A stretch of 64,000 nucleotides of DNA. Source: Pseudomonas sp. 31-12. Lineage in GTDB: Bacteria > Pseudomonadota > Gammaproteobacteria > Pseudomonadales > Pseudomonadaceae. The position numbers were made by a program, and so were the translations under genes. The notes under the pieces are model-generated. The model ran no database searches. It had not been told where the DNA came from and was given only the letters and a program-made list of their open reading frames with translations. Of the stretch, positions 1 to 64,000 are shown piece after piece (position 1 is the stretch's first letter; the number at the start of each line of letters is the position of its first letter). The stretch spans positions 3,224,001 through 3,288,000 of the forward strand of contig NZ_CP029482.1 in the NCBI RefSeq assembly GCF_003151075.1, written 5' to 3'.

Positions 1-272
1 ATGTCTCGGTCAACAGTGCTGATGGTTACATTGCGGCCTGCGAGGCAGGCTACGGGCTGGTGCAGACGCCGTACTACCACGTTGCCCGTCAATTGAAGGA
101 AGGGCGTTTGTGCGAAATCATGAAATCGACGCCGCCCCCCGGAATGCCATTGACGGCCCTCTATCCCCCACACCGCCAGTTGTCCCGGCGGGTAAGGGTG
201 TTTGTCGACTGGCTGGTGGAGCTTTGCGCGCAGCCGGGCAATGACTTTCACAGAAAAGACTCAAGCAGCTGA
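1..272 (+). CDS. LysR-type regulator, C-terminal end (partial)
   Basis: The reading frame is open from the left edge (codons begin at base 3) to a TGA at 270-272, giving about 89 residues. The piece resembles the end of the effector-binding domain of LysR-type regulators: an AACEAGYGLVQTP stretch, then a P-x-x-RQLSRRVRVFVDWL helix typical of the last helix in this family. The DNA-binding half lies outside the window, so target genes cannot be judged. It converges on the adjacent minus-strand acetyltransferase gene and its end overlaps that gene's end by about 12 bases. Family assignment is fairly sure; function is unknown. Confidence 0.75.
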   Translation, partial: VSVNSADGYIAACEAGYGLVQTPYYHVARQLKEGRLCEIMKSTPPPGMPLTALYPPHRQLSRRVRVFVDWLVELCAQPGNDFHRKDSSS

Positions 273-1196
273 GCGAGCGCTGGCCAGTGTTTCGGTATTG
301 CGCTGCAAGTCGTCGTGCAGCTGTTGCATGTAGGGGCAATGCAGGTTGAGGGATCGAGGCTGCGCTCCTCTATGAAACAGGGCGAACCATCCATGATTGC
401 CGGGTGCGGGCATCAACCCGGTGAAGGTGAAACCCAGCAGCGTCAAACTGCGCAGGTCTTCGGTGAAGTGCCGTGATAACGCAACCCGGGTCGAGATCAT
501 CCAGTGACCGGGCAATTGCCGGATCTGGTCGAGCAGGCGTTTGCTCAAGCGCTGAACGACCATGTCGAAGCGGTGATGATGTTGCTTGATCTGCAAGGGC
601 ATCGAAGGTGGTGCTGGTATTTGCGGATGAGTCCCGAACAGCGAACACAGGTGCTGCATAAACCCTCGATAGCGCTCAGGCCAGGGAATGTCAGGGAGCG
701 GGCGCGCGTGGCCTTCAACCACGTAGCAACCCATCACAATGGTTTCCGGGTGCGGCTCGCCGAAGGGCGAAGGGACGTAGTCGGGAAGCACGCCTGTGCT
801 GTGGAAGCCGATGTTTGCAGCCATGCGTTGAGTGTACGGGTGGTGGGTCACTTGTTTGATCACGACACTCTTGAAGCCCAGTGGTCCGGCCTGCAACAGT
901 AACTCCCGGCCCAGGCGGGTCGCGATACTTTGCCCCTGCGCGGCGGGATGCACCACGCTGAGCGCCAGTTCCGCAGTTTGCGGGAACACTTCCTGGCACA
1001 ACGCGGCATGCCCGAGAACCCTTACGTCGTCCACCGCCAGCATCGATTTCCAGCGGCCGTCGGCAATGTGCTGGCTGATCATGTTCGGCAGGTAAACATC
1101 CGGTTGAACGTAATGATCGCCATAGACCTCACGAAACAGCTCGCTCACGGCGCGGGCGTCGGAAGGGCGAAAGCGTCGAAAAATCAGGTGAGACAT
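261..1196 (-). CDS. GNAT-family N-acetyltransferase, last gene of the LuxCE/PaaK-like cluster
   Basis: This is a protein of about 311 residues. Its N-terminal half looks like a GNAT acetyltransferase: FRRFRPSDARAVSELFREV at the start, then LALSVVHPAAQGQSIATRLG as the probable acetyl-CoA loop, then a QRMAANIGFHSTG segment like motif B. The C-terminal half (after about residue 170) is longer than a usual GNAT and has no motif I recognise; it may be a degenerate second GNAT fold. The ATG at 1196 overlaps the TGA of the upstream adenylating-enzyme gene (TGATG) behind a GGAG, so the two are translationally coupled; a GTG one codon upstream is also possible. Context suggests it acylates the product of the cluster, which is inference. 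Confidence 0.75.
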   Translation of the reverse strand: MSHLIFRRFRPSDARAVSELFREVYGDHYVQPDVYLPNMISQHIADGRWKSMLAVDDVRVLGHAALCQEVFPQTAELALSVVHPAAQGQSIATRLGRELLLQAGPLGFKSVVIKQVTHHPYTQRMAANIGFHSTGVLPDYVPSPFGEPHPETIVMGCYVVEGHARPLPDIPWPERYRGFMQHLCSLFGTHPQIPAPPSMPLQIKQHHHRFDMVVQRLSKRLLDQIRQLPGHWMISTRVALSRHFTEDLRSLTLLGFTFTGLMPAPGNHGWFALFHRGAQPRSLNLHCPYMQQLHDDLQRNTETLASARSAA

Positions 1197-2485
1197 CACG
1201 CAGTCTCCAGTGATGGCGCGTCATAGGTGCGCAAATCCAAGACCCGCATCTGTTTTCCCGAGCGAGGGTGAAGCTTCAGTTCGGTGGCAGGGCAGGACAG
1301 CACCCGCAGCTCCAGCAACCCTTCGCGATTCAGTTGCTCGAGCGCGGGATAGTGGGTCACAAGCGCTGCATACAGCGCCTGGCACATCGCAGCGGTGGTC
1401 AGTGCTTGAGCGCCGGGCACCCATTTCACACTGACGATGTCCTTGTAGCCGTCATGTTCGATGCGCAATTGCCACTGATCGGTATCGGCAACGCGCTGGA
1501 CGATCTGCAGAATTTCGTCGATCAACAACGACATAGACCCCACCCGAACCCGCTGACTATGGGCGCTACGTCCCTTGAGGGCGAATTTGCGCATCGGGGT
1601 TGTGCCTGGCTCACGCCAGCAGGCGCGGTCGCCCACCGGATAACGCAGCAGTGGCATCAGTCGGCGTGTCAGGTTGGTCACCACCAACACTCCAGTACGG
1701 TCGCATTCTTCGATGACTTCGCCGGTGAGTTCATCGACGATTTCCAGCAAAGTCTGCGGTTCAAACACCCTATGCTCGCCCAGGGCGCAGTCTCGGCTCG
1801 TCGCCCCGATCAGACCCGCATCGACGCTGGCATAGCCGATTGAGGCGATGCGCACGTTGGGAAACACCTGGGTGAATATTGCCATTTGCGGGCCGAACAG
1901 GCTTTCGCCGCCGTACAGCAACGTTTCAACCCCACACAGAACCCGCTGATGCTGGTTCAGGTAGGCCGCAAAGCGCAATAACTGCGCCGGCACGCCGACC
2001 AGCACGTTGATCCGGTGCTGATCCAGCGCATCCGCCAGGACATCCATGCTGACTTCGCCAGTGAACGGAAACTCACAGATAGACCGTTTGACGTGCGTCA
2101 GCGAGTCGTGGATGAACAGAAAGCTGGCGTAGAGATCGCCGCTGAAGAACAGATTGGCGACGCGGTCGCCGTTTTTCAGTTGGCAGGAAATACTGTCGCC
2201 GAACGTGCTGACCAACGTTTGCCATTCATCCTTGGAATACACCGATAGTTTGCCGTGGCTGGTTGAACCCCCCGTTTTGAACACCAGCCCGTTACTGATC
2301 TGTCCGGTCAGTACGGGCCATTCAGTTAGATCGTTACTGTCTGCCCAATAGTCGGCAACATTGGTTAATGGAAGGTCTTTTAAAGTGTTTCCTTCCAATG
2401 GCAAGTGTTGCAGGTGTTTGCGATAGAAGTTTGAGTGTTGCCTTATGTAATTCACGAGTTGTTCAAGCGAATAAGGTGTGTTCAC
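1196..2485 (-). CDS. PaaK-like adenylate-forming enzyme (stand-alone)
   Basis: This 429-residue protein belongs to the phenylacetate-CoA ligase/coenzyme F390 synthetase branch of adenylate-forming enzymes. The phosphate-binding loop is TGGSTSHGK (residues 71-79), followed by GYASVDAG in the middle and RYPVGDRACW as the adenosine/ribose-binding region. It has no fused carrier or reductase domain. It shares motif order with the C-terminal half of the neighbouring LuxC fusion (YGSVDAG, RRYDVGD), so the two may be old duplicates. The start is a GTG preceded by AAGAGA. It lies 51 bases after the fusion gene and is coupled to the acetyltransferase gene. The expected chemistry is ATP-dependent activation of an aromatic or aliphatic acid; substrate and acceptor are unknown. 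Confidence 0.8.
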   Translation of the reverse strand: MNTPYSLEQLVNYIRQHSNFYRKHLQHLPLEGNTLKDLPLTNVADYWADSNDLTEWPVLTGQISNGLVFKTGGSTSHGKLSVYSKDEWQTLVSTFGDSISCQLKNGDRVANLFFSGDLYASFLFIHDSLTHVKRSICEFPFTGEVSMDVLADALDQHRINVLVGVPAQLLRFAAYLNQHQRVLCGVETLLYGGESLFGPQMAIFTQVFPNVRIASIGYASVDAGLIGATSRDCALGEHRVFEPQTLLEIVDELTGEVIEECDRTGVLVVTNLTRRLMPLLRYPVGDRACWREPGTTPMRKFALKGRSAHSQRVRVGSMSLLIDEILQIVQRVADTDQWQLRIEHDGYKDIVSVKWVPGAQALTTAAMCQALYAALVTHYPALEQLNREGLLELRVLSCPATELKLHPRSGKQMRVLDLRTYDAPSLETA

Positions 2486-2536
2486 CGGGTTCTCTTATTA
2501 TCAGGCGTTTCTACGGTTGAAAAACTGGCAACAGGT

Positions 2537-4939
2537 TTATTTCCTGTTATCGATAACTAACGGTGTTTTCCCGCTGTGTTTGTTTCTGGTGAACCCGGAT
2601 TCAGCGCACTGGTGAACTTCCACCGTTAACAGTGCAGCGTTCACGGCATTGGCCAATGCTTCATGGTTCAACAAGTTTGCATAAACCTTGTCGGCATTCA
2701 GGTTCGCTAGAACCGTCAGTCGCTCCCGGCCATCGAGGGCATGGTCCAGGACCAGTTGAACAGGCAAGCCGACACTCTCCTGTAGTGCCAACGGAGAAAT
2801 GAATTCCGTGCCCATGCGAATCAGCTTGCCGTGACGCTGCAGCAATTCGAATCGCGGAGAGTCGAGCCCGCACGGACAGGCTCCGGGTATCCAGCGCCCG
2901 GTGTCGCCAACGTCGTACCGGCGCACGCTTTGGCCTTGCCGGGCGCGGGAGGTGAATAGCAACCGGCCGACCTCATCGGCCTGCACCGGCACATCGTGTT
3001 CGAGATGCACGATTTCCAGATGCTGTGTGTCGCACATCAAATGAAAGACGCCGTCCTCGGTCGCCGTGCAGGCATGCCCCAGCGGGCCGGCGTCGACCGA
3101 GCCATAGATCGCCGAGCGAATCGTCAAAACCCCGCAGCTTTCCATCAGGCGCAGGCTGGCCTCGCCGGGGTGCTCACCACCGAGGAACACTTTGCTGATG
3201 CCGGCGTACGCGCGAAGTCGGCTTTGTTCGTTGAAAAACAGGCGGTGCAACGTACTTGGCATGCCGATCAACACGGTAATTCGGTGGTCCACAATCAGCT
3301 GGGCAATTTCACTGAAATCATCATTGTGCGGCGCGCCCATGGGGAAATGCGTAACGCCCATCTGCTCCAGAACCTTGGTGAAACTGGAGAAACCTCCATA
3401 CAGGCTGCCGCCGTAAAACAGGTTCATCGCCCGGTCTGTTGATGGGTCGAGACCGGCGGCAAACATGCCGTCAGCCGCGGCGCGCATCTGCCGTTGAAAG
3501 TCGTGATAGCTGAACCCGGCCAGGGCCGGCGTGCCGCTGCTACCGCCGGAACGGAAATACAGCTGTGCAGAGGCGTTGATCGGTTGGGTCATGAACGCGG
3601 TTTTGTCCATGATCGGTTCGTGACGTGTATCGGGAGCGGGAGGTGGCGCATCGAGCGTTGCCCGACCAGGCACTGCTTCCGGCGGCAGACTCACTGAGAG
3701 GCGACGACTGAAGCGTGACAGCGCGTAGACGCCGTCATGGGGCTCCCCGGGGTAACCGTCATGAATCGAACCGCACGGGGCGATACGCGTGACGCCGGCA
3801 TTGACCAGCGTGCGTATCAGCCCGGGCGTCTGTGCAGGTGAGCAAATCAACGCGCAGCTTTGCAGGACCGTGCGCCAAGGCAACAGCGTCTCGGCGATCA
3901 AGTGTTGCGGCACCGGTTTGAGTAGCAACGTGCGAAACAACGGCGAGGGCGCGAGCGTCTGGTTGTGATCCCAGATGACTCTCCATCCGGGGCCGGCCCA
4001 GACCTGAGCAGTCCGGTTTGCAAAGCAATGTTCCAGGCGCGCCATGGCGGTGCGGGTGGTGATCTCCGAAGCCTCCTGGTCTGTCGGAATCAGCGCCGGC
4101 CAGTGTGAGGCACGACGTGTGAACGCTTCGGCCAGACGTTCACCCAGGTCCCGCAAAACCGCCGGATCGTTGCTGTCCACCAGTAGCCATTGCGGGCTGG
4201 AACACGCTTGTTGATCGAGGCTGCACACTTCATCCACCAACGCGTCCAGCGTCGAAGGGCTAGCCGCGTCGGGCGACAGGTAAGCGAAACTGATCCTGTG
4301 GCCCCAATCGATGAAGCGACACCCGGCCGGGATCTGCTGACGAATCGCCTTGAGTGCTTGTTCACCGCCCCAGGCGGCGACACCATCAGCGTGGGTGCAG
4401 AGTCGCGTTATCTGAGTAGTGCTGACCGGCAACACCGCAATGAAATCAGCCAGCTTGCCGCGGGTATCGCAGTGCACCAGCGCCGCGAGTAACCGGGCGG
4501 TCAATCCATCATCGCTGGAGCTGGGGCGCAGCCAGTTGATGTTACCGGCCAACAGGCTTTCGACGACCGCGCAGAACGCCAGCATCGGCGCATTGCCCGG
4601 CGTGATGTGAACCACCAGACCCAGCGGGTGCCAGCTCTCAAAGCACGCTTGGCGGTAATCGATACGCCGCAGGGAGCGCGGTTGCACACCCAACTCTCGC
4701 TCAAGCTTGGTGACGAGGTTGCTGCGTTGGCAGAAGTCGACAAGCCCCAGTCGTTGACCGTCGTCGAGGGGCACGTCCAGCCTGCCAGCCTGCAATTGCA
4801 GGATAAAACGGGCCGCTGCGTCGATCACGGTGGCGCTGTCAATCGGCGCGTTCAGCAGCCGTGGCAGTTGTGGGTGCAGTTCACCGAGGGCGGTTTCGAG
4901 GCTGACGTCGTCACGCAGTTCGCCATGGATCAGGTACAT
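2537..4939 (-). CDS. LuxC-like acyl reductase fused to a PaaK-like adenylating domain
   Basis: This two-domain protein has 800 residues. Residues about 1-400 resemble the LuxC acyl-CoA/acyl-enzyme reductase: HPLGLVVHITPGNAP as the nucleotide-binding region (about 105-118) and CSLDQQACSSPQ (about 239-250), where Cys246 matches the acylated catalytic cysteine. After a Pro-rich linker (about 425-440), residues about 455-800 form a PaaK-like adenylating domain with FRSGGSSGTP (about 462-471), YGSVDAGPLG, and RRYDVGDTGRW followed by CPCG. I chose the ATG at 4939 because GGAGGAG lies just upstream; a TTG five codons earlier sits inside that ribosome-binding site. Only one base separates it from the luxE-like stop. 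Fusion of these two activities in one chain is unusual. Confidence 0.85.
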   Translation of the reverse strand: MYLIHGELRDDVSLETALGELHPQLPRLLNAPIDSATVIDAAARFILQLQAGRLDVPLDDGQRLGLVDFCQRSNLVTKLERELGVQPRSLRRIDYRQACFESWHPLGLVVHITPGNAPMLAFCAVVESLLAGNINWLRPSSSDDGLTARLLAALVHCDTRGKLADFIAVLPVSTTQITRLCTHADGVAAWGGEQALKAIRQQIPAGCRFIDWGHRISFAYLSPDAASPSTLDALVDEVCSLDQQACSSPQWLLVDSNDPAVLRDLGERLAEAFTRRASHWPALIPTDQEASEITTRTAMARLEHCFANRTAQVWAGPGWRVIWDHNQTLAPSPLFRTLLLKPVPQHLIAETLLPWRTVLQSCALICSPAQTPGLIRTLVNAGVTRIAPCGSIHDGYPGEPHDGVYALSRFSRRLSVSLPPEAVPGRATLDAPPPAPDTRHEPIMDKTAFMTQPINASAQLYFRSGGSSGTPALAGFSYHDFQRQMRAAADGMFAAGLDPSTDRAMNLFYGGSLYGGFSSFTKVLEQMGVTHFPMGAPHNDDFSEIAQLIVDHRITVLIGMPSTLHRLFFNEQSRLRAYAGISKVFLGGEHPGEASLRLMESCGVLTIRSAIYGSVDAGPLGHACTATEDGVFHLMCDTQHLEIVHLEHDVPVQADEVGRLLFTSRARQGQSVRRYDVGDTGRWIPGACPCGLDSPRFELLQRHGKLIRMGTEFISPLALQESVGLPVQLVLDHALDGRERLTVLANLNADKVYANLLNHEALANAVNAALLTVEVHQCAESGFTRNKHSGKTPLVIDNRK

Positions 4940-4940
4940 A

Positions 4941-6071
4941 TCAGGCTCCTCCAATCAGTTCAGACGCGGCCATTGCGCAGCTTCGGCTGGCGCTCGTGCC
5001 GGCGCGTCCATGCAGTTCAAACCAGTCGGTCTGCAAGCCGCATCCGCAGCTAGCTCCGGGGTGCAGCGTCGCCAGATCCCCCATGACCACGGCATGCGCG
5101 GGGCTGGAAGAAATGTAGGGCGACACGAACTCCAGCAACCCGCGCCGGCCGTAGGGCTGGACGGTGAAGTCGGATGGATTGCGCACGAAGACCTTCGAAT
5201 AAACCGGCACATGAAAATGCTGGTGAGCACACTGGATATAGGGCACGGCATGCTCGACCGCGCCGTAGCCGTCGCGGCAGCGGGACAGGTCGATACCCAG
5301 TTGGCGGTTGATCCGTTCATACAACTGCGACAAAGGAATTTCCTGCGCCGCCTGGGTTTTCCAGCCGCCACCGAGAAACACCAGTGACTCGGCCGGCAAC
5401 TGCAGATCCGCCACGCCGGTGTCTGCCATGTGTTGCAGCGCGTGGGAAAGGAACGCGGGGAAGCCGAGAATGCGCACCGGTAAACCTTCCTCTGCGAACG
5501 CCTGCAAGGCGCGGATCACCCCAAACAGATCGAACGCGTGACCTTCTCCGGTCAGGCGCAATCCGTAGGCGACGCGGTTGACCGGCGCGTAACTGCACAA
5601 AAACTTGTCGGTGTAGGCGGTGCCCAATGTGATGGCGGCCTTGGGTTCGTAGCTCAGGAGCAAGTAGTTGCAAGGGGTGTCGGGGGTGTCCCAGCCGTAA
5701 TGGCGAAAAATGTGGCTCACCATCCCTTGGGCGGCGGCCATGCTGCGCTCGTCGTAGCGCAAGCGACTCTTCTGGCCGCTGGTGCCGGAGGATGTCAGCT
5801 CCAGCGCGTCTTCGCCTGTGGGACCGAACAACAAGTGACGTTTGAAATAATGGGCGAAAATCGGTGGCAGCCTTGACCAGTCATCCAGTGTCTCCAGGTC
5901 TCGTGCAACGAGACCGTTAGCATTGAGCCAGCGCTCGTAGCCGGGCGTGTGGTGACAATGAAACAGGCTTATTTCCCCCATAGCCTGGTCGAACAGGCCT
6001 TCAGGCACGGAATCCAGGCAATAGGGGTGCGTTAACGCGCAAAGCGCATCGGTGTGGGGTAAATGGATCAT
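4941..6071 (-). CDS. LuxE-like acyl-protein synthetase
   Basis: This 376-residue protein matches LuxE-type acyl-protein synthetases in length and motifs. It has ELTSSGTSGQKS (residues 91-102) as the ATP-binding loop and a family-like C-terminus with a cysteine at residue 365, eleven residues from the end. LuxE of luminous bacteria carries its acyl group on a cysteine at nearly this position and passes it to LuxC. A central DGYGAVEH segment is also seen. It begins 21 bases after the exporter gene and ends one base before the LuxC fusion gene, so all three probably share one mRNA. The role is activation of a carboxylic acid and delivery to the reductase. No luxAB is present, so the aldehyde must feed something other than light. 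Confidence 0.87.
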   Translation of the reverse strand: MIHLPHTDALCALTHPYCLDSVPEGLFDQAMGEISLFHCHHTPGYERWLNANGLVARDLETLDDWSRLPPIFAHYFKRHLLFGPTGEDALELTSSGTSGQKSRLRYDERSMAAAQGMVSHIFRHYGWDTPDTPCNYLLLSYEPKAAITLGTAYTDKFLCSYAPVNRVAYGLRLTGEGHAFDLFGVIRALQAFAEEGLPVRILGFPAFLSHALQHMADTGVADLQLPAESLVFLGGGWKTQAAQEIPLSQLYERINRQLGIDLSRCRDGYGAVEHAVPYIQCAHQHFHVPVYSKVFVRNPSDFTVQPYGRRGLLEFVSPYISSSPAHAVVMGDLATLHPGASCGCGLQTDWFELHGRAGTSASRSCAMAASELIGGA

Positions 6072-6092
6072 CGAAGGACCTATCGAGTGGGG

Positions 6093-7334
6093 TCAGGCAG
6101 CAAGCGGGGGAAGGGCGCGCCGCAGGAACAGGCGCAAGGGCAGCAGGCACAAGAGCCCTGCGACACCCGCCATCAGGGCGAAGGATTCGTGACTGACGCC
6201 AGCGCCGGCCGCTGCCATCAGCGAGCCGCCGCCGCCCATGACGGCGATCGAAATCATGCCGATCATGGCCGAGACCAGGCCTTTGCTGTCGTCGCTTGAA
6301 AATAGCGCGAGCCGGTACAGTGCGGCATTGCTCATGCCCAGGCCGATGGCGTAAAGCGCCAGGGCGCTGATCAGCAAAGGCGTCGACGCACCGTAGACAC
6401 TGCTGGCGAGCAGCGCGATAAGCCCACCGCAAAACGGCCAAAGCGCGTATCGAATCAGTTGTGGCAACTCATTGTTGGCAATCAATCGGTTGAGTATCAG
6501 GTTGCCGAGAATGACTGCCGCAAATACCGGGATTTGCCACAGGCCGTACTCAAGCGACGAAAACCCCTGGTTCTGAATCAGCAGGAGTGGCGCCAGTCCG
6601 ATCCAGGCGATCAATGGCAGGCTCATCACGCCTAGTGCAACAGAGGCCGTCATGAATCGCAGGTTGGTGAGTAAAGCGACATAGCGGCGAAAGGTGCCAC
6701 GCCATTCAAAGGGCATTGCAGCCAGGCGCTGACCATCGTGGCGCAAAGTTCCCACGGTCTCCGGCATGAAGATGAACAGCGCAACCCAGGTCAGCACGCC
6801 AATGATGCCCAGCAGTAAAAACAGCTCCCGCCAGGAGATCCATTCCAGCAACAAACTGCCCAGCAAGGGCCCTAGAAGAGGTGAAAGCAGGGCAACATTC
6901 CCTAGTAGCGCCATGATTTTTACTGCATCGGCTTCGCAGAAGACTTCTTGCAAGGCCGGATAGCTGACGGCAATGACAAACCCCAGCCCCATTCCTTGAA
7001 CCAGACGCAAGGCGTTGAAGGCATATATGGTTTTCACGTTGAACGTGGCAACGCAGGCCAGGGCGAATAGCCCGCAACCGATAAGCAACATTCTGCGGCG
7101 ACCGTACTGATCGGACAGCGGCCCGATCAGCCACTGCAGGAGAACGCCCCCGGCTAAATACAAATTAAAGGCATAAGGGACATGTTCGGGACTGGAATTC
7201 AGTTGTTGGGTGACAGTTAGCATGGCCGGCATGATCATATCGCTGGCCATATAAGTGAGTAGTTCGAAAAGAGCAATTGCGATGCAAAACCCGAATAATC
7301 GAATGGGGCTTATAGTTATCAAGGCGCTGCGCAT
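6093..7334 (-). CDS. MdfA-like MFS drug/metabolite exporter, first gene of the cluster
   Basis: This 413-residue inner-membrane transporter has about 12 hydrophobic segments. It strongly resembles E. coli MdfA: an N-terminal TYMASDMIMPAML segment with the acidic residue in helix 1, YLAGGVLLQWLIGPLSDQYG with GRRRMLLIG as the loop 2-3 signature, and antiporter motif C-like ALLSPLLGPLLGSLL. The start is set at the ATG at 7334 behind AAGGA; an upstream in-frame ATG at 7400 has no good ribosome site. It heads the LuxE/LuxC/PaaK-like gene run, so it probably exports the product or protects the cell from it. Substrate unknown. Confidence 0.85.
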   Translation of the reverse strand: MRSALITISPIRLFGFCIAIALFELLTYMASDMIMPAMLTVTQQLNSSPEHVPYAFNLYLAGGVLLQWLIGPLSDQYGRRRMLLIGCGLFALACVATFNVKTIYAFNALRLVQGMGLGFVIAVSYPALQEVFCEADAVKIMALLGNVALLSPLLGPLLGSLLLEWISWRELFLLLGIIGVLTWVALFIFMPETVGTLRHDGQRLAAMPFEWRGTFRRYVALLTNLRFMTASVALGVMSLPLIAWIGLAPLLLIQNQGFSSLEYGLWQIPVFAAVILGNLILNRLIANNELPQLIRYALWPFCGGLIALLASSVYGASTPLLISALALYAIGLGMSNAALYRLALFSSDDSKGLVSAMIGMISIAVMGGGGSLMAAAGAGVSHESFALMAGVAGLLCLLPLRLFLRRALPPLAA

Positions 7335-7544
7335 GGAGTTCCTTCGGGGGGGGCTTAAGTTATAAAGTAAGTTCTCAGGTGGTGGAGCAAGAATAGTCAT
7401 TATCGATGAGTAATTTCATTGCGATAAGTGAGACACCAAATTTCAGAAGTTTTGCGGCCCGTCTAGTGCGCGGGTCAGAGAGCAAAAGAGAGAGTTTTTG
7501 TGAAGTGACTTACATTAGTGCAGGAGAAATCCTACACGAAAATA

Positions 7545-7560
7545 CCCGCTACTAAGCGGG
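7545..7560 (-). terminator. Possible weak terminator after the small lipoprotein gene
   Basis: A perfect 6-bp stem (CCCGCT/AGCGGG, loop ACTA) is followed on the minus strand by TATTTTCG. It lies downstream of the 45-residue lipoprotein gene and upstream of the exporter gene. The U-tract is short, so termination would be partial. Confidence 0.35.
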
Positions 7561-7587
7561 CATATCGAAAAGTCTTACAGAGTGCGT

Positions 7588-7601
7588 TTGTATTTTTACA
7601 A
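7588..7601. promoter_or_regulatory. AT-rich perfect inverted repeat upstream of the LuxCE/PaaK-like cluster
   Basis: TTGTA-TTTT-TACAA forms a perfect 5-bp inverted repeat about 250 bases upstream of the exporter start, inside an AT-rich stretch. It could be an operator or simply part of the untranslated end of the lipoprotein mRNA. No regulator is assigned. Confidence 0.25.
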
Positions 7602-7630
7602 GTGATTAGTTTTGTACTTTCGAAGAAGCT

Positions 7631-7768
7631 TTAACGGTGCTGGTAATAACCAGGTCCACCTCTGTCGTAATGGTGGTCACCGTGCCAGCCCCCGTGGGGG
7701 AAAACGATGCAACCGCTAAGGGTTAGCAGAGCGATCAGGGGAATCAGCAACGTGATTCGACGTAACAT
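7631..7768 (-). CDS. Small predicted lipoprotein, 45 residues
   Basis: The ATG at 7768 follows GAGGA at good spacing. The protein is MLRRITLLIPLIALLTLSGC followed by a short tail rich in Gly, His and Tyr (HGGWHGDHHYDRGG). LTLSGC is a standard lipobox with Cys20 as the lipidated residue, so the mature part is only about 26 residues. Tiny His/Gly-rich lipoproteins like this are common in Pseudomonas and are mostly uncharacterised. The His-rich tail hints at metal binding, but that is inference. An in-frame upstream start is possible but would hide the signal peptide. Confidence 0.7.
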   Translation of the reverse strand: MLRRITLLIPLIALLTLSGCIVFPHGGWHGDHHYDRGGPGYYQHR

Positions 7769-7925
7769 TTGAAAATCCTCAAGGTTATCGCTGCAATAAA
7801 GCCAAATCTCTTCATCGGCTGTAACATGAGACCCCGTTTGCAGCGTCCCATTCCCGCACAAAGGTAGGGGCTTGGCATGCTTTCAGATACAAACCGGACA
7901 CATTTTTCAGGTTCAGGAACTCGCA

Positions 7926-8114
7926 ATGACTCAGTCGCAACGTTTGAAATACTCGATTCTGATCTCCCTGGTGGTGCTGGGGATCATGTTCGGCCTTTCG
8001 TATCTGCAAAACGCAGGTGTCATCAGCGAGAAGCTGTTTCAGTACATCGCCATCGGCGTGGCGGTGATCGTGGTGGTGATCAATGGCGTGATGCGTCGCA
8101 AGGTCAAGCCTTGA
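7926..8114 (+). CDS. Small membrane protein, 62 residues, unknown function
   Basis: The ATG at 7926 follows AGGAA. The protein has two hydrophobic segments: YSILISLVVLGIMFGLSYL (about 9-27) and FQYIAIGVAVIVVVINGVM (about 38-56). It ends with a short basic tail (RRKVKP), which suggests a helical hairpin with cytoplasmic ends. It stands alone between a divergent lipoprotein gene and a convergent regulator gene. I do not recognise a named family. Confidence 0.7.
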   Translation: MTQSQRLKYSILISLVVLGIMFGLSYLQNAGVISEKLFQYIAIGVAVIVVVINGVMRRKVKP

Positions 8115-8131
8115 GCGACGCATTGAACTGA

Positions 8132-8503
8132 TCAGTCGCGATGAAGCAGGGCTACAGCGTGTGGATGCAGGCTGTAGCTTTTGTCCGCGTTGTGCGTGAT
8201 TACGCCTTCGCTGCACAAGCGTTTCAACACTTCTCGCACACTGAGAAAGGACAGGGGGATATCCAGGTCCAGCAAGTGGCCATGCACGCCGCGCACGCCC
8301 AGGCTGCGCTCGCTTTCGGCGGCGGTCAGCAAGGCGTCGATGACCTTGAGTCGAATCAGGCTGGTTCGCAGTCCATAGCTTTTGAGCAGCAACCTGATCC
8401 GCTCGTTGCCATTGCGCTCGCCTTGTTGGCTGAAGACCCCGGAGCTCATGGCTGAACCCTTGGGCGCGTGACTACCGTCCGTTGGCAGTTGCGAGTTGTA
8501 CAT
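8132..8503 (-). CDS. Fur-like winged-helix protein lacking the metal/dimerisation domain
   Basis: This protein has 123 residues, with the ATG at 8503 behind AAGGAG. After a polar N-terminal tail of about 30 residues, it shows a Fur-family DNA-binding fold: RIRLLLKSYGLRTSLIRLKV, then a long region ending in FLSVREVLKRLCSEGVI and a wing-like HNADKSYSLHP. It stops there. The C-terminal His/Cys-rich dimerisation domain that Fur and Zur use for metal sensing is absent (usual family length about 135-160 residues). It could be a DNA-binding protein without direct metal sensing, or a modulator of Fur. It lies just upstream of pvdQ on the opposite strand. Confidence 0.6.
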   Translation of the reverse strand: MYNSQLPTDGSHAPKGSAMSSGVFSQQGERNGNERIRLLLKSYGLRTSLIRLKVIDALLTAAESERSLGVRGVHGHLLDLDIPLSFLSVREVLKRLCSEGVITHNADKSYSLHPHAVALLHRD

Positions 8504-8747
8504 GCAAAAACTCCTTTTCCGAGCCGGCCAGGAAATGTGATGGGTGCTCTCATTGAATAAGACGTACGAGCACACCAAATAATGAACGCCCGAATGTAGA
8601 AAATTCGTCACTGGCATGTCAGCAGCCTGTGAGATGGCTGGGAAAAGCGCCTTTCAGGGCCTAAATTTTTGTCGTCGATTTCGTTCCTAGGGGAAGGCGC
8701 GGTGCGTGTTTGACGCAGGGTGTTTGTCTTTTCGATCAGGAGCGAGC

Positions 8748-11093
8748 GTGATTATTTCCAGGCAATTAACCAGGTTGAGCCTGGCGGGCATGTTGGTGGG
8801 GCTGAGTCTTGCGGCAAGCGCGCGCAGTACGCCCGAGGAGGCGAGCGCCGATATTCGCCGCACCAGTTTTGGTGTGCCGCATATCCGTGCCGAAAACGAG
8901 CGTGGTCTCGGTTATGGCATCGGTTACGCCTACGCCCAGGACAACCTGTGCTTGCTGGCCAATGAGATTGTCACCGTCAATGGCGAGCGTTCACGCTATT
9001 TCGGCCCGGACCAACTGACGGTCGAGGAGCGCGAAAACCAGGTCAGCGATCTGTTCTTCACCTGGCTCAATACCCCTGACGCCGTCGCCGGGTTCTGGAA
9101 GGCGCAAACCTCACCAGTGCGTGATCTGGTCGAAGGTTATGTTGCGGGCTACAACCGCTCGCTGAGCGAACGCCGCGCACAGGGTTTGCCGCAGCAATGC
9201 CAAGGCGAATGGGTACGCGATATCACCTCGCAGGACCTGGTCAAGTTGACTCGCCGCCTGTTGGTCGAAGGCGGAGTGGGGCAGTTCGCCGAAGCGCTGG
9301 CGGGGGCGACGCCACCCAAGGCCGTCACGAAGGCCGCAGGCGAAGGGTCGTCGTTTCAGCTGGCGGCCACGCGCATGCAGCGGTTCGCGCTGGATCGCGG
9401 CAGCAATGCGGTGGCGGTCGGCAGCGAGCGGTCGTTCAATGGCCGTGGGATGCTGCTCGCCAACCCGCATTTCCCCTGGATTGGCGGGATGCGCTTCTAT
9501 CAGATGCACCTGACCATTCCCGGCAAGCTGGATGTGATGGGCGCGGCGTTGCCGGGGCTGCCGATGATCAATATCGGGTTCAACCAGCACCTGGCGTGGA
9601 CCCATACGGTGGACACGTCCAAGCACTTCACCCTGTATCGCCTGCAACTTGATCCCAAGGATCCGACTCGTTACCTGCTTGACGGCAAGTCGCTGCCAAT
9701 GGACAAGCAAACCGTGACGGTGAACGTGAAACAGCCCGACGGCCAGACCCGGGTGGTGTCTCATGTGGTCTATAGCTCGCAGTTCGGTCCGATCGTGCAG
9801 TGGCCCGGCAAACTCGACTGGGACAATCAATACGCCTACAGCCTGCGCGATGCCAACCTGGAAAACGACCGGGTGTTGCAGCAGTGGTACGCGATGAATC
9901 AGGCCACCAGCCTCAAGGATTTGCAGGCCTCGGTGCACAAGATTCAAGGCATCCCGTGGGTCAACACCCTGGCGGTGGATAGTCAGGGGCAAACGCTGTA
10001 CATGAACCTGTCGGTGGTGCCGAACGTCAGCGCCGACAAACTGGCCAAGTGCAGCGACCCGCGCATCGGGTTGCAGATGATCGTGCTCGACGGCTCCAAC
10101 AGCGCTTGCGCGTGGGACAGCGATCCGAACGCCGCGCAACAGGGTATTTATGCGGCGGACAAGTTGCCGCAGCTGCTGCGCAAGGATTACGTACAACACT
10201 CCAATGATTCTGCGTGGATGGCCAACCCGGCGCAGCCGCTCACCGGTTTCTCGCCCCTGATCAGTCAGGAAGGCCAGGCACTGGGGCTGCGCTCGCGTTT
10301 CGCCCTGGATCGATTGAGCACGCTGAGCAAGGCCGGCCTGATCTCGGCGGCGGATTTGCAACGGATGGTGATGGACGATCAGGTCTATCAGGCCGGGCAA
10401 GTGATGCCGGATCTGTTGCAGTTCTGCGCTGGCGATCTGGGCGCCGATGCCGCCACGCTCGCGCCGGTATGTGCGAGCCTCAAGGCGTGGGACCGCAGCG
10501 CAAATCTGGACAGCGGGCTCGGGATTGTTCACTTCCAGAACGTAATGGAACCGTTGCAGCAAGTCCCGGACATCTGGCGAGTGGCATTCGATCCGAAAGA
10601 CCCGCAACACACACCGCGCGGGCTGGCGCTGGATAATCCGCAGGTGAGCCAGGCCATACGCGAAGCGATGCTGGCGTCGGTGGAGCAGGTCAAAAAGCTT
10701 GGGCTCAAGGATGAAAGCCGTTGGGGCGACATTCAGGTGGTCAGCAGCGGCGGCCAGCAGACGCCGATCCACGGCGGGCCAGGCACGCTGGGCGTGTACA
10801 ACGCCATCCAGAGTGTGCCGAGGACCGATGGCAAACTCGAAGTCATCAGCGGCACCAGCTATTTGCAAGTGGTGACCTTTGATGACAAAGGCCCGCACGC
10901 GCAAGGTCTGCTGGCCTTCTCGTTGTCCAGCGATCCGGCGTCGAAGTACTCCCGGGATCAGACCCTGGCCTTTTCGAAGAAGCAGCTGAGCCCGTTGCCG
11001 TTTACCGAGCAACAGATCACGTCAGATCCGCAGTACCAGGCGCAGACGATTCGCGAGCAGGATGAAAAAGCCGGGAAGGTGGCCGCTCATTAA
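8748..11093 (+). CDS. pvdQ: Acylase PvdQ, Ntn-hydrolase of the pyoverdine pathway
   Basis: This 781-residue periplasmic Ntn-hydrolase of the penicillin acylase family resembles P. aeruginosa PvdQ closely along its length. PvdQ removes the fatty acyl chain from pyoverdine precursors and can also cleave long-chain N-acyl-homoserine lactones. The GTG at 8748 follows AGGAG and gives a clean signal peptide ending in LAASA. The alpha chain carries GVPHIRAENERGLGYGIGYA; processing before Ser219 in RGSNAVAVG creates the beta-chain nucleophile. HTVDTSKHFTLYRL and NSNDSAW-like (HSNDSAWMANP) motifs are kept. Pyoverdine synthetases are not in the window, as in other fluorescens-group strains where the genes are scattered. 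Its neighbour is a FecR-type anti-sigma factor. Confidence 0.93.
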   Translation: MIISRQLTRLSLAGMLVGLSLAASARSTPEEASADIRRTSFGVPHIRAENERGLGYGIGYAYAQDNLCLLANEIVTVNGERSRYFGPDQLTVEERENQVSDLFFTWLNTPDAVAGFWKAQTSPVRDLVEGYVAGYNRSLSERRAQGLPQQCQGEWVRDITSQDLVKLTRRLLVEGGVGQFAEALAGATPPKAVTKAAGEGSSFQLAATRMQRFALDRGSNAVAVGSERSFNGRGMLLANPHFPWIGGMRFYQMHLTIPGKLDVMGAALPGLPMINIGFNQHLAWTHTVDTSKHFTLYRLQLDPKDPTRYLLDGKSLPMDKQTVTVNVKQPDGQTRVVSHVVYSSQFGPIVQWPGKLDWDNQYAYSLRDANLENDRVLQQWYAMNQATSLKDLQASVHKIQGIPWVNTLAVDSQGQTLYMNLSVVPNVSADKLAKCSDPRIGLQMIVLDGSNSACAWDSDPNAAQQGIYAADKLPQLLRKDYVQHSNDSAWMANPAQPLTGFSPLISQEGQALGLRSRFALDRLSTLSKAGLISAADLQRMVMDDQVYQAGQVMPDLLQFCAGDLGADAATLAPVCASLKAWDRSANLDSGLGIVHFQNVMEPLQQVPDIWRVAFDPKDPQHTPRGLALDNPQVSQAIREAMLASVEQVKKLGLKDESRWGDIQVVSSGGQQTPIHGGPGTLGVYNAIQSVPRTDGKLEVISGTSYLQVVTFDDKGPHAQGLLAFSLSSDPASKYSRDQTLAFSKKQLSPLPFTEQQITSDPQYQAQTIREQDEKAGKVAAH

Positions 11094-11119
11094 GAAAAGG
11101 TGGTTCAGCAATAAAGAAG

Positions 11120-11148
11120 GCCGCATCCCGTTAAGGGTTGCGGCTTTT
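11120..11148. terminator. Bidirectional terminator between pvdQ and the FecR gene
   Basis: GCCGCATCCC and GGGTTGCGGC pair with one mismatch around a TTAA loop. The hairpin is followed by TTTT on the plus strand and CTTCTTT on the minus strand. It sits between two convergent genes and can serve both. Confidence 0.8.
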
Positions 11149-12149
11149 CAGCTTTTCGGGGTTTGTTGCGGGATCGAATTGAGTACCGGATTACCTTCCT
11201 TGTTTCGGGTCAGGTAGACCGGCAGCACTTTGGGCAGGGAAGCCACCAGGTTGTTGAGTTCCTTGATGTTGTAGATGCCACCCAGACGAATCGTGCCGGT
11301 GCTATGGTCAGCGACCATGATCGGTTTGCTCAGGTAACGGTTGATCAACGGCAGGGCATCGTTCAACGACAGATCATCAAGCACCAGTTTGCCGCTGCGC
11401 CAGGCCAGGGCGTTGTCGTTGGGATAGGTCTGATTGATCTGCGGGGTGAAGTCGCCGTGTTTATAGCGCGCCTGCATGGCAGGTCCGAGACGCAAGCCAT
11501 CGCCCGGAAGATCATCGTTGCTGCTGACCAGCACTGAGCCCTCAATCAGGTTCACGCGTACCTGATCCTCGTACATCCAGACGTTGAATTTGGTCCCGGT
11601 GACCCGAATTCTTCCCTCCGCTGCCCTGACAACAAAAGGGTGAGCCAGGTCGTGGCTGACACTGAAGAAGGCCTCGCCTTTTTCCAGCGTGACCCGGCGC
11701 TGATCCTTGTAGTTGCTGAACGTCAGCTCGCTGTCCAGGTTCAACTCCACTTGGCTGCCATCGCTCAGGGTGACCTGACGAACCGTGTCGCTGGCTTCGA
11801 AGTGCTGATACGAATTTGGTAGCCAACCCATGTTCCAGCCGCTGTACGCCGCCAACGGCAACGCCAGGGCACAAACGGCGGCGGCAATACCAATCGTGCG
11901 CCAGGGTGTGGCAGGTTTGAAACGAGCAACCGGTGCGACGGCTTCGGGACGCGGCAAATCCCCCGCGACTTCCCAGATTTCCAGCATGGCCTCGTACTCG
12001 AACGCATGCAGCGGATGAGCCTCTCGCCACTGTTCGAAGGCGATCCGCTCTTCAGCGGTGCAGTCCACGGCGTGCAGACGCATGCACCAGTGCGCAGCGG
12101 CATCGGTGATGGCGTCATATTCGGCTTGCGAGAGAGAATTGTCGGTCAT
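11148..12149 (-). CDS. FecR-family anti-sigma factor, possible FpvR
   Basis: This 333-residue single-pass inner-membrane protein has the classic FecR layout. A cytoplasmic N-domain (AAHWCMRLHAVDCTAEERIAFEQW, about 18-41) is followed by a transmembrane helix (about 85-103). A periplasmic FecR domain follows (TLSDGSQVELNLDSELTF and VTGTKFNVWMY), then a C-terminal STN-like segment (LNDALPLINRYLSKPI). Such proteins hold an ECF sigma factor until a TonB receptor signals. No sigma-factor gene lies next to it: upstream is the giant toxin-like gene, downstream pvdQ. In P. aeruginosa fpvR and pvdQ lie close together, so this may be FpvR, but that rests on position alone. The ATG at 12149 follows AGGATG. 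Confidence 0.8.
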   Translation of the reverse strand: MTDNSLSQAEYDAITDAAAHWCMRLHAVDCTAEERIAFEQWREAHPLHAFEYEAMLEIWEVAGDLPRPEAVAPVARFKPATPWRTIGIAAAVCALALPLAAYSGWNMGWLPNSYQHFEASDTVRQVTLSDGSQVELNLDSELTFSNYKDQRRVTLEKGEAFFSVSHDLAHPFVVRAAEGRIRVTGTKFNVWMYEDQVRVNLIEGSVLVSSNDDLPGDGLRLGPAMQARYKHGDFTPQINQTYPNDNALAWRSGKLVLDDLSLNDALPLINRYLSKPIMVADHSTGTIRLGGIYNIKELNNLVASLPKVLPVYLTRNKEGNPVLNSIPQQTPKS

Positions 12150-12245
12150 TGACTCATCCTGATTTCCCACATTCTAACCTTGTGGGGAAGCATGCGAGAA
12201 CAGCCGTCATGGCAATTAACCATCAAATGGGAATTATTTTTGACA

Positions 12246-15200
12246 TCAGGGCGTGCTGACGTGCAGTTGACGGCCCAGATGACTGATCAGCCAGGCGACG
12301 CTGTCGGCGTTTGCAAGTTGGACCGACAGCCTGGCCATTGGGTCTTTCCTGAATATGTGGCGGGCACCGCTCAGGTTTTCTGCGCCGGTCAAGGCCAGGA
12401 TATGCTCTCTCACACTATCGGTATCTTCACCGGAAGTGCTGCCCAGGTCCTCCCACACCTCGGTATCCGGATCCTGGACCATAAACAACCGGGTAAGAGG
12501 GGTCTTCAGCGACAGTGCGGTGCTTTGCAGTTCGCGTAATGCTTTTTTCAGAGCGCTGGCGGTCGGGGTCGCTGTTCCGATCAGATCGGGAAAAGGTCTG
12601 CCGGAATCAAGGTACGAAATATCCGAGGCCTTGCAGGCAGTGTGGGCGAGCTCATGAATCAGCGTCGTCGCTCGGGCATGGGTATTGATAGGGAAGGCAG
12701 TGTCGGAAAGATGCTCGCGGTAATGATTGAATCCGGGGGCGAAGAATTTTTCTGCCAGATAGATCCTTTGTTTTACATCCGTTGGAACGGTAAAGCCGAA
12801 CGTATGTTCCGCCCCTTCGATCAGCCTGCCCACCACAAAACGCTTCGATTTGGGCTTCCTGAGCGAGGGATCCAGCAACGCTGCAAAAATATCGCCCACC
12901 ACTTTTTCAAGTTTTTCCAACTGGGCCGCTGACACCGACGGCACGTCGATAAAATCCATGATGAGCTGATGTACGGGAGTGACTGTTCCATCGGTCGATT
13001 TGAGCAATTCCAGATTCCGAAACGCATTCCAGGCATAGGTGGTCGCCAGGTCCTGCGCGGAATCAATCTGACGCGCCTTCTTCGGAAACAGCTGGCGGAT
13101 CCGGTGCATGCCATTGGCGTCGACATTCATGCCCTCCCAAACCGTCAGGGCCGTTTCCAGCCGTTTGACGAGGCCGGGCCGTTCTGCCGACGATTGCCTG
13201 TCCAGCATCCATTGTTTCGCGACATTCTGGCGCAGTCGAGGCCCCCTTTTTTTTCCGTCGCTGATGCGCCAGCGGGTGCCATGTTTGGCGACGGGATAGA
13301 CTTTGCCCTCGACTGCCCCGAAGCGCTTTTTGGTTGTCGGGTGCGTGTAGAGCCCAAGCGTAGAGTCGTGTGTCAGCGACCCAAGGTCGGCTTCGAGGCT
13401 TTCATGACGCTGCAGACGAGTGCGTTCCGGTGCCGTTATATCGACGTTCTGCCACTTGACTCGGGTGTCTTGGGGTTGCGTCGCCGGCGCGACTGGCGAC
13501 GAAGGTTGCTGCGGTTCATCTCCCAGCGATAGGCGTAACGAGGCCAATTGTGAAATGCCGCTGATAAACGCGCTGATCGCCGCGCCCCATTTGTGCGTCT
13601 GGAGGTCCTCGGCGGACTGCTTGATATCGCGATAACTGCGCCACACCGTGAGGGGGTAAGCGAGTTTGCCCATGCAGAACGAAAAGGCTTCGTGCACATC
13701 TTCGCCCAGCACATGCTTGATGGTTGCCCATTCGCGTTGCTTCTGGTTATCCGACTGAAAACCGAGCAATCGCCCCAATAGCGCGGCATTGTCATTGAAC
13801 AAATGCTTGAACAGATTACCTTTGACTGGATTGGACGCCAGTGTGACCGGCGTCAACTGGGGGCTGGTGGTCATCATCCGGTATTGCACATGCGTGCGGT
13901 CAGGCTGTGGGAGGTTCATGAGTACCCAATCCAACAATCCGCCCTGGTTCTTCAGTTCCGTCAGCAAGTGTGTTTCGTTGGCGTATTCTTTGACCCCGTG
14001 CTGCGGGCTGTGAGGCGCGACAAGCACGTGTGGCGCCTTGCTATCGGCCTTGGAACCGATCAGATAAACGCCAGGCACTTTGATCGACTGCCCGTTCCCG
14101 ATACCCAGAAACTCCAGCGGACGAATGATCGCGTTCGCACCCTCGATTGCCGCACGGGCGATGGCGTCGGGCATGTCCATGACTTGCCGGATCAGGTCAA
14201 ACCCCGTCTCGCTCAGACGCTCCTGGAGTTTTTCCGAGTGGGCGTAGTGCATCAGTTGCCACGGTAATTGGGTGTAGAACCGTTTCCTGCGCCCCGCGTT
14301 TGCCTCCGTGTCTGCGAGGGCGTCACTCAAGATCTTTTGTTGATGCTCGCCCGGTTTCAGGTTGCGTATCAGGTCTCTGATGTAGCTTTCGTCCATATCC
14401 TCAGGAATCACAGTGGCATCCAGCGACACCAGTTTGAAATGGGCCTTATCCAGATCCTCAAGGTGATTCAACGCAAAATCGGTCAGGATTTGCGGCCTGA
14501 CCGCAGCGCCTGGGCGTGCGTTGATACGGACCTGGACTTGATCCGGATCTATGTTGAACGTGTCTGCCTTGAGCTGTTTCTCAAGTTCATCGTGAGCCGT
14601 ACGGCGCAGTGACGGAATACCGGCCAGGTAGTCCCGGTCGTCTTTGACGTTATCGAGGTATTGCTGCAGCAGTTCGCCCTGCAGAATCAAGTCTTTGATC
14701 GGCGCTTTTGCCAGCCACGCCGGCAGTTTTTGCCGGGTTGTCAGAGACTGGGCAATGTCCTTGGCGCGGCGTAGTCCTGTCTGGGGCTTGCGTAGTCCCA
14801 CCAGATTCAAAAGGCTGGCGAGTGGCGTGGCGGGGAGCTTCGTGGCGAGCGCGCGGCCGACCATCGTTTCGTCCAGACAGACATAGGGTTTTTGCAGGTA
14901 ATCGAGAAAATGGCCAAAGATCCGTTGCAGCGGCGCCAGCGTGTAAGTCGTTCCCGGCAAGCGCTCGCTGCGGCCAAGGTTTTCTAAAAGGGTTGTCCGC
15001 TGATCATCGTCTTTGAGACGTCGATCGAGTTCGTCCAGCAGCGGCGTCAGAGCCTTGAACGCTTCGAATCCGAACGCAGGTGTCCACAAGATCGCTTTGC
15101 CCGAATGCACAGGGTCCAGGCCACCTCGCTCAGTCAGCAAAAAACAACTGGCCAGTTTCAGCACGTCTGTCCCAGCGCCGGCCTTTAATGCCAGGGAGAA

Positions 15201-17066
15201 GACATCGGGCAAGAAACCGTTTAATGCCGCGCGTTGCAGGTGTACCGGGGAATCGAGCACGGTACTGACGATGGCCTGTTCCGTCGGCCCCAGCGTGCGG
15301 GTGACAGCTCGCAGCTTCAGTTCACTGCGCAAGGCTGTTGACAAGGTATGCGTAAAACTCGATTGCAGGCTCGCCACCGATGAGCTGACGAGGTTCAGCG
15401 CCTCGGTCAGCGTGCTGGTTGTTGCGGGAATGGCCGGGTGGTTTTCAAGGCGCTGATCAAGCGCCTGCTCAACGGTATCAAGCAGTGCCAGTTCGGCTTT
15501 GGCCGACTCGGCGCGCACAGTAGCCGGTCGCGCGCTCCGGCGATGGTCGACCCGGGTACTCCAGCGCCCCCCGGCGTCGCTGGTCAGCAGTCGGTCATCA
15601 ATCAATCCCCGGACGTCCAGCGCCTTATCAATCAAGGCATAGGGGTTTAGCGTGCCTTCACTTTCGCGGTACAGGCCCAACGCATGGCTCAGGTTATCCC
15701 GCTGTTTGATCAGGATGTCGGCCATCAATTGTTTAAACACCGGGCCGACGATCGTTTTGCCTTCAATCACGCGCTCATCTGGCTCGAACGCAAGAAAGGT
15801 CTCGCGTTCGTTCAACGACATGAAATTGAATAACGTGTCGTCATGTCCTTCGCTTTTCATCATCTGCAGCACGATTTTCTTGATGGCTGGCAGATTGCTC
15901 GTCGCCTCGATACCTCTGGATGGGGTGTACAGAAAGCCCAGGGTGTTGACGCTCCCGATCATCAACGTCGAGGCCAGCTCGGCGAAATGCTTGAGGGGCG
16001 CGGTGACACGTACCTTTTCGATACGAAGCGGGTCTCTTCTGTCGGGCGTCAGGCTGACATTCATCAGTCGCAGGTATTCCTGCGTCGTCAACGTCCCTTG
16101 TTGACGCTGGTTGAGCAGTCTCATGTGGAAGGTGTCGCGCAGGCACTCGGTGAAGAATTCCAGCCGTGACAGCCCGTTGCTCATGGCCGTATTCCAGAAT
16201 GTGCCGAGCAGGCTTTGCAGATGGGGCGTAAAGCTGTGCGCGATCTCTTTTATCGCGTTCTCCCAGGCTTGGTTGTCGGCGTCGCTGCTCACGCCGTGTT
16301 CGGGGTTGGAAAAAACCCTGGAATCACCCGCAGGCCAGTGATGGGTCAGGTAAAAGTGCAACAGCGCATCGATCAGTGAGTGCGAGGAAATCGTATGCTG
16401 GTCTTCACCGTCGTCGAAGGCTGAGATCGTCCTGACATAACTCTTGAGGCGCGTCAGGCGCTGGTCCAGTTTGGGGAAGGGTATTTCCAACGCATTCCTG
16501 AGGGCGTCGTCGAGCATCGATTGCAGGGTCGGCGTCTTGACCAGTTCAGCCATCATCGTCGTGATGTTTTGCGCCTGATTGCGGTCGAGGATGAGCTGCT
16601 GGTCCTGGAAGACCGCGCCTTTGATGTCTTCCGTTGCAATGTCGGGTACGGAGGCAGCGGGCAATGCGCTGCGTTGCTCGATGGAGAGAAATCGCAGCAG
16701 CTCGCGCTTGCCGGTGTCCTGCGCCAGCCACTCCTTGAGCCTGCTGTTGAGGTCGTCCATGTCGGCGAATTTGATCAGGCCTTTCCATGGCGTGTAGAGC
16801 GTGACTTCGCCGTCGTCGGGTCGACTCATGGCGAAGGCTCCGGCTATTGGGATATCCGGGGTGCCCGTCACCCGCAGCAACAGCTGACAGGCGAACATCG
16901 GGTCTTTTTGCATGATGCGGGCGATGTGGGTGGCCAGGTACACGTTATTCAGCCACTTCAGATCATCCATCGAGAACGTCAACGCTTTCTCGCGATCCCC
17001 AGGCTGTTTAGCCTTGGAGGCACGTTCTGCTTCGTCAAAAAAATACGGCAGGGCGGGATCAGTCAT
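12246..17066 (-). CDS. Giant DUF6543 dermonecrotic-toxin-like protein with a zinc metalloprotease motif
   Basis: This 1606-residue protein resembles the Pseudomonas DUF6543/dermonecrotic-toxin-like family of very large proteins. No secretion signal is seen at the N-terminus, which begins TDPALPYFFDEAERASKAK. The middle contains many Leu-rich helices without a motif I can name. Near the C-terminus is TLIHELAHTACKASDISYLDSG: an HExxH zinc site (residues 1471-1475), with Asp1482 placed where M35-type (aspzincin, lysine-specific endopeptidase) enzymes use their third ligand. That points to a metal-dependent protease domain, but is inference. The ATG at 17066 follows GAGGAAAA. The gene is alone, with no obvious immunity gene or secretion system in the window. 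Confidence 0.7.
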   Translation of the reverse strand: MTDPALPYFFDEAERASKAKQPGDREKALTFSMDDLKWLNNVYLATHIARIMQKDPMFACQLLLRVTGTPDIPIAGAFAMSRPDDGEVTLYTPWKGLIKFADMDDLNSRLKEWLAQDTGKRELLRFLSIEQRSALPAASVPDIATEDIKGAVFQDQQLILDRNQAQNITTMMAELVKTPTLQSMLDDALRNALEIPFPKLDQRLTRLKSYVRTISAFDDGEDQHTISSHSLIDALLHFYLTHHWPAGDSRVFSNPEHGVSSDADNQAWENAIKEIAHSFTPHLQSLLGTFWNTAMSNGLSRLEFFTECLRDTFHMRLLNQRQQGTLTTQEYLRLMNVSLTPDRRDPLRIEKVRVTAPLKHFAELASTLMIGSVNTLGFLYTPSRGIEATSNLPAIKKIVLQMMKSEGHDDTLFNFMSLNERETFLAFEPDERVIEGKTIVGPVFKQLMADILIKQRDNLSHALGLYRESEGTLNPYALIDKALDVRGLIDDRLLTSDAGGRWSTRVDHRRSARPATVRAESAKAELALLDTVEQALDQRLENHPAIPATTSTLTEALNLVSSSVASLQSSFTHTLSTALRSELKLRAVTRTLGPTEQAIVSTVLDSPVHLQRAALNGFLPDVFSLALKAGAGTDVLKLASCFLLTERGGLDPVHSGKAILWTPAFGFEAFKALTPLLDELDRRLKDDDQRTTLLENLGRSERLPGTTYTLAPLQRIFGHFLDYLQKPYVCLDETMVGRALATKLPATPLASLLNLVGLRKPQTGLRRAKDIAQSLTTRQKLPAWLAKAPIKDLILQGELLQQYLDNVKDDRDYLAGIPSLRRTAHDELEKQLKADTFNIDPDQVQVRINARPGAAVRPQILTDFALNHLEDLDKAHFKLVSLDATVIPEDMDESYIRDLIRNLKPGEHQQKILSDALADTEANAGRRKRFYTQLPWQLMHYAHSEKLQERLSETGFDLIRQVMDMPDAIARAAIEGANAIIRPLEFLGIGNGQSIKVPGVYLIGSKADSKAPHVLVAPHSPQHGVKEYANETHLLTELKNQGGLLDWVLMNLPQPDRTHVQYRMMTTSPQLTPVTLASNPVKGNLFKHLFNDNAALLGRLLGFQSDNQKQREWATIKHVLGEDVHEAFSFCMGKLAYPLTVWRSYRDIKQSAEDLQTHKWGAAISAFISGISQLASLRLSLGDEPQQPSSPVAPATQPQDTRVKWQNVDITAPERTRLQRHESLEADLGSLTHDSTLGLYTHPTTKKRFGAVEGKVYPVAKHGTRWRISDGKKRGPRLRQNVAKQWMLDRQSSAERPGLVKRLETALTVWEGMNVDANGMHRIRQLFPKKARQIDSAQDLATTYAWNAFRNLELLKSTDGTVTPVHQLIMDFIDVPSVSAAQLEKLEKVVGDIFAALLDPSLRKPKSKRFVVGRLIEGAEHTFGFTVPTDVKQRIYLAEKFFAPGFNHYREHLSDTAFPINTHARATTLIHELAHTACKASDISYLDSGRPFPDLIGTATPTASALKKALRELQSTALSLKTPLTRLFMVQDPDTEVWEDLGSTSGEDTDSVREHILALTGAENLSGARHIFRKDPMARLSVQLANADSVAWLISHLGRQLHVSTP

Positions 17067-17294
17067 GTGTTTTCCTCAGTGTTACGACCGGCGGTTGGTC
17101 GCGGGTCGTCAGGTCGGGAAAAAACACTACGGTCATTGGAAGGCGTCGGTGCGGTACATATTGCTTGAGAAGAGCAAGCGCTCGAGACTTGACAGGACGC
17201 CGGTACAACAGCGCTTAATCGACGTCTGCTGTTGGTTGCCATGCAACCTCGTTTCCCCTGGTGCCCGTATTCAATAATAAAACTGGAGCTTCAG

Positions 17295-18335
17295 ATGACC
17301 GCAACGCCCGAAGTGGCCGTCAGTTCGACCACCCCCTCGCTCGATTTCGACGCGCTCGTTCTATTGCTTGAGCAAATTTTTCTGCGCCACGGCACCTCCG
17401 CCGATGTCGCCAAGACCCTGGCGCTGAATTGCGCCGGCGCTGAACGCGATGGCGCCCACAGCCATGGCGTGTTTCGTATTCCAGGTTATGTCTCGACGCT
17501 CAAGAGTGGCTGGGTCAATGGCCAGGCCGTGCCGGTGGTCGAGGATGTTGCATCGGGGTTTGTCCGGGTCGACGCGGCTAACGGTTTTGCCCAACCCGCG
17601 CTGGCGGCGGCCCGTGCACTGTTGGTGGAAAAAGCCCGCAGCGCCGGGATTGCGGTGTTGGCAATTCGTAACTCCCACCATTTCGCGGCACTGTGGCCGG
17701 ATGTCGAGCCGTTTGCCTATGAAGGGCTGGTGGCGTTGAGCGTGGTCAACAGCATGACGTGCGTGGTGCCACACGGCGCCGACCGGCCGTTGTTCGGCAC
17801 CAACCCGATTGCCTTCGCCGCGCCCCGGGCTGACGGTGAACCGATTGTCTTTGACCTGGCCACCAGCGCCATTGCCCATGGCGATGTGCAGATTGCCGCG
17901 CAAAAAGGTGAGCGCCTGCCGGCGGGCATGGGCGTGGACGGCCTTGGTCAGCCGACTCAGGATCCGAAGGCGATTCTGGAGGGTGGCGCGTTGCTGCCGT
18001 TTGGTGGGCACAAGGGTTCAGCGCTGTCGATGATGGTCGAATTGTTGGCGGCGGCACTGACCGGCGGCAATTTCTCCTTCGAGTTCGACTGGAAGAACCA
18101 TCCGGGAGCCAAGACGCCGTGGACCGGGCAATTGCTGATCGTGATCGATCCGAGCAAGGCGGCCGGGCAGAATTTTGCCGAGCGCAGCCAGGAACTGGTG
18201 CGTCAGATGCACAGCGTGGGGCTCAAACGCCTGCCGGGTGATCGACGTCATCACCAGCGAACCAAGTCGAATGCCCAAGGCATTCAACTGGATGCCCAGA
18301 CGTTGGCGAATTTGCGAGCACTGGCAGGGCTCTGA
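17295..18335 (+). CDS. dpkA: Delta1-piperideine-2-carboxylate/delta1-pyrroline-2-carboxylate reductase
   Basis: This 346-residue NAD(P)H-dependent reductase of the LDH2/malate dehydrogenase family is closely similar to P. putida DpkA. It reduces the cyclic imines formed from D-lysine and D-proline/hydroxyproline to L-pipecolate and L-proline. Family signatures are AERDGAHSHGVFRIPGYV (about 49-66), a conserved IRNSHHFAALWPDVEPFA segment, NSMTCVVPHG, FGTNPIAFA and LLPFGGHKGSALSMMVELL. The ATG at 17295 follows GGAG. It is divergent from the toxin-like gene and followed by a terminator at 18359-18387, so it is probably a single-gene transcript. Confidence 0.9.
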   Translation: MTATPEVAVSSTTPSLDFDALVLLLEQIFLRHGTSADVAKTLALNCAGAERDGAHSHGVFRIPGYVSTLKSGWVNGQAVPVVEDVASGFVRVDAANGFAQPALAAARALLVEKARSAGIAVLAIRNSHHFAALWPDVEPFAYEGLVALSVVNSMTCVVPHGADRPLFGTNPIAFAAPRADGEPIVFDLATSAIAHGDVQIAAQKGERLPAGMGVDGLGQPTQDPKAILEGGALLPFGGHKGSALSMMVELLAAALTGGNFSFEFDWKNHPGAKTPWTGQLLIVIDPSKAAGQNFAERSQELVRQMHSVGLKRLPGDRRHHQRTKSNAQGIQLDAQTLANLRALAGL

Positions 18336-18358
18336 AACCGGAGCAAAACGCGGACAAG

Positions 18359-18387
18359 AAAAAGGCGAGCGCAATGCTCGCCTTTTT
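18359..18387. terminator. Bidirectional terminator between dpkA and the DUF883 gene
   Basis: AAAAAGGCGAGC-GCAAT-GCTCGCCTTTTT is a perfect hairpin flanked by A and T runs, between convergent genes. It can stop transcription from both sides. Confidence 0.88.
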
Positions 18388-18414
18388 GCAGTGTGGCTAT
18401 TGAAGCGGGACCGT

Positions 18415-18732
18415 TTAACGGCGGCCCAGCAACAACCCGACCACCAGGCCGAAACCGGCTGAGATGGCGACGGTTTGCCATGGATGACCACCGATGTAGG
18501 TCTCGGTCGCGTCGACTACCGGTTTAGTGCGGTCGCGAACACTGGTGACCGAATCCCGGGCCTGCTGGAGTTTCTGGGCGATTTGCCCACGAAGGGTCTC
18601 TGCTTCCTCACCCACTAATGAAGCGCTGCTTTTCAGCAGTTTTTCCGACTCTTCGATCAAGGATTGAAGTTCGCTGAATGCCTGATCCTTGATCTGGTCA
18701 TTGGCGACTTGTGTGGCTGTTTTCCGGGCCAT
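18415..18732 (-). CDS. DUF883 (ElaB/YqjD-type) membrane-anchored protein
   Basis: This protein has 105 residues, with the ATG at 18732 behind AAGGAG. A polar helical region (about 10-75, rich in Glu, Gln and Lys, probably coiled coil) is followed by VDATETYIGGHPWQTVAISAG and a single C-terminal transmembrane helix with the glycine-rich GLVVGLLLGRR ending. This is the hallmark of the ElaB/YqjD/DUF883 family, whose E. coli members are tail-anchored inner-membrane proteins that can bind ribosomes in stationary phase. It stands alone. Confidence 0.85.
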   Translation of the reverse strand: MARKTATQVANDQIKDQAFSELQSLIEESEKLLKSSASLVGEEAETLRGQIAQKLQQARDSVTSVRDRTKPVVDATETYIGGHPWQTVAISAGFGLVVGLLLGRR

Positions 18733-18898
18733 TGGGTACTCCTTGCAGGTAAATGGGCAGTGAACAATGGAGTCTGCGGCAACCGAAAAAGTTGCAGTGA
18801 ATTTGCGCACTGACTGTGAGTCGAGGAAAAATCCCGAGTCAGACATTTCGTCCTACAGTGTAAGATGGCGCCTATTTTTACGCAGCAGGTAACTCCCC

Positions 18899-19150
18899 AT
18901 GAGCTTCAATCTGGCCGACAAACCCCTGGCTGAGCGCGCAGCGCTTGAAGATGAGAAATCCCGTCTGTTCGACCTCTGGCAAAGCAACCTTGGCAAATCC
19001 AAGGGCGAAGCCGCGCGGTTGTTTGGCGAGCGGGCCAAGCGCAAAGGCAAATGGGCGGAATGGGTTCGTGCCGAACTTGACGCCATGTCACCGCCGGAAT
19101 TCGCGAACATGGTGCGCAGTGAAGTGAACCGTTTGATGGCCGCCAAGTAA
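18899..19150 (+). CDS. Conserved hypothetical protein, 83 residues
   Basis: This small soluble protein is charged and mainly helical (LAERAALEDEKSRLFDLWQ, then GKSKGEAARLFGERAKRKGKWAEWV). It has no signal peptide, membrane segment or cysteine. The ATG at 18899 follows GGTAA, a modest ribosome site. I do not recognise a named family. It is convergent with a LysR-type regulator gene. Codon use and third-position GC look typical of the neighbourhood, which supports it as a real gene. Confidence 0.65.
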   Translation: MSFNLADKPLAERAALEDEKSRLFDLWQSNLGKSKGEAARLFGERAKRKGKWAEWVRAELDAMSPPEFANMVRSEVNRLMAAK

Positions 19151-19158
19151 GACCGGCC

Positions 19159-20067
19159 TCAGGCAAAACTCGCGACAATGGCCTCGCGCACTTTCAACAC
19201 CACCGGATCGAGTTGCGTGCTGGTACGCCAGCCCAGTTCGATCGGGTAGCGTGGCAAGGCCAGAGGGCAGGGCAGCAGCGCCAGTCCGCAGAGCGCCGCA
19301 ATGCTTTTGGCCGCGTGGGCCGGAATGGTCGCCACCGCCTGACTGCCCTTGAGCAGGTGTGGCAATGCTGCAAAGTGCGTGGTCGAGGCGCACACCCGCC
19401 GATTCAGCCCCAACGCTGCCAAGCCCTCATCGGTGATCCCGATAAAACCGCCCGATGACACCAGAATGTGCTCGCGGGCCACAAACTCTTCAAGGCTGAT
19501 TGCCTGTTGCCCCGGTGCCAGGCTGAGCGAATCCACCAGGCACAGATAACCGCCTTCCCCCAGCACTTGGCGGCTGAGCAATCGCTCGGTGAAACCGCCC
19601 GCGGTGATTGCCAGGTCGATGCTGCGCTCCATCAATGCCTGAGCGACGATCTGACTGTGCGTCTGCCGAAAGATCAGGCGTAATTTCGGCGCGCTTAGGG
19701 CAATGGCCTCGATCAACCGCCGACCGTAGGCGATCTCGAAATCATCCGACAACCCCACCGTGACCGAACGTCCGTCGTAATGATTGGCCGCCGGATCGAC
19801 CATCGCCAGGCTCTGCCGGCATTTGTTCAGCGCGTCACTCACCACCGGTTTCAACTGGTTGGCCCTGAGCGTCGGCGCCAGACCACGGCCGGTGCGCACG
19901 AACAGCTGATCGCCATACAGCTCGCGCAACCGTCGCAGCGCCGCGCTGACGGCCGATTGCGTGACGCCCAGGCGCAACGCCGCACGGCTGGCGCTGGACT
20001 CTTCATGCAGCGCTTCGAAGACTTTGAGCAGGTTGAGGTCAACGGTCACGATATTCATAAGGTTCAT
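19159..20067 (-). CDS. LysR-type regulator divergent from the nitrilase gene
   Basis: This regulator has about 302 residues. Its N-terminal winged helix-turn-helix is clear: [38 protein letters not shown] (about 10-47) followed by [12 protein letters not shown]. The effector domain includes [14 protein letters not shown] and a C-terminal proline-rich strand. It belongs to the NodD/NahR-like subgroup that reads aromatic or small organic effectors. The start is uncertain: ATGs at 20067 and 20058 both lack a strong ribosome site. The start regions of this gene and the nitrilase gene are about 85 bases apart and divergent, the usual arrangement for a LysR protein controlling its neighbour. Confidence 0.85.
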
Positions 20068-20152
20068 ATCATTCAGCAGTGAATCGGGCTTTATTGATGA
20101 TCCGGTGGCGCCTGAGAATGAGCAACACCTCATTGCTTTCGGAGTGACAGAC

Positions 20153-21076
20153 ATGACCAAGTCCATTGTTGCAGCGTTGCAAATCGGCGCCTTGCCCGGC
20201 GGCAAGGCCGAGACCCTTGAACAGATCCTTGCGTGGGAAAACGCGATTATCGAATCTGGTGCCGCGCTGGTGGTCATGCCCGAAGCGTTGCTGGGGGGTT
20301 ACCCCAAGGGAGAGGGCTTTGGCACTCAGCTGGGCTACCGGTTGCCGGAAGGTCGTGAAGCCTTTGCCCGCTATTTTGCCAACGCCATCGACGTGCCCGG
20401 CGCCGAGACTGAAGCGCTGGCCGGATTGTCGGCCCGCACCGGGGCCAATCTGGTGATCGGCGTGATTGAGCGCGCCGGCAGCACGTTGCATTGCACGGCA
20501 CTGTTGTTCGATCCGCAGGCCGGGCTGGTCGCCAAACACCGCAAGCTGATGCCGACCGGCACTGAGCGTCTGATCTGGGGCAAGGGCGACGGCTCGACGC
20601 TGCCGGTGATCGACAGCCAGGTCGGGCGCATCGGTGCGGTGGTGTGCTGGGAAAACATGATGCCGCTGCTGCGCACCGCGATGTACGCCAAAGGCATTGA
20701 AGTCTGGTGCGCGCCGACGGTGGACGAGCGGGAAATGTGGCAGGTCAGCATGCGCCACATCGCCCATGAAGGACGCTGCTTCGTCGTCAGCGCGTGCCAG
20801 GTCCAGGACTCACCGCAGGCCTTGGGCATGGAGATCGCCAACTGGCCGGCGGATCGGCCGTTGATTGCCGGCGGCAGCGTAATCGTCGGCCCCATGGGCG
20901 ACATTCTGGCGGGGCCGCTGCGTGACGGGGCGGGGTTGCTCACCGCTGAGATCGACACCGACGACCTGATCCGCGCGCGGTACGACTTTGATGTGGTCGG
21001 GCACTATGCGCGCCCGGATGTGTTTGAGCTGAGCGTTGACGAATGTTCCAAGCCTGGGGTCCGCTTCACCGCATAA
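20153..21076 (+). CDS. Nitrilase (carbon-nitrogen hydrolase)
   Basis: This 307-residue protein has the complete nitrilase triad: Glu44 ([14 protein letters not shown]), Lys131 ([13 protein letters not shown]) and Cys165 ([14 protein letters not shown]). The [20 protein letters not shown] block is characteristic of true nitrilases (nitrile to carboxylic acid and ammonia) more than of amidases. The ATG at 20153 follows GGAG with 8-base spacing. It is probably controlled by the divergent LysR. Natural substrates could be plant-derived nitriles such as indole-3-acetonitrile or beta-cyanoalanine, but the sequence does not settle this. Confidence 0.88.
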
Positions 21077-21132
21077 CCCACCCGTGAAAGCTGATGTTGT
21101 TCACTCAATACCATCTTCAGGCGAGCACGAAA

Positions 21133-21270
21133 CCTGTGGTGAGGGGATTTATCCCCGTTGGGTCGCGAAGCGGCCCTCGCGTTTGTTCAGACAGGTCGGT
21201 TTGTCTGGATTGACGACTGCTTCGCAGCCGAACGGGGATAAATCCCCTCGCCACGGGCGCTCCCACAGGG
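21133..21270. repeat. REP-type inverted repeat pair
   Basis: The left arm (GGTGAGGGGATTTATCCCCG, about 21137-21156) is mirrored by a right arm (about 21228-21254, CGGGGATAAATCCCCTCGCC). An inner pair built on GCGAAGCGG and CTTCGCAGC lies between. A CTCCCACAGGG tail follows. This is a Pseudomonas REP doublet (BIME-like) between convergent genes. Confidence 0.85.
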
Positions 21271-21287
21271 GATATTTATCGTCGGTT

Positions 21288-21758
21288 TTACCGCGTGCCG
21301 GTCGTAGACCCCAGGCTCAGTTTGCCGGTGTCCACAAAACGCATTGTGCCAAACAAGCCACCCGCCAGTTTGCCGCGCAGCACGTAAGGCAGGTTGTTCA
21401 GCGTTTGCGTCTGGCTCAGCCCCAATGTCTGGCGTATCACCGAGAACGCCGAAACGCTCACCGGCACGCTCAGCACGGTTTCGGAAAAGCGTGCAATCGA
21501 ACCCGACTGATCACTGACTCCGGAAGCCAGCGGCTGGCCATTGACCTCCAGGTCCAGCGCCACGCCGTTGTAGTCGATTGGTGTTTCATTGGGATTTTGC
21601 ACGCGGATCTTCACGGCAAAGCGCACTTCCATGTCCTGGCTTTGCAGCGGTTCGATGCCGACCACATTGATGTTCAACGGGTCGCGATGGGGGAAGAGGG
21701 CGCAGGCGCTCAGGGAGAGCAACAGCAGGGAAAGGATGACGGCGTGGACGCTGCGCAT
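21288..21758 (-). CDS. LEA type 2 family lipoprotein
   Basis: This 156-residue protein has signal peptide MRSVHAVILSLLLLSLSAC, where LLSLSAC is a lipobox with Cys19. The mature part carries an LEA-2 (water stress and hypersensitive response) domain: VGIEPLQSQDMEVRFAVKIRVQNPNETPIDYNGVALDLEVNG, a beta-sandwich signature with the conserved NPN. The bacterial members are periplasmic lipoproteins of unclear role, possibly in desiccation or envelope stress. The gene stands between a REP doublet and the terminator of the NCS2 permease gene. Confidence 0.85.
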   Translation of the reverse strand: MRSVHAVILSLLLLSLSACALFPHRDPLNINVVGIEPLQSQDMEVRFAVKIRVQNPNETPIDYNGVALDLEVNGQPLASGVSDQSGSIARFSETVLSVPVSVSAFSVIRQTLGLSQTQTLNNLPYVLRGKLAGGLFGTMRFVDTGKLSLGSTTGTR

Positions 21759-21779
21759 GTAGACGCTCTCATAAAGAAA

Positions 21780-21807
21780 AGGGCTGAACCACTAACGGCT
21801 CAGCCCT
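21780..21807 (-). terminator. Terminator of the NCS2 permease gene
   Basis: AGGGCTGAACC and GGCTCAGCCCT form an 11-bp stem with one mismatch. On the minus strand it is followed by TTTCTTTAT. It lies ten bases beyond the permease stop codon. Confidence 0.82.
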
Positions 21808-21817
21808 CGAGTCTTTC

Positions 21818-23290
21818 TTAGCGGTTCAACTGTGCGACCGCCGCAGGTCGTGCGGGTTCACCCTTGGCCGGGACATCGGGGTTTTCCATGACCTGCAGGA
21901 TCGAAGCTTCCGGGTCGAAATCGTCCTCTTCCAGCTCGATGAACTCCTCGGGCAGGAAGATGTTCAGCACGATAGCGCACAACGCGCCGACGGTGATCGG
22001 CGATTCGAAGATGTTGTGCAGCGCCTTCGGTAGCTCGCGCAACACGTCCGGGACCGCCGCGACCCCCAGCCCCATGCCGATGGAAATCGCCACGATCAGC
22101 ATGTTGCGCCGATGCAAACCGGCTTCGGCGAGGATCTTGATCCCGGCCACCGCCACGGTGCCGAACATCACCAGTTCCGCGCCGCCGAGCACCGGTTTGG
22201 GCATTAATTGCAGCACTGCGCCAATCATCGGGAACAGTCCCAACAGCACCAACAGACCGGCGATGAAAAACGCCACGTAGCGGCTGGCCACGCCCGTCAA
22301 CTGGATCACGCCATTATTCTGGGCGAAGGTCACCATCGGCATGCTGTTGAACACTGCCGCCATGGCCGAGTTCAGGCCGTCAGCCAGCAGGCCGGATTTG
22401 ATCCGGCGGATGTAAATCGGGCCCTTGACCGGCTGCCGGGAAATCATCGAGTTGGCGGTCAGGTCGCCAGCGGCTTCCAACGGCGACACCAGGAAAATCA
22501 CCGCCACCGGCACAAACGCGACCCAGTCAAAATTGAAGCCGTACTTGAACGGAACCGGCACGCTCATCAGCGGCACGTCGGGCAGGCTGGCGAAATTGAC
22601 GTCGCCCATCAGCCAGGCCACGACGTAACCCAACGTCAGGCCAATGACGATTGCCCCGAGGCGCAGAAAGGGCACGTCGACCCGGTTCAACACCACGATT
22701 GTGCCGAGCACAAGCGCTGCCAACGCCAGATGACTGGCCGCGCCGAGGTCTGCTGCGCCGAAGCCGCCGGCGATGTCGGTCATGGCGACCTTGATCAGCG
22801 ACAGGCCCATCAGGGTAATGATGGTGCCGGTCACCACAGGCGTAATGAGCATCCGCAGCTTGCCGATGAACTGGCTCAACACCACTTCGATGAACGCGGC
22901 GAAAAAGCACACGCCGAAGATCGTCGAGAGGATTTCATCGGTGCCGCCACCCCGAGCCTTGACCATGAACCCGGCGCTGAGAATCACGCTGATGAACGAG
23001 AAGCTGGTGCCTTGCAGGCACAACAGGCCGGAACCGATCGGGCCGATGCGCCGCGCCTGAACAAAGGTGCCCAGACCCGAGACAAACAGCGCCATGCTGA
23101 TCAGGTACGGCACTTCGCTTTGCAGACCGAGGGCACCGCCCATGATCAGGGTCGGGGTGATGATTCCGACAAAACTCGCCAGCACATGTTGCAGGGCGGC
23201 GAAGACCGTGGCGGTGAGATGGGGGCGATCGTTGAGGCCGTAGATCAGGTCGGAACGGGACTGGGGTTTTGCATGTTCGGAAGAGGTCAC
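21818..23290 (-). CDS. NCS2-family purine/pyrimidine permease
   Basis: This inner-membrane nucleobase:cation symporter has about 490 residues and 12-14 hydrophobic segments. Family motifs include LQHVLASFVGIITPTLI near the start, CLQGTSFSF, FVPVAVIFLVSPLEAAGDLTANS with the conserved acidic pair, MPMVTFAQNNGVIQLTGVASR, and PKPVLGGAELVMFG. NQNNG/AQNNGV and the length fit the xanthine/uric acid branch, but substrate cannot be fixed. A C-terminal acidic tail (IELEEDDFDPE) is present. The GTG at 23290 is my best start; it lacks a strong ribosome site and the true start may differ slightly. Confidence 0.85.
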   Translation of the reverse strand: MTSSEHAKPQSRSDLIYGLNDRPHLTATVFAALQHVLASFVGIITPTLIMGGALGLQSEVPYLISMALFVSGLGTFVQARRIGPIGSGLLCLQGTSFSFISVILSAGFMVKARGGGTDEILSTIFGVCFFAAFIEVVLSQFIGKLRMLITPVVTGTIITLMGLSLIKVAMTDIAGGFGAADLGAASHLALAALVLGTIVVLNRVDVPFLRLGAIVIGLTLGYVVAWLMGDVNFASLPDVPLMSVPVPFKYGFNFDWVAFVPVAVIFLVSPLEAAGDLTANSMISRQPVKGPIYIRRIKSGLLADGLNSAMAAVFNSMPMVTFAQNNGVIQLTGVASRYVAFFIAGLLVLLGLFPMIGAVLQLMPKPVLGGAELVMFGTVAVAGIKILAEAGLHRRNMLIVAISIGMGLGVAAVPDVLRELPKALHNIFESPITVGALCAIVLNIFLPEEFIELEEDDFDPEASILQVMENPDVPAKGEPARPAAVAQLNR

Positions 23291-23399
23291 GAGGAAAGCG
23301 CCAGGGGCCAGGTCAAAAAATGGAGGCGCAGGATGCCAGCAGCGGCCATCGAGGGCAAACGATACATCGGCGGGATACACGCCACAGGTCCGTGCGTGT

Positions 23400-24293
23400 T
23401 CATGCAAACGCGGCGAGCAGGTCTTCTTCAAATGCCTTCTGCGCATCTCCCGGCACCTGCGCACGATGGCGCGCCAGGTGAAATGCCACGTCAAAACTCA
23501 GGTCATCCCGGCGTACGGCGCGTAGCAAACCTTTGTCTTCCCAGCTACGGGCGAAATGATCGGGCAAATAACCGACATGCTTGCCGGAAAGAATGAAGGC
23601 GAGGGTACCTTCGACCTGCTCGGACCGTGCCGAACATAATTTGCCTTGAAACGGCTCGTCACTACGAAGGAAACGATAAGGATGATCAACCCGGTCACAC
23701 GCCTGCAACGCCAGATCATCCGGCGCATCATCGGTAAACAACGGATGCCCCGGGGCGCAGTACAGGTGCTGGGTTTCGCTGAACAGTTCGCGGTAGTCAA
23801 ACGCGCTTTGTACCTGGGAGAAATAGCCGATCGCCAAGTCCAGTCTCTGTTGCAACAGCAGGCGTTCCATTTCCCCGGGCATGGCACTCATCAACTCGAT
23901 GCGCACTGACTCGTCCCGCTCACGAAAACGCCGGATCGCACCAGCAACTTTCTGCAGCACCGATTGATCAAGGGCTTCGGACAGGCCCAGGCGCACTTCG
24001 CCGATCAACCGTCCCGCCACGCCGTTGGATTGATGACGGAACGCTTCGATGGATTCAAACAGCCCACGCGTCGCACTCAGTAACTGTTCACCCTTGGGCG
24101 TGATCCTGAATCCGCCTTTGCCGCGACTGCACAGGCGATAGCCAAGCCGGGTTTCGAGTTTGGCCATTTGCTGACTGATGCTCGATTGGCTCAAGCCCAG
24201 TTCCCCTTGCGCCGCGCTGAACCCGCCGCATTCCACCACGCGGACAAACAAGCGCAGCAGTTGCAGGTCGAGGTCGTGGAGTTGACCGAGCAT
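23400..24293 (-). CDS. LysR-type regulator divergent from the polyamine-type binding protein gene
   Basis: This 297-residue regulator has an N-terminal HTH: DLDLQLLRLFVRVVECGGFSAAQGELGLSQSSISQQMAKLETRLGYRLCSRGKGGFRITPKG. It has a standard LysR effector domain (RLGLSEALDQSVLQ, then LQQRLDLAIGYFSQ). The ATG at 24293 is one codon inside a possible TTG start. It is divergent from the periplasmic binding protein gene about 100 bases away and may control it together with the SpeB-like gene. It also lies upstream of the NCS2 permease gene on the same strand with a gap of about 110 bases. Confidence 0.85.
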   Translation of the reverse strand: MLGQLHDLDLQLLRLFVRVVECGGFSAAQGELGLSQSSISQQMAKLETRLGYRLCSRGKGGFRITPKGEQLLSATRGLFESIEAFRHQSNGVAGRLIGEVRLGLSEALDQSVLQKVAGAIRRFRERDESVRIELMSAMPGEMERLLLQQRLDLAIGYFSQVQSAFDYRELFSETQHLYCAPGHPLFTDDAPDDLALQACDRVDHPYRFLRSDEPFQGKLCSARSEQVEGTLAFILSGKHVGYLPDHFARSWEDKGLLRAVRRDDLSFDVAFHLARHRAQVPGDAQKAFEEDLLAAFA

Positions 24294-24394
24294 CAAACAT
24301 TACTCCGCAATAAAGTCAGGTTAACAAACTTGATATTTCGCCAATGTATCCGAGCGCGCACGCTGCAACCACTTCCTCTGGTCAGGTGTTTGTC

Positions 24395-25486
24395 ATGGCT
24401 CCCGTATTCAAGCTGTGTTTACCCGCGCTGTTCCTCGCCATCGCCGTGTCGGCCCAGGCCGAGGAAAAGACGCTCAACCTCTACAGTTGGGCCGATTACG
24501 TGGCGCCCGAAACCTTGCAGCGTTTCGAACAGGAAACCGGCATTCACGTGCGTTACGACACCTTCGATTCGTCCGAAGTGTTGGAAACCAAACTGCTCAC
24601 CGGTGGCAGTGGCTATGACGTGGTGGTGCCGTCTTCCAGCGTACTGGCCCGAGGTTTGGCGGCCGGGGCGCTGAAGGAGATTCCTCACGAAGGGCTCAAG
24701 GGTTACGCCAACCTCGACCCGGACTTGCTGGAAAAACTCGCCGCCGTCGACCCCGGCAATCGTTTTGGCGTGCCGTATACCTGGGGCACGCTGGGTTTGG
24801 GCTTGAATGTCGAGGCCGTGAAAAAACGCTTGCCGGATGTCCCTCTCAACAGCCTCGATCTGCTGTTCAAGCCGCAATACGCCAGCCAGTTGAAGGACTG
24901 CGGCATCGCGATTCTCGATTCGCCGCAAGAGGTGATCGGCCTGGCGCTGCACTATCTCGGTAAAGATCCCTACAGCACCGACAAGGCCGATCTGACCGCC
25001 GCCGAGGCGTTGTTGCATCAGCTGCAGCCCAATGTGCTGTACGTCGCTACCGGGCGGCAGATCAATGATCTGGCCAACGGCAGCGTGTGCCTGGCCTTGA
25101 CCTACAACGGCGACGCCAGCATGGCCGCCGACCAGGCGCGCAAGGCCAATAAACCGTTCGAGGTGGCCTACCGGATTCCCAAGGAAGGCACGCTGGTCTG
25201 GCAGGACAACCTGGCGATTCCCAAGGACGCGCCGCACCCCGAGGCAGCCCGGGCGTTCATCGAATTCATGCTGCGCCCCGAATCCGTGGCGGCGCTGACC
25301 AACACGCTGTTCTTTGCCACGGCCAACCAGGCAGCGACGCCGCTGGTGGATGAAGCCGTGCGCACCGACCCGGACATCTACCCCTTGGCCGACACCCGCG
25401 AACGGCTATACGCCGACCGCAGCATGAGCCTCAAGGACATGCGCACGCGCACGCGCCTGTGGACCACTTTCCGTAGTCGCCAATAA
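24395..25486 (+). CDS. PotF/SpuD-like periplasmic polyamine-binding protein
   Basis: This 363-residue protein has a signal peptide ending in SAQA (about residue 20). It then begins EEKTLNLYSWADYVAPETLQRFEQETGI, the signature opening of putrescine/spermidine-binding proteins of the PotF/SpuD type. DTFDSSEVLETKLLTGGSGYDVVVPSS and VPYTWGTLGLG are also typical. No ABC permease or ATPase genes accompany it, so it must share a transporter or act differently. It is 17 bases upstream of a SpeB-family gene, so a guanidino or polyamine ligand is likely. That is inference from context. Confidence 0.88.
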   Translation: MAPVFKLCLPALFLAIAVSAQAEEKTLNLYSWADYVAPETLQRFEQETGIHVRYDTFDSSEVLETKLLTGGSGYDVVVPSSSVLARGLAAGALKEIPHEGLKGYANLDPDLLEKLAAVDPGNRFGVPYTWGTLGLGLNVEAVKKRLPDVPLNSLDLLFKPQYASQLKDCGIAILDSPQEVIGLALHYLGKDPYSTDKADLTAAEALLHQLQPNVLYVATGRQINDLANGSVCLALTYNGDASMAADQARKANKPFEVAYRIPKEGTLVWQDNLAIPKDAPHPEAARAFIEFMLRPESVAALTNTLFFATANQAATPLVDEAVRTDPDIYPLADTRERLYADRSMSLKDMRTRTRLWTTFRSRQ

Positions 25487-25503
25487 ATAAAAAGGAGATC
25501 ACC

Positions 25504-26463
25504 ATGGACGCCCCGATGCAAAACGATCAGGCCCTGACCCGCGACAGCCTCTATGGAACTGCCGCCGAAAGCACCTACGCCGGTATCACCAGTTTTATGC
25601 GCCGTCGCTACAGCCGTGATTTGCGCGGTGTCGACGTGGTGGTCAGCGGTGTGCCGTTCGACACTGCCACCAGCAACCGTCCCGGTGCGCGCTTCGGACC
25701 GCGCGGCATTCGTGCCGCGTCTACCGGGATTGCCTGGGAGCGCCACTGGCCGTGGACCTTTGACCCGTTCGATCATCTGGCGGTCATCGACTACGGTGAT
25801 TGCGACTTCGATTACGGCTCGCCGCACTCGGTACCGGAAAGCATCGAGGCCCACGCCGAGCAGATCCTGAACGGCGGTTGCGCAATGTTGACGTTCGGCG
25901 GCGATCACTTCATCAGCTATCCGCTGCTCAAGGCTCATGCGCGCAAACATGGTCCGCTGTCGCTGATTCACTTCGATGCGCACAGCGACACTTGGCCGGA
26001 CGAAGAGGGTAAGCGTGTCGATCATGGCACGATGTTCTGGCACGCGGCCAAGGAAGGACTGGTGGATCCGTCGCGCTCGGTGCAGATCGGTCTGCGCACC
26101 ACCAATGATGACCACCAGGGCTTTCAGGTGCTGGATGCGCGGCACGTGCATCGGCAAGGGTGTGAGGCGATCGTCGAGGCGATTCGTGCGCGGGTGGGGG
26201 ATAACCCGGTGTACCTGACGTTCGACATCGATTGCCTCGACCCGGCGTTCGCGCCAGGCACCGGAACGCCGGTGTGCGGAGGTTTGAGCACGGTGCAGGC
26301 GCTGGAAATTCTCGGCGGGTTGCGCGGGATCAATCTGGTGGGGATGGACGTGGTGGAAGTGGCGCCAGCCTACGATCATGCGGACATCACCTCGCTGGCG
26401 GCGGCGACGTTGGCGATGGAGATGCTGTGTTTGTACGCGGCCAAACACAAAACAGACCGTTAA
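25504..26463 (+). CDS. speB: Agmatinase/guanidinobutyrase-type ureohydrolase
   Basis: This 319-residue manganese hydrolase of the ureohydrolase family cleaves urea from a guanidino compound. Metal-site motifs are intact: GGDH (132-135), DAHSD (158-162) and DIDCLDP (241-247), followed by GTGTPVCGG and VEVAPAYD. The start follows a strong AAGGAG. Sequence style fits agmatinase, which makes putrescine from agmatine. Pseudomonas genomes also carry guanidinobutyrase and guanidinopropionase with the same motifs, so the symbol is provisional. Pairing with a PotF-like binding protein and a LysR suggests a catabolic uptake-and-hydrolysis module. Confidence 0.82.
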   Translation: MDAPMQNDQALTRDSLYGTAAESTYAGITSFMRRRYSRDLRGVDVVVSGVPFDTATSNRPGARFGPRGIRAASTGIAWERHWPWTFDPFDHLAVIDYGDCDFDYGSPHSVPESIEAHAEQILNGGCAMLTFGGDHFISYPLLKAHARKHGPLSLIHFDAHSDTWPDEEGKRVDHGTMFWHAAKEGLVDPSRSVQIGLRTTNDDHQGFQVLDARHVHRQGCEAIVEAIRARVGDNPVYLTFDIDCLDPAFAPGTGTPVCGGLSTVQALEILGGLRGINLVGMDVVEVAPAYDHADITSLAAATLAMEMLCLYAAKHKTDR

Positions 26464-26470
26464 AACACAA

Positions 26471-26572
26471 TCCCAATGTGGGAGCGAGCCTGCTCGCGAT
26501 AGCGGATTTACATTCAACATCGTCGCTGAATGCAATGGCCTCATCGCGAGCAGGCTCGCTCCCACAATTGGA
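26471..26572. repeat. REP-type inverted repeat pair
   Basis: Arms at about 26477-26502 and 26542-26566 (GTGGGAGCGAGCCTGCTCG and its complement) are perfect mirror images over at least 22 bases. A smaller inner pair (CATTCA/TGAATG) sits between. It lies between the convergent ureohydrolase and aldo/keto reductase genes and may also help end their transcripts. Confidence 0.88.
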
Positions 26573-26578
26573 TCTGTG

Positions 26579-27631
26579 TCAGGCCACGGGAATGATTGGC
26601 AGGTCGAGAGTTTCACCGCCGCTATACCGCGCCATCGACCCGGCAATGGATTCATGCGGCACACCTTTCGCCATCTCACTCACCCCATCCAGCCGCGATA
26701 ACTGATCAGCGCTCATTTGCACGTTCAGCGCGCCCAACGTCGCATCGAGTTGCTCACGAGTGCGCGAGCCCAGGATCGGAATCAGCGCCGTCGTCGAGCG
26801 TTTGGCCTTTTCCCGCAGCCAGGCAATGGCCACGTGCGTCGGACTGGCTCCAAGCTCCGCCGCAACGGCCAGCAAGGTATCGAGCAGGGCGGTTTCCCGT
26901 GCACTTTTTTCGGCGTGAATCAGCATGCCGAGTTTGGCGGCGCGGTTGTCACCATCACTGTTGCGGTACTTGCCGGTCAGGAAACCGCCACCCAATGGCG
27001 ACCATAACGTCGCGGCAAGGCCCAATGCCTCGGCCATCGGCAGTTGTTCACGCTCAGCCGTGCGCTCGGCGAGGCTGTACTCGGCTTGAATCGCTGCAAT
27101 GGGCGAAAAACCGCGCACTTCGGCCAACACATCCGCACGAGCGATGCGCCAGGCCGGGAAGTTCGACAGCCCGGCGTAGTGAATCTTGCCGGCACGCACC
27201 AGATCGTCGAAGCCACGCAGGATTTCTTCCATCGGCGTGACGCCGTCGCTCATGTGCGCCCAGAACAGGTCGATGTGATCGGTGTTGAGCCGTTTCAGGC
27301 TTTCTTCCACGGCACGAACCATGTTCTTGCGGTTATTGCCGGTGTGGGAAATGCCCGCGGCGGGTGTGGTCCCCAAGGTGTATTTGGTGGCGATGACCAG
27401 GCTATCCCTTTCCACTGCAATGAACTCGCTAAGCATGGCTTCCGACTGCCCGCCCTGATAGCCGTTGGCGGTGTCGATAAAGTTGCCGCCGGCCTCCAGG
27501 TAGCCATCGAAAATGCGCTTGGCTTCGTCACGCTCGGCGCCATGGCCCCAGCCGGTACCGAAGTTGCCGGCGCCCAGCGCCAGTTCCGAAACCCGCAAGC
27601 CGGTTTTGCGACCGAAGACTTTGTAATGCAT
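26579..27631 (-). CDS. Aldo/keto reductase
   Basis: This 350-residue NADPH-dependent oxidoreductase has the AKR barrel. Its opening HYKVFGRKTGLRVSELALGAGNFG and FIDTANGYQGGQSEAML contain the catalytic Asp and Tyr. The Lys lies in SLVIATKYTLG, and the His region is DHIDLFWAHMSDG. The C-terminal GSRTREQLDATLGAL is the cofactor-phosphate region. It is closest in style to the YajO/AKR11-14-like group acting on aldehydes. The ATG at 27631 follows CAGGAG. It appears monocistronic; substrate unknown. Confidence 0.88.
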   Translation of the reverse strand: MHYKVFGRKTGLRVSELALGAGNFGTGWGHGAERDEAKRIFDGYLEAGGNFIDTANGYQGGQSEAMLSEFIAVERDSLVIATKYTLGTTPAAGISHTGNNRKNMVRAVEESLKRLNTDHIDLFWAHMSDGVTPMEEILRGFDDLVRAGKIHYAGLSNFPAWRIARADVLAEVRGFSPIAAIQAEYSLAERTAEREQLPMAEALGLAATLWSPLGGGFLTGKYRNSDGDNRAAKLGMLIHAEKSARETALLDTLLAVAAELGASPTHVAIAWLREKAKRSTTALIPILGSRTREQLDATLGALNVQMSADQLSRLDGVSEMAKGVPHESIAGSMARYSGGETLDLPIIPVA

Positions 27632-28017
27632 GAGGTGACTCCTGAGGAACAACGGCGGGATTTATTTAAATGTCTATCAACATGTATTAAATATGATGCC
27701 AGTAATATGAGCCGTCAAGGCGCTTTTCCATTCAGGGCAAAACAGCCGACCGCCGGGGGTAACGTTGTCAAACTCAGCACAATCTTCAGTCGAGCAAAAA
27801 ACCTGTGGCGAGGGAGCTTGCTCGCGCTTGAGTACGTAGCACTCATAAAAATCTGCGTTGCTGTCTCATTTTGGGGCCGCTACGCAGCCCAGCGGGAGCA
27901 AGCTCCCTCGCCACAAAGTAGGTGTGACTGAGAGTCCGCGTAGCATTTTGCTCCTGCCAGTTTCTGACAGCAGCCTCTGCTAAGCTCCGACGACTTCTCA
28001 GGAAAGAGACTACAGAC
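27632..28017. other. Intergenic region between divergent AKR and WYL regulator genes
   Basis: About 386 bases without a gene. The first 60 bases are AT-rich (ATTTAAATGTCTATCAACATG) and probably hold the aldo/keto reductase promoter. A REP doublet occupies 27801-27917. The last 100 bases probably hold the promoter of the WYL regulator gene. No precise promoter can be assigned. Confidence 0.5.
27801..27917. repeat. REP-type inverted repeat pair
   Basis: CTGTGGCGAGGGAGCTTGCT (about 27803-27822) is mirrored by AGCAAGCTCCCTCGCCACA (about 27897-27915). An inner CTACGCAGC segment lies near the right arm. It is a REP doublet in the upstream region of the WYL regulator gene. Confidence 0.85.
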
Positions 28018-28734
28018 GTGTCGCGTACCACTCGTTTACTCACGTTGCTGCAAGTGCTGCGGGGCAAAAGTCGTCCCGCTACGGCTGCAACGCTGGCCAG
28101 TGAATTGGAGATTTCCGAACGCACGCTGTACCGCGACATCGCCGAGCTGACGGCGCTGGGTGCACCGATTTTCGGCGAAGCAGGGGTTGGTTACGTGTTG
28201 CGCAGCGGTCTGTTCCTGCCGCCCTTGATGCTCAATGCCGACGAAACCGAAGCCATCGTGCTCGGATTACGTTACGTCGATCAGCGTGGCGACGAGGTGT
28301 TGAGCAAAGCTGCGGCCGACGCCTTGGCGAAGATTGCTGCGGTGTTGGCGCCTGAAGCTCAGGACGCCTTGCGCAACCCGACGGTGCTGCCGGGCCCGCG
28401 CGGTTATGGCTATCCGCAAAATGCCGTGCCGTTGAACGTGTTTCGCCAGGCCATCCGCGATCAGTCCAAGCTGAACATCGACTATGCAGACGCCCATCAA
28501 GTGCCCAGTCAGCGGTTGATCTGGCCACTGGCGCTGGGTTTTCTCAATGAGGTGCGGATCATCGTCGCCTGGTGTGAATTGCGCAGTGCCTACCGCACGT
28601 TTCGCACCGACCGGATCTCGGCCGCCACTGAGCAGGGTGAGCGCTATCCGGGGCGACGCAGCGACCTGTTGCGCACCTGGCACAAGCAGATGCAACTGGA
28701 TGACGCCGGGTGTTTCACTCCTGACAAGAACTGA
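28018..28734 (+). CDS. YafY-type HTH/WYL-domain transcriptional regulator
   Basis: This protein has 238 residues and a GTG start. Residues 1-60 form an HTH_11/DeoR-like winged helix (TTRLLTLLQVLRGKSRPATAATLASELEISERTLYRDI). The middle ADETEAIVLGLRYV and the C-terminal FRQAIRDQSKLNIDYAD form the WYL ligand-binding domain. Proteins of this type bind small ligands or nucleic acid and regulate nearby genes. It is followed closely by a SnoaL-like gene, which may be its target or operon partner. Confidence 0.85.
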   Translation: MSRTTRLLTLLQVLRGKSRPATAATLASELEISERTLYRDIAELTALGAPIFGEAGVGYVLRSGLFLPPLMLNADETEAIVLGLRYVDQRGDEVLSKAAADALAKIAAVLAPEAQDALRNPTVLPGPRGYGYPQNAVPLNVFRQAIRDQSKLNIDYADAHQVPSQRLIWPLALGFLNEVRIIVAWCELRSAYRTFRTDRISAATEQGERYPGRRSDLLRTWHKQMQLDDAGCFTPDKN

Positions 28735-28786
28735 CACAGACCTGTTCTAGCATGGCTCCAGAATCAAACAACAAGGAGCCGCACCC

Positions 28787-29128
28787 ATGTCCAATCCAGC
28801 CTCTTCACTGGCACCCGCCATCGCCGCCTACATTGCTGCCGCCAATGCCCGCGACACCTCGCGGGTCGGCAGTTTTTTTGCTGAGGACGCCAACGTGTTC
28901 GATGAGGGCCAGCACCGGATCGGCACGCAAGCCATCGCCCAGTGGATGCAAGACACCGCGCAGCGTTATGAACCTCGGGTCGAAGTGCTAGACGTTCAGC
29001 AACGTACCGGCAAAGTCTTGGTGCACAACCTGATTTTCGGGACGTTTCCCGGCAGTCCTCTGGAGTTGCGCTACATGTTTCGCCTCAACGAACAGGGCAA
29101 GATCGCCCGGCTAGACATCTCTCTGTAA
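28787..29128 (+). CDS. NTF2/SnoaL-like protein
   Basis: This 113-residue protein has the cone-shaped NTF2-like fold signature: APAIAAYIAAANARDTSRVGSFFAEDANVFDEGQHRIGTQAIAQWMQ, then beta strands ending in LRYMFRLNEQGKIARLDISL. Members include SnoaL-like cyclases, ketosteroid isomerase-like enzymes and many proteins of unknown role. The start follows AAGGAG. It lies 52 bases after the WYL regulator and 28 before zapE, so co-transcription is possible. No catalytic residues can be named with confidence. Confidence 0.8.
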   Translation: MSNPASSLAPAIAAYIAAANARDTSRVGSFFAEDANVFDEGQHRIGTQAIAQWMQDTAQRYEPRVEVLDVQQRTGKVLVHNLIFGTFPGSPLELRYMFRLNEQGKIARLDISL

Positions 29129-29156
29129 ATCCGGGCGCCGTGGCATACTGCCGCGC

Positions 29157-30275
29157 ATGAATGTCGACTCTCCCCTAAGCGCCTGGCAACACGCCATTGA
29201 ACAAAAGGGCTTCGTCCAGGACGAAGCCCAGGAACATGCCGTGTGGGCGCTGCAAAAATGCCACGAAGCCTTGCACGAAGGGCGCACGCCAATCACCGGC
29301 GTTTACCTTTGGGGCCCGGTCGGACGGGGTAAGACCTGGTTGATGGACCAGTTCTACCAAACCCTGAAAGTCCCGGCCCGACGCCAACACTTCCACCACT
29401 TCATGGGCTGGGTGCATCAACGTTCGTTCCAGCTGACTGGCACCGCCGACCCGCTGAAGGCGCTGGCCCGTGAGTTGAGCCAGGAAGTGCGGGTGTTGTG
29501 TTTCGATGAACTGTTCGTCAACGACATTGGCGACGCGATCATTCTCGGGCGTTTGTTTCAAGTAATGTTTGAGCAGGGCGTGGTGGTGGTTTGCACCTCC
29601 AATCAGCCGCCGGACCAACTGTACGCCGACGGCTTCAACCGCGACCGTTTCGTGCCCGCCATCGAGGCGATCAAACAGCACATGCAGGTGATCGCGGTGG
29701 ATGGCGGCGAAGACCATCGCCTGCATCCGGGCGCTGCGCTGCAACGTTATTGGGTGGCGGATTCCGGGCAACCCAGCGCGCTCGGTGAAGTGTTCAAGGC
29801 GTTGACCGTTGGCCAGTCAACATCCAGCGAGCCGATTACGGTCGGTTATCGCTCGATCAACGTGGTAAAGGCCAGTTCGACGGTGCTCTGGTGCCGCTAC
29901 GCTGACCTTTGCGAACAACCGTTCGCCGCCATGGACTTCATGGCGCTGTGTGACACCTTCAGCGCTATTCTGTTGAGTGACGTGCCCAATCTCAGCGCGC
30001 AAAAACGCGAAGGACGTATCGCCCGAGGCACCGAGGACGGTGCCGAGCGGGTCGTGGCCGGTGATCGCGAGCTGCCGCAATTGTCGGTGCCTGACGATGG
30101 TGTCCGGCGTTTCATTGCCTTGGTGGACGAGTGTTACGACCGCAAGGTGCCGCTGTACCTCGAAGCGCGGGTGCCGATGACGGCGTTGTACACCGAGGGC
30201 TATCTGGAATTCCCGTTCCGCCGTACGTTAAGCCGTTTACAGGAAATGCAGCTGCAACGTTTCGCCGAAGCCTGA
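29157..30275 (+). CDS. zapE: ZapE/AFG1-type ATPase
   Basis: This 372-residue AFG1-family P-loop ATPase matches the cell division protein ZapE, which associates with FtsZ rings under stress in E. coli. Walker A is GPVGRGKT (53-60), the HFHHFMGWVHQR segment is family-specific, Walker B is VLCFDELFVNDIGDA, and sensor 1 is VVCTSNQPPDQLYADG. Many Pseudomonas carry two AFG1-type genes, and this may be the second copy, so the symbol marks family more than proven function. It is followed after 18 bases by a DinB-like gene. Confidence 0.82.
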   Translation: MNVDSPLSAWQHAIEQKGFVQDEAQEHAVWALQKCHEALHEGRTPITGVYLWGPVGRGKTWLMDQFYQTLKVPARRQHFHHFMGWVHQRSFQLTGTADPLKALARELSQEVRVLCFDELFVNDIGDAIILGRLFQVMFEQGVVVVCTSNQPPDQLYADGFNRDRFVPAIEAIKQHMQVIAVDGGEDHRLHPGAALQRYWVADSGQPSALGEVFKALTVGQSTSSEPITVGYRSINVVKASSTVLWCRYADLCEQPFAAMDFMALCDTFSAILLSDVPNLSAQKREGRIARGTEDGAERVVAGDRELPQLSVPDDGVRRFIALVDECYDRKVPLYLEARVPMTALYTEGYLEFPFRRTLSRLQEMQLQRFAEA

Positions 30276-30293
30276 TGGCCGGGAGCCGCGAAT

Positions 30294-30875
30294 ATGAATC
30301 AGCCTCTGTCTCACCATTTGTTGACCATGGCTTATCAGAATGCCTGGGCCAATCATCGACTCGCCAAGGCCTGGAATCAGTTGAGCCCGGCCGAACTGGT
30401 GGCGCCTCGGGTCAGCTTCTTCCCCAGCCTCATTGCCACCCTCAACCACATCCTGACCTGCGACTGGTTTTACGTGGATGCGCTGGAGCGGGAACTGCGC
30501 GGTGACGATCCGCACCCTGATTGCCATGTGTTCTTCGCCGAGGACGAACCGTTCACGGCGGGCGCCGATCTGCAGCGTGAACAAGCGCATGTGGACCGTC
30601 GCCTGATTGCCTACTGCGAACAATTGCGCGACGCTGACCTGGGCCGAATCGTGACCATCGCCCGGGACACGCCGCAACATGACAGCCGTTTGCGCCTGCT
30701 GTCGCACCTGTTCGAGCACCAGCTTCATCACCGTGGCCAGGTTCACGCGATGCTCAGCGGCACCTCGGTCAAACCGCCGCAACTGGACGAGTTTTTCTGT
30801 GCCGGTGAATCGCAGTTAAGAGCCAATGATTTTGCCGAGTTGGGCTGGACCGAAACGCTGATCTGGGGCGTTTGA
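30294..30875 (+). CDS. DinB-family protein
   Basis: This 193-residue protein has the DinB four-helix bundle. Three conserved metal-ligand histidines are recognisable: LNHILTCDWFYVD in helix 2 and FEHQLHHRGQVHAML near the C-terminus. The family is related to bacillithiol/mycothiol-dependent transferases, but Pseudomonas lacks those thiols, so the substrate is unknown. The start follows GGGAG. It is probably the downstream partner of zapE. Confidence 0.85.
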   Translation: MNQPLSHHLLTMAYQNAWANHRLAKAWNQLSPAELVAPRVSFFPSLIATLNHILTCDWFYVDALERELRGDDPHPDCHVFFAEDEPFTAGADLQREQAHVDRRLIAYCEQLRDADLGRIVTIARDTPQHDSRLRLLSHLFEHQLHHRGQVHAMLSGTSVKPPQLDEFFCAGESQLRANDFAELGWTETLIWGV

Positions 30876-30925
30876 GGCAGGTTCGGGTTGTCGCCGATTG
30901 CGCCTCGCGATAATGTCCGTCGACC

Positions 30926-30950
30926 TCCCGGCGCGAGCGACGCGCCGGGA
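30926..30950. other. Very GC-rich perfect hairpin upstream of a GNAT gene
   Basis: TCCCGGCGCG-AGCGA-CGCGCCGGGA is a perfect 10-bp stem with a 5-base loop. It has no following T-run, so it is not a classical terminator. It lies between the dinB stop (30875) and the GNAT start (30972). It could stabilise an mRNA end or influence expression of the GNAT gene. Confidence 0.7.
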
Positions 30951-30971
30951 CCACTTGACGGGACGTTGACG

Positions 30972-31469
30972 ATGGAAATGGAATCCGCAGAAATTCTGGT
31001 ACTTCAAGCCAGCTACACCAATCCGCTGCATGCCGAGGCTATCGGTGTGGTGCTCAATGCGTACGCCGAAGACCCGATGGGCGGCGGTCAGCCACTGTCC
31101 GAAGACATTCTGCAACAACTGCCGGGAGAGCTGGCGAAGCGTCCCCATGCGTTCAGCGTACTGGCGTTTGTCCGTGGCGAACCGGCCGGGCTGGTCAATT
31201 GCTTCGAAGGTTTCTCGACGTTTGCCTGTCGGCCGCTGGTCAACGTGCACGATGTGTCGGTAGCGCCGAAGTTTCGCGGTCTGGGGCTGAGCCAAAGAAT
31301 GCTGCAAAAGGTTGAAGACATCGCCCGCCAACGGGGTTGCTGCAAAATCACCCTGGAAGTGCTCGAAGGCAATGCCGTCGCGCAGGCGTCCTATGGCAAG
31401 TTCGGCTTTGCGCCCGGCATGTTCGACCCGGCCCATGGCCGCATGCTGTTCTGGACCAAGGAGCTTTAA
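30972..31469 (+). CDS. GNAT-family N-acetyltransferase
   Basis: This 165-residue protein has the standard GNAT fold. Motif A is VHDVSVAPKFRGLGLSQRML, with R-G-L-G-L-S contacting acetyl-CoA. Motif B contains KITLEVLEGNAVAQASYGKFGF. I chose the ATG at 30972 because residues encoded upstream do not fit the family. It lies downstream of a strong hairpin and 6 bases upstream of the chromate transporter gene. Substrate unknown; NAT-like amino acid or small-molecule acetylation is likely. Confidence 0.85.
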   Translation: MEMESAEILVLQASYTNPLHAEAIGVVLNAYAEDPMGGGQPLSEDILQQLPGELAKRPHAFSVLAFVRGEPAGLVNCFEGFSTFACRPLVNVHDVSVAPKFRGLGLSQRMLQKVEDIARQRGCCKITLEVLEGNAVAQASYGKFGFAPGMFDPAHGRMLFWTKEL

Positions 31470-31475
31470 CGCCAA

Positions 31476-32684
31476 ATGAACAGCCTCGATGGTGCGCAGG
31501 GCAGGGCTCCCGTGACAACAGACAAACCGTGGGCGATTTTCCTGATCTTTCTGCGTCTGGGGCTGACCTCGTTTGGCGGCCCTGTCGCGCATCTGGGCTA
31601 TTTTCGCAGTGAGTTCGTGGCGCGTCGGCGCTGGCTGAGCGAAGCCGCGTACGCCGAATTGATCGCCCTGTGCCAGTTTCTGCCGGGCCCGGCGAGCAGT
31701 CAGGTGGGCATGGCGCTGGGTTTGTCCCGTGCCGGGTTTTCGGGGGCATTGGCGGCGTGGGCGGGTTTCACCTTGCCTTCGGCGTTGATACTTACGCTGT
31801 TGGCAGTCGGCATCACCCACGGTGGCTGGGCGTTGCCAGCGGGTTTGATTCACGGGCTGAAAATCGTCGCCGTCGCCGTGGTGGCCCAGGCCGTGTGGGG
31901 AATGGCTCGTACGTTATGCCGAGGTCCGGTGCGCGTGGGCATCATGCTGGTGGCGACGGTCGGGGTGCTGCTCTGGCCAACGACTGGCGGGCAGTTGACG
32001 GTGATGGCCGTGGCGGCGGTGATCGGCCTGGTCTTGCTGCACAACGCCAATGCGACGCCACGGGAGGGCTTGTCTATTCGGGTCAGTCGCGTGGCCAGCT
32101 GGCTGGCGATTGCTGTGTTCGTGACCTTGCTGCTGGGGTTGCCGCTGATCGCGCATCACTGGCCGGACTCGATGTTGAGCTTGTTCGACGGCTTCTACCG
32201 CACAGGCGCGCTGGTGTTTGGTGGCGGCCACGTCGTGTTGCCACTGTTGCAAAGTCAGGTGGTGAATACGGGGCTGCTGAGCAATGACGTGTTTCTCGCC
32301 GGGTATGCCGCTGCTCAAGCGGTGCCGGGGCCGCTGTTCACGTTCGCGGCGTTTCTGGGAGCCTCCATCAGTGGCTGGAGTGGGGCGCTGGTGTGCGTGC
32401 TGGCGATTTTCCTGCCGTCGCTGTTGTTGGTGATCGGCGTGTTGCCGTTCTGGCAGCGCTTGCGTGGCAATGGCCGGGTGCAAGCGGCGCTGGCCGGAGT
32501 GAATGCCGGGGTGGTCGGGTTATTGCTGGCCGCGTTGTATCAACCGTTGTGGACCAGCTCGATTTTCAGCCCGCTGGATGTCCTGTTGGCGGTGCTGGCG
32601 TTGATGGCGCTGCTGTTCTGGCGATGCCCGCCGTGGTTGCTGGTGCTGCTGGGTGGTTTATGCGGCGTGGTGCTGAGCGCTTGA
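31476..32684 (+). CDS. chrA: ChrA-family chromate transporter
   Basis: This 402-residue inner-membrane protein is a full-length two-domain ChrA. The N-half has LRLGLTSFGGPVAHLGYFR and LPGPASSQVGMALG; the C-half repeats the pattern with GALVFGGGHVVLPLLQ and QAVPGPLFTFAAFLG. The duplicated GG-P and PGP signatures are family hallmarks. Members export chromate with proton motive force, and a sulfate-related native role is also possible. It starts 6 bases after the GNAT gene. No ChrB regulator is adjacent. Confidence 0.85.
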   Translation: MNSLDGAQGRAPVTTDKPWAIFLIFLRLGLTSFGGPVAHLGYFRSEFVARRRWLSEAAYAELIALCQFLPGPASSQVGMALGLSRAGFSGALAAWAGFTLPSALILTLLAVGITHGGWALPAGLIHGLKIVAVAVVAQAVWGMARTLCRGPVRVGIMLVATVGVLLWPTTGGQLTVMAVAAVIGLVLLHNANATPREGLSIRVSRVASWLAIAVFVTLLLGLPLIAHHWPDSMLSLFDGFYRTGALVFGGGHVVLPLLQSQVVNTGLLSNDVFLAGYAAAQAVPGPLFTFAAFLGASISGWSGALVCVLAIFLPSLLLVIGVLPFWQRLRGNGRVQAALAGVNAGVVGLLLAALYQPLWTSSIFSPLDVLLAVLALMALLFWRCPPWLLVLLGGLCGVVLSA

Positions 32685-32702
32685 AACCTTTCGATCGGGC
32701 AT

Positions 32703-32728
32703 GAAAAAGGGCGTCCACCAGGACGCCC
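32703..32728 (-). terminator. Terminator of the small secreted protein gene
   Basis: GGGCGTCC-ACCA-GGACGCCC is a perfect 8-bp stem. On the minus strand it is followed by TTTTTC. It lies 12 bases beyond the stop of the 69-residue protein gene and may also attenuate the convergent chrA transcript. Confidence 0.85.
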
Positions 32729-32740
32729 GTTAGTCATCGT

Positions 32741-32950
32741 TTATTTAGGCCGATAAGTTTCGGTCACTTGTGCGGTTTGATCGTTCGGAACCCTCAGTTC
32801 AATAGATCTGGTTTCGACGCCATTAGCTTGCTGTTGTTTGAGATGCAGGGTTTCGAAGTAATACCGCATGCGCTCGGCGCCGCCTTCGGCAAATGCGGTG
32901 GTCGAACCGAACATCATCAGACTGGCGAGGATCAACGCAGTACGTTTCAT
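32741..32950 (-). CDS. Small secreted protein, 69 residues
   Basis: MKRTALILASLMMFGSTTAFA is a clear signal peptide. The mature protein is about 48 residues, polar, with ERMRYYFETLHLKQQQANG and a basic C-terminus (TYRPK). The ATG at 32950 follows GGGAGG and a terminator follows the stop, so the gene is convincing. I do not recognise the family. Small periplasmic proteins of this kind in Pseudomonas are mostly uncharacterised. Confidence 0.7.
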   Translation of the reverse strand: MKRTALILASLMMFGSTTAFAEGGAERMRYYFETLHLKQQQANGVETRSIELRVPNDQTAQVTETYRPK

Positions 32951-33047
32951 GGTTTGCCTCCCACTACGGATATCGGGTGCCTTTCATCCATGAACCAATG
33001 TTGCCGGGACATTATCCGCCGATTCCGGTATTTGGGAATCAACCGCG

Positions 33048-35285
33048 TTAAAGCTTCCAGTCCAGGCTCAAGGTGACTGTGCGCGGGTCGCCCCAATAGA
33101 CGCCGTTGTAGAACCCGACGTTGTCGTAATACTTTTTGTCGAACAGGTTGTCGACGTTCAGCGAAGCGGACAGGTGCTTGTCGAACTCATACCGCGACAT
33201 CAGCTTGACCACGGTGTAGGCCTCCTGGCGAATGTTGGCGCTGGCGGTGATGATCTCGCCATCAGCGCCACGACCGACCGGGCGTCTGGCGGCGCGGTAG
33301 ACGTCGCTTTGCCAGTTCACCGCGCCGCCCACGGTCAGCGCCTGCCAGTCGCCGGGCAGGCGATAAGCGGTGGAGAAGCGGAACATGTTCAACGGCTGGT
33401 TGGTGTTGTTGCGCTGCTTCTCGCCATTGGCCGAGTGGGTGTAGGTGTAGCCGGCCGTCATGTTCCAGCCCGCCATCACCTCGCCGGAGATCTCGGCTTC
33501 AAAGCCCTGAACCTTGTTGCCTTTGCCGCCCGATCTGAAGAATTCCTCACCGGTGACCGGGTCTGGCGGTACGGAATCGTCGAGTTCGGCGACGTTGTCC
33601 TGCTTGCTCCAGAACACCGCAGTGGCGAGGTTGAGTCGCTCTTCCAGCAGGCTGCCCTTGAGCCCCAGTTCATAGTTGCTGCCGACCACCGGCTCGAGGT
33701 ATGTGTGATTGCTGTCACGCTCGTCCTGCGGCTTGAAAATGTCGGTGTAGCTGACATACACCGTGTACTCGGGCGTTATGTCGTAGAGCAACCCGGCGTA
33801 CGGCGTCCACATGTCGTTGTGTTGCTGGCGGGTGGTTTCGACACTGCTCAGTTGCAGATTGCCGTCGTACTTGTTGGCCGTTTTCGAGATTTCCCACGTT
33901 CCGTAGCGACTTCCGAGGACTGCGTGCAGGTCGTCGGTCAGGGTCAGGCGCGTGGCCAGGTAACCGGCCTTTTGCCGGGTGCTTTCATCCGAGCCTTTCA
34001 GTCCGGTGACGGTGTCCGGGAATTTGGGAATGCCGCCCATGTACTTCCAGTCGGGAACCCTCTCGTAATCCGCCGACCGTGGGCCGTCTACGGTGTAGGG
34101 GTTGTCTTCGCTACGCTCGGCTTCGCCATAGCCGATCATCATTTCGTGTTCACGACCGAACAGCGAATAAGGGCCGGACACGTTGAAGTCATAGGCCTTC
34201 ATTTTCTGCGTGCCGACCATGTGGCTGACGTTGGCGAACATGCCGCTGCGATCCGCCTCGGGGAAACCGCCACCGCCGTAATAGATCTTGCCGTCGGTGT
34301 CACTCTCGCGATGGGTGTAGGCCGCCTTGAGGTGCCAACCGGCACCCAGTTGCTGGTCCAGCGTGGCAAACGCGGTCTTGTCCTTCAGCGGCCAGGAACT
34401 CCACGGCGTGGCCATGTTGGTGGAGCGTCCGAGGTTGGCTTTGCTGCCGTCAGCGTTCCAGTACGGCACGGTGCCCCAGGACGTGCCTTGCACCTGTTTG
34501 TCCTGATAGTCGTAACCCACGGCCAGCACGGTGTCGTCGGTCAAATCGGCTTCGAGAATCCCGTAGCCGACTTCCCGTTGCAGCGCGTACTTGTCACGGT
34601 AGGAACCGCTGTCGCGATAGGCCAGCACACTGCGACCGCGCAGGCGCCCGTCGAAGGCCAGCGGCCCGCCGACGTCCACATAGCTGTAGTAATCGTCATA
34701 GCTGCCGCCGCTGACACCGGTCTGGGCGGCCCATTGTGCGGTCGGCCGTTTGCGCACCATGTTGATAGTCGCGGAGGGATCGCCGGCGCCCGTGGTCAGG
34801 CCGGTCGCGCCGCGAACCACTTCGATGCGGTCGTAGATGATGGTGTCGGAATCGGATTTCATGTAGCTGAAGGTGTTGAGCATCCCGTCGATCTGGAAAT
34901 TGTTGATCGAGTAACCGCGGGACGAATAGCTGACGCGGTCCGAGTCGTTGTGCTGAACCACCACACCGGTGGTCTGGCTCATGGCTTCGGACAATGTACC
35001 GAGTTTGAAATCGTCCATCTGCTGGCGCGTGACCACGGACACCGACTGCGGCGTTTCCTTGATCGACAGGTTCAGCCGCGTTGCGGTGCTCATGGCGCCG
35101 GTGGTGTACGACTCGGTGTTTTCGGTGGTAGTGCCCAGCCCCTGGGCGGTCACATTGGTGGCACCCAGTTCAAGGGTGCGGCTCGGCGCATGTTCCGGGG
35201 CGGTTTCAGCCAGCAAATCGGGGCTCAGGGCAGCACTGCACAGGCCCAGGGTAAAGGTCATGGAACGGGTGATAGGCGCGAACAT
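33048..35285 (-). CDS. TonB-dependent siderophore receptor
   Basis: This 745-residue outer-membrane receptor has a signal peptide ending near LLA (about 27). A short N-terminal region is followed by the plug domain (IKETPQSVSVVTRQQMDD, then GYSINNFQIDGML and YDRIEVVRGATGLTTGAGDPSATINMVRKRP). The 22-strand barrel ends in the usual aromatic TVTLSLDWKL. It is the FpvA/FhuE-like class by plug motifs but lacks the periplasmic signalling (STN) domain, so it is not an ECF-sigma transducer. The ATG at 35285 follows AAGGAG. A likely Fur box lies at 35362-35380, so iron starvation probably induces it. Confidence 0.9.
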   Translation of the reverse strand: MFAPITRSMTFTLGLCSAALSPDLLAETAPEHAPSRTLELGATNVTAQGLGTTTENTESYTTGAMSTATRLNLSIKETPQSVSVVTRQQMDDFKLGTLSEAMSQTTGVVVQHNDSDRVSYSSRGYSINNFQIDGMLNTFSYMKSDSDTIIYDRIEVVRGATGLTTGAGDPSATINMVRKRPTAQWAAQTGVSGGSYDDYYSYVDVGGPLAFDGRLRGRSVLAYRDSGSYRDKYALQREVGYGILEADLTDDTVLAVGYDYQDKQVQGTSWGTVPYWNADGSKANLGRSTNMATPWSSWPLKDKTAFATLDQQLGAGWHLKAAYTHRESDTDGKIYYGGGGFPEADRSGMFANVSHMVGTQKMKAYDFNVSGPYSLFGREHEMMIGYGEAERSEDNPYTVDGPRSADYERVPDWKYMGGIPKFPDTVTGLKGSDESTRQKAGYLATRLTLTDDLHAVLGSRYGTWEISKTANKYDGNLQLSSVETTRQQHNDMWTPYAGLLYDITPEYTVYVSYTDIFKPQDERDSNHTYLEPVVGSNYELGLKGSLLEERLNLATAVFWSKQDNVAELDDSVPPDPVTGEEFFRSGGKGNKVQGFEAEISGEVMAGWNMTAGYTYTHSANGEKQRNNTNQPLNMFRFSTAYRLPGDWQALTVGGAVNWQSDVYRAARRPVGRGADGEIITASANIRQEAYTVVKLMSRYEFDKHLSASLNVDNLFDKKYYDNVGFYNGVYWGDPRTVTLSLDWKL

Positions 35286-35361
35286 CGCAGCCGACTCCTT
35301 GTCTTCGAGGGAAAAATTCCGTTTGTTCAAAGACGAAGGGGGGAGAGAGGATTTAGGTCTA

Positions 35362-35380
35362 AACGAGAATTATTGTTATT
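35362..35380 (-). promoter_or_regulatory. Likely Fur box upstream of the TonB receptor gene
   Basis: On the minus strand the sequence AATAACAATAATTCTCGTT matches 11 of 19 positions of the Fur consensus GATAATGATAATCATTATC. It sits about 77 bases upstream of the receptor start in an AT-rich stretch, a typical position for iron control. Confidence 0.65.
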
Positions 35381-35423
35381 TTAAGGTGTTTCGGAGACGT
35401 TAAAGCGGGCGGCTGGTGTAAAC

Positions 35424-35447
35424 CCTGTGGGAGCAAGCTCCCACAGG
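35424..35447. repeat. Single REP-type palindrome
   Basis: CCTGTGGGAGC-AA-GCTCCCACAGG is a perfect 11-bp palindrome. It lies downstream of the cptA-like gene and may act as its transcript end. Confidence 0.8.
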
Positions 35448-35489
35448 TTCCTCTACATATTGAAAGATCGGAGCCGATCCCTCAGGACA

Positions 35490-37235
35490 TCATTTCTGCG
35501 CGACTGACGGATCGGACGGCGTGCTTTTCGGTTTCATCAGGCTGAAATCGATCAGCGGGCGCGACTGACGTTCATATGGATTGCCGATCATCAACGGCCG
35601 CGGCGTGAAGCTGTCGCTGACCAGGCTCTTGCTGCGGTCCAGTTCATCAAAACTCAAGCCCGCCAGATCGGCCCAGGTGTGGATCAGCTGCGAACTGCTG
35701 TAAGGCCGCCCCAGGTCAGCGGCAAAACTCCAGTCGTGGGTTTCACGCCATTTCGGCGAAGCCCAAGCCATGAACGGAATGGTGTACATCGGTGCCGTCG
35801 GCTTGGCTTCGTTGCGCCCCAGCGTACTGTGGCCCACGGAGTCGAAGACATCTTCGCCGTGGTCCGAGAGGTACATCAGGAAGCCGTTCGGGTCGGACTT
35901 GGCGTAATCCTTGATCAGGCTCGAGACGACGAAGTCGTTGTACAGCACCGCGTTGTCGTAGCTGTTGTACGTCGGCACCTGATCGTCACGCACGCCGTCC
36001 GGCACACCCTTGCGATCGGTGAACTTGTTGAAGGTCGGCGGATAACGGTACTGATAGCTCATGTGCGTGCCGAGCAAATGCACCACGATCAGCTTGCGCG
36101 GCGCGGCGTCCGCCAGGGCCTTGTTGAACGGCGCGATCACGTCGCCATCGTACTGCGCGGCATTCTGGTTGCGGTTGTTGTTCAGGTACACCTGCTCGTC
36201 GGCTTGTTCAGAGAACGTCGTGAGCATGGTGTTGCGCTTGGTCATGGTTTGCTGGTTGGTGATCCAGAAGGTCTTGTAACCCGCCTGTTTCATCATGCTG
36301 ACCAGGGACGGCGTGGACAGGTACAGGTCCGGGTTTTCCTCGTCGGCGAAGGTCAACACCTGCTGCAACGCCTCGATGGTGTACGGGCGCGGGGTGATGA
36401 CGTTGTCGAAGACCGCCATCTGATCCTTGAGCTTGTCCAGTTCCGGCGTGGTTTCACGCGGGTAACCGTAAAGGCTCATGCGCTGACGGTTGGTGGACTC
36501 GCCGATCACCAGCACCAGGGTCGCTGGCTGGTTGGCCATCGTGTCCTTGAGGTTTTTTAGCGGTGGAATCTTGCTCGCGCTGTCGAGCATGTCTTGCATG
36601 CCGGCCAGGGTGTCGAGGTAACGGTGATACGCCACCGCCATCTGCCAAGGCACCGCCGGCTCGATACGGGTTTCGAATTTCTCGAAGCCGCCGGCCAGGC
36701 TGCCGGTGCGCGCGGTTTGCTTGATCAGCGGGTAACCGACCACGGCCACCAGGATCGCGGTTGCGGCAACCAGTGCGCGGCCGCGAGGCATGTACACCGG
36801 ACGCAAGCGGGTCCACAGGAAATACGCGAACAGCGTGTGGGCGAGGAACGCCGCCACCATCCACCAGGCGAAATACTGGGTCATGTATTCGCCCGCTTCA
36901 GAGATGTTCGATTCGAACATGATGAAGATGACGCTCTGGGAAAATTCCTGCTGATAGATGAAGAAGTAACCCAGGCTGGCCATCGAGCAGGCCCACAGCA
37001 CCACGCCGATCAGCGCGGCCATTACCCGCGTCTGCTTAGGGAACATCAGCATCGGCGCGAGCCAGATGGCGCTCATCACAAAGGCCTGGCGGAACCCGGT
37101 AAAACCGGAGGTGCCCGTCAGTTGGATCAGCAGTTGGGTAATGCCGGAAAAATACCAGAAGAACAGGAACAACCAGAGAAATCCTGCCCAATCGAAACCT
37201 TTCGCAGTCGTAGTGCTGCGTTTGAACACACTCAT
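35490..37235 (-). CDS. cptA: CptA-type lipopolysaccharide core phosphoethanolamine transferase
   Basis: This 581-residue inner-membrane enzyme has about five N-terminal transmembrane helices (to about residue 170) and a periplasmic sulfatase-fold domain. Glu246 in VIGESTNRQRMSLYGYPR and Thr286 in TPRPYTIEAL have the same 40-residue spacing as the zinc ligand Glu240 and nucleophile Thr280 of EptA. YLSDHGEDVFD supplies the metal-binding Asp-His. The STNRQRMSLYGYPRETTPEL version is the CptA (heptose phosphoethanolamine) type rather than lipid A EptA. Function is likely charge modification of the LPS core. Confidence 0.85.
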   Translation of the reverse strand: MSVFKRSTTTAKGFDWAGFLWLFLFFWYFSGITQLLIQLTGTSGFTGFRQAFVMSAIWLAPMLMFPKQTRVMAALIGVVLWACSMASLGYFFIYQQEFSQSVIFIMFESNISEAGEYMTQYFAWWMVAAFLAHTLFAYFLWTRLRPVYMPRGRALVAATAILVAVVGYPLIKQTARTGSLAGGFEKFETRIEPAVPWQMAVAYHRYLDTLAGMQDMLDSASKIPPLKNLKDTMANQPATLVLVIGESTNRQRMSLYGYPRETTPELDKLKDQMAVFDNVITPRPYTIEALQQVLTFADEENPDLYLSTPSLVSMMKQAGYKTFWITNQQTMTKRNTMLTTFSEQADEQVYLNNNRNQNAAQYDGDVIAPFNKALADAAPRKLIVVHLLGTHMSYQYRYPPTFNKFTDRKGVPDGVRDDQVPTYNSYDNAVLYNDFVVSSLIKDYAKSDPNGFLMYLSDHGEDVFDSVGHSTLGRNEAKPTAPMYTIPFMAWASPKWRETHDWSFAADLGRPYSSSQLIHTWADLAGLSFDELDRSKSLVSDSFTPRPLMIGNPYERQSRPLIDFSLMKPKSTPSDPSVAQK

Positions 37236-37439
37236 TCAGCGCTCCAGCCAAGAAATCACGTCGACACGTCGGGAGCCTTCCATGTTGCCGACGAACGGAA
37301 GCCGCGCGGATACCGAGCGGCCATAATTCGCGGGAGTATCAACAAGTTGATGTGAAAACTTTGTGAGTCGCCGTAAACGGCAAGGCAGGGATGCGGTGTC
37401 GGAAACAGCAGAAGGCTGCTTCCGAATCAATCAAGGGAA

Positions 37440-37622
37440 TCAGGCGTGTGGAGCACGCTGGGTGACGGGCAAGGGCTGAGCCGAAGAGCTTTGTGTGAGT
37501 AAGCGCAGCTGCGCGAGCTCCTGCTTCAACAGGTCGCGCTCTTCTTTCAACTGGCGCAATTCATCACGACGGATCGTGACGTAAAGGGTTTGTGCTGGCC
37601 GTGCTGCTTGTACTGTGCCCAT
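37440..37622 (-). CDS. Small conserved hypothetical protein, 60 residues
   Basis: The ATG at 37622 follows GAGGTGAG. The central IRRDELRQLKEERDLLKQELAQLR is a strong helix with coiled-coil spacing, flanked by flexible Ala/Gln/Pro-rich ends. There is no signal peptide or cysteine. It is soluble, and probably a small oligomer or an adaptor. Family not recognised. It is the only gene in the 650 bases between cptA and gnd. Confidence 0.6.
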   Translation of the reverse strand: MGTVQAARPAQTLYVTIRRDELRQLKEERDLLKQELAQLRLLTQSSSAQPLPVTQRAPHA

Positions 37623-37892
37623 TGCTCACCTCGCAAATGGCTGTCTCAACTGTAAATCCGCCCCGACATCGGTGCTTATTTACTATCGGCGCCAATTTTG
37701 ATTTCTTTTGCCCCTGATGGGAACTTTTTTATTTTTCATGGTCGTTGTGTCTTCAGTTCGATTTCTGACGTTATCAGTCAGGATCGGGCACAATGCCCGG
37801 AAACTTCACGCCAGCGCTCTGGACTAACCCTCATTAGTCGCGTTGGGCTATAACCTTTGACACACTTTATTTGTAGTAGGGAGCATCAGCAC

Positions 37893-38873
37893 ATGCAACT
37901 CGGGATTATTGGACTGGGCCGCATGGGCGGAAATATTGCGCGTCGCCTGATGCTCAACGGGCATACCACCGTTGTTTACGACCGCAATACCGCCTTCGTC
38001 GACACCCTGGCCGCAGAGGGCGCCAAGGGCGTCATCGACCTGCCGGCGCTGGTCGCCGGCCTGGCCAAGCCACGTGCGATCTGGGTCATGCTGCCGGCCG
38101 GCGCACCGACCGAAGACACCATCGACACCCTGAGCACCTTGCTCGAAGCCGGCGATACCATCATCGACGGCGGCAACACCTTCTATAAGGACGACATCCG
38201 CCGGGCGAAAACCCTGTCGGAGAAAGGCCTGCACTACATCGACGTCGGCACGTCCGGCGGCGTCTGGGGCCTGGATCGCGGTTACTGCATGATGATCGGT
38301 GGTGAAGCCGAGGTGGTAAAACGCCTTGATCCGCTGTTCGACAGCCTGGCGCCGGGCATGGGTGACATCCCTCGCACCAAGGACCGCAAGTCGGAAGACG
38401 ATCGCGCCGAGCGCGGTTACATCCACGCAGGTCCCGCAGGCTCTGGCCATTTCGTGAAGATGATCCACAACGGCATCGAGTACGGAATGATGCAGGCCTT
38501 CGCCGAAGGCTTCGACATCCTCAAGACCAAGGCCAGCGAAAACCTGCCGGAAGACCAGCGCTTCGACCTGAATGTGGCCGACATCGCCGAAGTCTGGCGC
38601 CGTGGCAGCGTCGTGTCGTCGTGGTTGCTCGACCTGACCGCCGACGCACTGGCCAGCGATCCTAAACTCGACGGTTACTCAGGCTCGGTGGCGGACAGCG
38701 GTGAAGGCCGCTGGACCATCGAAGCCGCCATGGAGCAATCGGTGCCCGTACCGGTGCTGTCGAACTCGCTGTTCTCCCGCTACCGTTCGCGCGGCCAAGG
38801 CACCTTTGGCGACAAGATTCTCTCGGCCCAGCGCTTCGGCTTCGGCGGCCATGTGGAGACTGCGAAAAAATGA
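37893..38873 (+). CDS. gnd: 6-phosphogluconate dehydrogenase, short decarboxylating type
   Basis: This 326-residue enzyme is shorter than the 470-residue classical Gnd, as in the GntZ/YqeC type. It has the N-terminal Rossmann motif [16 protein letters not shown], the substrate signature [27 protein letters not shown], and the catalytic Lys in [17 protein letters not shown]. It decarboxylates 6-phosphogluconate to ribulose-5-phosphate; short members often prefer NAD+. The ATG at 37893 follows GGGAGC. It overlaps zwf by four bases, so translation is coupled. Confidence 0.9.
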
Positions 38874-40393
38874 CGCGTCTGATCCGTAATAAATCCAAGG
38901 CAGAACCCGCACCACCGACCACGCTGTTTTTGTTCGGTGCCCATGGTGACCTGGTCAAGCGCTTGCTGATGCCGGCGCTGTACAACCTGAGTCGCGACGG
39001 TCTGCTTGGCGATGGACTGCGGATCATCGGCGTTGACCACAACGCCATCAGTGACGAAGCCTTTGCGCAGAAGCTCGAGGATTTCATCCGGACTGAAGCG
39101 GCCACCAAAGTCGGCAAGAGCGATGAAGCCCTTGACCCGGCGCTGTGGGCCAAACTGGCCAAAGGCATCAGCTACGTCCAGGGCGACTTCCTGGACGACA
39201 GCACTTATCAAGCGCTGGCGGCGAAAATCGCCGCCAGCGGCACGGGCAATGCGGTGTTCTACCTGGCCACCGCACCACGTTTCTTCAGTGAAGTGGTGCG
39301 CCGCCTCGGCGCCGCCGGCTTACTGCAAGAGACACCCGAAGCGTTCAGAAGGGTGGTGATCGAGAAACCGTTCGGCTCCGATCTGCACACCGCTGAAGCG
39401 TTGAACGCGTGTTTGCTCAAGGTAATGTCGGAAAACCAGATCTACCGGATCGACCACTACCTGGGCAAGGAAACCGTGCAGAACATTCTGATCAGCCGGT
39501 TCTCCAACAGCCTGTTCGAAGCGTTCTGGAACAACCATTACATCGACCACGTGCAGATCACCGCCGCCGAAACCGTCGGCGTGGAAACCCGTGGCAGTTT
39601 TTATGAACACACCGGCGCGTTGCGGGACATGGTGCCCAATCACCTGTTCCAGTTGCTGGCGATGGTGGCGATGGAACCGCCGGCAGCCTTTGGTGCCGAT
39701 GCGGTCCGTGGCGAGAAGGCCAAAGTGGTCGGCGCGATACGTCCGTGGTCAACGGAAGAGGCGCGGGCCAACTCGGTGCGTGGCCAATACACGGCTGGCG
39801 AGCTCGATGGCAAACCCTTGGCCGGTTATCGCGAAGAAGCCAACGTCGCGCCGGACAGCAATACCGAAACCTACGTTGCGTTGAAAGTCATGATCGACAA
39901 CTGGCGTTGGGTCGGCGTGCCGTTCTACCTGCGCACCGGCAAGCGCATGAGTGTGCGTGACACCGAGATCGTCATCTGCTTCAAGCCTGCGCCGTATGCG
40001 CAATTCCGTGATACCGAAGTCGATGAGCTGCAACCGACCTACCTGCGAATCCAGATTCAACCCAACGAAGGCATGTGGTTCGACCTGTTGGCCAAGCGGC
40101 CCGGGCCGGCCCTGAAAATGGCCAACATTGAGCTGGGTTTTGCCTACAAGGATTTCTTTGAAATGCAGCCGTCCACCGGCTACGAAACGCTGATCTACGA
40201 TTGCCTGACTGGCGATCAGACGCTGTTCCAGCGCGCCGACAACATCGAGAACGGCTGGCGCGCCGTGCAGCCATTTCTTGATGCCTGGCAGCAGGACGCG
40301 AGCGTGCAGCGCTATCCGGCCGGCGAGAATGGCCCGAAGACGGCTGATGAACTGCTGGCCCGCGACGGTCGCGTCTGGCACGGCCTCGGATGA
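38870..40393 (+). CDS. zwf: Glucose-6-phosphate 1-dehydrogenase
   Basis: This 507-residue enzyme oxidises glucose-6-phosphate to 6-phosphogluconolactone. It has [21 protein letters not shown] as the cofactor-binding region, EKPFGSDL, the active-site [13 protein letters not shown], and FYLRTGKRM. It starts at the ATGA overlap with gnd and ends at an ATGA overlap with the HAD gene. It is separate from the usual hexR-zwf-pgl-eda locus, so it is likely a second isozyme devoted to the pentose-phosphate branch; that is inference from context. Confidence 0.92.
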
Positions 40394-41211
40394 GTGAAGT
40401 CCTGCAACAGCCCATCCGTTTTCTGCTGAGCGACATGGACGGCACCTTGCTGCTGCCCGATCACAGCCTCAGTCAGCGCACCATTGAGGCCGTTCGTTCC
40501 TTGCGCGAGGCTGGTGTGCTGTTCAGCCTGGCCACCGGCCGTCCACCCAAAGCCATGCTGCAGCAGATCGAAGCCCTCGGCGTCGACCTGCCAACGGCGG
40601 CGTTCAATGGCGGCACGATCGTCCATCCGGACGGTAGTTTGCTGGTTGCGCATTATTTGCCGGCCACCGCTGCGCTGACGGCGCTGGCACTGTTTGCCGA
40701 TCAGCCGGACGTTGAAGTCTGGGTGTTCAGTGGCGGTGACTGGTTGCTCAAGGACCCGAACGGGGTGATGGTCCCGCGCGAGCAGCACGGTCTCGGCTAT
40801 CCGCCGGTGGTGGTCGAGAGTTTCGAGCCGTTTCTGACGCGCATCGACAAGATCGTGGCTACCAGCAACAACACGCAATTGTTGATCGAGCTGGAGGCGC
40901 AACTGTTGCCTAAAGTGGAAGGCCAGGCACAGGTCTCGCGGTCGCAACCGGTGTACCTGGACGTGACGGCGATGCAGGCCAACAAAGGCGCCGCATTGGC
41001 GACACTGGCCGAGTTTCTCGGCGTGCCGCTGGAGCAGACTGCCGCGATGGGCGATGGCGGCAATGACCCGGCGATGTTTTATTGTGCCGGGTTGTCGATT
41101 GCCATGGGGCAGGCGGAAGAAGCGGTGAAGCGCCAGGCCGATGTGGTGACAGGCGCCAACACCGAAGACGGCGCGGCACAGGCGATCGAGCGGTATATCC
41201 TCCCTCGCTAG
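40390..41211 (+). CDS. Cof-type HAD sugar-phosphatase
   Basis: This 273-residue HAD-family hydrolase (type IIB cap) has the nucleophile motif LLSDMDGTLLLPD (Asp15, Asp17), the Thr/Ser motif FSLATGRPPKAM, a Lys-region NKGAALATLAEFLGV, and the acidic GDGGNDPAMF metal site. Members dephosphorylate sugar phosphates or related metabolites. Position at the end of the gnd-zwf run, with a four-base overlap, suggests a role in pentose-phosphate metabolism or metabolite repair; substrate unknown. Confidence 0.88.
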   Translation: MSEVLQQPIRFLLSDMDGTLLLPDHSLSQRTIEAVRSLREAGVLFSLATGRPPKAMLQQIEALGVDLPTAAFNGGTIVHPDGSLLVAHYLPATAALTALALFADQPDVEVWVFSGGDWLLKDPNGVMVPREQHGLGYPPVVVESFEPFLTRIDKIVATSNNTQLLIELEAQLLPKVEGQAQVSRSQPVYLDVTAMQANKGAALATLAEFLGVPLEQTAAMGDGGNDPAMFYCAGLSIAMGQAEEAVKRQADVVTGANTEDGAAQAIERYILPR

Positions 41212-41224
41212 TTCACTTAAATCC

Positions 41225-41353
41225 CACTGTGGGAGTTGGCCTTTGTGGCGAGGGGGCTTGCCCCCGTTGGACTGCGCAGCAGTCCCGTTTTTTAGGGCCG
41301 CTTCGCGACCCGACGGGGGCAAGCCCCCTCGCCACAATGCCCGCTCCCACAGG
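41225..41353. repeat. Nested REP-type inverted repeats
   Basis: Inner arms (TGTGGCGAGGGGGCTTGCCC, about 41244-41270, and GGGCAAGCCCCCTCGCCACA, about 41316-41336) are mirrored. An outer pair (CACTGTGGGAG and CTCCCACAGG) encloses them, and a third AGCAGTCCC/CGCGACCCG zone lies in the centre. It lies between the convergent HAD and nhaB genes. Confidence 0.85.
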
Positions 41354-41360
41354 TTCAGTG

Positions 41361-42863
41361 TTACAGCCAGAAACTGACGGCGTACCAACCCAAAACACCC
41401 ATCACCACCGTATACGGCAACGCCATCAACACCATCCGCCCATACGACAGCCGAATCAGCGGTGCAATCGCCGACGTCAGCAAAAACAGAAACGCCGCCT
41501 GACCATTAGGCGTCGCCACGCTCGGCAGGTTGGTGCCGGTATTGATCGCAATGGCCAGCGTTTCGAAGTGCTCACGGCTCATGTGCCCGGAGACGAATGC
41601 CTGCTTCACTTCAGTGATGTAAATGGTTGCCACAAACACGTTATCGCTGATGGCTGACAACAAGCCGTTGGCTATGAACAGCATGCCCGGTTGCTGATCG
41701 GCCGGCAGCGCCAGCACCCACTGGATCAACGGCGTAAACAGCTGCTGATCGTGGATCACCGCGACCACTGCGAAGAACACCACCAGCAATGCCGTGAACG
41801 GCATGGCGTCCTTGAACGCGTTGCCGATGCGGTGCTCGTCGGTGATGCCGGTGAAGGCGGTGATCAGCACGATTACCATCAAGCCGATCAGCCCCACTTC
41901 AGCCACGTGAAACGCCAGGCAGCCAATCAGAATCAGTGCCGCCAGCCCTTGAACGATCAGGGCTGCGCGTTGCCGCGAGGTACGCTGGGCGTTGTCTTCG
42001 GCCGCATAATTGGCCAGTACCGCGCGTACGTTGTCCGGCAGCAGCGTGCCGTAACCGAACCAGCGCAGTTTCTCCAGCAGCACGCAGGTCACCAGGCCGG
42101 CGACCAATACCGGCAATGAAACGGGCGCGACTTTCAGAAAGAACTCGGAAAAGTACCAACCCATCTCGTGACCAATCAACAGATTCTGCGGCTCGCCAAC
42201 CAATGTGCAAACACCGCCCAATGCCGTGCCCACGGCGCCGTGCATCAGCAGGCTGCGCAGGAAAGAGCGGAACTGGTTGAGATCGTCATGATGCAGTTTG
42301 GGCAGGTGCTGGTCATCGCTGAACCCACTGTCCTGACGCGGATCGTTGCCCGAGGCGACGCGGTGATACACCGAATAGAACCCCACCGCAGCGCTGATGA
42401 TCACCGCCGTCACCGTCAAGGCATCAAGGAACGCCGACAGGAACGCCGAGAGAAAGCAGAACATCAGGGCCAGCAGCGCCTTGGATCGAACCCCCAGCAG
42501 CAAGCGCGAGAACAGGAACAGCAGCAGGTCTTTCATGAAGTAGATGCCTGCCACCATGAACATCAGCAGCAGGATCACCGGAAAGTTGTGCACTAGCTCG
42601 TCGTAGAGCGCCTGGGGCGTGGTCATTTTCAGCAGCAGCGCTTCGACCAGCAGCAACCCGCCGGGTATCAGCGGATAACACTTGAGCGCCATGGCCAGGG
42701 TGAAGATGAATTCCAGCACCAGCAACCATCCGGCTGCCACCGGACCGACCGTCCACAACACCAGTACGTTAAGTATCAGGAAGCCGACAATGCTCGCCTT
42801 GTACCAGCGGGGGGAGTGGCCGAGAAAGTTGTGCGCGAAGGCGTGGGCCATTGAACCGGACAT
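41361..42863 (-). CDS. nhaB: Sodium/proton antiporter NhaB
   Basis: This 500-residue membrane protein has about 12 hydrophobic segments and the NhaB opening [54 protein letters not shown] sequence (here [16 protein letters not shown]) is the conserved core, with [10 protein letters not shown] and [17 protein letters not shown]. It expels sodium in exchange for protons. The ATG at 42863 follows AAGGAG. It is monocistronic, with a REP doublet after the stop. Confidence 0.92.
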
Positions 42864-42940
42864 CGGCTACTCCTTGTATTAAGAAGCGCGCAACTTGCCG
42901 TAAGCCGAAGGGAAGATCAAGGGTGGGAAAATTCGTTGGC

Positions 42941-44230
42941 CTAACCGAGATAGCGCGCCACGATCGCCCGGTAGTTACCGTCCAGCGAATAACCCGCTAC
43001 GACGATGCCTCCATCCGCTTGAACAGCCACCGACGTGGCGGTATCCAGGCTGCGGCCCAGGCGGGTGCGAACCCAGCAGGTGCCCTCGGCAAAGCCAGGA
43101 TCCAGCTGTCCGCCCGGTAAATACCGGGCCAACAGAAAGTCGGCTTCAACTCCGCCAATCGTGGCGCCCACCGCCAGCACGCGACCGTCTGGCTGGAGCT
43201 GGGCGGCGTTCCACTGGCAGCCGCTGCGCCCGATCTTCAGCAAGTGTGGCTGGCCACTGTTGCAATGAACGTCCGGGCGACCGTTGCTGTGCAGTTTCAG
43301 CGCCAGGCTATGCATCGGGTCGCGGCTGCTGCCAAAACACTGCAAATCGCCATTTTCCTGCTGGACGATCTGACTGACCTGAGCGCTGTGCCCCTCAACA
43401 CTGAAGGTCATGAAACCATCCACGGCGAAGTGGTCATCCAGGCTGCCGTCGGGGAGGTAGCGCGCCAGCAAGCCTTCTTCAGGGAAATTGATCGAGCCGC
43501 CGACCATGATCCGACCGTCCCGCTGCACCATCAGGCTGCTGAGCCAGGAGTTCATCAGCAAATGCCGGACCATGACAAAGCCGCGACCGTTGAAGGAGCT
43601 ATCGAGCTCACCCGTGTCGGTGAGGCGAATCAGCAGGCCTACGTGGTCGGCCAGTTCGAAGGGGTGATTGGCCAGCAGCAGGATGCGACCGTCAGCCTGA
43701 ACCTGGACGTCGCAGGCTTCGGCTCCCGGTACGCCAGGAGGAAGCCAGGCGTCGCGCACGCCCCGTGACAGATTTCCCGGCAGGCGTATGACGCAGCATC
43801 CATCGTCGCCAAAGTCTCTGAGTGGTTGACCTTGCGAGTCAAACATCGCCAGAGCCGGCAGTGTCTGGTGAGCGTCTTCATAGTGCAGGCCGGCGACCAG
43901 GATGTTGCCGTCTCCCAAGACCAGGACCTTGCCCGCCATGGCCTCATAACCGCGCTGGAATTGCCCGATGACACTGCCGCGAGTACCAAATGCCAGGTCC
44001 GCGGAACCGTCTTCAAGCAAGCGAGCCAGGCCAAAGCAATGGCCGCCCCGAGTGCCGACTTTCGCCGCTACCAGAATGCGACCGCTGGAATCGATCGCCA
44101 CGCTGTTGGCGATGCTCGACGTACTGGCGGCGAAATACACCTGGGTTTTGCCATTGGAGGCAAAATTTTTATCGAGGTGACCGGCCGTGTATTGCGCCGC
44201 AGGTTGGGCAAAAGCAGTCTGGTCTGGCAT
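42941..44230 (-). CDS. Delta-60 repeat protein, predicted beta-propeller
   Basis: This 429-residue protein has about seven delta-60 repeats. Each has a core like VQADGRILLLANHP, VQRDGRIMVGGSIN, LQPDGRVLAVGATI or VQADGGIVVAGYSL, followed by the LARYLPDGSLD-type segment. The repeats are about 55-65 residues apart. Such proteins fold as propellers and often act as secreted or surface proteins, but no signal peptide is seen here with the ATG at 44230 (behind AAGGAG). Pseudomonas carries several paralogues; function unknown. Confidence 0.82.
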   Translation of the reverse strand: MPDQTAFAQPAAQYTAGHLDKNFASNGKTQVYFAASTSSIANSVAIDSSGRILVAAKVGTRGGHCFGLARLLEDGSADLAFGTRGSVIGQFQRGYEAMAGKVLVLGDGNILVAGLHYEDAHQTLPALAMFDSQGQPLRDFGDDGCCVIRLPGNLSRGVRDAWLPPGVPGAEACDVQVQADGRILLLANHPFELADHVGLLIRLTDTGELDSSFNGRGFVMVRHLLMNSWLSSLMVQRDGRIMVGGSINFPEEGLLARYLPDGSLDDHFAVDGFMTFSVEGHSAQVSQIVQQENGDLQCFGSSRDPMHSLALKLHSNGRPDVHCNSGQPHLLKIGRSGCQWNAAQLQPDGRVLAVGATIGGVEADFLLARYLPGGQLDPGFAEGTCWVRTRLGRSLDTATSVAVQADGGIVVAGYSLDGNYRAIVARYLG

Positions 44231-44505
44231 GCGCGCGTCTCCTTGCGAGCTGACCGAAACCCGGGGAACGGGAGGGCAACTGCGTGTGCAAAACATTCAA
44301 TCCCTGAACGCTCGATTGCACAACCGTAACAACTAACAGGTGGAGGGTCGCTTTGTGCCAGAACAGTGTCTTTTCGAACCACTGACAAGCCTGCCAAGTA
44401 ATTCGAGGCGAGTAGGCAGGATGAAGAGGTGCAGTGACTACCGGAAGTAGTCCGCTAAAGGAAGGTGAGGGGGCGGATCACATTTAAGTCATCCGCCAAA
44501 GCACC

Positions 44506-44772
44506 TTAGTGCGGCATGGACCATGATTGCAGTGTGTAACCTTCTTCGCTCAATTCGGCGCGAGCTTCTTCCAGCAGGTGTTCAAGTTGCGCTGGGTCAG
44601 AATACGTACTGCATGGGATTTGCGTGCGGCCGATGTGGGCATTGGTGCGGTCGATAATGGTCAGGCTGAGTTCGCCATTGCCGTCTTGTGGGGCCCAGGC
44701 CACGCATTGAAAAGGTTGGAATGCGCGGTTGGCAATCAAAAGAGCTTCGTTGATACGGAGCGGGGCGGTCAT
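44506..44772 (-). CDS. Conserved hypothetical protein, 88 residues
   Basis: This small soluble protein begins TAPLRINEALLIANRAFQPFQCVAW and has a second half with AQLEHLLEEARAELSEEG (helix) and YTLQSWSMPH. The alternation of strands and one helix suggests a compact alpha/beta fold. There is no signal or membrane segment. The ATG at 44772 is preceded by a weak GAGAGAAGA. Family not recognised. Confidence 0.6.
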   Translation of the reverse strand: MTAPLRINEALLIANRAFQPFQCVAWAPQDGNGELSLTIIDRTNAHIGRTQIPCSTYSDPAQLEHLLEEARAELSEEGYTLQSWSMPH

Positions 44773-45115
44773 GGGATCTTCTCTCTATTATGCCCAATCA
44801 AGTGACAGGCCGTCGGTTGGGCTTACCGTTCGGCTGGTTACTTGTACTGATGCATTCAACCGGGGGTCAGGTCACACCCAAATCAAAAGAAATTTCAACT
44901 TTCTTTCATATACTCAACGCAGGGCGGTTTTTGAAAGCTGAATGAAAGGTTGAACTCGTTAGGTAACTAACAAACCCGTTCTTATAACTAATAAAGCAAT
45001 ATCCCTATAGTCAAACGGTACAAGGTAGTGTCAAATTCTTGCTAATGTTACAGCCAGATCCGCCAAACGACTGTTTTTAATAATATTTCCTAAAGTTTGG
45101 CGTCAAGGAACAGTC
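44773..45115. other. AT-rich intergenic region upstream of the sigma-54 regulator gene
   Basis: About 343 bases without a gene, visibly more AT-rich than its surroundings. It lies between divergent genes and probably holds both promoters. AAGGAA at 45105-45110 is the regulator's ribosome site. I find no clear GG-N10-GC element, Fur box or repeat. Confidence 0.45.
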
Positions 45116-46441
45116 ATGATCGAAACGCCTGCGTTACGACGTCTGTTAGTAGTAGATCCCTGCGACGACTGCCATCGTCTGTTGCCGGGTCTGCGCTCTG
45201 TGGGCTGGGATGTTGACAGCTGTTCCTTGGAGAACGCCGGCGACCGAACGTGCGATGTCGGTCTGTTGCGATTACAACCCTTTCATCTGGAACGCCCCGA
45301 AGCCGTCAAAGAACTGATCAGCCGCAGCGGTACCGAGTGGATTGCCGTTCTCAACCAAGAAGTCCTGCGCCTGCAAAACGTCGGTGACTTCGTCTGCGAA
45401 TGGTTTTTTGACTTCCATACCTTGCCGTTTGATGTCTCCCGGGTGCAAGTCACGCTGGGCCGGGCGTTCGGCATGGCGCGCCTGCGCGGGCAGGGCACGA
45501 TTCATATCGATCAGCCAGAGCACGAACTGCTTGGCGACAGCAAACCGATTCGCGAACTGCGCAAATTACTCAGCAAACTGGCACCCACCGAGTCTCCGGT
45601 ATTGATTCGTGGTGAAAGCGGTACCGGCAAGGAACTGGTGGCCCGCACGCTTCATCGACAATCCCAGCGTCACAACAGACCTTTCGTTGCAATCAATTGT
45701 GGGGCAATTCCCGAACACTTGATCCAGTCCGAACTGTTCGGGCATGAGAAAGGCGCCTTTACCGGCGCCCACCAACGCAAGGTTGGTCGTATCGAAGCGG
45801 CGAATGGCGGCACTTTGTTCCTTGATGAGATCGGTGACCTGCCACTGGAATTGCAAGCCAATCTGCTGCGCTTCCTGCAGGAAAAACACATCGAGCATGT
45901 CGGCGGCAGCCAGCCGATTCCAGTGGATGTGCGGGTATTGGCGGCGACGCATGTCGACCTTGAGGCCGCGGTCGAGAAAAAAACCTTTCGTGAGGATTTG
46001 TACTACCGCCTGAACGTGCTGCAAGTCGTCACTGCGCCATTGCGTGAACGCCATGGTGACTTAGCGATGCTGGCCAACCACTTCTCCCATTTCTACAGCC
46101 ATGAAACCGGCCGCCGCCCCCGCAGCTTCAGCGACGACGCCTTGATTGCCATGGGCAAGCATGACTGGCCGGGCAATGTCCGCGAGCTGGCCAACCGGGT
46201 ACGTCGCGGGTTGGTGCTCGCCGAAGGCCGGCAGATCGAAGCGCGAGACTTGGGGCTGCTCAGCCAGCATACGATTCCTGCGCCGATGGGCACGCTGGAA
46301 GACTACAAGACCCGCGCTGAACGCCAGGCCTTGTGCGATGTACTTAATCGCCACAGCGATAATCTGAGTATTGCCGCCAAGGTGCTGGGGATCTCCAGGC
46401 CTACCTTCTACCGTTTGTTGCACAAACATCAGATCCGTTAG
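45116..46441 (+). CDS. Sigma-54-dependent enhancer-binding regulator, FleQ/VpsR-like, next to the fap operon
   Basis: This 441-residue protein has a receiver-like N-terminal domain (about 1-125) that lacks an obvious phospho-acceptor Asp and resembles VpsR-type domains. A full AAA+ sigma-54 interaction domain follows: Walker A GESGTGKE (166-173), GAFTGA loop (213-218) and Walker B GTLFLDEIGDL. The C-terminal Fis-like HTH reads NLSIAAKVLGISRPTFYRLL. It converges on fapF across a shared terminator. Because fapA has a good sigma-54 promoter, this protein is the best local candidate to drive the amyloid operon, perhaps in response to c-di-GMP; both points are inference. Confidence 0.85.
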   Translation: MIETPALRRLLVVDPCDDCHRLLPGLRSVGWDVDSCSLENAGDRTCDVGLLRLQPFHLERPEAVKELISRSGTEWIAVLNQEVLRLQNVGDFVCEWFFDFHTLPFDVSRVQVTLGRAFGMARLRGQGTIHIDQPEHELLGDSKPIRELRKLLSKLAPTESPVLIRGESGTGKELVARTLHRQSQRHNRPFVAINCGAIPEHLIQSELFGHEKGAFTGAHQRKVGRIEAANGGTLFLDEIGDLPLELQANLLRFLQEKHIEHVGGSQPIPVDVRVLAATHVDLEAAVEKKTFREDLYYRLNVLQVVTAPLRERHGDLAMLANHFSHFYSHETGRRPRSFSDDALIAMGKHDWPGNVRELANRVRRGLVLAEGRQIEARDLGLLSQHTIPAPMGTLEDYKTRAERQALCDVLNRHSDNLSIAAKVLGISRPTFYRLLHKHQIR

Positions 46442-46467
46442 ACGCAAGATAAAAAGCTTACAAACAC

Positions 46468-46508
46468 AAAAAAGCCCCGCCGGGATTGAAGTCGCAGCGG
46501 GGCTTTTT
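46468..46508. terminator. Bidirectional terminator between the sigma-54 regulator and fapF
   Basis: AAAAAGCCCCGC (46469-46480) and GCGGGGCTTTTT (46497-46508) pair perfectly around a 16-base loop. A and T runs on both sides make it work in both directions. Confidence 0.87.
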
Positions 46509-46516
46509 GTTGTGGA

Positions 46517-47797
46517 TCAGAAGTAGTACGGGAATTTCAGGCTGAAGGAAAAGTCAGGCGAGTCATCGGTCAAGCCGATGGCCAGGTTGGGTACGATCGT
46601 CAAGTTGTCGGAGGCGGCCAGGGTCATGCCGATGTTGAAGTTGGCCGAGTTGTAATCGCTGTTGGAAATCGACTGCCAATCACCACCGTCCGGCCTGATC
46701 TTGCTCTTGCGGGCGAACTGATCGGTGAACGAGAACGACATACTCATCTTCTCGTTCAAGGCGAATGCAATGCCGGCGCCGATCTGCCAGGAATCGCCCA
46801 GCTTCACGTCCCCTTTCACCTTGGAGCCGACTTGAGGACTGATGTCGCTGAAAGAGTCCTGCACGTTGTAGGTGTAGGACAGGCTGCCGAACAGCACGGC
46901 AGGGTCGAAGGTCTTGACCAGCGAGATACCCGGGGTGATCGCCCAGACACCGTTGCCGGTCGGCAAATCCTCGGGGACGGAGAGGTTATCGTTGGTCGGG
47001 TCGCTGACCAGCTTGATGCCGTAAGGGTCTTTGCCGGTCGGTGCCTTGACGCGCAGTGTAGCGACCGCGTCGGGCAGGCTTGCCGACTCATCCAGAAACT
47101 TGTAGGCAACGCCAACGTTCACATCGCCGATGGTCGGGTCGCGAGTAACGGTTGCGTCAGACGTCACCGGGCCTGCGCCACCAGCCCCACCGGAGGAGTA
47201 CGTCGATTCGCGATAAACCACGGGAACGTTAATGTCGAACTGCCAGCGCTGTGCCACGTTGTAGCGGGCGGTCAGGTCCAGGGTCCAGTTGTCGGCCTTG
47301 ATGCGGTCGAGGTTGATGTTGCCGAGGAAAATCGAGTCCAGTGCCAGGAAGCCGTTGAGCGTTAATGCACGGGTATCGTAGTGCGTGTAGGTCAGGCCTG
47401 TTTCGACACTGAACTTGCCGCCACCGAAGAAGCCGCTGGCTTCGTCATACAGGTTGGAAACGCTTTGCGCAGGCTCCGAATCCTCCTTGAGCGACTGGCC
47501 GTATGAACTGCCGGTGGTTCCCGGCGCTCCGGCGGCCACCGCCTGGCCACCCCTGGTGCCTTCGGCGGGGGATTTGGTCAGGCGTTTGGGAGCCGGTGTT
47601 GCCGGTGCTTCTTCGACTTGGCGAACGCGTTGCTCGAGTACCATCAACGCGTTCTGTTGTGCTTCGTAACGCTGTTTCAACTCCATGAGTTCTTGTTTTA
47701 GGATTTCGACCTGGGGGTCCGGTGCTGCGTATAGCATTGAGGCCGGGGCCAGGCTACTCAAACATACCAAAGCTCTGAACGTAAAAGATCGTTGCAT
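46517..47797 (-). CDS. fapF: FapF, outer-membrane amyloid secretion pore
   Basis: This 426-residue protein has a signal peptide ending near LYAAP. An N-terminal coiled-coil segment ([33 protein letters not shown], about 30-62) and a Ala/Pro/Gly-rich linker follow. A C-terminal beta-barrel (from about residue 125) ends in [11 protein letters not shown] with the terminal Phe needed for outer-membrane insertion. FapF forms trimeric channels that export Fap subunits; the coiled coil gates the pore. It is the last gene of the operon. Confidence 0.93.
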
Positions 47798-47843
47798 GGG
47801 TTAGCCGTCCCTTCTGACTACATCTGATGAGACTGAGCGTAGA

Positions 47844-48590
47844 TCAGAATCCGAGAGTGCGAAGGCCTTTGAGCTGGTCCAGATTGCCGCTCACCGATCC
47901 GGCTGATGGCACGTTGTCACGCAGCACCACATTGAAGGACGTGAGGTTACGGACCTGGTTGCTGCTGCCGAGCAAAGTCGTGTTCTGCATCAGTCCACCC
48001 TGGGCCAGGCGTTGTACGGTACTGCCCTGGTTGTTGTTGGCCACGATGTTGAATTGCACACCCGTACCGGTCGAGGAAACGCTCATTGAGCCCGCGCCAT
48101 TGTTGCCGACCAATGTCATGCCTGCCGCCAGTGCCTGGCCTTGCTGTTGGGTGACTGGCGCCTGGTTAGCCTTAGTGACGCTGATATCGACGTTGTTGTA
48201 GGCCGTATTATTGTCGCCGGCCGCCCGCACGACCTGGGTGACACCTTCGGTGGTGTTGAGGCCGCTGCCGCCCGTGACGGCGCCGGTGCCGGTACTTTGC
48301 GAGCGCGCGGAGCCATTACCTTTTTCATCGATCATCGACACATAGAACTGTGGCTTGATGGTCGATTGTTGAATTTGCATCGTGGAAGTCGCGCCGATCA
48401 CTTCACCGTTGGCATTTTGCCAAGTGCTCGTCATCGCAATGCCGAAACTGATGATCCGTCCCGGCATGACATAGCGGCCTCGCAGCGTCGCCAGTTCCTG
48501 ATCTTTGAGTTCAATGGGTTTGAACGTCTGTGCCTGGGTCGGCAGGCTGGCGGCCAGGCAAACCACGGCCAGCCAGAATGGAGTCTTCAT
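47844..48590 (-). CDS. fapE: FapE, amyloid-associated minor component
   Basis: This 248-residue protein has a signal peptide ending in PTQA. The body contains IELKDQELATLRGRYVMPGRIISFGI (conserved opening), TTEGVTQVVRAAGDNN and the Asn/Gln/Ser-rich later half. FapE is found as a minor part of Fap fibrils and is thought to help assembly or secretion. The ATG at 48590 follows GGGAG. Spacing to fapD (33 bases) and fapF (46 bases) supports one transcript. Confidence 0.9.
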   Translation of the reverse strand: MKTPFWLAVVCLAASLPTQAQTFKPIELKDQELATLRGRYVMPGRIISFGIAMTSTWQNANGEVIGATSTMQIQQSTIKPQFYVSMIDEKGNGSARSQSTGTGAVTGGSGLNTTEGVTQVVRAAGDNNTAYNNVDISVTKANQAPVTQQQGQALAAGMTLVGNNGAGSMSVSSTGTGVQFNIVANNNQGSTVQRLAQGGLMQNTTLLGSSNQVRNLTSFNVVLRDNVPSAGSVSGNLDQLKGLRTLGF

Positions 48591-48623
48591 TGGATGCTCC
48601 CGGAGCGTCATGCTCGCTTGTTA

Positions 48624-49304
48624 TTAGAAGAAGTCGCTTTGGATAAATCCAAAATCCATCAACTCTGCGTCCTGCACCGGGCTGAAGGCGTTGATGCGGT
48701 TCCTGGCGGTCAGTGGCATGGGCGGGTCGAGCAGCGCGTTGTTTTTGTCGTAACCCTGGCCAATGACGGCAAAGATGATGCCGTTCCAGCCTTTTATGAA
48801 GTCGTCTACTTTGTAACGTTTATGTCCGAGTACCGGATCGCCGATATAGACCCAGCCCTGATGGACTCTTTGCATGACCACAAAATGTTTGTAGCCACGG
48901 ATATCCATGAGTACCACCACCGGAATCCGGATATCGCTCAACGTTTCCGGCGCTACCCGATAGCCACGGGCCCGCATGCCGATACTTTCCACGTAACGCT
49001 TCATGTCGAGCATGGAGAAGCCCTGGACGCGGACAAGGTCTTGATCGGAGTGAGCCAGCATGCCTTCGATGATCTGTTCTTCATCCACGTCGAGCCAATA
49101 GGCTTGGCGCAAGATGGTTGCCAACGCCGCTGCGCCGCAACTGAAGTCGGTTTTCTGTTGCACCAGGTCGGCAAATTTACGCTCGCGTACGCTCTGGATC
49201 GGCTTGTACACAACAGCGCCGCCCGGCAGGATGGACAGCGGCATTTGTGCGGCCTCGATCACGGTGGCCACGCAAAGCAAAATTGCCAAGGCGATTATGC
49301 GCAT
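48624..49304 (-). CDS. fapD: FapD, C39-type periplasmic peptidase of the amyloid system
   Basis: This 226-residue protein has a signal peptide ending near IEAAQ. It has a papain-like C39 peptidase core: Cys56 in KTDFSCGAAALATIL, His140 in IRGYKHFVVMQ, and Asp156 in YIGDPVLGHKRY. C39 domains cut leader peptides after double-Gly, but FapD's precise substrate is unproven; it may process fimbrial components. A strong hairpin separates it from fapC. Confidence 0.92.
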   Translation of the reverse strand: MRIIALAILLCVATVIEAAQMPLSILPGGAVVYKPIQSVRERKFADLVQQKTDFSCGAAALATILRQAYWLDVDEEQIIEGMLAHSDQDLVRVQGFSMLDMKRYVESIGMRARGYRVAPETLSDIRIPVVVLMDIRGYKHFVVMQRVHQGWVYIGDPVLGHKRYKVDDFIKGWNGIIFAVIGQGYDKNNALLDPPMPLTARNRINAFSPVQDAELMDFGFIQSDFF

Positions 49305-49332
49305 GGTGGGACGCCCCCTGATGGTGTTGAAA

Positions 49333-49354
49333 GAGGCCCCCGTAAGGGGGCCTC
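49333..49354 (-). other. Perfect GC hairpin between fapC and fapD
   Basis: GAGGCCCCC-GTAA-GGGGGCCTC is a perfect 9-bp stem with a 4-base loop, 13 bases after the fapC stop. On the minus strand it is followed by TTTC only. It may act as a partial terminator or 3' end stabiliser, raising fapC mRNA over fapDEF. Confidence 0.8.
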
Positions 49355-49366
49355 CAGAGACAGCAT

Positions 49367-50797
49367 TTAGAACGATTGGTTGGAAATGGCCAACGAGTTG
49401 CTTTGTTGGTTGCCCACACCAGCCGCCACGTTGACGCCCAGGTTGCCGCTGCCGCCGTTCACCGAACCGCTCAGGGTTGCAGTGTTGGTCACAGGGTTGG
49501 CCCAGCCAGTTGGAGTCAGCACTTGATAAGAGTAGGTGTTGCTCAAATCATAAGAGCTGCTTTCACTGTAGGCTTTCGCTTTTGCGTACTCAGACTCGGA
49601 CGATTTGCTGCCCGATTTTTCGTACGAGGAGTCAGACGACTTCGTGTACGACTTGTCGTACGATTTTTCGAACGACGAATCGCGAGATCTGTCGTACGAG
49701 GAATCGCGCGATTTGTCGTACGAGGATTCGTGCGACCTGTCATACGATTTGTCTATCGAAGCATCAAGCGTTGCGTCGAGCGATGCGTTAAACGATGCGT
49801 CGGACGAACTGCTGCGAGTGCGATCGCCCCAGCCATTGTTGACGGTAGAGGAGCTGGAAGCCGCCGCAGTAGCATCCAGCGTAGCGTTCAACGAAGCATT
49901 CAACGAAGCACTCGAAGAACCGCTAGCACTGCTGCTGTTAGAACCGCTCGCATTGCTGCTGTTCGAGCCGCTCGCATTACTGCTATGAGAACCGCTTATA
50001 TCAACGCTTTTTGAACCGCTGGCGTCATAGCTTTTGGAACCGGCTTTGTTCCAGCTGGAAGAAGCGCTTTGACTGCCGCTTGCCTCAAACGACTTATCTT
50101 TGGAGAAACTGCCGCTCGCCGTATTGGTAACGGTGATCGTATCAACGCGGTAGGTCCGATCAGCGTTGTTGTTCACGATCAGGCCGGGACCGTTTTGAAC
50201 GGCGGACGCGGTGGCGGTTGCATTACCCAGTGGAGCATTGGCGTTGGCAATTGCCATGGTGTTTTTCTGCTGGTTCAGATCGCCGCCAGCAATGTTGATA
50301 CCCATGTTGCCGCTGCTGCCGCCGCCAGATCCGCTCATTACGGCAGAGTTGGTGGAGCCAAAGTTATCGACGCGGTTATTGTTGCTGACTTGCCTCACGT
50401 CAGCGGTGGCAGTGGCCGTGCCGAACACAAAGCTGTTATCGATCGCGGCGTTGTCGGAGGCTGCGTTGGCGATGGCGGCGGCGTTGTCTTGCTGGTTGCC
50501 GGCACCGGCCGCCACGTTGACGCCGACGTTGCCGCTCGCGCCTGCGGCCGAACTGCTCATCTCGGCCGAGTTTTCTGTCCCTTCATTCCAGATGCTATTG
50601 CCGGTACTGTTCTGCCGGTCCGTCGCATTGGCAGTCGCATTGATTGGGACCATTCTTGCAGGAGGGGTTTGTTGTTGGCCACCGTTGTGATGACCATGAT
50701 GGTTGCCACGCCGATCATTTTGCCCAGCTTGTACAGCAACAGCCATGACCGCAGCAATTGCGAAAACCAGAGGCTTTAGTGCCATCGAAGGTTTCAT
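49367..50797 (-). CDS. fapC: FapC, major functional amyloid subunit with an extended linker
   Basis: This 476-residue protein has a signal peptide ending in AVQA (about 24), then a His/Gly/Gln-rich tail. Three imperfect repeats form the amyloid core: R1 about 63-112 (GNVGVNVAAGAGNQQDNAAA), R2 about 140-186 (GNMGINIAGGDLNQQKNTMA) and R3 about 436-474 (GNLGVNVAAGVGNQQSNSLA). Linker 2 (about 187-434) is unusually long and built of short Ser-rich motifs such as NASGSNSS, NASLNATLDA and SSYDKSRD. The visible sequence contains no cysteine. FapC polymerises into extracellular fibres that stiffen biofilms. Confidence 0.93.
   Translation of the reverse strand: MKPSMALKPLVFAIAAVMAVAVQAGQNDRRGNHHGHHNGGQQQTPPARMVPINATANATDRQNSTGNSIWNEGTENSAEMSSSAAGASGNVGVNVAAGAGNQQDNAAAIANAASDNAAIDNSFVFGTATATADVRQVSNNNRVDNFGSTNSAVMSGSGGGSSGNMGINIAGGDLNQQKNTMAIANANAPLGNATATASAVQNGPGLIVNNNADRTYRVDTITVTNTASGSFSKDKSFEASGSQSASSSWNKAGSKSYDASGSKSVDISGSHSSNASGSNSSNASGSNSSSASGSSSASLNASLNATLDATAAASSSSTVNNGWGDRTRSSSSDASFNASLDATLDASIDKSYDRSHESSYDKSRDSSYDRSRDSSFEKSYDKSYTKSSDSSYEKSGSKSSESEYAKAKAYSESSSYDLSNTYSYQVLTPTGWANPVTNTATLSGSVNGGSGNLGVNVAAGVGNQQSNSLAISNQSF
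49600..50060 (-). repeat. Tandem short repeats within fapC
   Basis: Two imperfect tandem zones lie inside fapC linker 2. At about 49605-49800 the unit encodes SYDKSRDS-like octads (GTACGA and CGATTCG recur). At about 49870-50060 the unit encodes NASGSNSS-like and SKSYDASG-like steps. These are likely to vary in copy number. Confidence 0.75.
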
Positions 50798-50848
50798 GGT
50801 GATTCTCCGTACTTATTTTAGGTTAAGTGTTGTTTCTTACCTTTTGGG

Positions 50849-51421
50849 TCAATCCACGACCCGTACGCTCAGGGTGTTGGCCATGCGGTTTCCCACCCCG
50901 GCGCTCTGATTCAACTGGATCACCCCACGGCTACCGGTGAATGCCTGGTCACTGGTAGTGACCTGGCGATAGCCGGGTGCAGAGTCAGTTGGATCGGAGT
51001 TGTTGAGCAGCGCCACGTTCTGTTGCATGAGGACGCTGTCGTCGATACTTTGCGGCTGTTTACTGATGCTTATCCGCAGTGCGTTGGCTTGCTGGTTACT
51101 GGCACCTGCGCTCTGGTTGACACCCAGTACGCCGTTGCCGTGGCTGAAGGAGTCACCCTGAATGTTGGACTGGGCATCAATTCTGGGGTCGACAACGGTG
51201 CGCAAACGCTGGCGAATCTGCGTGGTCGCACTGGCATTGGTACCAATGGCGATGGCCCGGGCGTTGGCCTGTTGCTGAAGATCGCCCGCCGCCTGGTTGA
51301 CGGTGAGGTTGCCTTGGTACTGCATACCCGAACCGTCGATGTCGGCGTTATTGATGACGGGAGGTTGGGCAAAGGTCGATGCACTGCAAAACATGGCGAT
51401 CATCAGCAGCGTACGATTCAT
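50849..51421 (-). CDS. fapB: FapB, amyloid nucleator/minor subunit
   Basis: This 190-residue protein has a signal peptide ending in TFAQ. Like FapC it has three repeats with Asn/Gln/Gly/Ala cores: GNLTVNQAAGDLQQQANARA, GVLGVNQSAGASNQQANALR and GVIQLNQSAGVGNRMANTLS. FapB is a minor fibre component thought to nucleate FapC. It starts one base after the fapA stop, so they are translationally linked. Confidence 0.92.
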   Translation of the reverse strand: MNRTLLMIAMFCSASTFAQPPVINNADIDGSGMQYQGNLTVNQAAGDLQQQANARAIAIGTNASATTQIRQRLRTVVDPRIDAQSNIQGDSFSHGNGVLGVNQSAGASNQQANALRISISKQPQSIDDSVLMQQNVALLNNSDPTDSAPGYRQVTTSDQAFTGSRGVIQLNQSAGVGNRMANTLSVRVVD

Positions 51422-51422
51422 C

Positions 51423-51860
51423 TTAACGGTCTCCCGTTATGATTTTCAGAGCACCCAGGCCTTGCTGGATGTTGGAATTGACCATGTTGGCAATACCATT
51501 GCCCGAATTTCCCGAACGTCCGGCAGGGAGGTTGGAAAGTTGGGTCTGGTTGCTGATATTGCCGCCCAGGTTGTTGGTGTTTTGAGTGACCAGGCGGTTG
51601 ATGCCTGCACCACTGGCGACGTTGGCAAAGTCGCCGTCGCTCAACTCGTTCGTTTGCTGGAGGATTTGTCTGGACGGGTTGGCATTGACGGTCGTGGGGT
51701 TAGGGTCGGGGATGACCGGCGGGATGGTTGCATTGCGGGTCTGCACATCACGTTTGATCGTAATAATGCCGTTGTCAGCCTGTACCGGCAGGCAGATACC
51801 AGATCCCAATACGCATCCAATCATCAATAGGCTGTAGATGCTTCTATCAAATTTCCCCAC
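51423..51860 (-). CDS. fapA: FapA, periplasmic chaperone-like component of the Fap system
   Basis: This protein has 145 residues. I chose the GTG at 51860, 9 bases downstream of AAGGA; it gives a signal peptide VGKFDRSIYSLLMIGCVLGS-ICLPVQA. The mature part is Asn/Gln-rich and disordered in look (QTNELSDGDFANVASGAGIN, NNLGGNISNQTQLSNLPAGR). FapA is reported to control the FapB/FapC balance in fibres, perhaps as a chaperone. It is the first gene of the operon, downstream of a sigma-54 promoter. Confidence 0.88.
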   Translation of the reverse strand: MGKFDRSIYSLLMIGCVLGSGICLPVQADNGIITIKRDVQTRNATIPPVIPDPNPTTVNANPSRQILQQTNELSDGDFANVASGAGINRLVTQNTNNLGGNISNQTQLSNLPAGRSGNSGNGIANMVNSNIQQGLGALKIITGDR

Positions 51861-51917
51861 GGCGGCAATTCCTTCTGTAAATGAAACGCTGGCCCTTATC
51901 AGCGTTGCGAGGTAGAG

Positions 51918-51933
51918 AGCAGAAGGTGTGCCG
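51918..51933 (-). promoter_or_regulatory. Sigma-54 promoter of the fap operon
   Basis: On the minus strand CGGCACACCTTCTGCT matches TGGCACG-N4-TTGCW with the invariant GG and GC exactly 10 bases apart. Transcription would start about 12 bases downstream, giving a leader of roughly 45-50 bases before the fapA GTG. The match, distance and neighbouring sigma-54 regulator agree. Confidence 0.8.
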
Positions 51934-52191
51934 CTTTCTGTTTTTCTTTCAAAAACAGGTGGTTGACTTAAATTGTCGGGGTGGTCAAAAAAATTATGTA
52001 ACGCCACTGAGACAGAGCCACGCAAAAACGCCGTCCATGCGGGCGGCGGTGCTCGCTGGGGGCATTGAACGAAGGTTGTATCACTGGCTTAACATTTTCT
52101 TGCGGGAACGCTCGAGCCGCTTTAGATCGCGGGTTTGCGCAGGAATGGGTGTTTCAGGGATGGACAGTTTCGGCGGGGTGGGGCCCCCAGG
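51934..52191. other. Intergenic region upstream of the fap promoter
   Basis: About 260 bases without a gene between the fap promoter and the end of the riboside kinase gene. It is AT-rich near 51940-52000 and contains GGTTGACTTAAATTGTC. It is where enhancer sites for the sigma-54 regulator would be expected, but no clear palindrome stands out. Confidence 0.45.
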
Positions 52192-52716
52192 TCAGGCCTT
52201 GAGCAAGCGCGTCACAGCTTCGAATGCCGCGTCCTTGCGCTGTTGCCAGTCCCCTTGCAATACCTGGCAAGGCTGGCGGTGCAGGTCAAGCCATTCGCGG
52301 CTGGCCTGGAAAAACGTTTGGCGTTCTGCCAATTGCGGTTGGCAACGCTGCCCGTCGTCATGCCAGGCCACGGTTTCAGGGCTTAGCAGTAAATGCAGGT
52401 CGTAGTGCCGCGCCAGCAATGCGTGCTCGATCCATGCCGGGCAAGCGCCAAACAACGTGCGGCTCCAAAGGATATTGCTGAGTAGATGCGTATCGAGAAT
52501 CAGCAGTGACGGTTGCCGGGCTCGTGCTTCGTCCTCCCACGTAAGCTGGCCATGAGCTATCGATGTAATGTCATCGTAGCGGGTTTCTCGAGCTTCGCTT
52601 TCGATAAAGTGCCGAACGTACTCTTCGACCAATATGCCGCCAAAGTTGGCGTGTATCTCGCCCGAAAGCCAGCTCTTGCCGCTCGATTCCGGGCCAGTGA
52701 GTACCAACACTTTCAT
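52192..52716 (-). CDS. NadR-like nicotinamide riboside kinase
   Basis: This 174-residue P-loop kinase has Walker A GPESSGKSW (8-16), EEYVRHFIE and LLILDTHLLSNILWSRTLFG, matching the C-terminal ribosylnicotinamide kinase domain of NadR. The NMN adenylyltransferase and HTH domains of E. coli NadR are missing, so this is a stand-alone kinase. It phosphorylates nicotinamide riboside to NMN. It overlaps pnuC by four bases (ATGA), so uptake and trapping of the riboside are coupled. Confidence 0.88.
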   Translation of the reverse strand: MKVLVLTGPESSGKSWLSGEIHANFGGILVEEYVRHFIESEARETRYDDITSIAHGQLTWEDEARARQPSLLILDTHLLSNILWSRTLFGACPAWIEHALLARHYDLHLLLSPETVAWHDDGQRCQPQLAERQTFFQASREWLDLHRQPCQVLQGDWQQRKDAAFEAVTRLLKA

Positions 52717-53276
52717 GCGTGCAAGGCCGGGTCAGCGCGCCATTCACGCCAGCCTTGTACGGCAAGCAACAGGAACAACGCATAGAGGGCAGCAGTCAGG
52801 TACATGCCTTTATAAAGAAACAGCCCGACGAAAATCACATCAAGGGCGACCCACAACGGCCAGCACTGCACGCGTTTTTGCGCCATCCATAACTGTGCCA
52901 CCAGGCTAAAGCCGGTCAGTGCAGCGTCGAGCCACGGCTGCGCGGCATCAGTCCAGTGCGCCATGGCGGCACCCAGCAACAGACTGCCGATGGCGCCGGC
53001 TGCAAGGCTCGTTGCGATCGACTTTCCATCGAGCAGGCTGACCTGCCGACCGGTATTCGCCTCACCCGCGCGGGTCCATTGCCACCAGCCGTAAATCTGC
53101 AGCGCGGCGTAGATCACTTGCAGGAGCATGTCCGAATACAGCTTCACTTCAAAAAAGATCCAGCTATAAAGCAGCACCATGACCAGACCGATCGGCCAGC
53201 ACCAAGGGTTCTGTTTGACCGTCAACCAGACGGCAATCACGCCGAGGGAGGCGGCAAACAGTTCAAGCCCGGACAT
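52713..53276 (-). CDS. pnuC: Nicotinamide riboside transporter PnuC
   Basis: This 187-residue inner-membrane protein has about seven hydrophobic segments. It shows the PnuC signatures KQNPWCWPIGLVMVLLYSWIFFEVKLYSDMLLQ and YAALQIYGWWQW, plus RVQCWPLWVALDVIFVGLFLYK. PnuC moves nicotinamide riboside by facilitated diffusion, driven by the kinase next door. The ATG at 53276 follows AAGGA; long upstream reading is REP-derived and not coding. Confidence 0.9.
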   Translation of the reverse strand: MSGLELFAASLGVIAVWLTVKQNPWCWPIGLVMVLLYSWIFFEVKLYSDMLLQVIYAALQIYGWWQWTRAGEANTGRQVSLLDGKSIATSLAAGAIGSLLLGAAMAHWTDAAQPWLDAALTGFSLVAQLWMAQKRVQCWPLWVALDVIFVGLFLYKGMYLTAALYALFLLLAVQGWREWRADPALHA

Positions 53277-53354
53277 GGGGATTCCTTGGGGAAAACGAAA
53301 TAGGGGGGCGGATTGTACCGGCAGGCGTCGCCAAGTAGAACCGGCTCTCGCGGT

Positions 53355-53517
53355 CTGTAGCAGCTGCCCTGTGGCGAGGGGGCTTGCCCCCGCTCGGCTG
53401 CGAAGCAGTCGTAAAACCTGAACGCACGGACTATCTGATGCACCGCGATGTCTGAATTCACGACTGCTCCGCAGCCGAACGGGGGCAAGCCCCCTCGCCA
53501 CAGGGCAGCTGCTACAA
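53355..53517. repeat. REP-type inverted repeat pair with very long arms
   Basis: The left arm starts TGTAGCAGCTGCCCTGTGGC (53356) and the right arm ends GCCACAGGGCAGCTGCTACA (to 53516); the mirror extends for about 37 bases. Inner segments CGGCTGCGAAGCAGTCGT and ACGACTGCTCCGCAGCCG also pair. It lies between the chemoreceptor stop and pnuC start. Confidence 0.88.
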
Positions 53518-53525
53518 GGGCGTTG

Positions 53526-55160
53526 TTACACCCGGAACTGTTTGAGAAGGCTGTTCACCTGCTCGCTCAAGTCCTTGAGCCGAACGCTGGCCACACTCGA
53601 TTGCTCGGCTGCCAGCGCAGTGCTGTGGGACAAGCCTGCCGCCTGGGTGACGTTCTGATTGATGTCTTCCACCACATGGGCTTGCTGCAGGGTCGCGCTG
53701 GCGATCGAGGCGTTCAGTCCGTTGAGGTTGCGCAACGCCTGGCCGATTGCATTCAGGCTGGCGCCTGCCAGACCGGCCTGTTCGATGGTCAATTGCGACG
53801 CCCGGCTGCTGTCGCCGATCACTTTGACCGCCGCTTCGGAGTGAGTTTGCAGGCGTTCGATCATCGACTGGATCTCCGCCGTGGATTTCTGCGTACGCTG
53901 GGCCAACAGGCGCACTTCATCGGCCACCACCGCAAAGCCTCGACCTTGTTCACCGGCCCGGGCGGCTTCGATGGCTGCGTTGAGGGCCAACAGGTTGGTT
54001 TGCTCGGCAATGGAGCGGATCACCTCCAGCACGCTGCCTATCTGGGTACTTTCAGCCGCCAGGGTACGAATCACTTCAACCGCTTGATCAATGGTGCCGG
54101 ACAGTTTGTCGATCTGCTGCAAGCTGCCATCAATGTTGATCTGGCCCTGCTGCGCCTGGGATTCGGCATCGCGCATTTCGCTGGCCGCATGTTCGGCATT
54201 CTTGGCCACGTCCTGCACGCCGTAAGTCACTTCATTGATCGCAGTCGCCACCAGTTCCATTTGCTGGGACTGTTGCTGGCTGCGCTGCTGAGCCTGTGCG
54301 GCGTCGTTGCCCAATTCGCTGGAGGACTGGCCCAAGGCACTGGCGGACACTTGCAGCTCGCTGATCACCCCTCGCAGTTTGGCGGTGAAGGCATTGAAGT
54401 GCCGGGCCAACTGAGTGACTTCATCCTGGCCATGGGTGTCGAGGCTGCGGGTCAGGTCGCTTTCACCGCTGGCAATATTGGCCATGGCGTTCACCGTGGC
54501 CTGAAGCGGACGCACGATGCTGCGAGCAATCATGATCACCAGCAACGCCATGATCAGCGCAATCACCAGGCCGACGAAAGAAGCCTTCCAGACCTGGGCA
54601 TGGAACTCCGTCTGCATGTCATCGATATACACGCCGGAGCCAATTACCCAACCCCACGGCTCGAACAGTTTGACGTAAGAGGTTTTTTCAACCGGATCGC
54701 TGGCACCCGGTTTAGGCCAGCGGTAGTTGACCGTGCCGGCGCCCTTGGCCTTGGCCACGGCGACCATTTCGTTGAACAGTGCAAACCCGTCGGGGTCGCG
54801 GATCGCCGAGAGGTTCTGGCCATCGAGTTTGGGGTTGGCCGGGTGCATCACCATCACCGGCGTCAGATCGTTGATCCAGAAATAGTCGTTCTGGTCATAA
54901 CGCAGCCCGCGCACGGCGGTCAGTGCCTGTTTCTGCGCGGCATCGCGGGTGAGCGTGCCGGCGGTTTCCAGGCCATGGTAGTAAGTCAGAATGCCGCTGG
55001 CGGTCTGCACCACGTGCTGGGTTTTCTGGGCCTTGGCCTGATACAGGTCGTCATGGATCTGCTTGAGCATCAACACGCCCAAGGTTAATAACATCACCAC
55101 CGACACGATCAAGATGAGCCACAAGCGTCGGCTGATCGACACACTGCGCAAGCTGTTCAT
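53526..55160 (-). CDS. Methyl-accepting chemotaxis protein with a single Cache domain
   Basis: This 544-residue transmembrane chemoreceptor has a first TM helix at about 10-32 ([20 protein letters not shown]). The periplasmic sCache_2-type ligand domain includes [36 protein letters not shown] and [14 protein letters not shown] second TM at about 190-210 is followed by HAMP and a signalling domain with the hairpin tip [23 protein letters not shown]. Architecture is like P. aeruginosa CtpM (a malate receptor), so a small organic acid ligand is plausible. The ATG at 55160 follows GGAGTGA. Confidence 0.92.
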
Positions 55161-55449
55161 AACGCTGTCACTCCGATTTCTTTTTCTTGTAATAAACGAT
55201 TGCCAGCATCCAACCACGCTTTGCCGGTCGGGCATATGCGACCCAAGTCTCATTACGCGGCAGCGTTATCGAGGCTTGTCTGATAGGATTTCGGCCCCGC
55301 GCGGAAAAACCTGAATCCAAGTTGATTTTTCACGGAATTTTTACGGTTTCGTCTGGATCCTTTGTGCGCGGGACTTCGGCTACGCTTGGCGCAGTGAACG
55401 ATTAAAAAACTAACGGGGCATGCCTTGGCGCATCGCCTTTGGGGGATTG

Positions 55450-56280
55450 ATGGATCTTTGGACCGCCTTTCAGGCATTGATTCTCGGGGTTGTAGAGGGG
55501 CTGACGGAGTTTTTGCCCATTTCGAGTACAGGCCACCAGATCATTGTGGCTGACCTGCTCAACTTCGGTGGCGAGCGCGCCATCGCTTTCAACATCATTA
55601 TCCAGCTGGGGGCGATCCTGGCCGTGGTGTGGGAGTTTCGCCGCAAGATCTTCGATGTGGTCACCGGCTTGCGCACTCAGCCGAGCGCTCGACGCTTTAC
55701 CGCGAACCTGCTGATCGCCTTCATGCCGGCCGTGGTGCTGGGGGTGATTTTTTCCGATTTGATTCACCACTACCTGTTTAACCCGATCACGGTGGCCACG
55801 GCATTGGTCGTGGGCGGTATCGTCATGCTCTGGGCTGAACGGCGCCAGCACGAAGTGCACGCCCACACCGTCGACGAAATCACCTGGAAAGATGCCCTGA
55901 AAGTCGGTTTTGCCCAATGCCTGGCCATGATTCCCGGGACTTCACGGTCCGGCTCGACCATCATTGGCGGTCTGCTGTTCGGGTTGTCGCGCAAGACTGC
56001 CACGGAGTTCTCGTTCTTCCTGGCGATGCCGACCATGGTCGCGGCAGCGGTGTATTCAGGCTACAAGTACCGCGACCTGTTCGTGCCGTCTGACTTCCCG
56101 GTATTTGCGCTCGGCTTCGTCACGGCGTTCATCTTCGCGATGATTGCCGTCAGGGCCTTGCTGGTCTTCATCGGCAGTCACAGCTACGCGGCATTCGCCT
56201 GGTATCGCATCGCGTTCGGCCTGGTGATCCTGGCTACTTGGCAGTTTGGCTGGGTCGACTGGACCGCGGTCAATCCATGA
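55450..56280 (+). CDS. uppP: Undecaprenyl-diphosphatase
   Basis: This 276-residue integral membrane enzyme has both family motifs: [14 protein letters not shown] (16-29) and PGTSRSGST (162-170). It dephosphorylates undecaprenyl diphosphate so the carrier lipid can be reused for peptidoglycan and O-antigen synthesis; overexpression confers bacitracin resistance. The ATG at 55450 follows GGGGGA. Its stop overlaps the ATG of the DUF1294 gene by four bases. Confidence 0.95.
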
Positions 56281-56708
56281 GTGACGCCAGCGCGCGCAAC
56301 AACCCCGGACGCCGGTCCGGGGGCGAGCGGTTCCAGCATCCACGGCTGAAACTGCTGGTGTTGGCGGTCCTGTGCGCGCTGCCGCTGACGGGCTCGGTGT
56401 CGCTGTGGCTGCACGGGGTTTCGCTGATTCCCCTGGCGGCCTATGGCATCGTCAGCGTGCTGGCGTTCTTTCTGTACTGGAGCGACAAGCGCAAGGCGCG
56501 CGCCGACAGCTGGCGGACCCCGGAAAACGTGTTGCACGCGGTGGAACTGGCGGGCGGTTGGCCGGGTGCCCTGCTGGCTCAGCAGGTGTTTCGGCACAAG
56601 ACCCGCAAGGTTTCGTACCAGCTGGTGTTCTGGCTGATTGTGCTCATGCACCAGGTGTTCTGGATCGATCAGCTGTTTCTTGGCGCCCATCTGTTTGCAT
56701 TGTTCTAA
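56277..56708 (+). CDS. DUF1294 membrane protein
   Basis: This 143-residue protein has a polar basic N-terminus (about 1-22) and hydrophobic segments at about 25-43 ([21 protein letters not shown]), 48-66 and 115-140. [48 protein letters not shown] is the DUF1294 signature. The family often occurs fused to a cold-shock domain, absent here. Start overlaps the uppP stop (ATGA). Function unknown. Confidence 0.85.
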
Positions 56709-56719
56709 AAGAAAGAACA

Positions 56720-57079
56720 CTAAAGCAGCAGGCTGACCTGGGTACGCTTGGGCAGCTTGCTCACCACCAGTTGGTGCGAACGTTTCAACAATTCCTGCAG
56801 TTCCTCGGCACCCAGCGGGTAGGGCGTTTGCATGATGATCCATTGCGCCCGCGCCAGATACGGCGCCGGGTGGATGCCCGGACGGTCGCAATGCCCGAGG
56901 AACAGGTCCTTGTCGACCTTGAACGCCAGGGAATCGCCGCGCAGGTTCTGCAAGGCGAACATCTTGTTCCCGGCAATCGAAAACACCCGAACGCCTCCCC
57001 ATTTGTAGTCTTCCCGCGCGCCGGGCAGCGCGAGACAGAATTGCGCGACGTCCTCTTCGCTCATGCGTCCAGCCTTCAT
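56720..57079 (-). CDS. MmcQ/YjbR-family protein
   Basis: This 119-residue protein has the MmcQ/YjbR (CyaY-like fold) signature: FCLALPGAREDYKWGG, VFSIAGNKMFALQNL, LAFKVDKDLFLGHCDRPGIHPAPYLARAQWIIM. Such proteins may bind DNA but are mostly uncharacterised. The first ATG (57079) overlaps the stop of the LysR gene by four bases; an ATG at 57064 (MSEEDV) is an alternative and closer to the usual family start. Confidence 0.85.
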   Translation of the reverse strand: MKAGRMSEEDVAQFCLALPGAREDYKWGGVRVFSIAGNKMFALQNLRGDSLAFKVDKDLFLGHCDRPGIHPAPYLARAQWIIMQTPYPLGAEELQELLKRSHQLVVSKLPKRTQVSLLL

Positions 57080-57984
57080 ATCAATCGGTCCCCGCAGGCA
57101 TTGAATGATTCGATCAGATGGTCGATCCAGGCCCGCACGGCCGGCATCACGCCGCGCCTATGAGGGTAGACCGCTTGCAGCCAGCCGCCAGGCAATGACC
57201 AGTCGGGCAGCAACTGCACCAGCGAACCATTTTCCAGTTCCTGTTCGCAATACATCATCGGCAGCATGGTGAAACCCTGGCCGGCGAGCGTGCAGGCCTT
57301 GCGCACGATGAAATCGTCGATGCCCAATCGCGCTTCCAGGCTCAAGTCATAGCTTTTGCCCTGTTGATCGAGCATGCGGATGTGCACCATGCGGTCGGCT
57401 TCCAGCGCGCCGAGCACCGGCAAGGTTTTCAGGTCTTCGGGGTGGTTGATCTCACGGCCGTGCAGGAAGGCCGGGCTGGCGACCATCGCCATCTGAGCCT
57501 GGCGTAAGCGACGAGTCACCAGTAACGGATCCTCATCGCCCAACTCACGGACGCGCAGCGCGACATCGACGCCCTCGGTCACCAGATCGACCCGGCGATT
57601 GAGCAGCATGACTTCCAGCTGCACCTGGGGGTGTTTTTCCAGGAATCTGCTGATCACCGTCGGCAGCATTTCGTGGGCCAGGCCGACGGGGCAGGACACC
57701 CGCAAGCGTCCCCGGGGTTCGCTGGACATGCTCGCAACGGCCTCATCGGCCATCTCGGCTTCCAGCAGCATCGCCTGACAATGCCGCAGGTAGCGTTCGC
57801 CCACCGCCGTCAACTTGAGCTGGCGGGTGGTGCGTTGCAGCAGGCGCGCGCCGAGGCGTTCTTCCAGCTCGGCGATGCGTCGCGACAGCCGGGACTTGGG
57901 AATCCCCAGCAAACGCCCGGCCGCTGCGAAGCCGCCGGCTTCGACCACCTTGGCGAAATAGTAGAGATCATTGAGGTCTTGCAT
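57076..57984 (-). CDS. LysR-type regulator, CrgA-like, divergent from azoR
   Basis: This 302-residue regulator has [89 protein letters not shown] is typical of the CrgA-like subgroup, which often controls neighbouring redox or efflux genes. It is divergent from azoR with 130 bases between starts, so azoR is the likely target. It is translationally coupled to the YjbR-like gene. Confidence 0.88.
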
Positions 57985-58114
57985 GACTGGACATCCGATT
58001 GTTCTATCAGTGGGACGAACTATCGCATTGTTGCGGGCTAATCAGCTATTGGTTTCATCTGTAGGATCCTCCCCATCAGATCGCCCGGTGGCGATCCTCA
58101 CCTGGAGATCCCTT

Positions 58115-58726
58115 ATGAAACTGTTGCATATCGATTCGAGCATTCTTGGTGACAACTCGGCTTCCCGTCTGCTGAGCAGCGAAGTCGTCAAAGCCTGGCA
58201 AGCCGCCGAGCCATCCGCCGTGGTGACCTACCGCGACCTGGCCGCTGATGCCATCAGCCATTTCTCCGCCACCACCCTGGTTGCCGCCGGCACCACCGCT
58301 GAGCTGCGCAACGCCGCACAACAGCACGAAGCCGATTTGAGCGCCACCACCCTGGCCGAATTCCTCGCGGCTGATGCTGTTGTCATTGCAGCGCCAATGT
58401 ACAACTTCACCATCCCGACCCAGCTCAAGGCCTGGATCGACCGCATTGCCGTTGCCGGTCAGACCTTCCGCTACACCGAAGCCGGTCCTGAAGGCCTGTG
58501 CGGTGGCAAGAAAGTGGTGATCGTTTCGACATCCGGCGGTCTGCATGCAGGTCAGGCGACTGGCGTTGCCCACGAAGAGTACTTGAAGGTGCTGTTCGGC
58601 TTCATCGGCATCACCGACATCGAGTTTGTTCGTGCCCACGGCCTGGCCTATGGCGACGAAGTGCGCACCAAAGCCATGAGCGACGCTCACACGCAGATCA
58701 GCGAGCAATTGTTCGCCGCTGCGTAA
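58115..58726 (+). CDS. azoR: FMN-dependent NADH-azoreductase
   Basis: This 203-residue flavodoxin-like quinone/azo reductase has the FMN-phosphate loop [17 protein letters not shown], the [18 protein letters not shown] segment and the STSGGLH isoalloxazine-binding loop. It reduces quinones (and azo dyes) with NADH. The ATG at 58115 follows GGAG. A strong terminator lies 39 bases after the stop, so it is monocistronic. Confidence 0.92.
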
Positions 58727-58764
58727 GACTTGCGTAAAGCGCTTAAACAGCTCAGGCACCACCC

Positions 58765-58812
58765 AAAAAACTCTGTATTCTGATCACGCAAGTGCCAGAT
58801 ACGGAGTTTTTT
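58765..58812 (+). terminator. Terminator of azoR
   Basis: AAAAAACTCTGTAT (58765-58778) pairs with ATACGGAGTTTTTT (58799-58812), with one mismatch, around a 20-base loop, then a T run. Confidence 0.82.
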
Positions 58813-58894
58813 GTTTCTGGCTATTACAGATTGTGGCCCGGGTTATGCAGTCTGGGGTTACCGACTCCGGTCCAGTAATAAGGTGGGGCATCCC

Positions 58895-59932
58895 ATGGTG
58901 CGTCTTTGTGCAACGTTTCTGATTTGCCTGCTCAGCAGCCTGAATTCAGTGCACGCCGCGCCTGCGCCGCATCCTCACTGGAGCGTCGGCTTTCATGAAA
59001 TGAGTTTTCTCGACCCGCTGGATTTGCAGCCGATGCGCGCCATTGCGTTCTATCCCTCCAGCGACCGGGAGCACACCAGCAAAATCGAGGGTTACACGGT
59101 CGAAGCCGGCGAAGACACCCGCGTTGCCATGGGTCGCTTCCCGATGTTGATGCTGTCTCACGGCAACACCGGAACCCCGCTGGCATTGCACGACCTTGCC
59201 ACCTCGCTGGCGCGCAAAGGGTTTGTGGTGGTGGCGGTGATCCATCCCGGTGACAACTCCAAAGACCACAGCCGCCTCGGTACGTTGAGTAACCTTTACG
59301 GCCGGCCCATCCAGATTTCCGAAGCCATTACCGCAACCCTGGGTGATCGCATGCTCGCGCCGTTCGTCAATGCCGATCAGGTTGGTGTGATCGGTTATTC
59401 GGCGGGAGGTGAGACGGCGCTGATCCTCTCTGGAGCGACGCCTGATCTGGATCGTCTGCGCCGCTATTGCCAGGAACGTCCTGACGACCATGATGCCTGC
59501 AACACCCAAGGCGAACTGATTGTCGACCGCGACGACTTGCAACCCGTGGCGGATCCCCGCGTGCATGCGTTGCTGCTGATGGCGCCGCTGAGCCTGAAGT
59601 TCGGCCGCCACACCTTGGCTGACGTGCATGTGCCGGTGCTGCTCTACAGCGGCGATGGCGACAAACTGGTGGCATTTGACAAAAACGCCGCCGCCCTGGC
59701 GCGCAAACTGCCGATCGCGCCGGACTTCAAACTGCTGGCCGGGGCAGGGCACTTCGTGTTCATGGCGCCCTGCAATGAAGAGCAAATCGCCGCCATGCCG
59801 GCGCTGTGCACCGATGCCGACGGCGTCGATCGCGAAGACATTCATCGCAACATGGTGTCCGAAGCCGGGCGGTTTTTTTCGCATGCGCTGGGCAAGCCTA
59901 CCCGGGCCGGGATGCAGACCGCGGATCAGTGA
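58895..59932 (+). CDS. Secreted alpha/beta-hydrolase (dienelactone hydrolase/PAF-AH-like)
   Basis: This 345-residue protein has signal peptide MVRLCATFLICLLSSLNSVH-AA. The hydrolase core has FPMLMLSHGNTGTPLALHDLA (oxyanion hole), nucleophile Ser169 in GVIGYSAGGE, an Asp in VLLYSGDGDKLV and the His in LLAGAGHFVFMAP. It resembles the predicted dienelactone hydrolase/platelet-activating-factor acetylhydrolase-like group. The ATG at 58895 follows AGGTGG. Substrate unknown; periplasmic or secreted. Confidence 0.85.
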   Translation: MVRLCATFLICLLSSLNSVHAAPAPHPHWSVGFHEMSFLDPLDLQPMRAIAFYPSSDREHTSKIEGYTVEAGEDTRVAMGRFPMLMLSHGNTGTPLALHDLATSLARKGFVVVAVIHPGDNSKDHSRLGTLSNLYGRPIQISEAITATLGDRMLAPFVNADQVGVIGYSAGGETALILSGATPDLDRLRRYCQERPDDHDACNTQGELIVDRDDLQPVADPRVHALLLMAPLSLKFGRHTLADVHVPVLLYSGDGDKLVAFDKNAAALARKLPIAPDFKLLAGAGHFVFMAPCNEEQIAAMPALCTDADGVDREDIHRNMVSEAGRFFSHALGKPTRAGMQTADQ

Positions 59933-59945
59933 TTTTCCCCGAACT

Positions 59946-60040
59946 CCTGTGGGAGCGGGCTTGCTCGCGAAGGCGGTGTATCAGACAACATTTATGTCGA
60001 CTGACACTCCTTCTTCGCGAGCAAGCCCGCTCCCACAAGG
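59946..60040. repeat. REP-type inverted repeat pair
   Basis: CTGTGGGAGCGGGCTTGCTC (59947-59966) and GAGCAAGCCCGCTCCCACA (60020-60038) are mirror images, with CGCGAAG/CTTCGCG next to them. It lies between the convergent hydrolase and MFS genes. Confidence 0.88.
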
Positions 60041-60051
60041 GATCACAGGTG

Positions 60052-61239
60052 TCAGGCCATTGAGCGGCGTTTCAACAGTAAGGTCAGTCCGAGTCCGGTC
60101 ACCGACAACATCGCCGCACTGAAGAAAATCCACGAATACCCCAGGTTCAACGCCACCGCGCCCATCAACGGTCCGGCAATCGCCAGTGCCAGATCGAAAA
60201 ACACGGCATAGGCACTCAAACCCGCGCCGCGACTGGCGTTGGGCACTTGCTTGATCGCTTCAACCCCCAGCGCCGGGTACACCAGCGACAGACCGAACCC
60301 GGCCAGCCCCGCGCCGATCAGCGTATAAGCGGTCGAGGGCGCGAGCCACAGCAGCACCAGGCCCACGGTTTCAATGCTCATGCAGGCAATCGCCGAGGTG
60401 AAACCGCCGAAGCGGCTGATCGCGGAGATAAACAGCAACCGCGACAAAATAAAGCAGATGCCGAAGACCGTCAGGCAATAGGCCGCACCGGTCCAGCCAC
60501 GACTGACGTAGTAGAGGGTAATAAAGGTCGTCAAGGTGCCGTAACCGATCGAGGCCAGGCTCAAACTCGCACCAAACGGTGCAATGCGCCCGAACACCGC
60601 CCAGAACGGCAGGCGTTCGCCGCGAATCACCGGTACCGAAGGCTTGTTGCGGATCAGCACCAGCGCGGCCAACGCCAACAGCGACAGCACGATCCCAAGG
60701 CTTGCAAAGCCGTACTCGGCGACCATCACCACACCCAGCGGCGCCCCGATCGCAATGGCGCCGTAAGACGCAATGCCGTTCCACGAAATCGAGCGCGCGG
60801 TGTGCTCCGCACCGACCTGGCCCATGCACCAACTGATCGTGCCCACGCCAATCAAGCCCTGGGCGATGCCAAGCAACAAGCGGCCGGCAATCAGGATCAA
60901 CAGGCTCAGCAACGGAAAGCTTTGCAGCAGCGTTGAAATCAACGTCAATACGCCGCTCAACACGATCCCAGACAGACCGTAGACAATCGCCCGTTTGGTG
61001 CCAATGGTGTCCGACATGCGCCCGGCCATGGGCCGGCTGAGCAGGGTGGCCAGGTATTGGGAACCGATGGTCAACCCGGCGACGATTGCGCTGAATCCCA
61101 GTTGCTCATGGACATAGCCCGGCAACACCGCAATCGGCAGGCCGATGCAGAGGAAGGCAATAAAGGTATAGAAAACGATGGAGACGATCTGCAGGGTGAT
61201 CGCCATTGAGCTTTGCGGTGGCAGTTGCTGCACAGACAT
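60052..61239 (-). CDS. YfcJ/YhhS-type MFS transporter
   Basis: This 395-residue exporter has 12 hydrophobic segments and close resemblance to E. coli YfcJ/YhhS: FLCIGLPIAVLPGYVHEQLGFSAIVAGLTIGSQYLATLLSRP, then the loop 2-3 GRMSDTIGTKRAIVYG, SWNGIASYGAIAIGAPLG, and PALGVEAIKQVPNASRGAGLSAYAVF. Substrates of the family are poorly known (arabinose, glyphosate and drugs have been suggested). ATG at 61239; monocistronic. Confidence 0.85.
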   Translation of the reverse strand: MSVQQLPPQSSMAITLQIVSIVFYTFIAFLCIGLPIAVLPGYVHEQLGFSAIVAGLTIGSQYLATLLSRPMAGRMSDTIGTKRAIVYGLSGIVLSGVLTLISTLLQSFPLLSLLILIAGRLLLGIAQGLIGVGTISWCMGQVGAEHTARSISWNGIASYGAIAIGAPLGVVMVAEYGFASLGIVLSLLALAALVLIRNKPSVPVIRGERLPFWAVFGRIAPFGASLSLASIGYGTLTTFITLYYVSRGWTGAAYCLTVFGICFILSRLLFISAISRFGGFTSAIACMSIETVGLVLLWLAPSTAYTLIGAGLAGFGLSLVYPALGVEAIKQVPNASRGAGLSAYAVFFDLALAIAGPLMGAVALNLGYSWIFFSAAMLSVTGLGLTLLLKRRSMA

Positions 61240-61348
61240 GACGGCTCGTTCGCGGGCGGCGGCGGGAGAGCTGCATCATGGCTTGGGTAGGGAATAAAAG
61301 GAAGCAGGCTAACTATATCGGGCCTCGAATTTTGCGGTGCTATTGAGG

Positions 61349-61421
61349 GCCTCTTCGCGAGCAAGCCTGCTCCTACAGGGGGAACGCATTCAGAATGTGG
61401 GAGCGGGCTTGCTCGCGAAGG
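61349..61421. repeat. REP-type inverted repeat pair, inverted orientation
   Basis: CTTCGCGAGCAAGCCTGCTC (61353-61372) and GAGCGGGCTTGCTCGCGAAG (61401-61420) are mirror images with a few mismatches. The arms point the other way compared with most other REP pairs here. Confidence 0.82.
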
Positions 61422-61456
61422 TTTCAGCACCAACGGATTTTTGGGCCCTGAAACGC

Positions 61457-61486
61457 AAAAAGCCCCGTCACAAGGACAGGGCTTTT
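61457..61486 (-). terminator. Terminator of ybiT
   Basis: AAAAGCCCCGTC and GGACAGGGCTTTT pair with one mismatch around a short loop, with A/T runs on both sides. It lies 17 bases beyond the ybiT stop and may also stop plus-strand read-through. Confidence 0.85.
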
Positions 61487-61502
61487 CATTTATAGCGAAC
61501 GC

Positions 61503-63092
61503 TTAGAACACAACGCCCTGGCTACGCAGGTAGTCATCATAAGTCCCGCTGAAATCGATCACGCCGCTAGGGCTGAGTTCGATAATGCGGGTGGCCAACG
61601 ACGATACGAATTCACGGTCGTGGCTGACGAAAATCAGCGTGCCCGGGTAGTTCTCCAGCGCCAGGTTCAGCGCTTCGATGGATTCCATGTCCAAGTGGTT
61701 GGTCGGTTCGTCCATGATCAGCACGTTCGGCTTTTGCAGGATCAGTTTGCCGAACAGCATGCGACCTTGCTCACCACCGGAGATGACCTTGACCGACTTG
61801 AGGATCTCATCGTTAGAGAACAGCATCCGGCCGAGGGTGCCGCGAACGATTTGCTCGCCGCCCTGGGTCCATTGGCCCATCCAGTCGAACAGGTTGCAGT
61901 CGTCTTCGAAGTCGTGTGCGTGATCCTGAGCGTAGTAGCCCAGTTCCGCAGCGTCGGTCCACTTCACAGTACCGGCATCCGGGGTCAGTTCGTTGACCAG
62001 GGTGCGCAGCAGGGTGGTTTTACCGATACCGTTCGGGCCGATGATCGCCACGCGCTCGCCGGCTTCAACGACAAAGCTGAAGTCCTTGAACAGCGGCTTG
62101 CCGTCGAAGCCTTTGGCCATGCGCTCGACGATGACCGCCTGACGGTGCAGCTTCTTGGTTTGTTCGAAGCGGATGAACGGGCTCACACGACTCGAAGGCT
62201 TGACTTCGGCCAACTGGATCTTGTCGATCGCCTTGGCGCGCGACGTGGCCTGTTTGGCTTTCGAGGCGTTGGCCGAGAAGCGGCTGACGAACGATTGCAA
62301 CTCGGAAATCTGCGCTTTCTTCTTGGCGTTGTCCGACAGCAGCTGCTCGCGGGACTGGGTCGCCACAGTCATGTACTCGTCGTAGTTGCCCGGGAACAGG
62401 CGCAGCTCGCCGTAGTCCAGGTCAGCCATGTGGGTGCACACGCTGTTCAGGAAGTGACGGTCGTGAGAGATGATGATCATCAGGCTGGAGCGCTGGGTCA
62501 GGATGTTTTCCAGCCAGCGGATGGTGTTGATATCCAGGTGGTTGGTCGGTTCGTCGAGCAACAGTACTTCAGGATCGGAGAACAGCGCCTGTGCCAGCAA
62601 TACACGCAGTTTCCAGCCTGGGGAAACCTCGCTCATCGGGCCGAAGTGCTGTTCGATGCCGATACCCAGGCCCAGCAGCAATTCACCGGCACGGGATTCG
62701 GCGGTGTAGCCGTCCATTTCGGCGAATTCGGTTTCCAGCTCGGCCACAGCCATGCCGTCTTCTTCGGTCATTTCCGGCAGCGAGTAGATGCGGTCGCGCT
62801 CGGCTTTAACCTTCCACAGCTCTTCGTGACCCATGATCACGGTGTCGATGACGGTGAATTCTTCGTAGGCGAACTGGTCCTGGCGCAATTTACCCAGACG
62901 CACGTTCGGCTCGAGCATGACCTGGCCGCCGGACGGCTCGAGGTCACCGCCGAGGATTTTCATGAAAGTCGACTTGCCGCAACCGTTGGCGCCGATCAGG
63001 CCATAGCGGTTGCCCGCGCCGAACTTGACCGAAACGTTTTCGAATAGCGGCTTGGCGCCGAATTGCATCGTGATGTTAGCTGTAGAGATCAA
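61503..63092 (-). CDS. ybiT: ABC-F ATPase YbiT
   Basis: This 529-residue soluble protein has two ABC domains and no membrane part, and is highly similar to E. coli YbiT. Domain 1: Walker [10 protein letters not shown], signature [14 protein letters not shown], Walker [12 protein letters not shown]. Linker (about 240-300) is the basic helical [18 protein letters not shown]. Domain 2: [35 protein letters not shown] proteins act on ribosomes during translation. The start is a TTG at 63092 behind AGGAAAA; its length equals the E. coli protein. Confidence 0.93.
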
Positions 63093-63587
63093 AGGTTTTT
63101 CCTGCGAAGCATTCAGAGTAGCTAGGGTTGCGGCAGTACCGATTCAGTACCCGTTTCCGGTTTTCAAACCACGGGAAATGCATCCCGGTCAGAAGCGGAA
63201 GGTCCATCTGGCAATAAGTGGACAGCAGCAGTTGGAGCGCTTGGCCCGAGTCGAAGTGCGCTGAGACGGGGTTCATTCCCGTCATCAACCAAGGGGGGCG
63301 CGTAATGTTTGGCGGCGATTGTACTGGTCTGGCTCTTTAAACGATAGGGCGTTAAGGCCGCACGGGCGCTTTGGCGGCACCAGCGGACAGATTTTCACAT
63401 TTGAAGGTTAACTATTGGTTACAAAATGAGACTAAAATGCCACTTTCCACCAGGCGCCGACCGTCGGCGCAGGCTCAAGGACGTGCCACCGGGACCGCTG
63501 TTTCGTATTCAGACGCTGCACAAGTCCCCTGTGCCGCTAGGTTGGCCGGGGAAGCAGTTTGTTCACCTCTGACGTGTGACGATTTCT
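63093..63587. other. Intergenic region between ybiT and lpxO
   Basis: About 495 bases without a convincing gene. A short hairpin (GACGGG-GTTCATT-CCCGTC, 63265-63283) lies in the ybiT leader side. An AT-rich stretch at about 63395-63450 probably holds the lpxO promoter. A direct repeat CAGTACC occurs near 63137-63155. No RNA gene is recognised. Confidence 0.5.
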
Positions 63588-64000
63588 GTGAAACTGATCA
63601 TTGCCGCTATCTATGTAGTATCCATTGCCTATGTCCACCTGCGCGGTCGGGTGCGCCACAAGCTGGGTCGCCAACTGAGCGATCACTCGTCGTTTCTCGC
63701 GCCGATCAATTGCTTCCTTTATCTGTTCTCGAAAATCCCCAACAAGCCTTACCTCAATCCGGCCGATTTTCCGGACCTGAGCCCGTTGCAGGAGCATTGG
63801 GAAGAAATACGCGCCGAAGGCCAGAACCTGCTCAGGGCCGGGGAGATCAAGCGTTCGAACCAATACGACGACGTCGGTTTCAACTCATTCTTCAAGACCG
63901 GCTGGAAGCGTTTCTACTTGAAGTGGTATGGCGACAGCCATCCTTCGGCGACGAAACTCTGCCCACGTACCACCGAGCTGGTGCAAAGCATCGGGTCGAT
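63588..64000 (+). CDS. lpxO: LpxO, lipid A 2-hydroxylase (partial, N-terminal part)
   Basis: The frame is open from a GTG at 63588 to the window edge (about 137 residues). It starts with a membrane anchor (KLIIAAIYVVSIAYVHLRG). The sequence NKPYLNPADFPDLSPLQEHWEEI and GWKRFYLKWYGD fits LpxO, the Fe(II)/2-oxoglutarate-dependent enzyme of the aspartyl/asparaginyl hydroxylase family that adds a 2-hydroxyl to lipid A acyl chains. The HxD...H metal site lies beyond the edge. An in-frame GTG at 63576 is an alternative start. Confidence 0.85.
   Translation, partial: MKLIIAAIYVVSIAYVHLRGRVRHKLGRQLSDHSSFLAPINCFLYLFSKIPNKPYLNPADFPDLSPLQEHWEEIRAEGQNLLRAGEIKRSNQYDDVGFNSFFKTGWKRFYLKWYGDSHPSATKLCPRTTELVQSIGS

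Follow-up and report, generated by a model that had tools for sequence, protein, structure and literature searches.

The analyzed window is a 64,000-nucleotide stretch of Pseudomonas sp. 31-12 (contig NZ_CP029482.1). The open reading frame list showed a five-gene run on its minus strand, encoding in order an MdfA-like exporter, a LuxE protein, a LuxC–PaaK fusion, a PaaK-like ligase, and a GNAT acetyltransferase (Table 1). The intergenic gaps were 21, 1, and 51 bases, followed by a 4-base overlap between the ligase and GNAT genes. A first-pass annotation had described five tightly spaced minus-strand genes with the same gaps and a final overlap; the coordinates and families were re-derived, the Pfam and NCBIfam profiles used for family assignment agreed with it, and the recomputed spacing was identical.

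Table 1. Genes of the five-gene run, listed from the head of the run.
Gene product	Positions	Strand	Length and start	Profile match
MdfA-like MFS protein, proposed leupeptin exporter	6093..7334	-		MFS_1, E 7e-35
leupA-type LuxE-like acyl-protein synthetase	4941..6071	-	376 aa	PF04443, E 3e-22
leupB-type LuxC reductase fused to PaaK-like adenylating domain	2537..4939	-	800 aa	PF05893, E 4e-109
leupC-type PaaK-like adenylating enzyme, proposed amide ligase	1196..2485	-	429 aa, GTG start	
leupD-type GNAT N-acetyltransferase, proposed leucine N-acetyltransferase	261..1199	-	312 aa, GTG start	PF00583

Two starts were considered for the fusion gene, a TTG at 4954 called by the open reading frame tool (805 aa) and an ATG at 4939, one base past luxE; the ATG was favored because the resulting 800 aa is the length of the database copies. 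The MFS gene is readable from 7400, and the ATG conserved among relatives lies at 7334. The best NCBIfam match of the exporter was the MdfA subfamily NF011931, with 336 bits, under the cut-off of 439. Profile searches assigned the second half of the fusion to the AMP-binding/PaaK type, and residues 34–369 of the window LuxE matched LuxE in the LuxC–LuxE complex structure 7xc6. Furthermore, the SSGTxG loop and C-terminal cysteine (R-x-C-x-x-A) of LuxE and the active-site QQAC of LuxC were present in all 74 Pseudomonas loci. The first-pass view of LuxE and LuxC as an acid-to-aldehyde pair was right. LuxE and LuxC with these catalytic cysteines are shared with the luxCDE fatty acid reductase. In contrast to luxCDE, the cluster has no LuxD or luciferase among the genes read, its LuxC is fused to a PaaK domain, and an additional ligase and a GNAT are encoded. 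Neither luxAB luciferase nor LuxD thioesterase genes were found among the five genes or the scanned neighbors, in line with the earlier remark that no luciferase follows. LuxE and LuxC, a carboxylic-acid-reducing pair, are also reported from flagellin glycosylation islands in a passage of PMC4875605, and acyl modification of flagellin or a surface glycan, the role given to such genes in enterobacterial flagellin islands, was considered on that ground. This function is hardly credible here, as the cluster has no glycan or ACP genes, the examined neighborhoods contained no flagellin or glycan genes, and the operon carries a small-molecule exporter.

The AMP-binding match of the stand-alone ligase (E 1.4e-5) was weaker than the Pfam cut-off. 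Its P-loop, TGGSTSHG, is unlike the usual SGTTGxP, a point against the leup-type reading, though the Photorhabdus and Xenorhabdus ligases deviate in a similar way; its RYPxGD motif was found in 72 of the 74 Pseudomonas loci. The predicted fold of the GNAT protein (mean pLDDT 84) gave amino-acid and polyamine N-acetyltransferases as top PDB matches, for example phosphinothricin acetyltransferase (5dwn). The protein also carries a second, C-terminal domain, and no distinct named relative of this half appeared among the 50 structure matches listed. The adenylating enzymes and the acetyltransferase point to an amide-containing aldehyde, consistent with the amide and aldehyde products suggested at first pass. 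Moreover, no NRPS, carrier, or NRPS reductase domains were detected in the five proteins by Pfam or NCBIfam.

The fusion was carried by 74 of 398 sampled Pseudomonas species, about one fifth, and in each of these 74 loci the four-enzyme core lay on one strand in identical order. This co-occurrence in every fusion-bearing Pseudomonas genome indicates clustering beyond chance, and the conserved order put forward at first pass was borne out, the genes not being scattered. Among 198 Enterobacteriaceae genomes, the core was found together in the same order in seven, two of them damaged. A Salmonella plasmid carried it in this order too, and the loci showing the order include Photorhabdus-, Xenorhabdus- and Morganella-like ones besides Salmonella; in Streptomyces, the core genes lie together but are rearranged. 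One Photorhabdus locus carried four genes in the same order that were 64, 52, 50, and 40% identical to those of the window; a named Photorhabdus protein shares 95% identity with the fusion of this locus. The MFS gene heads the run, adjoining luxE, in 68 of the 74 Pseudomonas loci. An MFS gene occupied the equivalent position in two of the seven enterobacterial loci (47% identical to that of the window); five had no adjoining MFS, one of them with less than 1 kb of upstream sequence, and no MFS gene was adjacent in the Photorhabdus and Xenorhabdus loci. Such loci speak against the leup-type reading. The conserved gene set is a real cassette.

Leupeptin is acetyl-L-Leu-L-Leu-L-argininal, a tripeptide aldehyde active against both serine and cysteine proteases. 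Its leup cluster is the MIBiG entry BGC0002135. Passages of published work describe leupABCD with an adjoining transporter gene in Klebsiella (PMC8283571) and a logic in which separate AMP-dependent ligases form the amide bonds and a reductase yields the aldehyde (PMC11212599). For K. oxytoca, passages of PMC11480411 describe work on leup deletion and induction, and leupeptin and Leu-Arg pyrazinone as products; the published hosts are Klebsiella (K. michiganensis/oxytoca), Photorhabdus, and Xenorhabdus. Like the cluster in the window, leupABCD comprises a gene of LuxE size and a LuxC–PaaK fusion, and a transporter gene adjoins its core. Its leupC and leupD would be a PaaK-like ligase and a GNAT, which would give an identical gene order with near-equal lengths. 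The window differs from the published hosts in that its proteins are 36–64% identical to theirs, its host is Pseudomonas, and an MdfA-like MFS gene heads the operon.

The correspondence was further examined using the published primers and coordinates. The reverse complement of the leupB_r primer encodes EQLKDH, and all four copies checked of the K. michiganensis fusion have this peptide at residue 47. Together with the published primer site, this places the leupB ATG at 316,482; given the published cluster start at 315,353, leupA would then consist of 375 codons plus a stop, with a 1-base gap before leupB. The 375 aa and 1-base gap deduced from coordinates and amplicon size compare with 376 aa and 1 base for the window LuxE, and the leupA_f primer is open in the deduced leupA frame, reading EDSDSQ. 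On this evidence, the K. michiganensis fusion protein is LeupB, with the window fusion as its counterpart, and the window LuxE is matched to leupA by the published coordinates and primer. Past leupB, the published cluster leaves 2,296 bases, compared with 2,276 from the fusion end to the GNAT end in the window; from these lengths and the gene order, the stand-alone ligase and the GNAT would be leupC and leupD. The first-pass annotation had recognized no named pathway. This part did not hold, since the gene set corresponds to leupABCD and its transporter, the published leupeptin cluster, and the homologues therefore have a role in a named pathway; its account of the chemistry and of a compact operon with an exporter stood.

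The window very probably carries a leup-type cluster that makes and exports leupeptin or a near analogue without an NRPS. The genes, their order, their families, their catalytic motifs, and the correspondence of the fusion to leupB and of LuxE to leupA are evident at the locus. The order of steps, the place at which each ligase acts, the residues used, and the export of the product are proposed as follows. The GNAT would transfer an acetyl group from acetyl-CoA to leucine, and the stand-alone PaaK-like enzyme would adenylate the acetyl-leucine and add a second leucine; adenylation of acetyl-Leu-Leu and coupling of arginine may then fall to the fusion's PaaK half. LuxE, using ATP, would re-activate the finished peptide acid and keep it bound to its C-terminal cysteine through a thioester, and the LuxC half would accept the peptide on the QQAC cysteine and reduce it with NADPH to the aldehyde, which the MdfA-like transporter may carry out of the cell. 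The product class would be that of the Streptomyces peptide aldehydes antipain, MAPI, and chymostatin; unlike those NRPS clusters, this one contains no NRPS or carrier protein.

A second possibility is that the Pseudomonas clade uses the same enzyme logic with an altered acyl group or altered residues, giving a clearly different peptide aldehyde directed at another target protease. In the fusion tree, the window clade formed a separate, fully supported branch, which agrees with such a divergence, and the window, Xenorhabdus/Photorhabdus, and Klebsiella clades joined at an unresolved fork, so that the known producers do not bracket the window. In addition, the GNAT was the least conserved core protein, only 36–40% identical to its counterparts across five enterobacterial loci, where the stand-alone ligase was 48–50% identical; the GNAT sets or follows the acyl group, and its low conservation, like the lack of bracketing in the tree, counts against the leupeptin assignment. 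A lysine analogue is also made alongside leupeptin in K. oxytoca, as stated in a passage of PMC11480411. However, the window fusion was 53.8% identical over 800 residues to that of K. michiganensis and 52.1% identical to that of X. bovienii, and the latter two were 53.2% identical to each other. By these identities, the window protein is as near to the Klebsiella and Xenorhabdus proteins as those two are to each other; leupeptin is thus made by both of two producer lineages that are as mutually distant as each is from the window, and a clearly different aldehyde is possible but rather unlikely. Such a product might, for example, carry a different N-acyl chain or end in a non-basic aldehyde, and this possibility overlaps with the leupeptin assignment, which allows close analogues. 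In favor of the leupeptin assignment, the named carriers among the best 120 matches to the fusion include the published leup hosts Xenorhabdus, Photorhabdus, and Klebsiella michiganensis.

The LuxE and LuxC of luminous bacteria use fatty acids, and relatives of PaaK are aryl-CoA ligases. On these grounds, a product derived from a fatty or aromatic acid (an aldehyde, alcohol, or amide that is not a peptide), for which the PaaK-like enzymes would serve as CoA ligases, was weighed. This reading, put forward in general terms at first pass, is very unlikely given the close match to leupABCD in structure and position and an operon within which no fatty-acid or aryl-acid supply genes were found.

The kind of pathway is already known, and its presence in Pseudomonas seems to have been little noticed: a search of a limited literature library for leup in Pseudomonas, covering titles, the starts of abstracts, and selected passages, listed no report of it. 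The assignment turns an unnamed operon of about one fifth of sampled Pseudomonas species into a specific, testable prediction: a protease inhibitor of the leupeptin type is secreted by these bacteria of soil and plants. If correct, it would account for a protease-inhibition phenotype in fluorescent pseudomonads, add Pseudomonas, Betaproteobacteria, and possibly Streptomyces to the few gammaproteobacteria known as leup hosts, and provide many diverged enzymes for the study of NRPS-free peptide aldehydes made by stand-alone ligases with LuxE and LuxC.

In five of the 74 loci, belonging to another clade, genes for an ECF sigma factor, FecR, and a TonB-dependent receptor with plug, barrel, and STN domains lay directly upstream of the core, where other loci have the exporter. 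This FecI/FecR/receptor set raised the idea of a metallophore pathway. However, the set was missing from the remaining 69 loci, including that of the window, and the enzyme set matches leup. Where the receptor is present, its stop lies about 190–380 bases ahead of luxE, and receptor and core are therefore not clearly one operon. Near the window cluster, FecR and Fur-like genes are part of the chromosomal site: of 149 genus genomes, 115 have a relative of the upstream Fur-like gene, and many of these do not carry the cluster. With the receptor in so few loci and the Fur-like gene common in cluster-free genomes, the metallophore idea, highly improbable, was dropped. It is also improbable, to a lesser degree, that the product of the Pseudomonas cassette is a peptide aldehyde of its own, or the pyrazinone of one, which leaves the cell through MdfA and is sensed or retaken in the TonB clade as a signal or metallophore-like public good; if true, a protease inhibitor would have been turned to such a use. 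Lanthanophore papers mentioning LuxE and LuxC concerned lux reporter genes only. A by-eye search gave no conserved Fur box near the MFS start. Ten relatives showed a candidate hairpin ahead of the MFS gene.

The cluster lies in a single-contig genome of 6.73 Mb (window at 3,224,001–3,288,000), and its relatives, judged by their names, are Pseudomonas of the mandelii/frederiksbergensis/fluorescens type. The five minus-strand genes reported by the first-pass annotation, from 7334 to 261, were recovered at exactly these positions, and the spacing it described (gaps of 21, 1 and 51 bases, then a 4-base overlap) was fully reproduced. Pfam and NCBIfam assigned the proteins to MFS (MdfA subfamily as the top NCBIfam match), LuxE, LuxC with a PaaK-like half, a second PaaK-like family and GNAT. 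LuxC and its PaaK-like half share one 800-residue reading frame, hereafter the fusion. In the predicted GNAT structure (mean pLDDT 84), the N-terminal half has a GNAT fold, and the top PDB matches of this model were small-molecule amine acetyltransferases. The C-terminal half is also predicted to be folded, and no named relative of it was found among the PDB matches listed.

A fusion relative was present in 74 of 398 sampled Pseudomonas genomes, the window genome counted. Gene order, the comparison proposed in the first-pass annotation, was surveyed in the window and, contig ends permitting, in some 20 kb surrounding each of the other 73 fusions. The proposed conservation was borne out: LuxE, LuxC–PaaK, PaaK and GNAT stood on one strand in that order in all 74 loci, and the MFS gene adjoined LuxE in 68. 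The fusion gene was split in two genomes, the ligase gene in locus L112 and the GNAT gene in L110, and LuxE of L073 lacked its first residues in frame. The LuxE C-terminal cysteine, which we take from the lux literature to be the acyl-carrying residue, was kept in 74/74 loci, as were the LuxE SSGTxG loop and the LuxC QQAC motif; the LuxE alignment to 7xc6 runs through this cysteine. Moreover, the PaaK half of the fusion kept GG[ST][ST]GxP in 69/74 loci and YGSVDAG in 68/74, and the stand-alone ligase kept RYPxGD in 72/74 and SVDAG in 71/74.

The combination of a single acetyltransferase with two ligases, an acid-to-aldehyde pair and an exporter suggested leupeptin (acetyl-Leu-Leu-argininal). 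Xenorhabdus bovienii is described as building leupeptin with a reductase and individual AMP-dependent ligases rather than an NRPS (PMC11212599); Klebsiella leupABCD, found mostly in K. michiganensis, adjoins a transporter (CP011636.1 315,353–321,183; PMC8283571); and leupeptin, a Lys analogue of it and a Leu-Arg pyrazinone are products of the leup operon (PMC11480411). Searching with a profile built from four enterobacterial fusions gave 1,069 matches; the best 120 include proteins of Xenorhabdus, Photorhabdus and Morganella and many of K. michiganensis. The leupB_r primer, as published in PMC8283571, reads EQLKDH in frame when reverse-complemented, and EQLKDH occurs at residue 47 in all four Klebsiella fusion proteins checked. 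By this direct test, the fusion is LeupB. Counting back from the primer placed the leupB start at 316,482, leaving 1,128 bases from the published cluster start, that is, 375 codons plus a stop, followed by a 1-base gap; this leupA layout is that of the window's LuxE. The published amplicon length of 1,235 bases was used to place the leupA_f primer, a 21-mer whose tabulated coordinates cover 23 positions; the primer is open in the leupA frame and reads EDSDSQ, with a comparable DSSSEQ at the equivalent place in the enterobacterial locus L148. On the evidence of layout and primer, LuxE is LeupA. Behind leupB, 2,296 bases are left for leupC and leupD (2,276 in the window counterpart), and their correspondence follows from order and size. 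The cluster, for which the first-pass annotation had recognised no named pathway, is instead a leup-type cluster in Pseudomonas. No report of leup in Pseudomonas was found in the literature searched, which did not extend to the founding leup paper.

In the proposed pathway, GNAT would form acetyl-leucine, the stand-alone ligase would add leucine and the PaaK half of the fusion would add arginine; the PaaK half is placed last because it is the ligase fused to the reductase. LuxE would then activate the peptide acid and hand it to the fused LuxC, which would reduce it to the aldehyde for export by the MFS protein. Only the parts and motifs are observed; which ligase performs which step is our inference. 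Classical Streptomyces work reportedly found one enzyme that forms acetyl-leucine, a synthetase for leupeptin acid and a reductase requiring ATP and NADPH.

In wider taxonomic samples, the fusion search matched 1 of 293 genomes at order level, the window's own, and 2 of 398 at phylum level, its own included. In the family of the second match, 7 of 198 genomes carried the cluster, with the four enzyme genes in the same order at unrelated sites. It was intact in five; the fusion was split in L147, and L148 was damaged by a deletion across the fusion end and ligase start. L143 and L146 also have an MFS gene upstream (47% identity to the window's). L145 is Photorhabdus-like, its fusion matching a named Photorhabdus protein at 95% identity, and L146 is Morganella (100%). 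A plasmid search returned eight records; in six of them (two Salmonella, two Streptomyces and two of one Streptantibioticus strain) the match covers 80% or more of the fusion. The Salmonella plasmid carries the four-gene core in order, and that of Streptomyces sp. NBC_00158 carries ligase, MFS, GNAT, LuxE and fusion in one run (fusion 44% and LuxE 49% identical to the window's; no convincing alignment of its GNAT and MFS to the window's). Since PMC10548850 describes Streptomyces leupeptin as NRPS-made, a leup set working without an NRPS in this genus would be noteworthy. The fusion in this run is full-length, and three peptidase-inhibitor I36 genes lie alongside.

Fusion identity was 53.8% between the window and Klebsiella, 52.1% between the window and X. 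bovienii and 53.2% between Klebsiella and X. bovienii, so that the window lineage is no more distant from either producer than the producers are from each other; Streptomyces fusions were 43–46% identical. Apart from Streptomyces, a 29-row fusion tree contained three clades: the window's Pseudomonas (support 100/100); Photorhabdus, Xenorhabdus, Chromobacterium and Burkholderia (98/99); and Klebsiella, Erwinia and Mixta with a second Pseudomonas group, L127, L128, L130 and L133 (90/80, not starred). The presence of Pseudomonas in two clades indicates two separate lineages of the cluster in this genus. The tree left the fork joining the three clades unresolved, and the window lineage does not fall between known producers. 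Five Pseudomonas genomes on the Klebsiella side (L127–L131) have no MFS gene. Their luxE is directly preceded, on its own strand, by a gene for a TonB-dependent receptor that includes an STN domain, and this receptor gene is divergent from genes for FecI and FecR.

Coordinates of features in the window and in retrieved loci (L handles) around fusion homologues
Feature	Location	Remark
Penicillin-amidase-family gene, upstream of the cluster	window 8706–11093	divergent from Fur-like gene; E 1.5e-137
1,606-aa gene with ToxA_N domain (Pfam PF20178), upstream	window 12246–17066	
Deletion removing PaaK half of fusion and first part of adjoining ligase	L148 9174–11102	
Four-gene core, Salmonella enterica conjugative IncF plasmid CP054717.1	L149 4872–10630	
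Streptomyces sp. NBC_00158 run, all five protein kinds	L150 2842–12380	also L151
TonB receptor/FecI/FecR set	~2,600–8,800 of each oriented locus L127–L131	also L053, L054, L055, L059

The cluster is flanked by LysR and aldo-keto reductase genes on one side and by Fur-like, acylase and FecR genes on the other. Because both flanks are shared to varying degree among the 68 loci with the MFS gene, and the Fur-like family is present in 115 of 149 genus genomes, many of them without the cluster, the neighbour genes are not part of the cluster. The FecR gene adjoins the ToxA_N gene, with no FecI or receptor there; ToxA_N relatives of varying length and identity flank many other loci. In L117, L119–L126 and L132, the MFS start is immediately preceded by a conserved stretch, CCMACGTA...AACGYTGGGA, which encloses an inner hairpin with varying stem letters and resembles an operator or leader hairpin; no such stretch was seen upstream of the window's own MFS gene.
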